A stretch of 64,000 bases of DNA, taken from Dysidea avara (Eukaryota > Porifera > Demospongiae > Dictyoceratida > Dysideidae). Numbering within the stretch: the stretch's first letter is position 1; each line of letters starts with the position of its first letter. Shown one piece after another: positions 1 to 64,000 of the stretch. The notes below the pieces were generated by a model that was given only the letters and a program-made list of their open reading frames with translations, searched no databases and was not told where the DNA came from. The position numbers and the translations under genes were made by a program. The stretch spans positions 31,264,368 to 31,328,367 of the forward strand of contig NC_089276.1 of NCBI RefSeq assembly GCF_963678975.1, written 5' to 3'.

Positions 1-220
1 TCAGTGGTCTTCCTTCAGGATCTTTAATTTTGCAGTAAATATTCCAACAGTAACATTGTTTAATCCTTCTTGTACTGGATTGTAATGGAATATGATATTT
101 TCTGGAGGCTAATCAATATCAATGGCCTATATAATATATGTAATATAAGTTTTTACACTAAATTGCTACAAATACTGTGTGTGGTTTACCTGAATAGTGA
201 ATGTCTGCAATTTGGAATTA

Positions 221-436
221 CAGTGGAACCTCAGTTATCCGGAGCCCACTTATCCGGATTCTTGGTAAACTGAACTAAGGGAATGACTGCTCTATTAGAG
301 TAGTGACTGTTCTATTAGGGTAGTTTAAATAGTGATGACTTAGTTTATTTCTTTTAGTTACTTATACACAGTTTCAGAGTTAAGGCTTATGGACCAACCC
401 TGGTCCCAAGGAGTTCAGATAACTGAGGTTCCACTG
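221..436. mobile_element. Short TIR element (MITE), TA target, Tigger/pogo-like ends
   Basis: The two ends are inverted copies starting CAGTGGAACCTCAGTTAT, and a TA dinucleotide flanks each end (219-220 and 437-438). The 216-bp length, lack of a coding frame and TA duplication fit a non-autonomous Tc1/mariner-Tigger type element. It contains a copy of the dispersed GACTGCTCTATTAGAG motif near 284-303. The family assignment is inference from the ends only. Confidence 0.75.
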
Positions 437-469
437 TATTAGTACTGTAAGTTACTCTCACTACATTTA

Positions 470-1080
470 CACAGAAATTAATTGGTTTCCTCCATGAATC
501 TAAGTAACCAATCATTTGCCCACTTTACTAGTGAATTCAATTCAGCCTGTAGTCATTGAGAATCTACAATATATTAAACTGTAGTGTAAATCTTAGTGTC
601 ATCAGCAAAAATGCTAATTTTACATTCTACTTACTTATACAGTAGAAATGAAATAACACAGGGCCTATAACTGAGCCCTGAGGAATCCCACTATACATTG
701 TAAAGGCTTGAGAAGCTGAACATTTGAAACTATATATACTTGCCGTGAATGCTCACTGGGGAAATCTTTAAGCCACAATAACAATTCTCTTTTAATTAAT
801 ATCATTATGCATCTAATTTTTAAATTAATCTACAGTGAGGCAGAGTGTCAAATGCCTTCAAAAACTCTAAAAAGATAATATCTGTTTCAATGCCATTATT
901 AAGCACTGAGGTCCAGTCATTTAAGGTTGTCAATAAATTTGTCAAACATGACCTCCCCTTAGTATAGCCATTGAGAAATTAATCTGTGTTGTGTAAGAAA
1001 CTCTGTTATACGTGATGACACAAAGATTCATGAATCTTACAAACTTGTGAGTTGAGACTAACAGGACAATGATTGTACAA
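470..1080 (-). pseudogene. Decayed LINE (non-LTR retrotransposon) reverse transcriptase fragment
   Basis: Read on the minus strand in several frames, the region holds the ordered signature blocks of a non-LTR reverse transcriptase. These are a CPVSLNS block near 1070-1045, a block ending LKAFDTLPH near 870-835, GIPQGSVIGP near 693-661, and the catalytic FADDTKIY near 617-586. A trailing block resembling LNSLVKWANDW lies near 530-500. Stops and frameshifts separate the blocks, so it is a dead 5'- and 3'-truncated copy. In the intact family this enzyme performs target-primed reverse transcription of the element RNA. The clade (CR1/L2/Jockey-like) cannot be fixed from this fragment. Confidence 0.8.
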
Positions 1081-1199
1081 CATTGATAATGGTTTGTACA
1101 GACCATAACGACCCTAAGTCTAAGTCTATTACAGATGGTTGCTGACTGCCCCTAGGATTTTTTACATGTTGAACAAGGTAAATATCTTCACACAAGTCT

Positions 1200-1340
1200 G
1201 AAAACATCGTTAAAGGAGAACTATTCCACCTGAAACTGTGGGGACAAGTGTAATATGGACACCTGGGAACCAGTGTAATATACGTGTAATATGGACGCCG
1301 GACACCTGGAGACCAGTGTAATGTGGACACCTGGGGACAA
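1200..1340. repeat. Short imperfect direct repeats
   Basis: The phrase GTGTAATATGGACACCTGG and variants recur three to four times (near 1248, 1283, 1316). No gene frame is supported, and an ORF covering it on the minus strand is only a by-product of the repeat. Confidence 0.5.
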
Positions 1341-1549
1341 TTAGCGTCTTGATTTTCCAGGTCAGCTAAACTTTTGGGACCTTAACTAAGTGTCTGTTGT
1401 CCCCAAGTGTCCACATTAACAGGTTCCAGATTCACTAACTTTAATCTTCAGAGAACTAAAGAGAAGAGCCTTCTGAACGGCAGGGGCGGATTCAGAATTA
1501 TGGAAAGCGAGGTCAAAATGAACTGAGGCACTACATTGTCTCTGGTTTA

Positions 1550-1946
1550 TGCACTTGTCAATTTCATGCCCCACCCCTCCACCCCAGGGGCGTCCCCACA
1601 CCCCAGGTGGGGATTTGACATTGCTTCTTGTCCCCACCCCTGGGGCAATTGACAGTTGTCCAATTCACTGACCAATTTTCGGTAGTTGCATTTCTAAACA
1701 ATAAAATCGCACTTGCTATAATTTTACTAGCTAGCTACAGGGCAGGTTTATTACTAGTCGCATGCATGAAATATGCGCTTAGCCTTAGTCATCCTTGAGG
1801 TGTTGTCAAATCCCCTACTATGGGGGTGGGGGCATAGTGGGGATTTGACAGCCGATTTTTCCCTACTAGTGGGGAATTTGACACCACGATTTGTCAAATC
1901 CCCTGTACCCCCCCCCCGGGGGTGGGGCATGAAATTGACAAGTGCA
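1550..1946. mobile_element. MITE with 27-bp TIRs and TTA duplication (Harbinger-like)
   Basis: The ends are perfect inverted copies beginning TGCACTTGTCAATTTCATGC. The three bases TTA flank both sides (1547-1549 and 1947-1949), which fits the 3-bp TWA target duplications of the PIF/Harbinger superfamily. The interior is unusually rich in G-runs and C-runs and repeats a GGGGATTTGACA phrase in both orientations. It has no coding capacity. A GC-rich relative may lie at 43004-43466. Confidence 0.75.
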
Positions 1947-1949
1947 TTA

Positions 1950-4090
1950 GTAAGGTGCTGACAGTAGCTGTTCACCTCTCCAACTACGCATTTATCGCTG
2001 ATAAAGTACATCAAAATCCTTACATAGCAGTAGCTCACTACACACTGCTCTAATACTGTGACTGCTTTATTACAGTGACTGCTCTATTAGGGTATCTCGA
2101 TCTTGGTATACTAAATTTTTGGAGGGGGTCAAGAGCCCTCCTTGACCCCCCAGTATCTGCACCTGATTCGGCGGTTCACACACTTCACAGGAGCGGGAGC
2201 TGACAAATGGAGGGGCACAAACAGGTTGAGTTGTAGGTGGTTGGTCAGGGAGAGCAAATTCTCTTGTTATAGTTGCCGTATTTTAAGTAGAAATGATCAC
2301 TCCTTAATAGGATGATTTTTGTCATTATGGTCTTAAAAGATTATAAAAGTCTTAAAACTAGCAACACTATAATTATTTTAGAGGCGCTTACTACGTACTG
2401 GGTGACGATTTGAATTGACAGCTGTTTTAACTTTGGTTTCAGGTGAGTTTGCAATAAATGCTAATATATCATGAGTTATGATATAAATTGATTTTTGGTC
2501 TGACAAATTGTACAGTATTTCTATCAAAAGAAGTAGCTATGGCTCTTCCACTGAGGGAGGGGGGCGCATTAATGCCCCATCCTGGATCCACCATTGCTTC
2601 AGATGAGTAGATAAAGGTTTGCCTGTACTGCAGTGTTAGTCTGATGGAGCCAATCTCAGGTCTTGGGCTGGTTGGTGTTTCCAAGTGCCAGGAGATGTTA
2701 TCAATCAAAACTCAGTGGAAAATTTTCAAGCCAACTTGCACACACACGCATGCACACACTTGTAGTTAACTGACAACAAATAATGTTAATATACATTTAC
2801 ACACAATCATAATTGTGATTCAGATATGTACAATTATACTCCACTTATGGAGGTATGTACATTAAATCTATATTATTATTATTATTAAGTGCTACCCACA
2901 CATCATAAAGCTCCCCAGGCACCATTACCATTGGTACTAGGTTTACTTATGAACAATGTAAATAAATATAAAATACATGCCAGTTGGACCACATTTAATT
3001 CCCACGTCTTATACCATCACAGATCCAGCCATTGTTGGCCACAGTCTGTCTTTCCACCACAGACTTTGTGAAAAATCTTGGAGTTCGAATAACTTCCACC
3101 TTGCATCCGATTGTTCAATGTCAGAAGTCATAATTATGCAAAGTCTAGCTACTATCAAATGATATAAATTCATTTAATATCAGACCTACTGAGTACTGGG
3201 GCGGTGGAGCAGGTCAAACAGTGAGGGGGCCAGGGCAGCTGTAAGTTGAAGACCAAAAAAAAAAAAGTCTGCTGACAATAGCTGCTCTCCACCGATTATA
3301 TATAACTACACATACGTAGCTAAATAACTTGCTACACTGCTTCTCTGAATACTGTGACTGCTCTATTAGAGTATCCAGATCCTGACTGTCCTATTAGAGT
3401 ACCTTGCAAACAGTGTCCCATAAAAGTGGGGGGGCCATGGCCCCCCTGGCCACCACCTATGCTACATCCAAGCTTGGGGTCCATAATTTATTATGCTAAG
3501 GATAATTATAAATATGTTGGAGAAATTCAGCACTGTGCTACAAAATTGATACCCCATTTAGCAAATAAACTACATACTAAGAGAATCTAAATATATATTC
3601 ACTATACTGTAGGTGAGAGTGTGCCATGGAGACTTGATTGAAACTTTTATGATTTTAAGTAACTGTTATACCTATATATTCTAAAAAAAATTTACCCTGT
3701 CACCAATCAATTCTACAAGAGACAAACCTTCTAAACTCCTTGTAAGATCAAGGTTTCTCATAGTTAGGAATTTTTTAGCTATCCTGTGATGTGAATTACA
3801 CCCAATCAGTTATTGACTTTAAGAACAAACTATGCAATATATTTTGGACAGAAATTGGATTTGGACATAACGAGCTAGCTGAGAGGCCAATCAGTGGCCT
3901 GTTTATTTAATATTTATGACTAGCCGCATAAATTACGGCCTCGCGGGATTGTTGATACTGAATTATTCAGGGCCGCCGCTCGCAATAAGTATGAGTGGTG
4001 GTTAAGTCCCTGGATGTTTTAAGGGTTTTCCCATCCCTAATATGGTTTGGTCAAAGAAACTAGTTTCAGCCCGGAGTTTCAACGTTCAAT
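1950..4090. other. Intergenic region without a supported gene
   Basis: Two copies of the dispersed GACTGCTCTATTAGAG-type motif lie at 2077-2102 and 3356-3382. A short CA-rich stretch lies near 2738-2760, a TTA run near 2870-2886 and an A run near 3255-3266. Open frames here are short and lack splice or codon support. Confidence 0.5.
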
Positions 4091-4113
4091 AATAAGGGAA
4101 ATGGCGGAAGGGA

Positions 4114-4518
4114 ATGCGGCACCCCATTTCGTCTCCGAAGAAAAATGTACCCATGGTGGCAACTGAGTCTTCTTGTGAATTACCAGCACCAACCTACGCC
4201 CCAACGGAAGAGAGTGGCACGTTTGTACTTGCCGAAGGGCCTTTCGCTTACTCTGAAATGAAGCGATTCATACGGGAGGCAATCGATGAGAAATTTGATC
4301 AGTTTGAAAAGGGTACTCTTAAGCCCTATTGTGAAAAAATGAAGACTGCTGGGACGGAAAATTCGATGGAGAACCTTTATGAAGTGCTACAAACTCAACT
4401 ACGTGCTGTAACGAAGGACCTGAGCGATAACTTGTGTGCTACCATCAGACAACAATTGTCATCTGGCCCACACTATGATCAGCCTGATAGTAAATCATTG
4501 GATAATAAGCCTGAGAAG
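4114..4518 (+). CDS. Candidate first exon, unknown protein
   Basis: An ATG at 4114 opens 135 codons that end at a good splice donor (AAG then GTAGGC at 4519); beyond the donor the frame becomes compositionally different. The peptide is rich in charged residues and likely helical between about residues 45 and 115 (FAYSEMKRFIREAIDEKFDQ, then MENLYEVLQTQLRAVTKDL). No family is recognised. The exon ends in phase 0. The next convincing exons (5704-5730 and 6212-6273) start in phase 1, so at least one connecting exon is missing or the join is wrong. An alternative is a single-exon 204-aa ORF ending at 4728. Confidence 0.4.
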
Positions 4519-4889
4519 GTAGGCTCCACTCATGTGCATCATACAGTACACAGTATATTAGGAGGCTTGCACTTTCTCTCAAGAAATGATGACCAGAAAT
4601 CAGCCTCACAATACCATTCTGGCACCTTGGCAATATTGGTGAGATATAACCAAGCCCAAAAGTGCTTTCGGTATGACCCAAAAAGGCTTCCAATACTAGC
4701 TGATGTTGCCTATAATTTTATTCAGTGAAATTTTCTAATGACTGAATGATGCCTTCAGACAAGTGTAACTCAATAACAGCTAAGACTATGGTCTTTATTT
4801 TTAAGAAGAAGATGACCAGCTTTATTGAAGATAAAAGGTAAGACAAGGCACAGAAGACATACACTCGTCAGAACCCCAAAAGGCACATG

Positions 4890-5045
4890 CCACTGGTGAG
4901 TTTGTTATTGTAGAGTAAAATGTTGGCCATGCACTGGTCTCCAGCCTTGTAACTGTGGTCTAGCAGACAGGCTGGCTGGCAGGCAGACATGCAGACGAAA
5001 ATAGTTTTGGTGATTTTTAAAAAATTCTATATCCAGCCGCCTGTT
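4890..5045 (-). repeat. Dispersed repeat E, minus copy
   Basis: Its reverse complement matches 6482-6610 in order. Both contain a GGC(C/G)GG...ATTTTTTAAAA segment, a CTGCATG...GACCACAGTT segment, AAGGCT and finally AGTGCATGGCC. No coding frame is conserved between the copies, so it is an interspersed element of unknown class. Confidence 0.55.
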
Positions 5046-5703
5046 ATGTTTCCTTGTTTTTAATGCTGTATTTGATGTTAGATGGACTAATATCAATCTG
5101 TAAAGGTGATTTTTGTAGCGTAAGATGTTTCTAGGTTTTTAAAGACGGTATTTTAGGCGGCTTGCTTCACTTTTGGGAGATCCCTACTTAAGCAATACTA
5201 CCATACTGTTTGAGATAGTTTGTGATGATCTATGGAAATTCTCACAGTAGTTTGATGCATACACATATATATCTCAAATGTGCCTGGTTGTTTCCTTGAC
5301 TATACATACTCTACAATGTTGAATATCCATACATGTGGACTGTTGAAGTGTAATAATAAATCAGGAAAATAACAATGAGGAATATGATGCAATGAACTTG
5401 TGCAACATCAAAGCTCTATGTATGCACACGTCTTGTGTCATGACAAGTTTTACCTTAGATGTGTTGCTTTTTGTACTGCAAGTTGTTGAAATTGACCGAC
5501 AATTGTTGATTATAGGGTAGAAAGGATAGCCTAAAACCACATAAAACAGCAACCAAACTTCTTGAATCAGCTACAAATCACACAAGGTCGACACCCACAA
5601 GTTATTCAGCTAGTGCTGTGAGTTGTTGGCATGTATAAGCTCATTGTGAATGTACTACACTGTTAGTCTGGCGTTGATGGAACAGCAGCTCATATACACA
5701 CAG

Positions 5704-6273
5704 GAACATTGCCAGATGGGTCATATGAAGGTACTTTTATGTGTTAACATGTATGAAATTTCTTTTAAGACAATAGATAATAAAGCAAGCAGTCAAATTA
5801 TCATAAAGCTTAAACAAAGAATGTATGGTGTGAAATAAAGTAGTGATGTATGGGCATGTATTACACCAATGTTTTTTTTACTGAGTAAACTATTTTTCCT
5901 TTGTATACAGTAGTAAACTTTTAATAATGCCTCTATACTTTTTTCCAACTCTTACTGTCCCCTTGATTTTAGTATAGTTTTTTTTTTTTAATTTATCAAG
6001 GCTTTATTGTGCAAGTGCTGAAAGTCTGTAGGACACCTGGTCCTACAGCCTGCTTAAAGATGTTATAGCATGTTTGTAAGTTGCAGAAAGGAGAAAAAAT
6101 CCATGACTGGACCTGGGCAACAGCCATCCGATTTACGCTTGAATGCTTACAGAGCAGTCAGGATGTTTTCTCTTAAATTAAGCAGCTAAATTTCATACAT
6201 TATGTGCACAGGTTTAGGTAGTGAACCTACCAGTGAGGAGGTGCACAGTAAGATTGATCACCTAGCAGGACAA
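5704..6273 (+). CDS. Two candidate exons of an unknown gene (5704-5730, 6212-6273)
   Basis: The first exon lies between an AG acceptor (CACACAG) and a GTACTT donor, and the second between CACAG and GTAAGTA. Both start in phase 1, and the first ends in phase 1, so they join in frame. The joined reading contains GTLPDGSYEG followed by LGSEPTSEEVHSKIDHLAGQ, then leaves in phase 0. Splice signals and phase agreement are the only evidence, and the short peptides match no family I recognise. They may belong with 4114-4518 upstream. Confidence 0.4.
5985..6060 (-). repeat. LINE/SINE-like 3' tail
   Basis: On the minus strand a CAGGCTGTAGGACC...CAGACTTTCAGCAC segment is followed by AATAAAGCCTTGATAAATT and an A-rich run. 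This is the usual look of a retroposed 3' end. No coding part is preserved. Confidence 0.4.
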
Positions 6274-6339
6274 GTAAGTATAGTGTGGCTAATTGAATAA
6301 TCAGTTGTATAAATATCAAACAGTAAAGTAGTACTGTTT

Positions 6340-6900
6340 AGTAGGGTTCCCCCTAAATGGAAGGGTGCCGCTAAAAATTGCATGTATAAAAACCATCATA
6401 GAAATATCGTACATGATGAAACTCACCTTTAATGAATAGCCTAACTTCAAATCCAGCTTTAAAAGCAAAAAACACTCACAGATGGCCGGGTATTAAATTT
6501 TTTTTAAAATTGTCAACACCCATATTTTTGTCTGTCTACCTCACTGCCTGCATGACCACAGTTGTAAGGCTAAAGGCCTAACGAAGCAGTGCATGGCCAC
6601 CATTTGACGCCACAAGAACAAACTCAGTGGTGGCATATGCTTTTTCTGATATTTGCTTTCTGTGCTTTGCCTTTCCTTTTATCTTTTATCTTCAATTACA
6701 TTTTGTGAATGCTGTCCCACTAGGAACCTGTGAGAAAGGCTTAAAGCCTGTGAATACAGGGAGTCAGAAACATGTAACTAAAACACGGTCATCTTCTTAT
6801 TCTTCATGCAAGGAAGCCATACCAAGACATAATTTTCTGCATTGACACTTTCCTTAGAGCAGTGTATGCCACAACAAAAGTACGATTAACTAAGCCATTG
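6340..6900 (+). repeat. Dispersed repeat E, longer plus copy
   Basis: Starting near AGGGTTCCCCCTAAATGG, this stretch shares order and wording with 46965-47345. Shared parts are AGGxTTCCCC.., then GGCCACCATTT..GCCACAA, then a TTTGCTTTCTGTGCTTTGCC-like segment. Part of it (6482-6610) also matches the inverse of 4890-5045. It is an interspersed repeat of unknown class; open frames in it are not conserved between copies. Confidence 0.45.
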
Positions 6901-7800
6901 TACACCATAGTGTAAACAAATATTTTGAGACAAAGTGTGTTGTTGGCTGATTGGCTGGCCGGCATGTAAGATCAACCATAAAGTCAGTCTGACATTTTTA
7001 TGAAAATTATAATCACCTCTAGGATTTAATTTCCGGTAGTATAATTATTTTCAGGTGTAGGCGACTTACCAACCCCATACTACTCCATGTGTAACCCCAT
7101 TAGGCTGTTACCCCAAGTGTAAACACCCCCCCCCCCCCCCCAAACGTTCTATGTGGATTTAAGGGTTACATGTCTATTTCTTGATTTTTCAAGTGCTACA
7201 CTGTACTCATTATATGGTTACACAGTACATACACTGCATAGCTTATAGCCTGTAGAAATTTAGTTATTGAATTTTTAACAGAATGTTGATTTGCATATAA
7301 TACTTAGCCTTCACGTTCAGCAATAACTCATACCTTTGTCATCTAATTGCAGTGGCTCTTTGAACTACTACTCTCTGACTCACTGACCTACTGTTTTTTC
7401 CACTTTAAATAGTTAGTGCTAGGACTTAGTGCCTTGATTAATTTCCAAATGGTAGTAGAAACATGCTACCAGAATACCCAATGGTATGACCACACAAGAT
7501 TGATATAGAGTCCACACACTTTTGATATGGGTGCAGCACAAGTCCTAGGTCATGCATGCTCTATTGCAATGATTATACACTCTATCATGATATAATTTCA
7601 GCTAACATAAAGATGTACAGTATGTCGTATATCAGCTATATTGGCCCAGCACTATGTGCTACATGCCAGAATTGTCAATAGCTAATTATATAATACATAT
7701 CACAGCACAAAAAATTGTGTTTGTATATAAGCAATACCTACACAGTGCCAAAACATAAAATTGGATGGATATATGGATATATAGAAAGCACAATTAATTT
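6900..7800. other. Intergenic, no gene seen
   Basis: Contains a C homopolymer near 7126-7141 and a partial copy of repeat B wording (CAGGTGTAGGCGAC near 7054). No splice-supported exon was found. Confidence 0.45.
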
Positions 7801-7806
7801 AAAAAT

Positions 7807-8007
7807 GAAGTAGGGTTCCAGCGATAAATAGTGAAACAAGAAATATGAATGATGGTAGCTATTACAACATACGTAGCAATATGGGAAAATACCTACATTG
7901 GCATGTTACCGCCATCTGTTCAATGCCAAAGTAGGGATTTTTCCACAAGGCTATATTGTAATAGTTACTATCATTCATATATTGTTTCACTACTTGAACC
8001 CTACTTC
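7807..8007. mobile_element. MITE with ~50-bp imperfect TIRs
   Basis: The left end GAAGTAGGGTTC...GTGAAAC...AATGATGGTAGCTATTACAA is mirrored by TTGTAATAGTTACTATCATT...GTTTCAC...GAACCCTACTTC at the right. AT-rich flanks are themselves near-inverted (AATTTAAAAAT / TTTTAAATTT). No clear target duplication or coding frame was seen. Confidence 0.7.
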
Positions 8008-8159
8008 TTTTAAATTTATAATTTTAATTGTACTTAGTACCACGGCATATACCCAACCTTCCCTGACTTAATGAATGTCAGACCAAAACAGGAAATGGAC
8101 GGCAATGATCTTGCTAATTGGTTGGTAAATGGCCATGGCTGACTGTTATAATCACCCTT

Positions 8160-8340
8160 ATCCCTATACCTGTGACTGAATTAGGGGTAACATGTCCACT
8201 AGTATATTTTCAGGTATAGGTGACCACCCTTGTTTCCCATTTTTTATTTCTATGATCCCTAATCAAACTTATAAAAATTCCTAGTACCTGTGTGTTTACT
8301 TTTGTAACTTATTATGACTGGTAAGTCTACGAATACCATT
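8160..8340 (+). repeat. Dispersed repeat B, copy 1
   Basis: The segment GACTGAATTAGGGGTAACAT through CACTAGTATATTTTCAGGTA, TTTTTATTTCTATGATCCC and TATGACTGGTAAG recurs at 31485-31590 and 35395-35600. Superfamily unknown. Confidence 0.6.
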
Positions 8341-9500
8341 TGTTTTCAGCTATGTTCAGCCTGTTACACAGTGTTACAAATGTGACCAGATTTTGGAAAA
8401 CCTATATCTTTAGTTTTGCACACATGCAAAAGTTTTGGGAAAACATTTCAACAAAAATTAATTTTTTGTATGTTTGTATAAAACAACTATTAAACCTTCT
8501 TGCTGTGAAGTTTCACACCCAAAGCTTCCTTTTCCTAGGAAATGTGGATGATTATCAGTCCATGTAGTAATTTCATATGCATGGGATATACAAAATGGGT
8601 AATTTTTCAGGTGATGGAGTAGCTAAAACCAAGTCTTTAGACAATGATACTTGTAATAGTTGTGGGCGATCAATCACCCAAGCCAAAACGAGTGTAGCCA
8701 CTGGATGCATACCTAAAATTTTCGATTATGGATCAGCAGCTAGTACATTCTGGTTACGATGAACAGACATATCCTAGAGATATCATGGAGAATTTCGGTT
8801 GTGCAAGTTTCAGTGCTATTGAATTGTTTATGGAAAAATTACTAACTTCACTGAAGGCTAGATAGGTAAGCTTACTTGTAGAGTGGTTACTCCATGCAGA
8901 GTGGTAGCTTTGTGATGGGGGGTTTCCGTATTTGAAAATGTGTGGAAAATTGGTAAATAAGCTATAGCACTAGTTCCCAACATTTTTCAAGTCGTAGGAT
9001 GGCGAAGATAACAGAATGCTCTCTGTCTGAGTGGTTTTCATGGCGAAGTCCAAGTCATGCATCCTAATCACGTGAGTATTAATCGATCCCCGCAATCAAT
9101 TTGGTCTTAACGTCTATATAATTGCTGCCCAGATGTAGCCCTGCTAGCTGGGCTACATACGAAATGTAGCCTGGCCGGCTCCTTTAATCTGAGGTGTGAA
9201 AGTGTTACATGTTATTTCATTAAAAAAAAGTGCTAACAACACTGGGTTCAACTATCAGAATTTTTTCTATGTATTTTATACTGTAGGAATGGAATTAATT
9301 GTCAACAAAGTGATTTGTCATCATTTGTCATACTTAATCACTCCCAGAACTTAATGCATTACTTAGCTTGTAATATATTAGACAGTAAATAGGATGTATA
9401 TATCTCTGAAATGCTTCAAGATATTAGCCTAAAATTTTAATACTAGATGCCTCATTTTAGCTATAATACAGAAAGTTGACCAATGTGCCACAAAGGTAGG
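8340..9500. other. Mostly non-coding; one weak exon candidate
   Basis: After an AATTTTTCAG acceptor at 8610, an open phase-1 reading to about 8760 includes a DNDTCNSCGRSITQ segment with a CxxC pair. No convincing donor closes it and it does not join in phase with 6273. Unassigned. Confidence 0.3.
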
Positions 9501-9504
9501 TTTC

Positions 9505-9965
9505 CCAAAATTAGGTCACAAATGAAGAACATTATGAGATGCACATCTGCAATCAATCCAGTCACTATGGAAAACTGGCCCAACTGTGAACATAGGGAAG
9601 CCATAACATGCTATACTGGTCACAAATTGACACCTTGAGCTGTCAGCAAAATGAAATGGGACACAAAGGAGGATAAAGGTAAGTCCATGATGCGTGCATT
9701 GTACATGCTGTGGTGTGCCAAAAGGCACCTGTCAGGCTGAAGCAATGTCGAACAGTGAAATAATGAAGCCTGTAGCCTTTGCCATTAGTGAGGTATGCTT
9801 GTCTGAAGGAGTCAGTCAGTCAGTCAATCAATAGAAAATTCCACTGAATAAAAAAATAAAATTTGTAGCAACCTATTGGAAGCATTTTGGGTTGTACTGA
9901 AGGCACGTTTGGGCTTGATTATGCCAAGACTCCATGAAGGTACAGTATTGTGAGGCTGGTTTCTG
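9505..9965 (+). repeat. Dispersed repeat C, copy 1
   Basis: Shares ordered wording with 30380-30670 and 35715-36085: CTGCAATCAATCCAGTCAC, GGGACACAAAGGAG, TGTGCCAAAAGGCACCTGTC, TAGAAAATTCCA, TATTGGAAGCATTT, GAAGGCACGTTTGGGCTTGA. No frame is conserved. Interspersed element of unknown type. Confidence 0.6.
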
Positions 9966-10477
9966 GTCAATACTTTATGATAATGTGCAAGTTCTTATAT
10001 ACAGCAGTACCACTATACTATACTGTATGGTAATGTTATATCAACTATCTTGAAACACGCACATTCATATGTCGTAAGGACTAGATTTTGGTTTGACATC
10101 CCAGTTAGGTTATCCGGACTATACACTGTCTTCGCAATACAACTTTTGTTTGATACATTAGGAAGGAATGCTTGAACCACCAGTAAGGAACCAAGAAAAT
10201 CGAGACATACAGTAAGAGAATTTCTATCATATGTGTATAAAATCCATCTACTGTATGAAAAAGACATGTCTTACTATAATATTTTAAAGTACCAGTTGTG
10301 TTACTCTATAAGCTGTGTGGTGACCAAGTTAGTGTGGGATTTTTTCTACATTATAGTCAAGATTCTGACTTCCTGCTATACAGACTTTAGCTTTTCCCAG
10401 TGTGGTAGTTTTTACTGACCTAAATTTTAGGCAGGTACTAAAGTAGTTTTGTTTATATAGGTGAATTATATTTACAG

Positions 10478-11270
<793 letters not shown>

Positions 11271-11279
11271 GTAAGTCTG

Positions 11280-12530
11280 GTACTAAATTATGTGGATCGT
11301 CTTTACACTCGATTTTGCACAGACCATGACAAGAAGATTACCACAAGAAGCTGATAACATAACAACATAATCATTTGGCACACTTCCACAGAAAATGATT
11401 AATTGGTATATTATTTTTCTTAGTGTAGAACACACATAACAGCCTTTCAAATATCTCTGTTGCCATTCCAGTTGTATAATGTCATGTTGTGACAATCATA
11501 CTTAATACATCATTTACTGATTCACTACTGAATATATATATAGTGGACCTTGAACACTCACATAGTGATTAGCTAGTTCCCGATTTGTATATAAGGGAGT
11601 GTTGTCACTGGAGATGATTTGTCAACAGCAAAAGCTATGCCGTTTTTTTTTTTTTTTTGAAGACTTCTTGGTTACTGAATTATGTGCTGAAAATTGGTGT
11701 TTGTTGGAATAATTATATGTAGTGACTGCATACTTTTGAAATGTCTGGTACCTCTATTAACAATATGGAAATAAATCTTAAAAGTCAAGTTAGATGTTTC
11801 TAAAGAAATAATTTGAAGGTAGCAAGAATTATACAAAAGTGACAGGAATACTTTGTTAGAGAAGTGGCTGTATGATAGGCTGATGATCATGAGCAGGCCA
11901 TGTATACCAATGGGGCTCATGTTGGTGTGGGATATTATGCTGGACTGCTTATGTATTCAGTAGCATTACCATAATGTGCTAAACGTTCAAGTAATCTAAA
12001 CATACTCAATCCTTACTTTGGCTTCCATATTTATGCCATTTAGGTACTATTGTTAGGTATTCCCCTGTTATTGTGGCCAGATTAGCGGTTTACATTAGGT
12101 GTTATGAATACTACTTTTGTCAACAATCATTGTCTACCGGGTATTTCCTTTGGTTAGCAATATAACAACTACACCTGTGAGGCTATTATTATCTGTATTT
12201 AAAATCTAATCCAGAAAATGTATTCAATGGCATCATACAATCTAGAATAGTGTCAAAGTAACCAAAGAGTTAGCTAACATCTGTAATTACTGAGTTCACA
12301 TTTATAACAAAATGTCATCACCATCCAACTAGATGAGTTTGTCTTGGTATATATGCCTCAGGTGTTGTTCAATGCTTGCACTCTTTATAAAAGCATTTAG
12401 GAAGGCAACCATTTTGATGTCTGCATGCATGGGCTACATTTTATTTGTACATTTATTTCAATTCATCAACTTGCATTTATTTTATTTCATTTTCTAAGTA
12501 GCGATTTTTGAATTTTGGTCACATCTACAT
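11280..12530. other. No gene seen
   Basis: AT-rich sequence with a T homopolymer at about 11643-11658 and no splice-supported coding segments. Confidence 0.4.
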
Positions 12531-12539
12531 TTCTTAGAT

Positions 12540-12650
12540 TCACATCTCTTTTACATCAAGCAGGCTAGTCTGCTTTTGGGGATGGGCAGCGCCAGAATAC
12601 AAGAAGGCCTCACTCAGTGCAGTAGCATAGAGTATTGGTATAGATGCTCG
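12540..12650. repeat. Dispersed repeat D, copy 1
   Basis: About 105 bp (CTTTTACATCAAGCAGGCTA ... CAAGAAGGCCTCACTCAG ... GTAGCATAGAG) recur almost identically at 41957-42050. This strong match between two distant places marks a moderately young interspersed repeat. No coding frame is supported. Confidence 0.75.
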
Positions 12651-12954
12651 CGTATTGCATATTGATATTTCCCCCCCAACCTGCTTACATTTAAATCGGA
12701 AATCACATGATAGAGCGTACTGGGCATTATATGGACCTTTTATGCTTGGTCTGGAAAGCTGACGGTGGAGCACATGCCCCAGTGTAGCTACGCTTTTCTT
12801 TTTCCCGGGGTGAGCATCCCTTGCAACCACCCCCAGAACCTGATGGTAAGATGTTGGACAAAGATGTTTTAGACTAATGTGAAGGAAGCACCTGACCTTC
12901 AGATGTTGTCACAGTAAGATCAAGTGCCCCAATCACTACTGGGCTGCCATGGAT

Positions 12955-13170
12955 GGATCTATTTATTTATTATTACTGGGCAGGAAGCTCTGCTGATGTG
13001 CCCAGAAAAAAAAGAATTTACAAAGATTTACAATTAGCTTGCTATATACAATGATTTAGAAACATTAGTAAGTTATCAGTAAATAAGTTCAAATCATCAT
13101 GATCAATTATTGCAGTGGGTAAGTTGTTCCATTCATTAATTGTTTTTGAGTAGAAGCTCTGTTGATATGT
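12955..13170 (-). pseudogene. LINE 3' end: C-terminus of RT ORF plus 3' tail
   Basis: On the minus strand an open segment reads FYSKTINEWNNLP, then DLNLFTDNLL and a stop near 13040. This is the typical C-terminal end of CR1/L2-like non-LTR polyproteins (xxINxWNxLP motif). It is followed by a short 3' UTR ending in AATAATAAATAAATAG, a usual simple-sequence LINE tail. The rest of the element is absent, as expected from 5' truncation. Confidence 0.65.
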
Positions 13171-13702
13171 TATCTAGCTCCACGTAGGTAAGTTATAGCA
13201 GACCGCAGCAAGGAAAAACTAATGGAGAACCGCAGCCAAGACATCACCATTCACCAAGCTATAGGGCTATTCCCTCTTCGCAGAGAGCAGGGAAGCAATT
13301 CTCTTATAGACAGTAGTAGCAGCACTATCCATTCCCCCAAAAGGTGGAAAACACTAATGGGAGAAATGAACCTATTTCTACCTCACGAACTCTTTGTTCA
13401 TATCTTCTCTGTTTCTCCCGCTCAGAGAGCTAGGAGCAACAGCAGTGTCACGGTAGCTGGAAAGCAGTTGGATTAAACACTCTTACATCAAAAAAAACAA
13501 AAAAACCTTCGGTGTAGCTACGCCACTGATAACTGCAGAATATATAAGGTTGCATTTGCAAATGTCAGGTGATTGCAAAACCAATGACCGGTACAAAGAC
13601 AGAGAGCGTATCACGTGTAAACGGGCGCGCGCAGTTGTGTTTATCAGAGATCATACGGGGTACTCATACCTCCATTTTGCATTGGCGTAACGTATTAAAG
13701 CA

Positions 13703-14113
13703 ATGGAAGTAGAGCAGTCGATAGAATCTGAGGACAAGCACTGCGTTACGTCTACCCAAGAAATGTCCTCCGCGAGAGAAATTGTGTGTGCGCCAAGGCG
13801 GATGAGCGGACAACAAGTGACGGGAGCATTATCTATGGTTAAAACTGAGTTTAAATGGCTTCTTCCTATTATCAAACAGTATACTTTTAATGGAGAAACT
13901 GATCAGAGCCGGTTAGATCATCTGGATGCCAGCGCCGAACACACTGGCGACGCCGAGGCGTTGCAAAAAGAACTCCTGCAACTACAAAGTATGACAAAAG
14001 AGGCCCTGGAATTATTTCACAATGGTGTAAGAAAGTTGGATGAAAAAGTTAATGAGTTAATATCAACAGTTGAGTCTGTGTCGCCTTCCTCTTCCAAAAG
14101 TAACGATGCACAA
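13703..14113 (+). CDS. Candidate first exon, helical unknown protein
   Basis: An ATG at 13703 starts 137 codons that end at a strong donor (GATGCACAA then GTAAGTTG) in phase 0. Residues about 84-125 (EALQKELLQLQSMTKEALEL, then VRKLDEKVNELISTVESV) form a heptad-like coiled coil; the last part is Ser-rich. Good codon-like composition and a consensus donor support a real exon. The downstream exons were not found; the Gypsy fossil at 15.2-25.4 kb could lie in its intron. The coiled-coil 3' exons at 37127-37834 are a possible but unproved continuation. Confidence 0.5.
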
Positions 14114-14214
14114 GTAAGTTGCAGTTTTTTACATATCTCGTGATAAAAAGGTGGCAGAAGGAATGTTAATTTTTAAAAAAAACAACAACAACAACAACAT
14201 GTCACTGAAAAGGT

Positions 14215-14300
14215 ATCAAAAAAAACATGGTGTATTGGGGACTCAAATCTGAGACATCTCACCCTGTGGAGTCCATCATCGTGACCATCGTACCACAATG
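14215..14300 (-). repeat. tRNA-like SINE head
   Basis: The reverse complement shows TGGTACGATGG, resembling a pol III A box, and about 45 bases later GATTTGAGTCCCC, resembling a B box. A T-rich and (GTT)n stretch follows downstream on that strand. The spacing fits a tRNA-derived SINE; it does not fold as a proper tRNA gene. A single copy in the window limits certainty. Confidence 0.4.
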
Positions 14301-14309
14301 CTTCTAGCA

Positions 14310-15230
14310 ACACACCTCCCTTTAGTTTCTACCTTATAAATGTAAAAATGAAGATATGTTAGGGACAAAGGTGAAAAACAAACCAAGGCTGAATCTGACC
14401 CTAACACTAAACCTAGGAGCGCTGTTCCTAATCGTAAGGGCACTGTTCCTAATCCTACAAGGGTCCGTGTTTCTTAGCCATAGGGAGGAATTCCTAATGT
14501 TTATACAACAAAAATTTTAACCCTTCACCGCCATATGGCGGTTTCGATTATAAACGCCCGTAGCATCACATTCTAAATGCTCTGAAACTTCAGTCGAGTA
14601 TTTTAGTAGCCCCTGTGCTTATCCTGCAGTGGGCATGCCCTTAAGTGAACGGGAACAGGGATAACTGGTCTGTCGCGCACTATTGTTCGGTTAGATGATG
14701 CAATTGTGTACTTTTGGAACGTTGATAACAAGCATTGTAGACAATTCTTCAACGTGATAATGGCACTACTAATAAAGAGAAACAGTAAGGAGAGGGATTA
14801 TATAGGTTGGAGTGGCGTGTTGCTACTACAGTGACCTCGTGCTTGTAGGTACGTACATGCGCACTTACTCAAATGCTGGAAAACCAGGCTTAGAGATAAT
14901 CTCTTCAACTTTAAACAGGTTAGTGATGTTTATTGTATTATTATAAACAGTGCTAGCCTGTAAAGTAGTGAAATTTCACGTTTGGTTTCACTTAGATCGA
15001 TTTTTGTACTTTAAAGTTATATAATGGATTTGTGGTTGCTCTGGTGTAAACAACAACTTCATAATCAAATTCCTTGTTCTTTAGCGAGTAAATTGATATA
15101 TAGTTTTATATGGTATGGTGTGTAAGTTATAGCAGTTTAGAAACAGTAGATTGGAGCCTCTACAAATTTGGCGGTGAGGGGGTTATTAAGTAAGTGAACA
15201 TGTGCACCGGTTATCTAGTGTAAAGTTCCA
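14310..15230. other. No gene seen
   Basis: AT-rich spacer with a short inverted phrase CACCGCCATATGGCGGT near 14526-14542. The Gypsy fossil starts abruptly at about 15233. Confidence 0.4.
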
Positions 15231-15232
15231 TG

Positions 15233-15899
15233 AAAGCTGGTTCGCATGGTTTCTGGCTGGCCCCGCCAAGTCAACTTGGCAGAGGACACTGACATCAGAA
15301 GACAAGAAATCCTGGAGCAGAATTGTAGAAGTGTATCGTGGTCAATACGGAGTACACTTAGACCCACGTACGGCATATCAGAGATGCCATGAATTACAGT
15401 ATTCTCAATTTGGGTCAGCCCAGGGTTTACTTGATGCCATGCGAGATTATCAGAGAATGGCTCCCACCAAGCTCACTGATGAGGTCTTGGAGTCCATATT
15501 GTGGAACAAGGCACCCCTAGAACTGCAGAAGGAAATTAAGGAAATAACTGTGGGGTCGGTCCAGTAACTTTTGCACAAGTTACTTAAAGCAGCAGCCACT
15601 GTGCAGTAGAGAGACTGCCGTAGCAAGGAGAGAGAAGCTACCAGCCAACCAAGAAGAGTGATCCCTGAGCACAGGCCAAGCAAACTTCCAGTGGGGAAGA
15701 CCAGTGCAACTCGGAAGGACCAAACCAAAGAGCCAGCAACCATGGCCAGACAAGGGAGTGAAATGAGTTTAAAACATGTGAAGTGTTTTAATTGTCAGGA
15801 GAAGGGCCATCTAGCCAAATTCTGTCCACATGGAAAGAAGAAAGGAGCCCACAGAATGACAATAGAGGAACCCAGAGAAATCAAGATACACGGTAGTGT
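15233..15899 (+). pseudogene. Gypsy-type retroelement gag fragment with CCHC zinc knuckle
   Basis: The frame from about 15233 to 15565 reads as a retrotransposon Gag capsid region (WFAWFLAGPAKSTWQRTL, then YQRCHELQYSQFG and DYQRMAPTKLTDEVLESILW). A stop at 15565-15567 and frame changes follow. A second frame from 15658 carries a CCHC nucleocapsid knuckle, CFNCQEKGHLAKFC (CX2CX4HX4C), near 15784-15825. Gag packages the element RNA in the virus-like particle. The 5' LTR, leader and N-terminal Gag are missing, and the fragment is cut at about 15899 by a large insertion. The pol part resumes near 21198. The related copy at 33.5-34.5 kb shows what the lost N-terminus looked like. Confidence 0.85.
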
Positions 15900-16735
15900 G
15901 TCGTGCGGCCCAAGAAGCCGGCACGCAACCCCGTGAGTATATTGACAGGAAGAAAGAAAACGCAATTTTCGCACCTCCGTAGCTCTGTGCTGCCTTGATG
16001 AAACAAGACAAATTTTGCTGTGTACATTCCCTCCAACTTCAGTACTCCACATTCCAAATTGAGCGAAATCGCTTCAGGCATTCCTGAGATATGCGACTTC
16101 AAAAATTGGCTTAGTTTCTTCGTTTTTTTTTTTTTCTTCTTCTTCTTCTTTTTCTTCCTCTTTTCGCACACTTACAAAAACTGCTATAAAACGCGAACGC
16201 GTTATCCGATTGCCTTGAAATTTGGCACACAGAAGGGGGGTATAAAGGCGCATCTCTGTACCAACTTTGGCTGGAATACCATAAACAGGCAGAGTTATGA
16301 GCGATTATGCACGAAAAATAACACCAATATGTTGTCACGCCTACAGGGTAAACCGCGTATGGGAAGAAGCTGAAAATCGGTGGGTGAATAGGTTAACTAT
16401 TGAACCTCAAACCTTTTGTGGTTTGAAAGAAATTGAGCTAAAAACCAGGAAGATACAGCGAAAAAATCAACAGTGTGTAACAATTACGCAATCGAGATTA
16501 GCAAATTTTTTATTATTATTATTATTATTATGCTTGCCACGCCTACCAGATAAACCACTTGGGGTAATGCTTTGAAAATCGCTGTACAGATGGAATTATC
16601 ATCTTAGAAAGGCTCTTCAATGGTGTAGAAAAATCAGACTTAAAGCCACGGAGTTATAACACGAAATCCAACTTGGTGTAGCAAGTGCGAGATCGAGATA
16701 CTCTAATAGAGCAGTCATCCTAATAGAGCAGTCAC

Positions 16736-19700
16736 CCTGAACAGAATTCAAGAGATCAGTTAGAAATAAGTAGAGATCAGCTACAAACAAATCACCCTGT
16801 AGAGAGTTCAGCTACAAACAATTCACCCTGTTCAGACATCAGTTAGAAGAAGTTTTCTTGTAGAGAGTTCAGTTACAAACAAATCACCCTGTTGAAAGAT
16901 CAGCTAGAAGATGTCACCTTATAGATAGTTCAGTTACAAAGAAACCACCATGTAGAGAATTCAGCTACAAACTAGTGACCCTGTAGATACATCAGCTAGA
17001 AGAAGTTACCTTGTACAGAGTTCAGCTACAAAGAAACCATTCTGTAAAGAGCTCAGCTGCAAACAAATCACCTATACAGAATTCAGCTACAAACAAATCA
17101 CCCTGTAGAGAGATCAGCTAGAAGAAGTTACCTTGTAGATAGTTCAGCTACAAACAAATCATCCTGTAGAGAGATCAGCTAGAAGAAGTTACCTTGTAGA
17201 TAGTTCAGCTACAAACAATTCACCCTGTACAGAGCTCAGTTAAAAGAGGTTTCCTTGCAGAGAGTTCAGCTACAGACAAATCACCCTGTAGAGAGATCAG
17301 TTAGAAGAAGTTACCTTGTAGATCGTTCAGCTACAAACAATTCACCCTGTAAAGAGATCAGCTAGAAGAAGTTACCTTGTAGAGAGTTCAGCTACAAAGA
17401 AACCATCATGTGGAGAATTCAGCCGCAAACAAATCATGTATAGAGAGTTCAGCTACAAACAAATCTCCCTGTAGAGAGATCAGCTAGAAGAAGTTTCCTT
17501 GTAGAGGGTTCTGCTACAAACAAATCACCCTGTAGAAAGATCAGCTAGAAGAAATCACCTTGTAGAGAGTTCAGCTTCAAAGAAGCAATCATGTGAGAGT
17601 TCAGGTACAAACAAATTGTCCTGTAGAGAGATCAGCTAGAAGAAGTTACCTTGTAGAGAGTTCAGCTACAAAGAAACCATCATGTAGATAGTTCAGGTAC
17701 AAACAAATCACCCTGTAGAAAGATCAGCTATAGAAGAAATCACCTCGTAGAGAGTTCAGCTACAAAGAAACTATCATGTAGAGAGTTCAACTACAAACAA
17801 ATCACCCTGTAGAAAGATCAGCTATAGAAGAAATCACCTTGTAGAGAGTTCAGCTACAAAGAAACCATCATGTAGTGAGTTCAGCTACAAACAAATCGGC
17901 CTGTAGAGAGATCAGCTAAAAGAAATTACCTTGTAGAGAGTTCAGCTACAAAGAAACCATCATGTAGAGAGTTCAACTGCAAACAAATCACCTGTAGAGA
18001 GTTAAGCTACAAACAAATCTCCCTGTAGAGAGATCAGCTAGAAGAAGTCACCTTGCAGGGAGTTCAGTTACAAAGAAATAAACCATGTAGAGAGTTCAGC
18101 TGCAAACAAATCACCTGTAGAGAGTTTAGCTAGAAACAAGTCACCCTCTAGAGACATCAGCTAGAAACAAGTCACCTTGTAGAGAGTTCAGCTAGAAGAA
18201 GTCACATTGTAGAGCTACAAAGAAACTACCATGTAGAGTTCAGCTGCAAACAAATCACCCTGTAGAGAACTCAGCTACAAACAAATCGCCTTGTAGAAAA
18301 ATTAGCTAGAAGAAGTTACCTTATAGGGAGTTCAGCTATGAACATATCACCCTGTAGAGAGTTCAGCTACAAACAAATCACCCTGTAGAGAGTTCAGCTA
18401 CAAACAAATCACCCTGTAGAGAGTTCAGTTACAAAGAAACCACCATGTAGAGAGTTCAGCTGCAAAAAAAATCAATCACTATGTTGAGAGTTCAGCTAGA
18501 AGAAATCACCTTGTAGAGAGTTATCTGCAAATAAATCACCCTGTAGAGAATTCAGCTACAAACAAATCACCCTGTATAAAGATCAGCTAGAAGAAGTTAC
18601 CTTGTAGAGAGTTCAGCTACAAAGAAACCACCATGTAGAGAGTTCAGCTGCAAACAAATCAACTGTAGAGAGTTCAGCTAGAAACAAGTCACCCTGTAGA
18701 GAGGTCAGCTAAAAACAAGTCACCCTGTAGAGAGTTCAGCTAGAAGAAGTCACATTGTAGAGAGTTCAGCTACAAAGAAACTACCACGTAGAGAGTTCAG
18801 CTGCAAACAAATCATCCTGTAGAGAGTTCAGCTAGAAGAAGTCACCTTTTAGAGAGTTCAGCTACAAAGCAACCACCATGTAAAGAGTTCAGCTGCAAAA
18901 AACTCAATCACCTTGTAGAAAGATCGGCTAGAAGAAGTTACCTTGTAGAGAGTTCAGCTACAAAGAAACCACCATGTAGAGAGTTCAGCTGCAAACAAAT
19001 CACCTATAGAGAGTTCAGCTAGAAACAAGTCACCCTGTAGAGAGTTCAGCTAGAAGAAGTCACATTGTAGAGAGTTTAGCTACAAGGAAACTCCCATGTA
19101 GAGAGTTCAGCTGCAAACAAATCACCCTGTAGAGAACTCAGCTACAAACAAATATGCAGTGTAAAAAGATCAGCTAGAAGAAGTTACCTTGTAGAGAGTT
19201 CAGCTACAACGAAACCACCATGTAGAGAGTTCAGCTACAAACAAATCACCTGTAGAGAGTTCAGCTAGAAACAAGTCACCCTGTAGAGAGATCAGCTAGA
19301 AACAAGTCACCTTGTAGAGAGTTCAGCTAGAAGAAGTCACGTTGTAGAGAGTTCAGCTACAAAGAAACCACCATTTAGAGAGTTCAGCTGCAAACAAATC
19401 ACCCAGTAGAAAGTTCAGCTATGAACAGATCACCCTGTTGAGAGTTCAGTTAGAAACAAGGAATCCTGTAGAGAGATCACCTAGAAGTATCGCCTTGTAG
19501 AGAGTTCAGCTACAAACAAATCACCTGTAGAGAGTTCAGCTACAGACAAATCACCCTGTAGAGAGATCAGCTAGAAGAAGTCACCTTGTAGAGAGTTCAG
19601 CTATAAAGAAACCACCATGTAGAGAATTCAGCTGCAAACAAACACCCTGTAGAGAACTCAGCTACAAACAAATCGCCCTGTAGAAAGATCAGCTAGAAGA

Positions 19701-20446
19701 AGTTACCTTGTAGGGATTTCAGCTACAAACAAATCACCCTGTAGAGAGTTCAGCTACAAAGAAACCATTCTGTAAAGAGCTGTGCTGCAAACAAATCACT
19801 TGTACAGAATTCAGCTACAAACAAATCACCCTGTAGAGAGATCAGCTAGAAGAAATTACCTTGTAGATAGTTCAGCTACAAACAAATCACCCTGTATAAA
19901 GATCAGTTAGAAGAAGTTGCCTTGGAGAAAGTTCAGCTACAAAGAAACCATTTTGTAAAGAGCTCAGCTGCAAACAAATCACCTGTACAGAATTCAACTA
20001 CGAACAAATCACCCTGTAGAGAGATCAGCTATAAGAAGTTACCTTGTAGATAGTTCAGCTACAAACAAATCTCCCTGTAGAGAGATCAGCTAGAAGAAAT
20101 TACCTTGTAGAGAGTTCAGCTACAAAGAAACCACCATGTAGAGAGTTAAGCTGCAAAGAAATCACCCTGTAGAAAATTCTGCCAGAAACAAATTGCCCTG
20201 TAGAAAGATCAGTTAGAAGAAGTTACCTTTTAGAGAGTTCAGCTACAAAGAAACCATTCTGTAAAGAGCTCAGCTGCAAACAAATCACCTATACAGAATT
20301 CAGCTACAAACACATCACCCTGTAGAGAGATCAGCTAGAAGAAGTTACCTTGTAGATCGTTCAGCTACAAACAATTCACCCTGTAGAGAGAGCAATTAGA
20401 AGAAGTCACCTTGTAGAGTGTTCAGTTACAAAGAAACCACCATGGA
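16736..20446. repeat. ~31-bp satellite array, about 3.7 kb
   Basis: Roughly 120 diverged monomers, each built as (T)GTAGAGAG + TTCAGCTAC or ATCAGCTAG + a variable tail. Four recurrent monomer types are visible by tail: AAACAAATCACCC, AAGAAGTTACCTT, AAAGAAACCACCAT, and a GCAAACAAATCACC variant. Types follow one another in recurrent orders, so there is higher-order structure. No spacer-repeat organisation and no conserved reading frame were seen. Confidence 0.93.
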
Positions 20447-20471
20447 GATTTCTGTAATCAATATAATATTA

Positions 20472-20710
20472 TGTAACCGGATTTGCGAAAAGGGGTCTTC
20501 CACACACATCCAATTCCGTAACCGTTGGAGACCATAACTCAGTGTTCAAGTAACATATTAACCTGAAAATTTCACCATGTATTCAGCTATAGTGGTGCTC
20601 ACCACTGTCCAAAATTCAAGGCAATAGCTCTTTCCAATCTGAAGTTATCAATTGTCAAAGTTGGCAAATTGGATGTGTGTGGAAGACCTCTTTTTGCAAA
20701 TCCGGTCACA
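20472..20710. mobile_element. MITE family A (TGTGACCGGATTTGC ends), copy 1
   Basis: Inverted ends TGTAACCGGATTTGCGAAAA and TTTTTGCAAATCCGGTCACA enclose 239 bp; TA lies immediately outside both ends. Related copies with the same ends occur at 28051-28299, 46671-46888 and 51687-51937, and a lone end near 38745-38772. Confidence 0.8.
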
Positions 20711-20878
20711 TATGTATTATACAGTATAATAATTTGTACATTTACTGATAAAATATTTAAAGTACATCTACTTCATCTTTTCTTCTTCCTGTAGTAAAGA
20801 AAAAAAACATAGGTTAAAAAAGTCCCAAAGCTGGCCATAGGCCGGCTTTGGGGTATACAAATACAAAAAGAAATGAAA

Positions 20879-21197
20879 TCTAATCCAAAACAGCCAAGCT
20901 GTAAAAAATGTGTGCGGCCCTCTGAAAGGCTATGGTGAAAAAAGATGTGAAATCCAAGGTGGCGGCCAAGAAATGGCTGTGATGGTAGGTTAATGGTAAA
21001 AATTTTAATAACGACAATTCAGGTGAATTTTTGTGCCGCTTCACAAAATTCACCTAAATTGTCCTTATTAAAATTTTTACCATTAACCTACCATCACAGC
21101 CATTTCTTGGCCGCCACCTTGGATTTCACATCTTTTTTCACCATAGCCTTTCAGAGGGCCGCACACTTTTTTTACAGCTTGGCTGTTTTGGATTAGA
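20879..21197. repeat. Foldback: ~150-bp inverted arms around a short loop
   Basis: The left arm TCTAATCCAAAACAGCCAAG ... TTAATAACGACAATTCAGGT is repeated in reverse order on the right with few mismatches, ending CTTGGCTGTTTTGGATTAGA. The loop lies around 21032-21045. Such arms would form a long hairpin. An ORF reading through the right arm is not credible. Confidence 0.9.
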
Positions 21198-24100
21198 TAG
21201 AACCTATAGAGAAGGAACAGCACAGTTCAGAAGGGCAGCCTAGTCAGAAGACACCAGAGGAGAGTAGTGAAATGCAGGAAGACCCATGGATATGCAGTGA
21301 CGGTCGGTGAAAACATTGCTGAGGCCACCCCAGAACAGTCCTGTAACCAGAGAGGGCCAACTTACAAAGTAGACCTTGTTGTAGATGGAGTGAAAACGAG
21401 AGGGTTTTTGGACCATGGGGCGCAAGTTTCTTTAGTGAGGAAAGAGCTACTGCCAGCAATAAGGAAAGCCAATGATTGGTCACTACAGGAGAGTCACAAG
21501 AGGAACCTTGAGATGGGCACACAGCCAGTGGGTGGTGCTGGTATTGCTCTAGGAACTATTGGGTTAGTTTCTCTACAAGTTGAAGTAGAGGATACTGGGA
21601 TTTGTAAGGAGGTACCATGTCATGTGTTGGCATCTGAGAACCAATTTGGAAAGGGGAGCTACGCAATCGTGGCTTAATACTAGGCACCAATGCTCTGGTG
21701 GGTCTTGGTTTTAGAGTCATCCATGTCAATGGAATGGAAGTACACCCACAGTATGATAATGGTGAGTCACAGCACATAGTAAGTAGAGCTAGTGTACTAC
21801 AGGTTACCCTTGGAAGAGAGCTCCACCTGGGCCCCTGGCAGACCAAGGCAGTGTGTGTTCAAGTAGACCCTAGCCAAGTCTGTTGGTCTTGTGTCACCAT
21901 GTGAGTGCACTATGGCACAGTTTGGATGTGATTTCACTGAACAGTTGTGGCAGCAAGGAGAAGCTAAGCCATGAGTGATGGTGACTAATTGCAACAGTAG
22001 TACAGTAGTAATTGGTGAGGGTACAGTTGTAGGTACCATTGAGGAAGTGAGCCCAGTGGATCAAGCGGACTCTGTGTGGGAAGAGGCACCAGTACCTGAC
22101 ACAGTTGTGAGAATGTGTACATCACAAATGGAACATCGCCAGACAGAACTGCATTCCCAGTTATTGGTAGGAGATGCTTGCTCAACAGATGAGAAAGAGA
22201 CCTTGTTGCAGCTTTTATTGACGAAATACCAGGTGTTCGCCCTATCTGACGGTGAACTCGGAGAAACAGATCTTGTACAACACAAGATAGAGATGAAGGA
22301 AGTAGTTCCCTTCAGAACAGACCCTCATAGGTTGCCGTATGCTTTACGTGCAGAGTTAGAGACAGAGTTGACCAGGCTAGAGGCGACAGGTTGTATTGAG
22401 CAATCAACAAGCCCGTATGCATCGGGATTACTATTGGTAAGGAAGAAAGATGGTAGTCTCCGTGTTTGTGTTGACTACAGAGGTATCAACAAGGACACCA
22501 TTCCAGATTGTTACCCTATTCCCCGAATTGACAACTTGATCAACACGGTGGGCAGGCAGAAGGGCCAGTGGTTCACTACCCTAGATTTGATGAAGGGGTA
22601 TCATTAGATAAGGATGGATCTTGATTCCAAGAGTAAGATGGCATTTACTTGTCACATGGGTTTGTACCAGTATCGGAGGATGCCATTCCGACTAACCAAT
22701 GCTCCTGCGACATTTCAACGTGTGATGAACCAACTCTTCAGTGGTAACATATGGAACTTTGTGTTTGTGTATTTAGATGATCTGTTAATTGTGTCCAGAT
22801 CTTTCCAGGAGCACCTAGAACACGTGGAGAAGGTACTGACGAGACTAGAGGAGGCTGGGCTGAGACTTAAACCTAGTAAGTGTTCCTTTGCACAAGAGAA
22901 GGTGGAGTACCTGGGACACACATTGTCATCCAGTGGAGTGAGTCCTAATGATAAGAAGGTCCAAGCTGTGAAGAACTTCCCTACTCCCCAGTGTTGTAAG
23001 GATGTGAAGGGTTTCTTGGGGCTTGTGAATTTTTATAGGAGGCATGTGCCCAATCTAGCAGCTGTGGCTAGACCACTGACTGCCTTGACTAGGAAGGACC
23101 CAGCTACTGGAGGAACAGTACAGTTCAATTGGAGTGATGGCTGTGAGAGAGCTTTTCAGGAGCTCAAGGAAAAGTTAGCAACAGCACCTGTGTTGCATCC
23201 ACCTGATTTGTCGAAGCCTTTTTTATGTATGGATTGATGCCAGCTTATTGGGTTTTGGTGCTGTGTTGGAACAGTTGGATGATCAAGGCCAGAGGCATCC
23301 TATTGCATATGCCAGTAGGCAAACTAACCCAGCGGAAGCTAAGTATGCACCTACACAGCTAGAGGTGGCTGCGTTGGTTTACTCTGTGGAACATTTTGAG
23401 GTGTACTTGCTTGGCAATGAGTTTACTGTGTACACTGATCACCAGTCATTGGTCAGTGCGTTCCTAGTGCATTTGAGAAGTCAAACCAAGGGTTTACTTG
23501 CACAATGGTATCTAAGGTTAGCTAGATTCTTACCAAAGATGAAACTGGAGCACAAGCCTGGTACAGTTAACGCCGCTGATGATGCCCTATCTAGAGCCCC
23601 AATACCAGGAGGACAACTGACTGACCAACAAACAACTGGACAAGATAATGTAGTGTTATATGTGACAGACAATACTAGATCAGGTATGGAGCAGGTACAA
23701 CAAGAACAGAGACAAGACCCTGTTTTGGCCAAGTTAATTGACTACCTGAGGGATGGAACGCTGCCTGAGGATTCTAGTGAAGCTCAGCGAGTGTTGGTTG
23801 AAGGCAAGAAGGGATACTATGTTGTTGATAACATCCTGTATTATGAGGGTACAGACATGCCAGGGAGATGCCGTTTAGTAGTCCCCAACCATCTGAGAGA
23901 GAGGATTCTTGATGAGCACCACGACTCATGTTTTGCTGGATATTTTGCTGCCAAGAAGATGAAGCAAAGGGTGAGTCAGTATTTTTATTGGGATGGCATG
24001 AATGCTCAAGTACACAAGAAGTGTGCTTCATGTGTAGTGTGTGCGTCTGTTAAAGGACAAGGGTTCAGAGGGAAACCACCACTAGTGAGCATTCCAGTGG

Positions 24101-25182
24101 GGGGTGTCTTTGAATGTGTCGGCATGGATTTTGTGGAGCTTGACCTCAGCTCTTCTGGGAACAGGTATGCTCTAGTCTTTCAAGACTATTTGAGTAAGTG
24201 GCCTGAGGTGTATGCAGTGGCAAATAGGAAGGCTGAGACTGTAGCACAGTGCCTATTAGAACTGATTTGGAAACATGGAGTGCCAAGGCGGATAATCCAT
24301 GATAGAGCAGCTGAATTTCTATCCAATCTATTACAGGAAACAGCACAGTTGATCGGCATAGAACAATTGCTTACGTTAGGAGGTCACCCTCAGACTGACG
24401 GCCTAGTTGAATGGTTCAACAGGACATTAAAACAGATGCTGCAGAAGCTAGTGAGTAAGGGTGGCAAGGATTGGGACAAGAAGCTTGGTCCCGTGTTGTT
24501 TGCGTACCGCACAACGCCGCATTCACTGTCGGATGAAACTCCATTCTATCTGGTTAATGGGAGAGACCCAAATCTACCAAGTACATTGAGTTTTAGTGTG
24601 CCCCAAGTTAAGTACCCTGTGATAGAGACTGAATTCGGGAAGGAGCTGGATAAGGAACTGAAGTATGCTCGAGAGCTGGCAAGGAAGAACATCCAATCTG
24701 CACAAAGGGCACAAAACAGCATTATGACAGAGGTGTCAAAGATGTAGAGCTACAGGTAGGAGACCTTGTGATGTTGAAAGTGGAGCCGAGGTTTCAAGTC
24801 TACAAGGGACCATTTCAGATCAAGTCACTGACGTCAACCAATGCAGTTATTGTGTTAAAGAGTGATGATAACACTGAAGAGATGAATGTTTCACGACAAC
24901 GACTGTCCAAGTGTAGACGAGAGATGGCTGAGGCAACCCCTTGGGTTGGACACTCAGGCAGGCTTAACAAGAGAAGACAAGTGAGGAGAAGGGAGCCCAA
25001 AGTAGCCACACAACAGGAAGGAACTGTTGATGATTCACTAGAGACTGCTACCACTGATTTAACACACCCCAAGTTCTCTGCTACTACCACTACTAGGAGC
25101 GGACACCAGGTTAGGTTACCTGCTAGATTCAGGGAACATGGAAAACTTCACCCAGGCTCAGCTTTGAAAAAGGGGGGGAAGT
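21198..25182 (+). pseudogene. Gypsy-type pol: protease, RT, RNase H, integrase (decayed)
   Basis: Domains are in the Gypsy order. Protease is near 21360-21680, with the active-site block reading FLDHGAQVSLV where the family has D-T/S-G. Reverse transcriptase is near 22270-22960 (FRTDPHRLPYAL, KKDGSLRVCVDYRGIN, catalytic YLDD at 22770). RNase H is near 23230-23610 (TDHQSL). Integrase runs from about 23880, and its core D, D and E are at roughly 24124, 24298 and 24406. The HHCC zinc region has AGYFA where AGHFG is usual. Lesions include a frameshift near 21650, stops at 21901-21972, a CAG-to-TAG nonsense at 22605, and frameshifts near 23230 and 24742. A basic C-terminal tail follows to 25187. 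In a live element pol copies the RNA and inserts the cDNA; this copy is dead. Confidence 0.95.
25165..25182 (+). promoter_or_regulatory. Polypurine tract of the retroelement
   Basis: GAAAAAGGGGGGGAAG lies directly before the 3' LTR, which begins TGTAAGG. This is the position where plus-strand DNA priming occurs in LTR retroelements. Confidence 0.85.
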
Positions 25183-25376
25183 TGTAAGGTGATTAATGAT
25201 AGTAGTATCCGGAGCAGGACGGAGCTGAGAGGAGAGTCACAGAAAGTGCGGGAAGCGACTTCGTGTCAAGAGGAAGACTGACAATATAGGGATCGTAGAA
25301 GTGAAGTCGTGATTATTTTATGATTGCTTATATGACTGTTAATGATTGTTAATGAATTATTGAATCAAGTTTTACA
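25183..25376 (+). repeat. 3' LTR of the Gypsy element, 194 bp
   Basis: It begins TGTAAGGTGATTAATG and ends GTTTTACA, the usual TG...CA termini. It matches 34281-34474 (minus strand) over the same 194-bp length with roughly a dozen differences, which fixes both boundaries. The 5' LTR of this copy is missing. Confidence 0.93.
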
Positions 25377-25589
25377 AACAAGTACATGATCAAGATACTG
25401 TAATAGTGCAGTCACCTTACTAGACATTGAACTAGAACTTTTTGGTCTCGCAGTGCATTTTGGGGGTCTGAGTATTTGTAATTCTATCACAGCATCTGAG
25501 GTGCAGTACATCTTCTCAAACAATTTACATATTATACACATGGCTTGATTGATTCAATTTTCCAACAGAATCTAGCTTTGCCTGAAGAT

Positions 25590-26050
25590 GTCGTTTTACC
25601 ATCAGGATGAGCCATCTGTCTTCCTTCAAAGAGCAATTCTTGTCTGACTAGTTACAGTTCACCATTTCCAGTTGCCCTCCTCCATTGTTGTGTTGAGAAA
25701 AGTCTTCTTCTTAGCTTTCTGCTCTTCCCTTAGAGCAGTATGGTTTTGCACTCTGATTGATATGGATGCTAAGTATGGATTTATGCCATCACATCTTCCA
25801 TCTTACTATGTGTGACAAGGATTTTAGCCAGTCCCACATCCTCAGCTGCCCACACAGCGTCTTTCCGATTATCCAGCACAATGAAATTATGGATCTGACT
25901 GCTAGCTTGATGTCAGAAATGTATCACAATATCCAGCTGGAGCCTAATTTGCACCCTTTGTCTGGAGAGAAATATATAATGCACCTTAAAGTTCAGCCGC
26001 TCAAGAGAGTAGATATTAGAGCTTCTGGCTTTTGGAGGTGTTTATAACAT
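25590..26050 (+). pseudogene. Old fragment of the HNEI-DLTA mobile-element protein
   Basis: Across frame breaks the region reads DAKYGFMPSHLPS, then HILSCP and QHNEIMDLTASLMSEM, then LEPNLHPLSGE and ASGFWR. This is block-for-block similar to the better kept copy at 40600-41744 (ALRYGWSPLRPPS, HALSCPKGG, RHNEIRDLTATLLTEV, NGFWGG). The family is common in invertebrate genomes as mobile-element debris, but I cannot name its element class from the sequence. The copy is truncated soon after the NGFWGG block. Confidence 0.65.
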
Positions 26051-27850
26051 CCCACCTTTTTGATGCATGAACTTTTAACTGTTTTGGAGATTCCAATTGC
26101 TCTGCTACCCTGGCTGCTACTTTTTGAAAACATGAATGGGCATGGGGAATATAGTTACCATTGCTTATAAACAACTTCCTTCTTGCTCAGTGAGAAGTGG
26201 TGCCCTTATTCTATGGTTATGGGCTCACTCTGTTGTAGTTTGGGTTCTCCTCCAATCAGTAGCATCAGGGGATCATGTTTTTGATCCAAGTGTCCCTTTG
26301 TGGTTCCAGCAGTTGACCTTACGGCCATTGAACCCTAGTCATGTTGTAGGTCTTCATAGCTATTATCAAATTTCACAATCAAAATCAGCTAGACTTGAGT
26401 GGTTTACATTTGCTGGCTGCTTTTCCCAAGCACAGTGGTGATCCGTATGAGTAGTCTGGGTCCCTAATGGAGCTCTGGCCAGCCTGGGATGGCTGTATGC
26501 AGCTATACAGCTCTGTGGTGTTGAATATAGACCTGTGGTATAAACATCCTTTCATTTTAGCCAGTCATGAGACCTGAACGGCCCATGACTTGGTCTAATT
26601 CATCCCTACACCTTCCTCTTTAACTTTTAAACAGCATTTTGCCCCCCTCTTGCCCCTGCCACTCTCCCCTTTGGAGCTCGCCTGATACAGTCAACATCAA
26701 GTTAAAAACTATCTAAAATGGCAGGAAACTTAGCTGTTGACTACTTGTACAGTGGATTCTCTGGAAGGTAAGGAATTGGTATAAAACATGAGCTACACAC
26801 AGCTTCAACCATTGGTGAGCTACAACACACTGAATATTTAAAACCAGTATTTCTCAATACATTTAAATAGGGAATAAGTAAGACCTGTGGGTAACTTAAA
26901 ATCTTTGAATCATGCATTACAACAGTAGTGTCAAGCTGTAATTGATGATAATTGATGAGATAAACAATGCAAATCAGTGCATAGCAAGTGGCAGAGTTAG
27001 CTGTGTAACGATAATGGCCATCGTGAAGTACTTTATGTACTTGTACTGGTACTTAGCAGTAATTCCTTTTAATCAACAAATATCAAAAGGTGCTCGGTTC
27101 TTGCATATAATCTGTTTTCAGGATCAACTTTGAGGCCTATAAAATTCAGGTATGTATTCCAGTGCCAAACAATAAATTATGTCATTCAATGATATTGGAA
27201 GTGACCAAGTGACCAGTGCAGAAATTTTGTACCTTAGCTGCATATATTGTACTTTGCATTTCCATACAGTACCAATTAGATACATTACTGTAACGTAAGA
27301 ATCATGCAGTACAGTTATATAGATAATTGGGCAAATACAGTACAAGTTATGAAAACAACCCCACTCAGACAGTATAATTGGTCATGTACACAAAGACAAT
27401 TCATGAGTGTTGTATTTCTTTGTACACGCAAGTATAGGCGGTGCTTTAAATGTTATATTGTATTTCCTGGTCTTAATGCTCAGAGCATTCATCTTGCATG
27501 CCCGAAAAGTTTCGCTTTATGGTGATCAGACTATCAGTATAATTGTCCATGTAATCTATTTCTTGTAGAACCTACTGGACTGGCTAGATTTAGCAATTTA
27601 CAATGTTGAGGCAAGCACTGCACTTGGCTTCGCGTCATGCTGTACTAGCCTTTCAACATGTCCCCTTGTGCTGTATGTTCTGTACACAGCACAGCGGTGC
27701 TTAAACTATAACATAATGACATGGTATCTGAATTTCATAGACACTTCTTTTTTGTGTGAAGTAGCAGACTTGACTAGTTGACACAGCATGTACAATTTGC
27801 TCTTAAAAATAAAGAGCAGCTACTGTATGCATGTAAACACAGAAAACGTC
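26051..27850. other. No supported gene
   Basis: A weak 101-codon open frame at 26136-26441 has no splice or family support. The rest is AT-rich with no repeat that I can link to other copies in the window. Confidence 0.35.
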
Positions 27851-27854
27851 TCAC

Positions 27855-27959
27855 CTGTTTTTAATTTCATCCATTTTCTTTGATTTGCTTTCTAGTTTTC
27901 CTTTAACATCGTCATATTTCTCTTGTAATGAATTACACTGTTCTTTTAAAGCTTTCATT
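27855..27959 (-). CDS. Single coiled-coil exon on the minus strand
   Basis: On the minus strand an acceptor (TTTTCCAG at about 27960) and a donor (AACAG then GTGAGA at 27854) enclose exactly 105 nt, phase 2 to phase 2. The peptide includes MKALKEQCNSLQEKYDDVKG and ESKSKKMDEIKN, strongly heptad-like. It resembles in style and phase the plus-strand exons at 10478-10549 and 37127-37480, but is on the opposite strand. Partner exons were not found, so the gene is unknown. Confidence 0.5.
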
Positions 27960-28050
27960 CTGGAAAAGAAGCAACACCATTATTGTATCATATAGCACAG
28001 GGTTTGTGAATGCAGTTACCACTATGATTTTTGTCTATACTGATAGCATT

Positions 28051-28299
28051 TGTGACCGGATTTGCAAAAAGGTACCTTTTCCATACATTTGACATACCAG
28101 CAAACAAATTGATGTAAATTTGACTTGTTAAACTGATTAACTTGCTCTTAGTATCACAATGTAGCCGGATACTGTAGCTACATTCATTGAAATTTCAAGC
28201 AACTATATGCCATGATAAAAAAGTTATGAAGCTTTACAGTTCAAAAAATGGATCAAATTTTGTGTGTGAAAAAGGTACCTTTTCGCAAATCAGGTCACA
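28051..28299. mobile_element. MITE family A, copy 2
   Basis: Ends TGTGACCGGATTTGCAAAAA and TTTTCGCAAATCAGGTCACA are inverted copies around 249 bp; ATT occurs at both flanks. It belongs to the same family as 20472-20710. GGTACCTTTTCC or its inverse lies just inside each end. Confidence 0.82.
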
Positions 28300-30375
28300 A
28301 TTGTATTCTAATGCTTTAGAATAATAACAAAAAAAATCAATAGCTAGCTACTTTAAATAAAACTAGGCACCTTGCTTGTAAAGGAGATACTGTAGGCTTA
28401 AGCTCCATTGAAACAAATAAATCAATGAAAATGGGCTTTTCTCTACATTCTATACTATAAATTTAATGTTGACACAATACAGTATAGTGTAGCATTATTG
28501 TTCTGTGTATAGTATCCTTCCTTCACGAGTACAAGTCAGAGTGATAGTGTCCAAGTGGTATGAGGCATTGGTAACTCAAGAATATTTTAACATTGAGCTT
28601 TACTACTGTATGTTGAACTAACATACTAAACAAATGTGTTAGTATGGTGGAGTCAAGATATTCAAAAGATTTTTGTAATCATTTTATCAACAGTTTGCAT
28701 GAGAATTTCTTGCTTGGGAATGTAGTTCATGGTTGGTCCAAACTATTGGTTCTGCTCAAGCTGAATCAACCAGAGCAACTCCTCCAGTCCTGGAACACCT
28801 TGCAAGGCTAACAGTAAGTTACAGGACTATTGACTAGTATCCTGAACTTGTTTCAGGACAAGTTTGTATATCACACATGCACTTAACATTGGAAACTATA
28901 CCTTGAAAACAGTATACTTCTCTGCTTGTCTACAATGGCAAGAACGTAACTTGCAAGGATCATGGTTAATATGCTGAGGGGCTACTACCTATGCAACCAT
29001 GCAGATAAAGTGTTTCTATTACATAATTATTTTCATGATAAATACTATTCATTGGCCAGCTAACTAAAATGTTCCTGAGCCACTGAGTCTACAGTTAGCT
29101 TCACAGTTGTAAGGACTATATAGTCGTACTGTACACCCAACCATGGTTAATAAAAGTTAGTCCAGAAGTCCAGTACAGGATATGCTCATAAACCAAAATT
29201 ATGTTACTCAATTGGCTGTGGCTTTGTGGTAGTTTTTTGGTGTTTACGGGTAATTTATGGGAGAGGCCTTGTAATGTTTACGCACAAAAGCAAATAATGT
29301 CAACTCAATTCAACAAAAGGTTTTTAACTCAATGCATAAAGTTTTGTACCTTAAATCCTAGTGCATGGGAGGATGTAACTACCATACAACTAAATGGAGC
29401 AGCTCTGCTACTGTATGATAACACAGTGATAACTGATTTATTGCCATGTAATGGAACTACTTGGACTTGTTCGTGACATCATAACAACCACAAATAGTAT
29501 TGTTTATCAATGAAACAAATAAAAAAATATTGAAATGTTGCTACAAAAAACTAATGGACCTGTATAGCACTTACATGTGCTCAATCTTACAAATTTAAAA
29601 TGATTAATCAGACACTATATCAATACTCAAAATACCATCTCTTAGATGATCTGTCAAAATGACAGACCAACATGCACCGTGGTCAGCCATTGGTAAACTG
29701 TAGTAAGCAGTTTACATATGTATTGTCTTTTCCAAAGCTTATTCTGATAGGTCAAAATGTAAGACCATGCATGGTTTAATTTGGTCGGCCACTGGTCGGA
29801 AAATGACAGACTGTTATTTTAAGCCCTGCTATACTATCATAATGGTTTAAACAAAATTAATGTCAAGAAGCAGTCTGTCAGTGTGTCAATTCAGTTTCGG
29901 TCTGGCTATCAGTCCCAGTAGTGTACAGTGAAGAACTAATTTCTGATAACCTCTGGAATAATCCTAACCATCTGCCAGTCTTTTTATATAGTCCTTCCAT
30001 GCTATGCAACCCCCACTCCACAAACCCTAGACAAAGGCAAATCATAACTGGACACTGCTGCTTCATAAAATCATCCATCGCTTATAGCCTGTATATACTG
30101 TCTCTCTAGCAGCTATGAAGTTAGATTCCTAGGCAAAATATGCACACTTAATATACGTAAACTCTCATGATATAAAATAGTTATCTCCCTTATGGATGAT
30201 ATCATTGTCATTACACTTGTGATGTGATATAACGATAACTTACGCTGAACAACATCAATGTGAATTAGCCAGCAGTAAATACATAAATATTTACGTAAAA
30301 AATTTCTGGCTGCAATTTTTTATGTAAGTGATTAAATTAATCCTACTTTATTGCATCGAAACTGGTTGGTATGTT
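28300..30375. other. No supported gene
   Basis: Contains a possible exon-like stretch before GTAAGTT at 28812, but with no matching partner. Two segments sharing AAAATGACAGAC wording lie at about 29655 and 29807. Open frames (29201-29476, 29921-30109) lack support. Confidence 0.35.
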
Positions 30376-30379
30376 TCAG

Positions 30380-30670
30380 GTAAGTTAATGACATGCACAT
30401 TGTACATATTGCCAGTATGCCAAAAGACATCTGTCTGGCTGAAGAAACATCTGGCAGTGAGTCTGTAGCCTTACCTATTATATGCTCATCTGAAGGAATC
30501 AGGCAGGCATACTGTTAGTTAGTCAGTAGAAAATTCCATTCTAATAAAGCATTTCGTAGCAACTTATTGGAAGCATTTCAGGTCACACTGAAGGCACTTT
30601 TGGGCTTGACCAATACTACCAAGGTTCCATGAAGGCATTGCGAGGCTGAGTTTCTACTCAAGTACTACTG
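30380..30670 (+). repeat. Dispersed repeat C, copy 2
   Basis: Matches 9660-9965 in order (TGCCAAAAGACATCTGTCTG, TAGAAAATTCCATT, GTAGCAACTTATTGGAAGCA, GAAGGCACTTTTGGGCTTGA, CCATGAAGGCATT). The 5' part of copy 1 is not present. Confidence 0.6.
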
Positions 30671-31479
30671 TACTGTATAATAGAATACTCATACACCCAC
30701 ATTCGATACAATGTATGCACATATTCTATATCTATATATAGTATATACATATGCACAGTTAGATATATTATCTACTATCTTACTGCTTCTCTTGCTCTTC
30801 ATGCTGTTGTATCACAGAATTGACAATTATCGTTGCTTGGTTTTCCTATAGATGCCCATTAAAGTATGTAAAGTGTATTTATGTATCTTACAATGCACAG
30901 TGATGCATATAATTATCATAACCATTCTACACTATCATTTGACATAAGGGAAAATTGATAACATGATGGCCTTGAACTTAATATCTAATGACAACTACGA
31001 ACACTATGTCAGCAACTTTAATATGTACTTGGGTAAATGATAAATCATAAATTGGTAATCTGTTATTTACACACCCTGTATTTGTAACATGAAAGAGTAT
31101 ATAGTGGAGGGAAGAGTGTCAAACTGTGTTATATGCTGTGAAAAATGACGCTGTAAAGTCCTATGGCATCGTTCAAACGACCCGGTGATTTATGACTAAT
31201 TATAAGTGCAGTGGGCATAATTTGTGCATGTTGAAGAAACTGAAGCTAATCATACAGTACAGTAGTATTGTATATTAGGAGGTTTGGGTTATTCTGGCCA
31301 AAAATATCACCCAAAAACCACAGGTTGAGGCATCTGGTCAAGTGTTCATTCCACGTGTGAAACTCAATGACTTGGGATTGAAAGATGATTTAGTAATGAT
31401 GTCCAATTGTCAGTATACTGCAGTATGTACAATGCACTCATCATGAACTTTCACTTCAATCTTTAATCACTTATGGGTA

Positions 31480-31590
31480 TATACTGAATTAGGGATTAAA
31501 CGTCCACTAGTATATCTTCAGGTGTAGGCGACCACTCTTGTTCCTGTACTTTTCTTTTTCTATGATGAACTTAAAATTCCTAAAACTTGT
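31480..31590 (+). repeat. Dispersed repeat B, copy 2
   Basis: CTGAATTAGGGATTAAACGT, CACTAGTATATCTTCAGGTG, TAGGCGACCACTCTTGTTCC and TTTTTCTATGATG match 8160-8340 and 35395-35500. Confidence 0.6.
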
Positions 31591-31699
31591 AAATTAAAGA
31601 ACAGTGTACAAGTATGGCACATTGTACAGAGGAACTCAGTACAAAGAGAAAGACACAGGCAACTAACCTGGAAAGCAAAGTTTGCAAACATCACCAGGA

Positions 31700-31876
31700 T
31701 CATTGACTTTTCCTTGGACAAATCCAGTTCCAGTTTCCACGTGCACTGTACTCTGGGTCGTCATGAATATCAACCTTGCATGCGACATCTTCATTTGAGA
31801 TTTCATCAAGGTCGCCATTCCCTGCCTTGAGAGTTTTGCTAGCGAAACCGATATGTCTAGGTGAAGTTTCAGCCAT
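31700..31876 (-). CDS. Weak candidate first exon or small ORF
   Basis: From an ATG at 31876 (minus strand) 58 codons read MAETSPRHIGFASK, then DLDEISNEDVACKVDIHDD and GNWNWICPRK before a stop. A second overlapping frame continues to KLCFP and a GTTAGTTG donor near 31673. The acidic composition looks more protein-like than the competing frame, but there is no partner exon and no family match. Confidence 0.25.
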   Translation of the reverse strand: MAETSPRHIGFASKTLKAGNGDLDEISNEDVACKVDIHDDPEYSARGNWNWICPRKSQ

Positions 31877-31899
31877 GATTGTGATTCCATGTGGACCAC

Positions 31900-33485
31900 C
31901 CGCTTTGAATGCTTTGAATTAGTAATGTGTTAAGTAAGAACACTCTTCAATTTGGGGTTATTTTTGCACCAGAGCCACCTTAAGTAAACATACTTTATGT
32001 ACTGTTGTTCATGATCAGCTTGACCAACAGACAGAACAATATTTGAAACTGAGCTAAAATAGCTGCAAAATTATTTTCAGGAATTACAGTTTTCTTCTTT
32101 CCTTACTAAGGCATATCTGAGTATAATAATCATGAAAATGAAAGTTAATAAAACAAGCCTACGTATGAGGTAACAAGTACGTAACTAAAGTACTTAGTTA
32201 TCTATAAAAATGTACTATAAATTACATGGGATAGAAGTAACAAGAAACTAGTTACTTTCTGAAGTACGGTACTGTTCAAATGCAATGTCATCTTGTGATG
32301 AGTTCGGGCAATTAAAAAACTTGCTAATTAAATGGTGTGGCACCAATTTGTTTGGGATGAATACTCATGAGCGAAACGGGCGCCATGCCTTTTATTTTTT
32401 AATCGCTCACGCTCTTACGAGACAATGTTGTGTTTGAGCGGTACTGTAACTACCGCAACTCTACCATAAAAATATATTTTTTGTGTTTATACACAGTTCC
32501 ATTGTCTTTCATTTTGGTCATGAAGTGAAAATGCTATGCTAAGTATCAGGTGAAACCAGGTGATAGTTACTGATCCAGATAGCTCATAGCCCCAAATATC
32601 AATCCAAATATGACCCAGGGATATGACCTTCCACAGTTAATAAAACAGGGAAACACATGTACACCCAATTATAACACGCTTGTACCAGTGCAGAGGCATA
32701 TTATAAGATGGTCTTCTTTCAATAAGAACATGCAAGCTATACAGTACACATTTGCAGTATCATGAATGCTTACTTGTGTTAAGCAAACAGTGGATAGATA
32801 TGGTTATGCCTGAAAACAATTATAGCCACAGAGCCATTCTACAGGTTGTTTACAATAATTAAAGATTTTGTTCCTAATGGTGATGGTTTTGTGTTAATGG
32901 TAGTAGCAGTGTTCTAGAAGTGAGCTTCTAGTGGACATTTACTTTTTCAAGGATGCCTAGTCTGGACCCATTTTAGGTACCTAGCTATACGTGCCCTGAA
33001 AAAGGGACTTGTGTCACTGTTACCAAAAACTGGCAAGTCAAATCAAATTATAATATTGCAATTAAGTTGCCGCATGATGTGAGTAGGTAACTAGGACTAC
33101 ATGATTGAAATGTAAGCTATGTGAATTTTTTGTATCAGGGAGGGTTGATGTTCTATTTAACATCTGTCTGTTAAAGATGCCTTTCCTAGGGAAGTAGAAA
33201 TATTGTCTCCACAGCCTAAACTCAATTGGCTATAGAAAGTCAGTAAGCATCACTGTCTAGATCTAATTTTCCACTTTTCGTGATTTGATTATGGTTGTTA
33301 ATGTGAGCCACATGTAGTGTAATTATTCATTCCTATGCACAAGTCCTGAATGTTAGACAGACCAGACCCTCTTTTCAGGGTGTTTATAGGCACCGAAAAG
33401 AGTTGGCTACTGGATCCCAATGCACCCTACCTGTACTGAGGCTATCTCAAAATTTGCATGGTACAACTAATAAAAATGAAGTGAC
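31900..33485. other. No supported gene
   Basis: A palindromic-looking stretch of AAGTAAC/GTTACTT wording lies around 32170-32275, possibly remnants of a TIR element. No exon is supported. Confidence 0.35.
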
Positions 33486-33494
33486 TAATTAGCC

Positions 33495-33766
33495 GGTTGT
33501 TGGAGGAATTGAAGCACCAGAGTCCAGTGAGTCCTCAGACAATGAGAGCACTTCAGACACAAATGAAACCACTAGTCATCCACCATCACAGCATGGTAAG
33601 AGGCATCTCGATCCCCACCCCCCTGGCTTTCGAGCACTGTGCACGCGCCTTGGGAAGTTCAGTGGTAGAACTGGTGACAATGATTTTGTGGTATGGGTGG
33701 AAGACTTTAAAGAAGCAACAACAGGCTGTGGCTGGAATGATCAGCTGCGAGCAAGGTGCACCACTG
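33495..33766 (+). pseudogene. Gag fragment of the Gypsy family, plus orientation
   Basis: The plus frame reads a Ser/Glu-rich linker (GIEAPESSESSDNEST) and then a capsid start (LGKFSGRTGDNDFVVWVEDF, TGCGWNDQLRAR). The latter would lead directly into the WFAWFLAG block that opens the Gag fragment at 15233. The frame breaks at about 33767, where inverted sequence of the same element begins. It is therefore half of a rearranged copy. Confidence 0.75.
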
Positions 33767-34187
33767 GAGTTGTAACAGTCAACCTCTCTACCTCCTCACG
33801 GAGCCTGGTTACTTCCCAATCAAGAGCAGCACACCGTGCACCCCACAACTGTTTATCACTACACAGTTCATTAATCAACGATCCACGTTCCGCTAATTGA
33901 CGCGCGCTGGCCAGCCGCTTGTCATTCACACATGCACGTTCAACCTCATACCATAGCAATTTCTTTGCTACTGACCCTTCTCTTCGGCATGCGGAGCACA
34001 CATACATAATTGCCTTAGTACGACAACCAACTAGAGCATTATACAATGGTTCAGACAACTTATCACATTGCCTGATACACGCCACGTGCTCCCACCTGTC
34101 ACAAAGGTCACACACCAGTGCCGCGTTGGACTCTTCCACTTCATGCCGGCACGTCACGCACGGGTATTCCACTGTACTGCTATCCAT
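33767..34187 (-). pseudogene. N-terminal PHD-finger ORF of the Gypsy family
   Basis: On the minus strand an ATG at 34187 opens an ORF whose first 67 residues carry C10, C13, C26, C29, H34, C37, C64 and C67. This is the C4HC3 spacing of a PHD-type zinc finger (CDLCDRWEHVAC is the core). A helical Arg/Glu-rich part follows (WEVTRLREEVERLTV), and the element sequence is cut at the inversion junction near 33767. The ORF lies about 90 bp downstream of the LTR and primer-binding site, so it is the N-terminus of this family's gag. PHD fingers usually bind histone H3 tails; a chromatin-targeting role here is inference. No stop interrupts the preserved part. Confidence 0.75.
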
Positions 34188-34260
34188 AATGTCTTGTAGG
34201 GTGATAGGACGAAATCTACTTCTGGCAGCTTGCTCAATCCATCAATGTCGGCCTCAGGGA

Positions 34261-34278
34261 TCTCGGTAGGACCTCCAA
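34261..34278 (-). promoter_or_regulatory. Primer-binding site
   Basis: Three bases after the LTR end, the minus strand reads TGGAGGTCCTACCGAGAT. It begins with TGG, as expected for pairing with a tRNA CCA 3' end. The complementary strand looks like a plausible tRNA acceptor and T-arm side. The primer tRNA identity was not determined. Confidence 0.7.
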
Positions 34279-34280
34279 GT

Positions 34281-34474
34281 TGTAAAGCTTGATTCAATAA
34301 TTCATTAACAATCATTAACAGTCATATAAACAATCATACAGCAATCACGACTTCACTTCTACGATCCCTATATTGTCAGTCTTTCTCTTGACACGAGGCC
34401 GCTTCCCGCGATTTCCGTGACTCTCCTCTCAGCTCCGTCCTGCTCCAGATACTACTATCATTAATCACCTTACA
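34281..34474 (-). repeat. 5' LTR of the rearranged Gypsy copy, 194 bp
   Basis: Same TGTAAGG...TTTACA termini and length as the LTR at 25183-25376, with about 6% differences by eye. It is followed by a PBS on its inner side, so it is a 5' LTR. No second LTR was seen near this copy. Confidence 0.92.
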
Positions 34475-34910
34475 GTTACACACAAGTATTTGGTTTTTGT
34501 ACTACAGTATAATTCAATGCTTTTTATGCTGACTTTCTATGTAGATCACTGAAAAGCTATTCTAAGATGATCATTCTACAATTTTATGCTCATTCCCTTA
34601 AACCGTTTGCCTGTAGGCATGGCAAGTAATTTTTTTTATTACACATACCACTTTAGTATGGGTGTTCAATGGCACCATTTGGTGTTTAACGTGCATATTG
34701 CCTGGGCAATATCATATGAACACGGTCTACTCATGGTTTTGATGCCCAACCAGTTCAAAGATACGATACACTTTGACTCTTTATATTGAGTAATATGAAG
34801 TAATAAATTGTGGGTTTGGGTTTACAGGTTAGCAGTATAGTTGCTTAGTTTCAACTAATTGATTGTTACTAAACTATACAAAAATAGAAATTTTAAGTTT
34901 GTTTAGGAAG

Positions 34911-35286
34911 TAGGGCTGAAACAAATACTAATACTCGACGAGTACTCGTTAAGGATTTTGGTACTCGGATAGTCAAATTGATACTCGAGTACTCGTTAAG
35001 AGTGCATGACCCAGCTCAAATGATGTATTTGTCATCAGGGAGTGACACAATGAAGGCTATAGAGTTTGATTGGCATAATTTTTTGTCATCGACACTAACA
35101 TCGGTACTTTATTGCAGTGTGTGTGTGTGTTATTGTTATTACGTACTTGAAAAGCTGTAAACTGTTTAAGGTTGGTACAAAACATGTCAAATGGGTATGA
35201 CTACATGCAACTAATATTCGTGAATACTTGATCATTAACTCTAGAGAGTACTCGAATACTAAAATACCATGATCATTTCAGCCCTA
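34911..35286. mobile_element. hAT-like MITE
   Basis: Ends TAGGGCTGAAACAAATACTA and its counterpart ending CATTTCAGCCCTA are inverted. TTAGGAA lies outside both ends (TTAGGAAG / TTAGGAAT), close to the 8-bp duplications of hAT elements. The interior repeats ACTCGAGTACTCG-like phrases. A 60-codon ORF inside is not supported. Confidence 0.8.
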
Positions 35287-35287
35287 T

Positions 35288-35600
35288 TAGGAATCATAGA
35301 AAAAAGTAGGGGAACAAGGGAGGTTACCTATACCTGCAGATATACTAGTGAACATTTACTCCCTAATTCAGTCATGACTGAATTAGTGATTAACTGAATT
35401 AGTGATTAATGTCATGACTGAATTAGTGATGAATGTTCACTAGTATATCTGCAGGTATAGGCGACCTCCCTTGTTTCCTTACTTTTTCTATGATCCCTAA
35501 TCAAACTTAAAATTCCTAATTTTTCCTTATACTTGTCTGTTTACTTTTTTGTAACATTATTATGACTGGTGAACCTGCACATACCGCATCAAAAAAAAGG
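35288..35600. repeat. Dispersed repeat B, copy 3, with a foldback
   Basis: The right half (ATGTTCACTAGTATATCTGC ... TTTTTCTATGATCCC) matches copies at 8160 and 31480. The left half is its inverse (GGAACAAGGGAGGTTACC ... CTAGTGAACAT), separated by direct repeats of GACTGAATTAGTGATTA. It is thus a head-to-head duplicate of the repeat. Confidence 0.75.
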
Positions 35601-35714
35601 ATGGCGCCAGAGTTAAGTTTTTGTCTGAACATGCACCCCAGTTATCAATTACTGATATGATTCGAAAATGAAGTGGCCATTATGCTTCACTTTCACCTAT
35701 GTTCAGCCCGTTAC

Positions 35715-36085
35715 ACAACGCTACAAATGAAGAACAGTAGGAGAAGTGTCTCTGCAATCAATCCAGTCACCAAGAAAAATACAGACGATTCACACACCCA
35801 ACTATTAATTATTTACTCAAAAGTGAAGTAGCCATTACACTTCATTTTCAGCCCATTATACAGCTTTACAAATGAAGCACAGTAAGCACCTCTGGAATCA
35901 ATCCAGTTACCATGGAAAATATGGACAATTCCCATTTACAAATGTATGGAAGCCATGCATCGCACTGCTGCAAATCGACACTTTGGATTGTCACCAAAAA
36001 GAAGTGGGACACAAAGGAGAACAAAGGTAACTCCATGATGCATGCATTGTGTATACTGCGGTATGCCAAAAGACACATCTATATA
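35715..36085 (+). repeat. Dispersed repeat C, copy 3 (with a partial internal duplication)
   Basis: Matches 9505-9730: CTACAAATGAAGAACAGTA, CTGCAATCAATCCAGTCACC, then again ACAAATGAAGCACAGTAAGC and AATCAATCCAGTTACCATGG, then GTGGGACACAAAGGAGAAC and GTATGCCAAAAGACAC. The 5' part is present twice. Confidence 0.6.
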
Positions 36086-36089
36086 TATA

Positions 36090-37120
36090 TATGTCTATCG
36101 TGTTTTTTTAACAGGCGCATACCCCGCAGCCGGATGAAAGATGGCTGCAGGGGGTTACTGTTTCAGAAAAAGTGTGTGTCTGTGTCATTTCGCCCACATG
36201 AGCAAAAAGTTTTGTTTTAAAAATAGTCTGTATGTGAGAAATGAAGGCTGTACAGCACCAGTATTAACCTTCAAGGTAGGTAAGCTTTTACTTCACAGCA
36301 GGTTATTTCACTGTGGCTTGAAATACTGGTAAAGCAAATTATTGATGATGTTATGAATGCCTTTCACAATGGGCTACAGTATATGAGCATAAACAATCAA
36401 ATGTGCTTTGTAGATTTCTTCTAGATGAAAGTGGGGCATGTCCTGTACTACGTGAATGAAAATGAAGGCCAGCCTTGAGTCTTTCTCTAAACAATTCAGT
36501 GGCCGATACAGGGGTTTGCATTGGTTTTCAACTACTGACAATAAGGTGCAGCCACTTATCTCAACTATATAGCAGTAGCAAAATGTACTTAAAACCTGGC
36601 TACTATGAGGAACTTTTACTAGTGGTATACATCTAACTTTACATTATAGCATAGAATGAGCTGTATATCAATCTAATATGAGTCATTTAATATTGATGAG
36701 GATGTGTGTTGGCGTTATTAGTGTACAGTATATCGGAGCAGTTATCGGTATTGGCTAATTTTGTTGCTTACTATTGGTTATCAGAATAATCAACTATTTT
36801 GGTTATCAATACAATGCTAACTAAAGCATATTAAACGCATCAGCAACCATTCATTCAATATTGAGCAGTGTTTAATTACTCTAATAAACCATACACCTTT
36901 GTTTACTCTAATGGAACAGTCATATTTTTGTTTGAAAGTGTTTGGTTTAAGGTTACCAATTTTCCACTGCACTATCAAAGTGAAATAATTGCCTAGGAAA
37001 GGTACGTGCAAGTAGTTTGTGGCCAACTTGGTGAGAATTTTTAATGTTTGTGACTCTCTCTGTACCCATACAGTGTTGTTTATGGACTCATATGTATATT
37101 GCATAATATTCTTTTGCTTA
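36090..37120. other. No confident gene
   Basis: An exon-like stretch between TTTTTTTAACAG (36115) and AAG/GTAGGTAA (36275) has an open frame (MAAGGYCFRKSVCLCHF) but no partner. A TATCGG...TTGGTTATCA-rich stretch lies at 36735-36812. Confidence 0.35.
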
Positions 37121-37126
37121 CCACAG

Positions 37127-37834
37127 GCACACTAAAGAAGTAGAGGAGGCCAAGAAAACAAGGGACATGCAAATAGAAACTTTAAATGATTTGCTAAAAA
37201 TGAAAGGTGATGAAATAGTTAAATTACAGAAAGAAAAGGAAGAGATTCTTCAAAGTAAAGGTGCTGAAATGGAAGACCTACAAAAACAGATAAGTGAACA
37301 AAATAATAAAATTCAACAATTGGAAGAAAGTTTACACAAAACGACAGAAAATGAAGAAAAAGAAAAGCCAAATGAACCAGATGAATCATCAACTGCTGAA
37401 GAGTTAAGTGTCAAGATAGGTGAATTACACACGGAGCTGAAAGAAAAAGATAACATTATAAAGCAGCTAGAAATTGAAAGGTACATATCTAGTTTAATAT
37501 GCACATAAATGTTACACTGTAATAATAATTTACAGGGACCACTTAAAAGAAACGTGTGAAGTGCTTAAGATGAACAGGCAAACTGTGGATAAATGTGCCA
37601 ATGCTGTTGAGAAAATTGCAAGTGCTGCTGATAAAGCAATGGATGTAAGTAAAAATTACTACATGCATAACAATATTATGTTTCTTTCTTTTTAAGAAAT
37701 TTCCTAATGCATCTAAACAGCAGTCAACAGGAAATAACAATACTACTATGGCCGCCACAGTTCAAACGTCCTCCATTGCTGAAAATTTAGTTGACAAGTT
37801 GATCAAATCAGACAGCTCTGGTTCTTCAGAATAA
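37127..37834 (+). CDS. 3' end of a coiled-coil protein gene (three exons)
   Basis: Exons 37127-37480, 37536-37644 and 37697-37834 have consensus GT-AG sites and join in phase (2, 0) into 200 codons ending at TAA. The first exon is a long Lys/Glu-rich coiled coil (QIETLNDLLKMKGDEIVKLQ, then EMEDLQKQISEQNNKIQQLE). The second continues it (NRQTVDKCANAVEKIASAAD). The last is a Ser/Thr/Asn-rich tail (SSIAENLVDKLIKSDSSGSS). A candidate AATAAA follows at 37931. Introns are 52-55 nt. The upstream exons begin before 37127 and were not located; 13703-14113 or the 10.5-11.3 kb cluster are possible sources. No enzymatic domain is visible; a scaffold role would be a guess. Confidence 0.75.
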
Positions 37835-37930
37835 AATCAAATCATTCCTATTCACTGATTATTATTTCACATGCATTTTGTAATTTAGGTAACAACATTG
37901 TAGCTTAACTTTTTGTCCACTTTGGGTCAT

Positions 37931-37936
37931 AATAAA
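37931..37936 (+). terminator. Poly(A) signal AATAAA for the coiled-coil gene
   Basis: A canonical hexamer about 100 bp after the stop codon at 37834, in the correct orientation. Confidence 0.6.
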
Positions 37937-37939
37937 CTT

Positions 37940-39530
37940 TATCCAGTTGTGTGATAGAGCTTTTTTATATTACCTGACTGCTCTATTAGAGTATCTCGAT
38001 CTTTTCACCAAAATCATAATCCAGAACAATGCTATAAGTGTTGCTATCATGTTGCAAACTATTATTTAACTTAAATGTGTCCTGTTCCATGACAGATTTC
38101 AGATTCTGGAAACCTGAAGTTTCAATTTCTTAATGTTTCAAGTAGTGTGTAAAATCCAAAGGGGTTTCCTGAAACCCCTGGAAACCCCCCTCTGTATGCC
38201 CCTGCATTTACATGGGTTATTCTATGTCAAATTATTAGAGAAATTAAAAAGTTAATAATTATATAATATATATCCCACTCTGTACTGAATTCAAATTGAA
38301 AACAAAGATGCTGTAGCTAAAAATCATACATCAAGTGTTTCATTGGATTAGTCCTTTCATCACTTCCACGTTTTGCCTCTTTGCTCATATTTTCTGAATT
38401 TGTGATTGTGCAATACTTTTACTATATACATAGTGAAACCTGTTTAAGTAGATCATCATACAGTAATGCTAGATCACCTGACTAAATTGACTATTGTATC
38501 TGAAATAGTGTCATTTGTGTACAAAATGACACTGTGGTCCTGTGTGATGCAGCCACCTCCAGGAAAAATGGCCCAAAGGTGACTGGAATAGAAAATCGGG
38601 TTCACTATTACTTTATGATAACCAATTAAATTAAAGTAATTAAATTAACTAATTTGGATTTTTAACATGCAGTGTAAGTTTTTTGTCGATGTAAGCTTAA
38701 TTTTCTGTCTGCATGTAAACAATTGTTGGAGAGCACATTTGTAGAATATCTTTTTGCAAATCTGGTTACAAATGTACTCGTGTGTTGAACACTTTATTAT
38801 GTTGTTGAAAGTTTGCTCTTACGTGCTAAAATTACAAAGTTACCAAAATGCTCAAGCAGAATTAGTAGAAGAATTACATAAATTATTTAAAAAAATTTGG
38901 TTTGATGTACATTTCATGATCTGTACTACGTAAGATCAACAGTGTGAGATCACCAACGTTTGTCATCAATGCAAACAGGCATGATTTCAGTATGAATTGT
39001 AATGAAGGATATGTTGTAATCTACTCACATAAATATAGCTAGATGAAGAGGTATAGGCACAGTTATACATTTGTACTTACGATCAGTTGCCCTTTCTTCA
39101 CTGTAAATTGTAGAGATTAGGGCTTTCTATATGTTATATAGTAAAGTAGTGCCCCTCCCAACAAGCTCAATAATTATGAACAGCACACGAAGCAATCATT
39201 ACAAAAATGATTGAAATAGTAAGCTGTCCTACTAATGGGATGCTTTATATATCTAAAGACATGCTGTGAGAACGTAAGGTTGTACTGATATGGAGACACA
39301 AAAAAATGACTTAATCTTGGTATGATAAGTACGCAATTTTAAGTACTACCAAAGTGAATGGGCTCCAAGGGGATATCTTGTGTGATTGTACTGGTGAAGC
39401 ATGGCACCTGGTATAGTAAGTCACTTGGCTCAATAGAACACTTGCTTACGAACCCACAGCAATGCAATTATAGCCTCCTGTGCATAAACAATTAGTAAAC
39501 CATTGATTAATTAAAATATGTTACTTGTAA
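37940..39530. other. No supported gene; repeat remnants
   Basis: Contains a motif copy (37976-38002), a lone G/C-rich end (GGGGTTTCCTGAAACCCC ... GCCCCTG at 38160-38206) and a lone MITE family A end near 38745-38772. Confidence 0.4.
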
Positions 39531-39536
39531 CTGCAT

Positions 39537-39675
39537 GGATCCGTGTAATTTGGGGCCAATTATAAGTCTAATATTACAAACGGTAAAGTAAATAGGCGCG
39601 CGCAGTGCACGAAGCGCCTATTTACTTTACCGTTTGTAATATTAGGCTTATAATTGGCCCCAAATTACACGGATC
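39537..39675. repeat. Long near-perfect palindrome (foldback)
   Basis: Arms of about 62-68 bp run from GGATCCGTGTAATTTGGGGC to GCGCC and mirror through a ~12-nt loop (GCGCAGTGCACGAA region) to GGCCCCAAATTACACGGATC. Only one or two mismatches were seen. It is not part of any coding region. Confidence 0.92.
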
Positions 39676-39835
39676 TGCATGGCTATCATGTTTCGCTTAT
39701 GATTAAAATTACAATTCAGTATCGTAATTAAAAGAAATATCACATACTGTAGTAAAATGTGTACAGTTTATTATGTGTGTGTGTTAAATGTGATATACAT
39801 ACGTAATCACTGTAATTCCAGTAACACTGAAAAGT

Positions 39836-40215
39836 TAAAGGTTTGCAGTTATTCCAACAGGATACAGTAAACATGAACATATATATATTTTAAATCTTGC
39901 AGCTATTCCAGCAATACTAAAACGTTTCTATTCAAGGTTTCAAATCTTGCAGTTAATCTAGCAATACTAAAACGTTTATACTAAAGGTTTCAAATCTTGC
40001 AGTTAACCCAACAATTCTAAAACGTTTATACTAAAGGTTTTAAATCTTGCAGTTAACCCAACAATGCTAAAACGTTTATACTAAAGGTTTCAAATCTTGC
40101 AGTTAACCCAGCAAGATAAAAATGCTTGTACTAAAGATTTCAAAATTGCAGTTAACCCAGCAAGATAAAAATGTTTATGGTAAAGATCTCATGTTTTGCA
40201 GTTATATACCATATG
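39836..40215. repeat. ~51-bp tandem repeat, about seven units
   Basis: Units carry TTTCAAATCTTGCAGTTAAC, CAACAATACTAAAACGTTTA and TACTAAAGG. The units at 39960-40120 are the best preserved and edges are degraded. Confidence 0.9.
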
Positions 40216-40307
40216 TTTAAAACTTTTCTTAAGTAGAGGGGTTAGCTGCAATACTGAAAACCTTTAGTAGACGTGACAGGTGCTAAAGTTTAGGTGTAGT
40301 CTAAACT

Positions 40308-40371
40308 GCATCCGCTTATCGATTGGAAATTATGGCGCGGCGCTTATAATTTCCAATCGATAAGCGGATGC
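40308..40371. repeat. 64-bp near-perfect palindrome
   Basis: GCATCCGCTTATCGATTGGA at the left reads back as TCCAATCGATAAGCGGATGC at the right, with a GCGCGGCGC centre. It doubles the TIR sequence of the element it opens. Confidence 0.95.
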
Positions 40372-40407
40372 TGAGCTATACCAACAGCTCAGCATCCGCT
40401 GAGCTGG

Positions 40408-40745
40408 GGAGGACGAAGTGGGGACCAACCATACCTCAGAGCCAAAGCATCCTGGAAAGCAGACCTATGGAGAGTGAAACCATGCTCACTCAAAGGTAAG
40501 GTGGTGAGCCAGCTTGAAGCACCTCTAACAGTAGCCAAGTCCATCGCACGCCTCAAGGGAGGCCCAAGCTGAGCTATACCAACAGCTTGGGCCTTCCTTG
40601 AGGCGTGCGATGGACTTGGCTATTGTTAGAGGTGCTTCAAGCTGGCTCACCACCTTACCTTTGAGTGAGCATGGTTTCACTCTCCATAGGTCTGCTTCCA
40701 GGATGCTTTGGCTCTGAGGTATGGTTGGTCCCCACTTCGTCCTCC
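40408..40745. repeat. Inverted repeat, 164-bp arms, 11-nt loop
   Basis: Left arm 40408-40571 and right arm 40583-40745 are inverted copies with two substitutions and one 1-nt deletion in the right arm. The right arm is the sense strand of the HNEI-DLTA gene. The deletion, in the GCTTTCCAGG/GCTTCCAGG stretch, breaks the frame there while the left arm preserves it. Confidence 0.92.
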
Positions 40746-41744
40746 TTCCCTTTGTGCTTGCGGAACCTCCTTTTCTGTTGAGCATGCTTTATCCTGTCCC
40801 AAAGGGGGTTTACCTTCCTTGCGTCACAACGAGATTAGGGACCTTACTGCTACCCTTCTTACTGAGGTTTGTTCCCAGGTGTGTGTTGAGCCAGAGTTAG
40901 CTACAGCCGGTTCAGCATTCTGATGAGTTCCCTCTTCAGTGGCGGATTTAGGGGGGTTTCAAAAGTTTCCACGGAAACCCCCTTTGAAAAATGATTGCGT
41001 AACAATTAAATGTTTTAATTATCGCGGCGTGCGTCTCGATCGAGATACTCTAATAGAGCAGTCACAGTAGCTACTAAAGTAGTGTGTAGGAAGTTATTTA
41101 ATATATTTTATGTACTATTACTAGGCTGTGACCTTTTTTTTTTTTTTTTGGTCTCACCTTACCAAACCAGACGATGTAGTGCAAACTTTTGCGTATCTCA
41201 TGTCAATATATATTTCCACCTTCTAAACTGGAAACCCCCTTTATAAATTCCTAGATCCGCCACTGCTCTTGCCACCTCTAATACTCAGGATTCGGCTCGC
41301 TTGGATGTTGCTGTAAACGGTTTCTGGGGAGGTCGTTCGGAGAGATGTTTCATTGATGTCCGTGTTTTTAACCCTTTTGCTCCTTCTAATAGTTCCTCTT
41401 CTCTGTCGTCCACCTTTAGGAAGCATGAAAAGATTAAGCATCGTGCTTATGGTCAGCGGGTTCGAGAAGTGGAGCATGCCACTTTCACTCCAATTGTTTT
41501 GGCTGCCACTGGCGGTTTAGCCCATGAGGCTACTGTTTTTTATAAGCGACTTGCTTCTCTTCTGGCCACAAAGTGGGGAGATGATTATTCTGTGGTTCTT
41601 GGTTGGCTGCGTTGCTGCCTGAGCTTTTCGTTGTTGCGCTCGGCAATTCAGTGTATTCGTGGGGCACGGTCTTCCATTGGTGTTTACACCAGGACTCCAC
41701 AGTCAGTGGACTTAGTGACCGTGGAATCCCATTTGTCTGCTTAA
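40598..41744 (+). pseudogene. HNEI-DLTA mobile-element protein, C-terminal part, interrupted
   Basis: The blocks read AMDLAIVRGASSWLTTLPLS, then after a frameshift DALALRYGWSPLRPPS, CACGTSFSVEHALSCPKGG and LRHNEIRDLTATLLTEVC. A MITE inserts at 40937. After it the frame resumes at 41266 with TSNTQDSARLDVAVNGFWGG, then RSERCFIDVRVFNPFAPSNS, ATGGLAHEATVFYKRLASLL, and ends LVTVESHLSA with a stop at 41744. A 4-nt gain near 40900 and the MITE disrupt it further. Two CxC/HxxxC-like features (CACG, HALSCP) could bind metal. The family is recurrent mobile-element protein of unknown biochemical role; an older copy lies at 25590-26050. Confidence 0.7.
40937..41265. mobile_element. MITE with CAGTGGCGGAT ends inserted in the pseudogene
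   Basis: Ends CAGTGGCGGATTTAGG and CCTAGATCCGCCACTG are inverted, with GGGGTTTCC inside each end. CTCTT is duplicated at both sides. Removing it restores an in-frame join of the interrupted gene, so it inserted later. It contains a motif copy (41038-41063) and a T homopolymer. Confidence 0.85.
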
Positions 41745-41944
41745 TTTTGTTCAGTTGTCCAGCACTTGCAATCTGTGCTGGGGGTGGTAGGAAAGGGCAG
41801 TCCATCAAGCCCGGGAAAATAAAAAATTTCCAATCGATAAACGGATGCACGGAAAGGGTCTGGCCACGCGAGACTAATTTCCGATCTTTTATGCATACCA
41901 TTTAATATTATCAGCTCACTATCGAAAATCTTAGTCGGGCATGT

Positions 41945-42055
41945 ACTTCACTTCATCTTTTACATCAAGCAGGCTAGTCTGCCTTTGGGGACGGGCGGCG
42001 CCATAATACAAGAAGGCCTCACTCAGCGCAGTAGCATAGAGCATTGGTACTGAGA
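41945..42055. repeat. Dispersed repeat D, copy 2
   Basis: Nearly identical to 12540-12650 (CTTTTACATCAAGCAGGCTA, GGGCGGCGCCATAATACAAG, CCTCACTCAGCGCAGTAGCA). Confidence 0.75.
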
Positions 42056-42125
42056 ATTTTCAATTTGCAACACTTAAGCGCAATGCGTTCACGTGCACGT
42101 CTATCGCGTGAATTTAAAATTCCTA

Positions 42126-42381
42126 CCGTGTTTTTCAGGTTTCTGGCGAAAATCAAAGCATTAACGTGATCAAACACGTGATCCGTGCTTCGAACTAGCA
42201 AGGCTTACAGCAAGGCTTACATAACTTGCAACATACTAGCAATACTTGAACGTGTACAATGATCGGCAAAAGGTGCGAATATTCACTTTAAATGCCTTGC
42301 AAGTTCGAGATGTTTGAATTGCAGATCACGTGTTTGATCACGTTTATGCTTTGATTTTCGCAAGAAACCTGAAAAACACGG
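42126..42381. mobile_element. MITE with ~57-bp TIRs, TA duplication
   Basis: Left end CCGTGTTTTTCAGGTTTCTG...AAATCAAAGCAT...GTGATCAAACACGTGATC mirrors the right end GATCACGTGTTTGATCACGT...GAAAAACACGG with few mismatches. TA flanks both ends. No coding frame. Tc1/mariner-like by target only. Confidence 0.85.
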
Positions 42382-42389
42382 TATAAACA

Positions 42390-43000
42390 CTGTAAGATGT
42401 CATGAGACAAATGAAACACTGACACACGGGTTTAAAATCCATCAACAAGTGACTTATTTTTATTTTATTTTTATGACTTGGTTGAATCAAACGGTCTACA
42501 CCATCGCATGAGTAAAAGGCAGGAAGTGACATACAGGATGAACCGGTGTCATGACGGTTTTGTGATCCGCACAAGTACGAGTCAGTGCAAGAAATCTATC
42601 GGTTCAGTAGCATTGTTCATTATGAGTTGGAAGTATCCTTTTGTGTGGCACATGATGCTGCAGTCCCACAATTGATTACATGCATCGTAGCTAGAGACTA
42701 GTATGGAGTGATTGCAGACTGATGAGCTATTATATATGCATACAGAATAGATAAGTAACTGTAGCCAGCCATGCCATGCCATGCACTTGAAAACAACAAT
42801 TTGATGAATGCACGTATGAACCCACACAGATTGTTCACTGGACTAGGTGTACAGGTAAATAGGCTTGCCTGGGCATCATGTTTGGGCTAGATACGCCCCC
42901 TGTGCTGCATGAGGCCCACTGCTACAACGATTTTCAGGAAGCTTGCTTCAATGTTAGCTGAGAAGCGTAGCATTATGCACCTATCAATGTAATGCCTGAC
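42390..43000. other. No supported gene
   Basis: AT-rich spacer with a CATGCCATGC direct repeat near 42770-42785. Small open frames on both strands are unsupported. Confidence 0.35.
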
Positions 43001-43003
43001 TAC

Positions 43004-43466
43004 CACTAATATGGGGTGGGGGAAGGTCAGGGATGGTGGGGGAATTGTACCTATTAATTGTACGTATTTTATGGCTGTTGGTTGCTACCAACAGACCTTT
43101 GGTGTTTTTTTTTACACCACCAAGCCTAAATAAATAAAATAAATTGATCACCAAATTTCCCCGACATAGTGGGGATTTGTCTTCACTAAAGAAATTCACT
43201 CAGACAGCGAAGGTGTGTGCTTTCAGTTTAGGAAGGAGTGTCTCAGGCGCTAGCTATTATTTTCATACTAGAATCCACTCGAACTAACTCATCACTAGAC
43301 TAACGCCACACGACCGCACAAATCCCCTCCTAGCCCCAACATTCCCGGGGTTTGTAGGTCGAGACTTGGTCAAGGTTTGCATTGCTAGTGCCTCCCCAGT
43401 AGGTGGGGAATTGTAATTTTCAGTGATGCAAATCCCCACCTTCCCCCACCACAGCCCGTATTAGTG
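43004..43466. mobile_element. GC-boxed MITE-like element
   Basis: Left CACTAATATGGGG...TGGGGGAAGG is mirrored at the right by CCTTCCCCCACC...CCCGTATTAGTG. The interior has GGGGATTTG phrases resembling those in the 1550-1946 element and an (AAATA)n tail-like stretch near 43125-43143. No clean target duplication, so boundaries are approximate. Confidence 0.5.
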
Positions 43467-43600
43467 CATATGTGGCTTGAAATGAGGTATGTAAGTTTGG
43501 AAATTAGACTGCTTGTTACTGGTTACAATAGTAACAGAGTAACAACCATGTTAATATCCTTGTGTACACCTATGAATACTACCAACTGCATAACATCAAA

Positions 43601-44136
43601 CAACAGTGGGTAACACCAGGCAACAGAGGGTAACACCAGGCAACAGTGGGTAACAGCAGGCAACAGTGGGTAACAGCAGGCAACAGAGGGTAACAGCAGG
43701 CAACAGTGGGTAACAGCAGGCAACAGCGGGTAACAGCTGGCAACAGTGGGTAACAGCAGGCAACAGTGGGTAACAGCAGGCAACAGGGGGTAACAGCAGG
43801 CAACAGCGGGTAACAGCAGGCAACAGTGGGTAACAGCAGGCAACAGTGGGTAACAGCAGGCAACAGAGGGTAACAGCAGGCAACAGTGGATAACAGCAGG
43901 CAACAGAGGGTAACAGCAGGCAACAGAGGGTAACACCAGGCAACAGAGGGTAACACCAGGCAACAGTGGGTAACAGCAGGCAACAGTGGGTAACAGCAGG
44001 CAACAGTGGGTAACAGCAGGCAACAGTGGGTAACAGCAGGCAACAGTGGGTAACAGCAGGCAACAGAAGTTAACAGTGTGTAACAGTAGGCAACAGTGGG
44101 CAACAGCATGTAACAGAGGGTAACAGCAGGCAACAA
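43601..44136. repeat. 20-bp minisatellite, about 27 units
   Basis: Units are CAACAGTGGGTAACAGCAGG with sparse A/T/C variants. The period is exactly 20 over most of the tract. Because 20 is not a multiple of 3 and the unit lacks stops on the minus strand, all three minus frames are open for 155-185 codons of CCYPLLPAVTH-type repeats. None should be taken as a gene. Confidence 0.97.
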
Positions 44137-44139
44137 TGG

Positions 44140-46160
44140 TCTAAGTTCATACCTGGGAGCAATACAATATTTCCTGATTAGAAAATTAGTGGTTAAGCTC
44201 TCCTAGTTTCCAATCGATTTACCACTGTTATATATTAGTAAAATTTGTAGCCAATAACAAATAGCACATATATACTTGAATAATGCTTTATCAATTTTGA
44301 AGCAGCTAATAAGGTGTTGAAAAAAATTAACATCAGGGGTTGATTTATGGTGGGGTATGCTTGGGATGCTGGACCATTCCTTCAAGATTACTACTATGAC
44401 ATAGCAGGGAAGATGGTACAAAGCATGGTGCAATTACGTGTTAAAAACATACAATGCAGAAGAACGGTTAATTTTTCTATACTTATGGAGGAGACATCCT
44501 TAAAATGATTCATTTTTTAGTAGTATATAGGGATCAAATTAAGTATAAAATCAAAAATTCTAACAAAACAGTCATGCATAATGAACATCTAATAGCAATT
44601 TCATCAACTATATAATTGCAGTGGAAACAATTTCTTGCTTCTATAATCTTTTTGTTCCCACCATCCTGTCACGTCAAATCTAAACTTTTCATAAAGACCT
44701 AGTCTATAAAAACCGGGCATGTGGGTACACATATATCAGATGCATGGCTTACCTTTGTGGCACAGCCACCAGACATTTTACCCTCTAATAAGAATGTAGA
44801 TGGCTTTTTAAGTCAGTTTACAGAATGTATAATATGTTATTCTACATGATCTTATAATCCTATTATGTGGAGTTATAGTTGTAGTTACAGTACATGGAGT
44901 TCCAATCCACGTATAATCCTATTACATACGTGAGCTGAGTTACATGTGACTCTGCCAACATGGTCAACTATATTATGCATTTTATTACCTTTCAGACCAA
45001 GCAAGATTCCAAACCAAACTTATGTACATGTATGCTTGCAATAAGTGCACAATAGAAATGTCAGATGTACCAGTACCTTGCATTAGTTTTTATGTTGCAT
45101 CATTATAACACGTCATACTCAGTATTAATTTATGTATTTGCTGTCTAACTATGGACTTTACCTGCAATTACATCACAAGTGTAAAATTGGCTGCCATAGT
45201 TGTGGATGTGCTTAACAATTTGTATGGGCAACTATGGGAATTGGACAATTATATATGTCTCAGAAGATATCAAGCTCTAACCGACAGGTATGGCTATATG
45301 TAGAGACACTGTAATCCAAACAATTTTCGAAAGATACTTAAATGTATTCCCAAGATCCCTAGTTCCTGCTACTATCGTTAATATTTTATGCTAAATCGAT
45401 TTACACATCAAACATGTATGGATCAAACCTTTCTTCTGTACCAGTAGTTATATTAGTGATCTGAGTTACACATGACTACTGTAGTTTAATACCTTTCAGG
45501 CCAAACAAGATTCCAAAGCAATCGTTAATGCTTTAACTGTATTCAGTCCTCTAGGATATTATCAAGAGTTAACTTGTGATGCTATACTTTAAATCTTTGC
45601 TTCCAAATTGTTACTAAATTCAATGCTAGAAAGAGTATTTTTAAAAATTACTTGAAGGCATACCTCCAGACCCTGGATAGCCATGGAGCTTGCTCTACTA
45701 GCATGCTTAGTATGCTTTGCACATGCATCCACTGTATTAGTATCAACCAGTTAGATACCCCATTAAATTTTGCTCCAGTTAGCACTCCTCCTAGGGTCTG
45801 CCCTTGAATGTATACTTCATAAATTTGGGCTCTGATTACATGACTCCAACATGATGTATATACAATTTCTACACAACAGTTTCTGAAAAAAAGTTAAGTG
45901 CACAGCTGATAATATGCATAAGCACAGTAAATCTGTATGGACACTCGATAAACAAGCTATATAATACTGAGTACTTATAGTTGATTTATTATGATCCTTG
46001 TTTACCAAGCTTTGCATGTATGTCTACCATATTGAACTCTAGTTCTCTACAACCATTGTAATCATAATTTATGAATTGGTGTCATATTGCACATGTATAC
46101 AATTTCATAAATAAATACACTGTCATACAAACACTACCAAATAATTACAATACTAATCAC
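44140..46160. other. No gene seen downstream of the KDZ gene
   Basis: AT-rich sequence with no long frames. TTTATT at about 45983 is a possible poly(A) signal for the minus-strand KDZ gene. No inverted end matching any other place in the window was recognised, so a left terminus for a KDZ element was not found. Confidence 0.35.
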
Positions 46161-46161
46161 A

Positions 46162-49100
46162 TCAACTGTCAGTTGTCTTTGGCTTTGGAGCCACAACTCT
46201 TAATCCATTAGCATAGCAATAAGAAATATATTTGTTGCGACGCTTTATCATTCGGTGTAAAAAGAAATGAAAATGTGTCTTTGGCATGGCACAAAGTATC
46301 TTCTTAAAGCGGCTCAACCATGCAAATGTTTGCTCACATGCCATCGTATTCAAATCTGGTTTAGCTTTACGTAGGTTTTCTGAGCTATACTTCTGTTTAC
46401 AGGAAGCATCACGATGATTTTTCATATGGAAATCATCAATAACTTTGTTCACATCTAACCAAATATATTTCAAGTCATTTGGTAGTGGTAGTGGTAAGCG
46501 AGAAACTCGCAAATTATTGAGGTGACACATATTATCATAAGATATGGTCAGTGTTTTCCAAGCATCTCGACCTTTAGTTCCAAACTGGCACACTAGCCAC
46601 ATCACCACTAACATGAAAACTTGAGCTGGACCCTCCGACCTACAAACAAAATAACAGTAACTATGTAATATGTGACCAGATTTGTAAAAAGAACACCTTT
46701 TCCACACATTGACATGTCAGTAAACAACTGCTACTTCTCTGCACTGGCGGTATGAAAATAAAGTAGGTTTAATCATGGAAAATAGAAAACAAATTTCAGC
46801 ATTGATACAAAAGTTACAAAGTTTTAAAGTTCACAAATGGGTCAAATTGTATGTGGGAAAGTAGTACCTTTTTGCAAATACAGTCACATTTTATACAATA
46901 ACAGCATTTTGACAGCTACCATGTGTGTACAAAGTATCAAGGGATGATAACCCCCATGTTATGCCTCTGGTGCTGTAGTAATGTTTTAATAGGATTCCCC
47001 GCAAAAGTGATATGCACCACTAAAATGTTTTGTCTAAATACCCCTTGGAATTAAAATAAGCAAGAAAGGTCACCAACTTAGTATATCTAAATCATATGCA
47101 GCTCTACAACAAGAAAAGATGACAACCCGGATTTTCCTCTGCCTGTTTGATCAATGATCCTAAGTTAGAGGCTCATAGATGCAACAAACGGCCACCATTT
47201 CAGGCCACAATGAGTGGCATGTACCCATTCTAGTTACAAAGAGTGTCTGTCTTCTGTGTTTGCCTTTCTTCTTGCATAGATACCTGCCCTACCAGCAGGA
47301 CCATCTAGCACATTCCAAAATAATGTCCTTCTACTAAATAATTATGTACAGTAGCACAGAATTATAGTGAATCACAACATTCCAGTTATTGAAGTTCTGT
47401 GATGTGCATGCTTACTGTATGTGTTTGAATTTTTTTAATCTTACTTGTACAATGGTTGCCATCTTTCTATATGGCCTCCAGCACCAACACAAAACCATGT
47501 TCCTCTTGTCCACTTCTGTAGTGTGCCAGGTTTTTCTCCTGTGTCCTTGTTACATGTAGTTTTTGTTGCTGTCACTTCTTCAGTCTGGTCCACTGCTTTG
47601 GCAAATTCAGCATAGCTTTTAATACCAGAATCAGTTCCTGGATATTAAATTGATTTTATAATACATTTGGCCATTTAAGGCTACACATGGTATATCATAG
47701 TGCATTCACAGGTGTATTCACACACTATACTCATTATCATGTATAGGGAATTGAGGCACACACTAACATTAATGATATCTTATAAATATTTATCCTAAAA
47801 GTGATTGGCAGAGCAGCAAGGTAAACCACAATTTCCTACATTGTATTTTGACCTTTATTTGAAAAATGTTTTAACAAGCAAGAAAGTGAAGTCTGTAAAT
47901 TGGAATTTAGGGTTTATTTTGCCACTTCAATAATTGCTTCTTTTTTGTTGCCTTTCAGGGTCAGATGTGTAGCTACTTGTATGGGCATCTAAGGCAGCTG
48001 CCTCACGAAATTTTGGGTGGTTCAGTGAATTGACAAACTAAATAATCTGTCATTTTATATTTATTCAAAATTTTCATAAACTTTTAATGAGCTATGCTAT
48101 CTAGTTTACCCGAGATAATGCTGAGGGAAGACCTCAGAAGTAATTCCAGATAGGCTCAGAGGTTTTAAGTTGTCATACAAGATCAATATACCCTAATAGA
48201 GCAGTCTGTCTCATCAATTAAAAAAATTCTGGCTACATCCTTATTTTAGTTTTTCATTCCTTTTTAATGATTGTTCTAATAGAATGACTGCTAAAGTCGT
48301 GTTATGGCAACTGCTTCACTAGGGTGTATCGTTCTTATGTAATAATCTGGATTAAACTCTCTATTGAAGCATGATTAGTATTTGACAACTTTCGTCATAA
48401 ATTTTAAATTCACTGAAGCCAAGCAATTTATATAGCTAGAGTTGTACCTTCTGCATATGTATAATTTTAATCTAGGTATCTCAATAATTATCTACACTAT
48501 TATCATGTGTACCTGGTTGATGGAAACTGGTTAATTTGTTGTATGGCTTAACCCATACAGGAAGACGGAGAAAGCCAGGAACAAAAATAGTATCAGACCT
48601 AAAATTTACTTTGCTTTCAACTAAGAGTAAATTACTGGGACTCGATGTAAATATGGAAATTATGTCACGTGTCATTTAGCTTCTAGTCTTTCAACTGCTA
48701 TACTTACCTAGATTCCAAAATCAACTTATGTAGTTTTGTATAATTTTAATATTTCAAATTCAAGAATGCCTCAAGTGTTGATGGTTGTGATAAGTGATAG
48801 ATGGTTGTATTCAGTTTTTTATTTGAAATGGTTTTGTTATTAAGGATTTGACTATATTTGTTTTGACTGCTATTAATGCTTTAAAAATCCTACCATCTTT
48901 TAATGTTGGTGCAAAAGCAACTATATGGGGTTGCAGATCCCATGCTGAAAAATTTTAAAAATCCATGGGAAAAGTTGTGGCATAGAGATTTTTAATAATT
49001 TTAGTATCAATTTGAATTCTAAAACTTCTACAGCTTCTAGGGGTGCAACATAGGTGCAACTCCCAGACTCGTTTGAAATTTATTTATTTACAGCTATATA

Positions 49101-52100
49101 TATATATATATAACAATGTTCATGCTGTCCCACCTGTATGTCTGGTCTAGAATTGCCAGTGTTTGACATCATGAGTTGTATAAACAATGCTAATTTACAC
49201 AGTACATTTAAGTCAACAGAACAGAATGATTATGTTATTGACATGCATAGGATAGACCTGTCCAGCCCACAACAAATATGCTTGCAGCACCTTTGCATAT
49301 GGTGGGATGCCTGTTTCACACATTACAGCTCAGTCTAAAGCATTCCAGAACATCATTTACATGTAGTACTTTGTCAATAGCAAGTTATCTTGTTTATCGG
49401 CAAGTTACATTACTTAATGCTTTGTCACCTACCCACCAACCCTACTACTTCAGTCAAAAGAAAAAACCCAACCTTTCAGTGATTGACAACTGACATGGGA
49501 TCCCAGTTTGGAGGGGCACAGTGTTTATTGCTTAAATTAACAGTAATTCTCAAGGAGATGACAATCTCTCAAGGGGAGCAATTTTAATAAAGATATTGCT
49601 GCAGCAACATCATCCCACCTCCTTTGCCTAAGAGATTTCACATGCCCCAGTGAAGTCCTGGGCTTGTCCAATTTATCACCAAGTTAGCTTAATTACATAA
49701 GCCATAACCATGCAATAGTTTTACTGGCCTGCCTAGGATGCATGTGAGATTGTGATGCTTGCGTGGATGATGTCATTTGGGTCAGGGGCTAAAATAGCTA
49801 CTTTTTACAACTAGCCCAACTCGAAACCAGAGGGAGAGAGAGGCGCTATATTACACAGAGGCATAACCAGAAGGTGTGTGTGTTTTACAACTACAACAAA
49901 AAGTACTGGTAGCAGGGGTCTGGGGGCCCAGCTGTTGAAAGACTTTGAGCATTTTTATAGTACAAAAGTCAACTTGTTTCGACTTTTTATTTTATTGAGG
50001 ATGTGCCAAACACATGCACCCTAGTGCATGATCATTATATGTGAGTCTATTGATTTCATTCTAATACTGCAGACTACAGTATGTAGTATGTGTAAACTCA
50101 CCCCTATATGATAGGTGCAGGTCAGGTTTGCTACACGGTTTATATAAACTGTTAATACAATAGACTTGAATGATTTAGTTGAAAATAGTTATTTTGAGAT
50201 TGGGTATTTTTAAAGTGAAATGTTATTTACAGTAAACTTTAATGATCTGTGCTAATTTTGCCTCACATGTACATTTTACAACTAGCCTATTCATCATTTA
50301 CAACTAGCCAAAGGTCAGTTATAACTAGCTTTTTGGCCACAAATAGACCCCTTTTTTGCGGTACTCACATGTGGCTAGTATATGAAGGTGATGAACTATA
50401 TGTAAATAAGGAAAGGAGTAGTAAGTCTAGTGAAAAGTAGTAATGTTCAAGCATGTATGCAAGAAACTACCAATGTATCATGAAGAGTTTAATAACAAAA
50501 ACTAAAGACAACATTACAATGACATACCCTGACATATTGCAGCTGATTGAACTGATACATCAACATTCTCTGAAAAACATTGAACATGTTTTTTGAAGTT
50601 GAGATATTCTTTTAACGTCACAGGAACACCTTTCTTCTTCATCACCTCAGAGTGCTCAGAGCAAAAGGCATTTCCAGGTAGAGGTCCATTGGAGCATGTT
50701 TTAACATAATTTAGATTGTTGGAAAATGCATCTTCGCTTTTATCAACATCAAACATGCATACAGGGTAGTGCAATTTCCAATTTCCATCAATGGCCCACA
50801 ATTCTCCACATCCTACAGTTGAAAAATATGTGCTATATACATTAAACCAAATGCATACTGATATATTTCTGACCTCGTTTTTTGCATTCATCAGAGCAAT
50901 TTTCATGTTTATAAACTGAATTGGCCCTTTTTATGTCTACTTCTTCCATGTAATTTTCTTGGGCTTGGGGTCCACTGAAAATATAACTACGGTGATTCTC
51001 TTCAGACAATTCTTTTTCGATTTGATGTGTCCACCAAGCACTTGCTACACTCTTGCGGTGCAGAAGCTGACTAGTCTGTTGCTCTTGGGAGTCATCTGAA
51101 CATATGTTAAAAGGTTACAAATTGAAGAATGACTGAAAGTAAGTGCAATATAACAATAAGATGGAAGTTATAGAGTCCTATGAAAATCGTAGGATATATT
51201 CATTAATGTAAGTACATATGTGATGTAGTGGTGACAAAACCTAGAGGGTCTATTGCCTAGTGTGTGGTTGGAACTATATAATCTATATACATATACTGTA
51301 TGCCACGCATATTTCACTATATCTTCTTACATACATATGCTAGAGTATCCACCATACATATCTAAATTTGATACGTTTACAACCATTTCACACAGTTTTT
51401 TTAATCGATACTCACTGCATGTATCAGGAAAGCTCAATTTTATAGTGGCAAGAGTGGGTGGAAGGGTGGTATGACATTTTACAAAGCATAAAAATTAAAG
51501 CACCATTTTAGGAATCGGTATGGATAAGCCAAGTTATGAGCCAATTAGTACTCAAAACCAGCAACTCAATATTTAACACCGTGAAACTGTACAGCCACAC
51601 AGCCATCTCTTAGTTGACATATAAGTCCCAGGCAAAGGGAGACCTCACACACTGAACTTATTACTTTATATATATTATTATTAAAATGTGACCGGGCCTG
51701 CAAAACACAGGGCGTGTGGCCACATAAACTTTGTCCACTTTTTATAACTTTGCTGACTCATAATTTCTTCTGTCATTTGGCTATGGCTAAGCAATGTTCA
51801 TCACTTATTGTGAATTTAACTGGTCATGTAATGCAAGTTACAGAATGAAAATATTCTCTTCCAGCACTGAGATATGTTTTGTTCTGTGATGAGATTAGTG
51901 CATGCCGACATGCCCAATTTTCGCAGGTCCGGTCAGATATTTTATTTCATGTATTCATTTTGTAAAGCATGACGGTAAATTCTACACATACATTAAGCTC
52001 CAACTGTTTTGGAGATATATAGACCAGTATAATTGTCCTTACAATTTTATTTCACAGGGTTCCATTATAATATTTTATTAACAGAGGATGTCCAAAATTT

Positions 52101-55100
52101 CTAGGGAATGCTTTCAGACCTTTAGAATGCCTGTTCCTACCGGCTCATTGTCAATGTCGCAGAGCTCACACTACTGTCTCCAAGACTGAGCCAGTTGACC
52201 AAGCTGCTCACATCTGTCAACAACACAGCAGCACCAATCAACCGATTTTTGTCCACGTTGCTACCCCAACTGCTATACTATTCCGGACAACTGCTGCAGC
52301 TTAACTGACCATGCAACTGGCCCCAGCCAACCAGGCTGCAGTTGGCCACGGTTTACAGCCAACTCACATCACCAACTGGTTACTTGACTGACTCAACCTA
52401 CTGTATGATTATAGTTTTCAACTGTAGTTGTGAAGTAAGAACCAATCTCCTAGGCTTAACTTTGTCATTGTCACAGCAGCTTCTTCGCATCTGCATCGTT
52501 CACTACTCACTCAGTGGTGGGGAGTACTGTGGCAACCAGCTACCAGGTATTAGCATTTGCTTACATCAAGAAGCCATTGAAGCCTATATCTTCACATTAT
52601 AGACCCACATTTCTAGTAATGGTTCTAGTTTTCACAATGAGTTCCAGTGAAAATCTATATACCCCAGGAACTTGAGAGTTTGAAGCGAGGACCTGTTAAG
52701 TACACCAGTCTGCATTGATTGGGTTTTGCTGAAACATACACTGTATTTGCTATGTGAGGTAGCTCAAATCAGGCAAAATGTTTCATGCTGATCAAAATGG
52801 TACAAAATGGACCACCACTGTAAGTCACCTTATACGTACTGTAGTTAAACAACACAGATGCATACTGGTGCTGTTAATTTTCACTGAACAACTGATTAAA
52901 TGATTGGAGATCATTGAAACTCTAATAATCGATAATACTAATTGATAATTGGCTTCCAAAAGTTTTACTGAAATGCACACCTATATTTGAAATTTTGAGT
53001 AGCTGTAAGAGCATGCTGAACAAGCTTATCACGATAAACTTAGCAAATCAGGTCTCAGCTATTTCATGTTTTTATCAATAAAGAATAGTTTAGCATACTC
53101 TGGCACAGATTTACTGTTTAAGAATTGCACCTTGATAGTAAGTATTTAATTGTACCGATTAACTGATTACGAACAATTATTTATGACCAATTAATTGGAG
53201 ATACATTCCGTAGCTGCACAGCGCCAATGTACAAACAAATCATGTTACTATACTGTGTTAACATACCTACTGCATTTGCTCTCAAGTTTACACTGTTGTA
53301 TTTCTTCAGAAAATACTTTAAATTAATATAATTGTAGTTATTGGTTTCCCTCATCCACTCATTGTATACTTCTGCAGATCCTTCAAAGCTTGTCCAGCAA
53401 TGATGCCTGCATAATAATACAGTGTGCATTAAATTGTGCTAGCAATAATGAACTGCAGAAGCTACAATACTTCACATACAATTCAAATTTTCCAATCACA
53501 TTTTTATACTGTACATATACAAAAGATTAAACTTCGGTTGGTTTTAAAGTATAGTCATGAAATAGCTACGTACTGTGAAATAATGTGACACATATTAAAG
53601 TTCATTTTGTGGAATACTAGTAAATTCATTGGTAAGTTTAAGGCTCTGTTTGCTTAAATATACCGCACATAATCATACTTGTTTAAAATATACAAACGCA
53701 CATTTGCACATTTGAGCTAGAGAACACAGCACACAAGCTAAGACAATTCACATATGATTTTTGAATAACACTGTATTGCCATGGTCAGCAAATTTACATG
53801 CAGGATTAACATAGCATGTGGACCCATAAACTAGCTACATAACCAGTGAAAGGTAGAATTTGTAATGTACAGCTTGATAACTTACCCAGCTGAAGCCCAT
53901 TTTTCACACAGAGCTCTTTCGATATAGCAAACATTAGATGCTTTTACCAGGTCATTTTCATTGTCATAAAATCTGTATGAAACATGCACAATCAAGTATC
54001 TAGCATCATGATAGCTCACACTCTAACCTGTATCCACCAAAGTATCTCCACCAAATGAGTCGTACCTGTAGTTGATACCACATGACTTACATCTTAAAAT
54101 AATCTTCTGGGCTGGGACAGGGCCGCTAATCATATAACAGATGACAGTAATTGGATTGTGGTTGATATGCAGTGTTGATGAGCATTGCAGACATTCAGTA
54201 CACTTAGGGCCAAGAAACTTGTTAACTGGTTTACCAAGTTTCATTGTTGCCTATAAAAGATTCATATCTGACATTTATTTAAAAGCACAAACTGATACTT
54301 ACCTCCCACAGGATTCTTTCTGATGGCTTTCCACAAAGTTCTTTGGTGACAGATGGCAATGCATCAGCTTCTGCTAACAACTGGTTGATAGTAGAGACTT
54401 CATAACTAGTTGAAAAAATTGAATTCATTATGGTGCAAATGAGAGCAGCTCTGTGATGCTTGTAGGTTGTTGGCACATGTTGTGAAAGCTGAATGAGCAA
54501 AGTTGCTTGATCAAATTGTCCATTTTCCATTGAACCCAGTAGAAGCTTTTCTGAGAAATGGAAATAAAAATGTAATGATGTCTCCTGGCCTTACTGGTAT
54601 TTATATAACTTATAATTAATCAGATCTGTGATGTCAACGGGCCAGGCAGAGGAGACTAGACACACATCATAGCCCTTACATAATGACAAAGTGATCATGA
54701 GTAGCAATTTCCTATGAGCAAACCACGGACAGTAGTGATGGTTTACACAGTTCTTATTGTTTTTCTTTTAGCTTATAGCTTTACACTGAACTTTTTCAAT
54801 AAAGGATAAAATTAGCAACAAACAATTTAATTATATTTAAGCCTAAATGATGAAAATTAAAGGCTTTATGATTATTGCTAGTAAGCAGTTGGCTTTTGCA
54901 GTAATATCTGAGCTAAACCATCAGCATGCATTAGCATGCAGGTATTCCATGAGCTAAAACTGTATAATTACCTTGCTAGTTACAGACCCATGCTATAATG
55001 TACATAGATTAACACTACTCTATCATGTAGGCTGCATATCTTCACTGTTTAATTGCAGTGCATAGTAATGAGTTAAACACAAAACCTAATGGTGTATGTT

Positions 55101-57113
55101 GTGATTTATATACCAGTGTATGCACAAGAACATAAGCTAATCTATCCCAGAACAGCACATGGGACAAACACAAAGTAGATCAATATGTCTTTTAGTCCAA
55201 CTCAGCATTGCCTGTGCTGATAAATTGTGGATACAAATGCTGGTTGATATGGGTGGGATTGATATATCGTTTGAGGTTAACACACTGGTACGTAAACACA
55301 CTAAAGTTATTGTGGTTTGTTTTTTCAGGAAAGTAGCTCACCAATATGTTTTGAGGGCTCCATGCCAGGGCTGAAAACTGTAGGCCAAAACGTTGGTAGG
55401 TAAAACTGTAGTATAAAGGTGCTATCAAGAGAATGAGGAACTTCTTGATATGGGCATGGGTCATATAAGTAAAAGGTATTCTCTCTACAGTTAAGTGGTG
55501 AACATTATGAAATATTCATGAGTGTCCAGATCAAGCACCAAACTATTGACAAGAACTTAGCTCTATTTTTCCATAAATCTTTTCCTAAACCATGTTCTAT
55601 GCACTTACCAGGGCTTATTGAATTATAGCCTATAGCCTACGTCTGCTAAAGTAAACTAGCTAGCTAGCTACTGTTTAATCCATTGAATAGAATAGGCAAA
55701 GTTGTAACTCAGTGCTAGAATGGACAAAAACGGTGTAACAAAACATATTGAAAAGAAAAGGTGCAACTAAAAGGCTAGCCAAAACAACAAAAAAAAACAT
55801 TTATTACCTGGAATTTGACCGACATATAATTTTACTTGTCAGATCTGTGTACTACCATCATGCTAATATGTGAAATGTGGTTAACTTCACTGTAAAAATT
55901 GTTTATGAATTCGAACGCATGAGTAGGTTGAACGAAATATAATTGTGGCTTATCGGATAAATTTATGCTGCACACCGTTGGGTGTGAATGACGAACAACA
56001 GCAGTTAGAAGCTTCATTTAAACATCAAGTTGTTCCTGTGCTAGGCTGTTGCACTTGAGGAGTCAAGCTATTTACAAACTGCATGGTTGAATGCAGAGAA
56101 AATCCTGAATCCCAGGCTATGTGGCTCCGGCAAGTAGCGGGATGTCAAGCATGATCAACACCTGGAAGTCTGCATGTGCTCATCACAGTTTTCAGTACAT
56201 GTTTCTGACTCCCTGCTTTACAGGCTGAGTGAAGCCTCAGCAGGCAGCTTGATTACTGTGACTTGTTTCTTGTCCCGACCACGTCACCCTTTATCTGGAT
56301 TACATCACCTCAAATTTCATTTTTTGCTGTTATCCGTCACATACACAAGTAATTTGCTGTTAAGAAGGCTGCATGGTTACTTAACAGTATTGGAAATCTC
56401 CCTATATGCAGTTCACTGAGCCATAAAGGAGCAAAATGTGAGTGTATTCCTCGGAAGGCTTTAGCTAAGCTTTATAGTGATAGGTAGCCTGCTATACTGC
56501 TGGTTTGGAGTATTTTCTTTTATTGTGAATAATGAAAACGACCTCCCTCCCACATACAAATCCCAAATTGTGGATGAGCCAAGTTTTCCAGGCCTACTAG
56601 CTATAAACCTCATGAACTGTACTAACTGGCATGTACAGAATGCTTGAACTCATATTAAATATTGTATGCAAACAGACAGATGGCTTTTCTCTGTCTCTCT
56701 TATATATATAAAGTTAGCCTAGCTATATATTTATGAGAGAGAAAAGTCGTCTGTATAATTATATAGCTATATAATTAATTCATATTATATATACCTTTAG
56801 ATTTTGTCTGTGGTTCACATTCCTGATGTTTTCTGGGATTTCTTTGGGACTGGGAACCAGGTGAGGCAACATCGGCATGATTACTAAATTCAATTGAGTT
56901 ATCTACTTTCGTGCTAAGATATCTCCCATCCGAAACAACCATAGCTCCAACTTTGGCGTTACTCGAGTCCAATGCTGATTCGTCTGTATCATCGATTTGC
57001 GTGTCGAAGGATTTGTCGAGATCATACGGGTTATCAATCTGTCCACTATCTTGTAAAACGATTTCATCCAATTCCTTCACCAACTTTCGTTTCCTTCCTT
57101 TCCTGGAAGACAT
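46162..57113 (-). CDS. KDZ-family transposase-like protein, nine exons, 718 aa, intact
   Basis: Exons: 57113-56795, 54550-54303, 54250-54066, 53972-53886, 53406-53267, 51095-50874, 50812-50528, 47637-47445, 46639-46162. All have GT-AG sites and matching phases, giving 719 codons with no internal stop. Residues 1-106 are basic then acidic/Ser-rich (SSRKGRKRKLVKELDEI). Residues 190-251 hold CxxC pairs (C206/C209, C243/C246), like the cysteine clusters that accompany KDZ transposases. C393, C397 and C402 precede AIDGNWKLHYPVC (D409). Residues 546-582 include TRGTWFCVGAGGHIERW. SYDNMCHLNNLR (D595) and ACEQTFAWLSRFKKIL (E662) match the KDZ core, so D409-D595-E662 is a plausible RNase H-fold triad. 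The start is the ATG at 57113; an open frame extends further upstream but has no ATG. DNA transposition or a domesticated derivative are both possible. Confidence 0.85.
46671..46888. mobile_element. MITE family A, copy 3, in the last KDZ intron
   Basis: Ends TGTGACCAGATTTGTAAAAA and TTTTTGCAAATACAGTCACA are inverted. It starts only about 30 bp upstream (in gene sense) of the acceptor of the last exon at 46640, yet that acceptor keeps its TTTGTAG consensus. Confidence 0.78.
46965..47345 (+). repeat. Dispersed repeat E, copy 3, in the last KDZ intron
   Basis: Shares AGGATTCCCCGCAAAAG, CGGCCACCATTTCAGGCCAC and TGTGTTTGCCTTTCTTCTTG wording with 6340-6700. Confidence 0.45.
47646..50525. other. 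KDZ intron 7 (2.9 kb)
   Basis: Between exons ending at 50528 and starting at 47637. It contains a motif copy (48181-48206), a (TA)n tract near 49095-49111 and unsupported short ORFs. A 64-codon minus frame (48481-48675) has no splice sites that would fit it into the KDZ protein. Confidence 0.6.
51687..51937. mobile_element. MITE family A, copy 4 (diverged), in a KDZ intron
   Basis: Ends TGTGACCGGGCCTGCAAAAC and TTTTCGCAGGTCCGGTCAGA are inverted. The interior has diverged from the other copies. Confidence 0.7.
52090..52600. other. GC-richer block in KDZ intron 5, unexplained
   Basis: Richer in CA/CC than its surroundings, with several open short frames (CGCAGAGCTCACACTACTGT..). It looks like decayed coding sequence of a mobile element, but I recognise no domain. 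Confidence 0.3.
54551..56794. other. KDZ intron 1 (2.2 kb)
   Basis: AT-rich, with no supported exon on either strand. A short TATA-rich inverted stretch lies at 56698-56790. Small ORFs at 55159, 55192 and 56174 are unsupported. Confidence 0.5.
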
Positions 57114-57281
57114 AGCTGAGAGCTCACCGCTAGTGTAGATATGCGCTAGTGACGCAATACGGCCAATCAACTTTCCGGAAGTAATTTTTTTAGGCGGCAA
57201 CCATGCAGCTTTCCATATAAGTCGGCTAGGGCATTCAGCAAAGTTATTTGTAGTTCCTGTGCTTTCTGTTCGTCGGACTTA
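57114..57281. promoter_or_regulatory. Shared 168-bp divergent promoter region
   Basis: It separates the start codons of the minus-strand KDZ gene (57113) and the plus-strand NTPase gene (57282). Both genes must start transcription within or beyond this gap, so they are likely to share a bidirectional promoter. No clear TATA box was seen. The region is locally GC-richer (ACTTCCGGAAAGTTG near 57169-57183, an ETS-like core on one strand). Confidence 0.6.
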
Positions 57282-60200
57282 ATGGCTTCGGGAGGAAGTG
57301 CAGCTGGATCGAGTTCAAGTAAAGAACCACGAAAACTAATAGTCAGGGATGGAGAAATCGGTAAGTAGCATATTTACTGAAAATGCATGCTTACATGTTT
57401 CATGCTGTGTGAGCATACATGTCAGCAACTTCGAGGAGCTTTTCTGCACCTATATTTATCTAGTTATAAACTATACCCAAGCCCATAGCCATAGCTAGTT
57501 GGCTATACATTCTTTATCCCTGTATAGGTCTAATGCGTGGTAGTGGGCAGTTCGTTCGGTACACCAACTTTGATGTTGAAGTTCTGTTTGCTGCCATAAC
57601 ACCCAAGGACATCTCCCCGACACTTTCCGGATTTGTTTTTTTGATTCGCTCAAATGATGGAACAGAAAGGTGACAGTAAAAGTCAATTAGCTATAGTTAG
57701 CTAGCTAAGGTGTATTTGCAATGATGATTACTCTGCATGTACAGCTAGCTATATATATATAGCTGTGCCACGGCATGCATGCAGTAAAGCTGTTTGTGTA
57801 TACAATATTCACTTCTTGCATACAAACAGGTGCATGCACTTTAAAGGCATACATTTTCTATTAAAATAAAATAAATATATGTTCAATGTTAACACATACA
57901 ATTGAAAATTGACTTCAAGGCTATTTATTTATTTATTTATTTATTTAAATGATATTTAATCAGGGAAAATAGCGTCAGCCAAAGAAGGCTGTTTTTCAGC
58001 TATGCCCTGAGACTATATGCTGTGTTTGAAGATAAATATATGATTTCCACAAAAGTTTTTCTTTTACACATTATAGCTATGTATAGCAGCTATAGGGACT
58101 ATATATCAAGTGGAAATTTCACTGTGATTTAGCAAGTGGTACAGAACTAATTTTGCATCATCATGGTATGCAAATGTATATGCAGTAGTTTTCTAAAATG
58201 TTCTACCTCCAAAATAATTGACTGTATGAATGAGTATATAGTTGTGTAGCATAATAGCTAAGCTGTATATCCTTGAAATTTGAAATATAGTAGCTAGCTA
58301 CATACGTATATAAGGATGAATAAAATACATAAAGTTCAACAATGCATGGGAAAGGGTGACTTGCTAACATTTCACAGACATACAAATTAACGTGTACAAG
58401 TTTTCTTGGTGTGCATGTCTATAATTATGCATTGAACGAATTGAAGAGGACAATAATATCCCATGCTTTTGTATCAAGAGTTAATAATACAAAATAATGA
58501 GGAAGAGTTACGTATAACTGCCAATGTAGTCTGTACAAAATCACTATGTACAGTTCCATCAGAGTTTATCTTTGATAACCTTTTAAGATTATAAAGAACT
58601 GTTGATAGGTGTTGAATAAGGTGAAGGTGGTGTTGATACACTCCACAGTGATTTTGAGTACCAAATAAAAATGGCTCAAGCTCTAGCATGGCTGGATTGG
58701 CTGGGAGTGCCTCAGACACTGTCTTTGGGCAGCATTGTCAAACTTCAAAAGGTATCCAAAATCTAATTGCTTTAGATAACAGTTTAAGGGTGCTCTGTAC
58801 AGTCCACTTATATGGCTTCCCATGAAATTTAATTTGTTCTATAACTTTCCGTACTTTTTTACTGGATATAAGCTAACACTAGTACACAGTTTAGTCCAAA
58901 CCCAACTGCTAAATTTGCTTTAGAACATGAGTTACAGTTTTTCCCTTTATACTAGAACTAGTCCTACAGTTTATGCACAAGAGCCTTGATACTTTTATGA
59001 TACACTATGCTAAACAGCACAAACCATTGTGCGTTTTTATTTTTGTCTTTTAGCTTCTCATTCATCACATATTTATCTTTTGGGTTGACACTCCCAGAAA
59101 TCCTTTTCTTTACTTCCATGTTATTCATAATCTGGACTTGCTATTTAAAAATGGCAAACGCTCTTCTTTGGCAACATTACTAAAGTAGCTTGTGTGAAAA
59201 GTTCATATCCATTGGATTAGAAATGATGGAGTACGTAGTTCTAATTTAAGTGAGAGGGTGTAGAATAGCAAGATGCGTGCTCTTGTTGCTATGGGATACC
59301 TAATTTATGGGTACTAAAATGTGTCAACATGTCACAGACTAATTAAGTGACCATAATATTTCTTTTAGTGCAAAACAGACTATGTCTTGGGAAGCCTTGT
59401 ACAAACTGTACAGAGCACCCTTAACATGATTATTCTCTTGAATCTTCCTATACACTCTGTTACACAATTTTCTATAATGAAATGGCCATAAAGTTCACCA
59501 AAGCTCAACTCTGTGATGACACTATATCACAAATTTCAGAGTACTATTTATGTAGAGAATTGCATTGCATGGTTTTATGAAAACGTGTGTAATATTTGGG
59601 TTTTGCCATTCTATTATAAAGATCTCCCCGTAGAGGTGATTAGATCCCCTTTCCCATAAGGTGATAAGTCCCATACTCCGAGTTTATTAAACCTATTGTA
59701 CGTATATACAACAGATTCTACAGCAAACAGTAAAAAATTATTTTGTATCATTTTATATTTTAATTACAGCCACAGTTTTGTCAGCAATCACCACATTCAG
59801 AGTCTTAGAACTTTCATTGGTAGTGCTGAGAGGAATCACCATGGTCTCTGTTACGCAAAGATAAATGATGACCTTTGGAGTCTGTATATCTTCGAGCTTG
59901 TACAGGCTGGAAGGCAAACATCTAGTTGGTCTATTAAGACCCTAGTTACTTGTCTTGGTAGGCAACCAGCTTCCTCTACATGGGTACTGGGACCAGATAT
60001 CCAAGTTAATAGCTCAGGAGACTTGATTCCATTGGAAGACCAGAAATACTATTGGTTTGTATTTAGTTACCAATGCTGTATGACTAGCTCTGTATGAATA
60101 GTCAAAAAATATAATTTTAGAAGAGGTTTTTAAATAGCCATTCACATATAGAACTCATGAAATCATAATAAAATATGACTGTGAATGTGACTGTATATCA

Positions 60201-63200
60201 ATCACATGGCTGTGTTTTGACACCAGAAATATTACTTATAAAACAGCTTGCTTTTAATGCATATCTGCCTGTAAATGATTGTGAACAATTTTCATTGTTT
60301 TAAATGTTTGAAGTATCTTTTAAAATTGCACTATATGCTTTCCTCAGTACTTCACTAAACACAAAAATTCCTATTAATTCAAGCACACCAATATAAGGGA
60401 TTTTCAAAAATTTGGTAACAAATGTCAACACTGCATTTTAACTATCATGTTATAGGTTAAAGCTTATTTGTATACTGATCATGATGATATAACATGAATA
60501 AATGTTTTATTTAGAATACAGCTTATACATGTTCTGACAGTAAAAACCAAGTGCTCTTTTTGCAGGTATTCTGGGTACTGTCATCATGGGACACAACTTC
60601 AAGAACTAAAAATTGAATTACCCCTTGGTACCAACTCTCTCGTTCAACTAATAACTGCTGAAAAAGAAGGCCTATCCAACAATTTTATCAGCTCATTCAT
60701 TGCACATGCAGGAAGCCTAGTAGTTTTTCATTCAGAAGCTCTGAAAGAGGTACAAGATGATTGTCCGATTATTCTTTGCTACAGCAAACATTCTGGAACA
60801 GGTATATAAAATAATTTCACTACAATGAATTGTATGCAGATAGCTATGCATATAAGCAAGCATGTTTATCGTGCTTAAAATATATCAAAATTACTAACCT
60901 ATATTTTTGTATGTTTTAAGGGAAATCTACAACAGCTAAGAATATTTTGGGTACCTTTGGAGCTGCTCAACATGCATTCTCGGCAAGGTCGAGTACTGCC
61001 AGCATAGTTAACCATGCATCAATTTCAACGATAACAGTGGGTAAGTTTAGCTAACTTTGTGTACGGTAACATTCGGTATTCTGAGTACGTATATATAAAT
61101 AGTGGCAGACGACATCAACAGTACAAAGAAGTTTGAAGAATTGACGGTAGAACTATTCAATGATTTTTCAACAACTACTATGCAAGGGGGGGAGACAAAG
61201 CACAAAGCAGGGATTATAGTCACTGCGAATACTGCATTTGCTGAAACACAAAGGTTAGCTCTAGTTTCACAATGTGTATAAAAACATGTATATATGCACG
61301 ACCAGTAAAGAGATACCACCATGTATGTATGCATGACCACCAGAGTATATTATATGTATGGCATACCCATATTTTTTTTTGTAGAAAAGCTCAAAGGATT
61401 GTCCATGTTCCTTTTTTCGAACCTTTGTCAATCCATGACGAAGCGAGGCAAATTGAAATTGAAGACAGCTACAATGACTACCGGAAAGCAGCTTCCAGTG
61501 CAATAGGCTATATTATAAGTATAAGAGATCGCCTATTGTCATCAAGGAACAGGAGATACATCGGTGAATTGTTGCTCCCTTTTATTTCAGTGCATTTAAG
61601 CAATGTCCACCATCGGACAAAGAAAGGCTATGCCCTTGTCCTTTTAGCAACGAAACTGGTAAGCGTGTTCTAACAGGTATTACAAACATTCAGCTTTGCA
61701 ATTCTAGCTTTGCGATGAAATAGAAGGTGTTATAACATTTGAAGAAATTCTAGACTTTTTTGTGAAGAAATGGGCCCCCATTGTCAATGAACTACACAGT
61801 GCAATATCAGCAAATGATGTTGAAGAAGTGCTATGGGAGGTGCTTGAAGTTATTAGGGAACTTCCAACAAATGAAGTGAGAAAGCTGCAGATATGTATTA
61901 TATTATCATTACGTGTATATATTTATAGGTAATACAGATGGTTCTTTCAAATACCTTCAAGAGGAAGACTAAAACATTATGTGTATCAATATATTGTCCA
62001 GTACTTAGAGAGCACCTAAATACCGAAGCAAAGAAACGACTTGAGGAAATCAAAGATGCTGTCAAACAAATGGGTGGGGAAAGCAACGGTGGATGCCGGT
62101 TTCTGAAATCTGGATGCAAGGACACCCGTTGTACCAGCAACAACACTTCCACTTGCAAAGGCGTGTTGCAAATACCCCGAACAAACATATCTGAACGATT
62201 ACTAAGGCTGTTAGACTCAGGTACGTGATAAATTTTTCATGAATTGGTAATACATGTAGTATGTGTAATGTAACAATATACAGTATGCTACCCACACAAA
62301 GAACATCCTGGGGTTGAAGAAGAAACTGATACACCACAAATCACTGGTAGTATGTCGACCCGGCAAGTCACCATAGCTGAGTTGCTAGGTGATCCTAGGT
62401 CTGACACAGAAGGTAAGGTTGATGCACACTCACGTCATACTATACAATGTATGAATAGTAGTAATGAACCCTGTAACTCTATAACAGTAACATGACACAC
62501 CTGTACTTATGTAGAACTAACAATTTAACACATAGTTTTAATTCTGATTGTTGCTAGATCCAGAACAATTTTTGGATAATATGGATTGGGATGATCTAGG
62601 TAATGTTAGTGCAAGTATTATAAGTCTTGCATATAATTCTTTTGTAGAGAATGATGGTGACTCACTTGGTAAGCTCAATTAACCATATGCTTTATGGCTA
62701 GATAATATATACTTGGACAACCTGGAGTGACAATAAGTTGTGCATAACAATCTAAGAATCTGTATGGAAGTGTTAAACTCTTTGGTTGTCTATCAGTAGG
62801 GAATATAACTATTTCAATTTAAACAGCTGTCTAATTGCTGCTCATGTTTTATTCAGTGTCAACAACTCTGCTAGCTACCCCAGTAACTTTGGTGCCACCA
62901 ATAGTTCCATCCACTAGTGGTAAGATGACTTTATATTTGCATACACAGCTTTCTAACTGTTACCGCTCGTGTTTTACTCAGGGTCGACAACTCTGTCAGC
63001 TGCTCCAGTAACTTTGGTGCCATCGTTAGTTCCATCTGCTAGTGGTAATATGACTCTGTATTTGCAAATGCACAACTTTCTAACTGCTAATGCTTGTGTT
63101 TTATTCAGTGTCAACAATTCTGCCAGCTGTCCCAGTAACTTTGGTGCCACCTACTAGTGGTAAGATGACTTCATATTTGTATACTTTCTATTTGCTGCTC

Positions 63201-64000
63201 GTGTTTTGCTCAGGGTCAACAACTCTATCAGCTGCCCCAGTAACTTTGGTGCCACCATTAGTTCCATCTACTAGTGGTAAGATGACTTTGTATTTGCATA
63301 CACAGCTTTCTAACTGCTACTGCTCGTGTTTTATTCAGTGTCAACAATTCTGCCAGCTGCCCCAGTAACTTTGGTGCCACCAATATTTCCATCCACTAGT
63401 GGTAAGATGACTTCATATTTGTATACTTTCTATCTGCTGGTCATGTTTTACTCAGTGTCAACAATTCTGCCAGCTGCCCCAGTAACTTTGGTGCCACCAG
63501 TAGTTCCATCTACTAGTGGTAAGATGACTTTTTATTTGCATACACAGCTTTCTAACTGCTACTGATCATGTTTTATTCAGTGTCAACAACTCTGCCAGCT
63601 GTCCCAGTAACTTTAGTGCCACCAACAGTTCTATCTAGCAGTGGTAAGATAATTTAATATTTGTCTATACAGCTTCCTAACTTCTGCTGCTAGTGTTATA
63701 CTCAGTGTCGACAACTATGTCAACTGTCCTGGTGCCACCAATAGTTCCATCTACTAGTGGTAAGATGACTTTGTATTTGCATACACAGCTTTCTAACTGC
63801 TACTGCTCATATTTTATGCAGTGTCAACAATTCTGCCAGCTGTCCCAGTAACTTTGGTGCCACCAATAGTTCCATCCACTAGTGGTAAGATGATTTCATA
63901 CATGTATTTGTATACTTTCTATCTGCTGCTCGTGTTTTACTCAGGGTCAACAACTCTGTCAGCTGCCCCAGTAACTTCGGCGCCACCATTAGTTTCATCT
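57282..64000 (+). CDS. P-loop NTPase with C-terminal tandem-exon repeat, intact, runs off the window
   Basis: Exons: 57282-57360, 57528-57669, 59770-60054, 60566-60801, 60921-61040, 61103-61253, 61385-61658, 61708-61875, 61929-62220, 62284-62412, 62558-62599, 62648-62668, then ten repeat exons from 62857. All phases fit, with no stop over about 847 codons. A P-loop (HSGTGKSTTAK, residues ~245-254; a Lys stands where the first Gly is usual) is followed by ITVADDIN (~285-293, Walker B-like), GIIVTANTAF (~324-333, sensor 1-like) and RIVHVPFFEP (~342-351). Such order is seen in D5/SF3-like and related AAA+ helicase-type ATPases; this is inference. A cysteine cluster (C541, C548, C553, C561) and an acidic stretch (DNMDWDDLE) precede the Pro/Ser/Thr-rich repeats. 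It is divergent from the KDZ gene, 168 bp apart. No named family recognised. Confidence 0.8.
57921..58010 (-). repeat. (ATTT)n plus LINE/SINE-like tail in intron 2
   Basis: On the minus strand GGGCATAGCTGAAAAACAGC ... TTTTCCCTGATTAAATATC is followed by an (AAAT)n run. This looks like a retroposed 3' end with simple-repeat tail. Confidence 0.4.
58788..59420. mobile_element. piggyBac-like MITE with TTAA duplication
   Basis: Ends GGGTGCTCTGTACAG and CTGTACAGAGCACCC are perfect inverted copies. TTAA flanks both sides (58784-58787, 59421-59424), which is the diagnostic target of piggyBac elements. The 633-bp interior has no long frame. It lies in the 2.1-kb intron 2 of the NTPase gene and accounts for much of that intron's length. 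Confidence 0.85.
62857..64000 (+). repeat. Tandem exon-intron array, at least ten units
   Basis: Exon copies: 62857-62919, 62982-63044, 63109-63159, 63214-63276, 63339-63401, 63456-63518, 63581-63643, 63706-63759, 63822-63884 and 63945 to the window end. Each starts after a CAG acceptor (GTTTTATTCAG or GTTTTACTCAG) and ends ACTAGTG then GTAAGATGA (the seventh ends AGCAGTG). Lengths are 63, 63, 51, 63, 63, 63, 63, 54 and 63 nt, always a multiple of 3 and phase 1 to 1. The encoded unit is about 21 residues, (V/G)STxLxAxPVTLVPPxVPSTS. Introns are 54-64 nt in two sequence types (with and without GCATACACAGCTTTCTAACT). Unit period is 105-127 bp. Confidence 0.95.

Follow-up and report, generated by a model that had tools for sequence, protein, structure and literature searches.

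In bacteria, it is well established that DDE transposases can have ATPase partners dedicated to them. Mu (MuA/MuB), Tn7 (TnsB/TnsC) and IS21 (IstA/IstB; PMC11208146) each combine such a transposase with an AAA+ ATPase of its own. Among eukaryotic DDE transposons, helicase genes are carried by AcademH (PMC10045372) and by KolobokH, whose helicase is a RecQ protein (PMC9587614). Elements of the KDZ (Kyakuja-Dileera-Zisupton) superfamily can be giant, reaching 30.3 kb (Ectocarpus) and 31.7 kb (Chlamydomonas), and most accessory genes of the Ectocarpus giant transposons are described as being of unknown function (PMC12477816). Target duplications of 8 bp are reported for a Dileera element and of 7 bp for Kyakuja, and fungal KDZ elements carry accessory TET/JBP dioxygenases (PMC12730594). 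Among the titles and abstract openings listed in literature searches, none describes a KDZ element with a gene for a helicase or ATPase, and we regard the novelty of such an element as provisional.

Here, we analyze a 64,000-nucleotide stretch of the 550.8-Mb Dysidea avara genome (the window, C5:31264368-31328367), which probably contains the larger part of a ~30-kb KDZ-superfamily transposon copy encoding, head to head, a CxC5-DDE transposase and an AAA+ NTPase that would act as a dedicated transposition partner. The element resembles described KDZ transposons in its CxC5 cluster, DDE core and many exons, shares 8-bp duplications with a Dileera element (PMC12730594) and is comparable in size to the Ectocarpus and Chlamydomonas giants (PMC12477816), but differs from them in its divergently transcribed AAA+-PHD gene. 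The combination of a eukaryotic DDE transposon with a helicase gene recalls AcademH and KolobokH; unlike the KolobokH RecQ, the NTPase described here is DUF927/primase-helicase-like, separately transcribed and positioned head to head with the transposase.

The gene pair and the surrounding transposon

Both gene models were predicted from open frames and splice sites; scanning the window for Rfam families and, with the bacterial code, for tRNAs yielded no matches. The first-pass annotation had proposed two long, spliced, lesion-free frames with start codons 168 bp apart, one product carrying a D409-D595-E662 core and cysteine clusters, the other Walker A, Walker B-like and sensor-1-like motifs. 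Spacing, residues and motifs all agree with the gene models. Inside the window both frames are indeed open, that of the KDZ-like gene over 718 spliced codons, but the NTPase gene runs on 5.2 kb past the window end, where an in-frame stop in its last exon separates a KRKKKRG stretch from a PHD finger. As this last-exon frame extends over 72–73 aa in eight other places at ≥95% identity, compared with 57 aa here, the window copy has lost a PHD finger that the other eight retain; a ninth place (C2:37771535, 89% identity) has a stop of its own in the frame. The tandem array preceding the last exon comprises 20 exons of 51–63 nt, all in phase 1, with AG/GT borders and lengths in multiples of three. 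Judged by its position, the intergenic segment is presumed to be a shared divergent promoter.

The Pfam family CxC5 (PF18718, “cysteine cluster associated with KDZ transposases”) matches residues 204–296 of the transposase-like protein (E 2.5e-9, 37.7 bits), above the curated cut-off of 26.9, and is thus a cysteine cluster of the KDZ-associated kind. The KDZ transposase profile PF18758 did not match the spliced window protein at E values up to 1; it scores above cut-off at six places in relatives 54–59% identical to this protein. Equivalents of D595 and E662 are kept in every relative whose aligned stretch extends to them, and that of D409 in one relative, the one whose exon was read. Motif and order suggest that the three residues form the catalytic DDE triad.

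A single DNA transposon of 29,555 bp, delimited by where similarity between copies breaks off, holds both genes; it starts at window position 43467 and reaches 9,021 bp beyond the window. Its termini (CATATGTGGC... at window 43467 and ...CCAGGTCTA at C5:31337388) form imperfect inverted repeats flanked by a perfect 8-bp target duplication, and thus lie below 46 kb and beyond 64 kb, where a search for them had been recommended. An inverted-repeat listing of window 44000–64000 did not show them because they lie outside this interval. Genome-wide searches allowing up to three mismatches returned 20 matches to the left end (8 exact) and 16 to the right end (9 exact), and zero matches to reversed control patterns of both ends. 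Seven copies possess both ends (C4a, C4b, C5 window, C7, C8, C9a and C9b), dispersed over five contigs (C4, C5, C7, C8 and C9). Perfect 8-bp duplications surround five of them (C4a, C5 window, C7, C9a, C9b); none was found at C4b, at the 47-kb C8 copy, or at the shorter related C1 and C2 pairs. In C4b, both ends are present together with KDZ exons and the PHD exon, and no NTPase core is among the matches listed. Terminal inverted repeats and 8-bp target duplications agree with the KDZ superfamily, for which duplications of 7–8 bp are reported (PMC12730594).

Table 1 Features of the element and its two genes (window positions unless a contig is given)
Feature	Position	Strand	Details
KDZ-superfamily transposase gene	46162..57113	-	9 exons, 718 aa, CxC5 zinc cluster, D409/D595/E662
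Transposase exons 1-5	57113-56795, 54550-54303, 54250-54066, 53972-53886, 53406-53267	-	
Transposase exons 6-9	51095-50874, 50812-50528, 47637-47445, 46639-46162	-	
PF18758 matches among relatives	C3:1183048, C8:24086042, C12:2202026, C13:5428274, two on C6		
Intergenic segment between both start codons	57114..57281		168 bp
NTPase gene, exons 1-12	57282..62668	+	640 aa, DUF927/primase-helicase-like AAA+ core
NTPase exons 1-6	57282-57360, 57528-57669, 59770-60054, 60566-60801, 60921-61040, 61103-61253	+	
NTPase exons 7-12	61385-61658, 61708-61875, 61929-62220, 62284-62412, 62558-62599, 62648-62668	+	
Tandem small-exon array, first part	62857..64000	+	P/S/T/V-rich linker; array ends at C5:31329799, past window
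NTPase last exon	L009:4973-5182		KRKKKRG, stop, PHD finger frame; outside window
Left target-site duplication	43459..43466		TATTAGTG; twin after right end, C5:31337389-31337396
Left (KDZ-side) terminal inverted repeat	43467..43491	+	CATATGTGGCTTGAAATGAGGTATG; 8 exact genome copies
Subterminal 20-bp minisatellite	43585..44139		inverted counterpart near right end, L009:8421-8874

Recurrence and history of the pair

Merging search matches by hand yielded at least 20 NTPase and at least 23 KDZ loci, both numbers being lower bounds. Head-to-head pairs, which the first-pass annotation had suggested looking for, recur in this set: an NTPase locus lies within 60 kb at 14 of the 23 KDZ loci, invariably head to head (14/14) and in 13 cases within 20 kb. 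Random placement, in which NTPase loci alone were shuffled, any orientation was counted and the sizes of C10 and C12 were assumed, produced 0.11 pairs on average and three at most in 2000 trials. Chance adjacency of the two genes is ruled out by these 14 head-to-head pairs vs. 0.11 expected. A 15th pair, also head to head, emerged on C1 at 33 kb when a more distant NTPase (type-D, see below) served as query. The remaining nine KDZ loci of the 23 lack an NTPase in this 60-kb range, and six of the 20 NTPase loci have no KDZ partner. Type-D loci supply a distant partner for one of the nine. One additional tail-to-tail row derives from a tandem duplication on C6. The pairs are mostly copies by descent, and independence therefore amounts to about four diverged groups, delimited by identity without a tree, rather than 14 events. 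In diverged pairs, single-exon identity to the window proteins is 49–65% for KDZ and 32–49% for NTPase; since pairs at such low identity share the orientation, the head-to-head arrangement is old.

A second family is represented by a ~34-kb element (C8 24055835-24089899) with the 8-bp sequence GTTTCAGG on both sides, as determined for one copy. At its C3 copy, 10 kb of sequence inspected for a duplication showed none, since the element extends beyond this stretch. In this family the termini carry CATATG.GGC and TAGA..TGGC, motifs similar to those of the first family but located at the opposite genes. Its KDZ-side end has 7 exact matches in the genome and 15 with two to three mismatches, the latter not above the reversed control (33 in all).

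Intron divergence from the window copy ranges from 0.3 to 2.1%, and the copies of the first family are therefore recent. Four of them (C4a, C7, C9a and C9b) share a 2,253-bp deletion with its junction at window 56317|58571, which takes out the segment between the genes along with transposase exon 1 and NTPase exons 1–2. Each of the four has a different target duplication and its own flanks; the deleted form has therefore moved at least three times, provided that the deletion arose once among them. In the simplest reading, deleted copies were presumably mobilised in trans by proteins of a fuller copy, while alternative starts or gene conversion may also account for their spread. Of the copies compared for the opening exons of the two genes (C4a, C5, C7, C8, C9a and C9b), C5 and C8 alone gave matches to them. 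NTPase exons 3–12 are free of indels and stops in C4a, C5, C7 and C8, contain a 5-nt insertion in C9b and a 6-nt insertion in C9a (1,726 of 3,001 positions covered), and carry several lesions in an older C2 copy.

In the dN/dS comparison envisaged in the first-pass annotation, NTPase values relative to the older C2 copy are low (0.20 for the window copy and 0.17–0.21 for other copies). These ratios carry the caveat that dS between window and C2 copies, at 0.31, is larger than the divergence of their introns (11%, 103 of 906 aligned bases). Among the young copies the values scatter from 0.06 to 2.0, being noisy due to few changes. For the transposase, dN/dS is 0.47 against C9b, which lacks exon 1 and has one 3-nt deletion, and in the last exon 0.17 (C4a), 0.45 (C7) and 0.26 (C8); the C4a transposase has a stop at codon 604.

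Nature and possible roles of the NTPase

Walker A (GTGKST), Walker B-like (VVADDIN) and sensor-1-like (VTAN) motifs of the window NTPase were read by eye. In an alignment of five family members T-G-K-x-T, Asn246 and further residues are invariant, with Walker B reading DD in four members and EE in the fifth; Walker A, acidic Walker B and Asn sensor 1 in this order identify an AAA+/SF3-like P-loop protein. No member scores above any curated Pfam cut-off. DUF927 was matched by three of five members in single-member scans (best 4.4e-4, 20.5 bits vs. a gathering cut-off of 22.6) and is not among the matches listed for the window member, whose weak matches are DUF5906, nSTAND3 and RNA_helicase (0.009–0.03). 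PHROG families matched are “DNA primase/helicase” (3/5 members, best E 8.2e-6), “DNA primase” (4/5, best 0.0013) and clamp loader (2/5, best 0.0065), clamp-loader and nSTAND3 models matching about as weakly as DUF927. NCBIfam contained nothing relevant. A weak PDB match to 8tch, “Pathogenicity island protein” (E 0.22), is given little weight, because it disappears with a five-member profile, the best rows of which are a lysozyme stretch (0.3) and clamp loaders (0.85). Prokaryotic or viral relatives were sought with short-peptide-pattern seeds in viral and genome contigs (single protein) and in viral contigs (alignment), and none was confirmed. We therefore read the NTPase as a DUF927/primase-helicase-like AAA+ protein with weakly matched nearest families; the labels SF3 and MCM-like are interpretation.

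MuB, TnsC and IstB were not listed for the NTPase in Pfam, NCBIfam or PDB searches, and homology to them thus has no sequence support. The parallel to Mu A/B and TnsB/TnsC drawn at first stands as an analogy, namely of a DDE transposase with a dedicated AAA+ ATPase, but those systems are bacterial and the weak matches found here point to DUF927/primase-helicase AAA+ proteins instead. DUF927 is present in Cch, the MCM-like helicase of staphylococcal SCCmec (PMC7581432). Such SCCmec/SaPI proteins (Cch, SaPIbov1 Rep) are likewise AAA+ proteins of mobile elements, to which the NTPase family is linked by its distant DUF927 match, but they are bacterial replication helicases, and the similarity of the NTPase family to DUF927 is below the curated cut-off.

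Next to a second kind of transposase-like gene, related NTPases are found in an identical orientation. This suggests that the ATPase partner takes part in element movement, and we infer that it is a dedicated helper of transposition. Both genes would be transcribed head to head from the short shared region. In the predicted NTPase product, the AAA+ core would be followed by a long linker of Pro, Ser and Thr, a nuclear-signal-like basic stretch and the PHD finger. The mechanism thought most likely is an ATP-driven ring on DNA, which might remodel or unwind DNA where the ends are synapsed or at the target, while its PHD finger would direct the complex to particular chromatin.

A possible, though somewhat doubtful, alternative is that the NTPase acts as a replication-type helicase, serving element unwinding or fork restart in a copy-out or replicative step instead of target selection or transposase activation. 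Its nearest families fit this function (DUF927, DUF5906, PHROG “DNA primase”, and “DNA primase/helicase” at 8.2e-6 in one member), as do DUF927 in the MCM-like Cch (PMC7581432) and the helicases of other eukaryotic DDE transposons, KolobokH RecQ (PMC9587614) and AcademH (PMC10045372). However, these family matches are weak, and neither primase nor polymerase was seen among the long frames of the element. DDE transposition with 8-bp duplications requires neither. The helicase alternative overlaps the dedicated-partner explanation, which does not commit the NTPase to one particular step.

A role of the NTPase-PHD protein in chromatin or anti-silencing, guarding element expression outside the transposition reaction, appears unlikely. 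The C-terminal PHD finger and basic stretch would suit such a factor, for which TET/JBP dioxygenases on fungal KDZ elements provide a precedent (PMC12730594), but related NTPases also pair with a second, different DDE-like protein. Moreover, apart from the window family and the relatives on C1 and C2, no match to a PHD query exceeded 40% identity, and hence the PHD finger is not a constant NTPase partner. That the NTPase is a dispensable, hitch-hiking passenger is quite improbable: C4b without NTPase core among its listed matches and the 9 of 23 KDZ loci without NTPase within 60 kb are in line with it, whereas the same orientation in about four diverged groups plus the type-D/OTU group, and the low NTPase dN/dS, argue against it. 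Finally, a domesticated host locus, offered in the first-pass annotation next to a two-gene transposon, is extremely improbable. Long open frames within an otherwise decayed window and an NTPase dN/dS of 0.20 would suit such a locus, but it is contradicted by seven both-ended copies on five contigs, 5/7 with perfect target duplications, and by a stop codon in this copy's last exon. The two-gene transposon is upheld by terminal repeats, 8-bp target duplications, near-identical dispersed copies and the recurrence of the head-to-head arrangement across divergent families. The pair is thus mobile and present in many copies rather than domesticated.

Type-D NTPases and an OTU-bearing DDE-like protein

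Using a distant, type-D NTPase as query revealed further loci with at least 31 matches, of which 19 loci were compared with KDZ loci; the comparison omitted C9:1506307, which is part of an NTPase counted before. Among the 19, one forms the C1 pair mentioned above, head to head with its KDZ locus at 33 kb, and another is tail to tail with a KDZ fragment 52 kb away. At one type-D locus, the NTPase is head to head with an uninterrupted 937-aa stop-to-stop frame, whose product has DDE-like motifs and a DxxH motif, both recognized by eye, and a weak OTU match (0.037). A C/DxxH signature has been described (PMC9587614). Five of the 19 type-D loci pair with this OTU protein. Conversely, each of its five closest loci, itself included (82–100% identity, on five contigs), faces a type-D NTPase head to head (5/5). 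Such dispersed, similar copies suggest that the OTU-DDE/NTPase loci are mobile.

Tentatively, and with slightly less than even confidence, we propose that eukaryotic DDE transposons draw on the DUF927/primase-helicase-like AAA+ family as a transposition motor that is general and exchangeable. It would have become coupled, in head-to-head orientation, to two or more transposase lineages (KDZ and OTU-bearing DDE), giving a eukaryotic counterpart of the Mu/Tn7/IS21 systems built on a different ATPase. If true, ATP-driven target choice or strand-transfer control in eukaryotic elements becomes testable, and such a conserved, separate ATPase accompanying two eukaryotic transposase lineages may help to explain how 30-kb elements move.

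The remaining OTU-protein matches have ≤50% identity, apart from one 31-residue fragment of 87%. The match at C15:1810257 and a type-D NTPase share a strand and are ~20 kb apart.

A second transposase-like protein and its neighbouring NTPase

A DDE-like protein carrying an OTU-like stretch, distinct from the KDZ transposase, is encoded next to a type-D NTPase, a more distant relative of the window NTPase. The identical arrangement was found at all five of the loci closest to the 937-aa protein, its own locus included.

Coordinates of the paired frames and of the small-exon array
Feature	Location	Strand	Remarks
DDE-like frame, 937 aa, uninterrupted	C8:26235277-26238087 (L081:2277-5087)	minus	DDE-like motifs, DxxH, OTU-like stretch
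Type-D NTPase	C8:26242976-26243976	plus	head to head with the 937-aa frame
20 small exons in tandem, NTPase gene	62857-64000 and L009:1-1432 (outside the window)		each 51-63 nt, a multiple of three, phase 1

Variation within the NTPase gene

The small-exon array is a minisatellite whose repeat unit comprises one intron and one exon. In exon 8, a 5-nt difference at position 61812, scored as an AAATT insertion, is common to the young copy C9b and the old copy C2:38149513 and absent from the other copies, possibly reflecting gene conversion. Between the window copy and C2:38149513, synonymous divergence across exons 3-12 (0.31) exceeds intron divergence (11%), the opposite of what neutral introns would predict.

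Element ends and other repeats

Terminal motifs CATATG.GGC and TAGA..TGGC are common to the window family (43467-43491) and the diverged second family (C8:24055835, C8:24089899), with the gene adjoining each motif swapped between them. Open frames at 21210-25187 resemble a Ty3/Gypsy-type retrotransposon, with protease, reverse transcriptase and integrase motifs recognized by eye. The peptide LVRYNQAQKC...YDPK, encoded at 4096-4728 and, outside the window, at L010:7613-8011, marks one more unnamed repeat.
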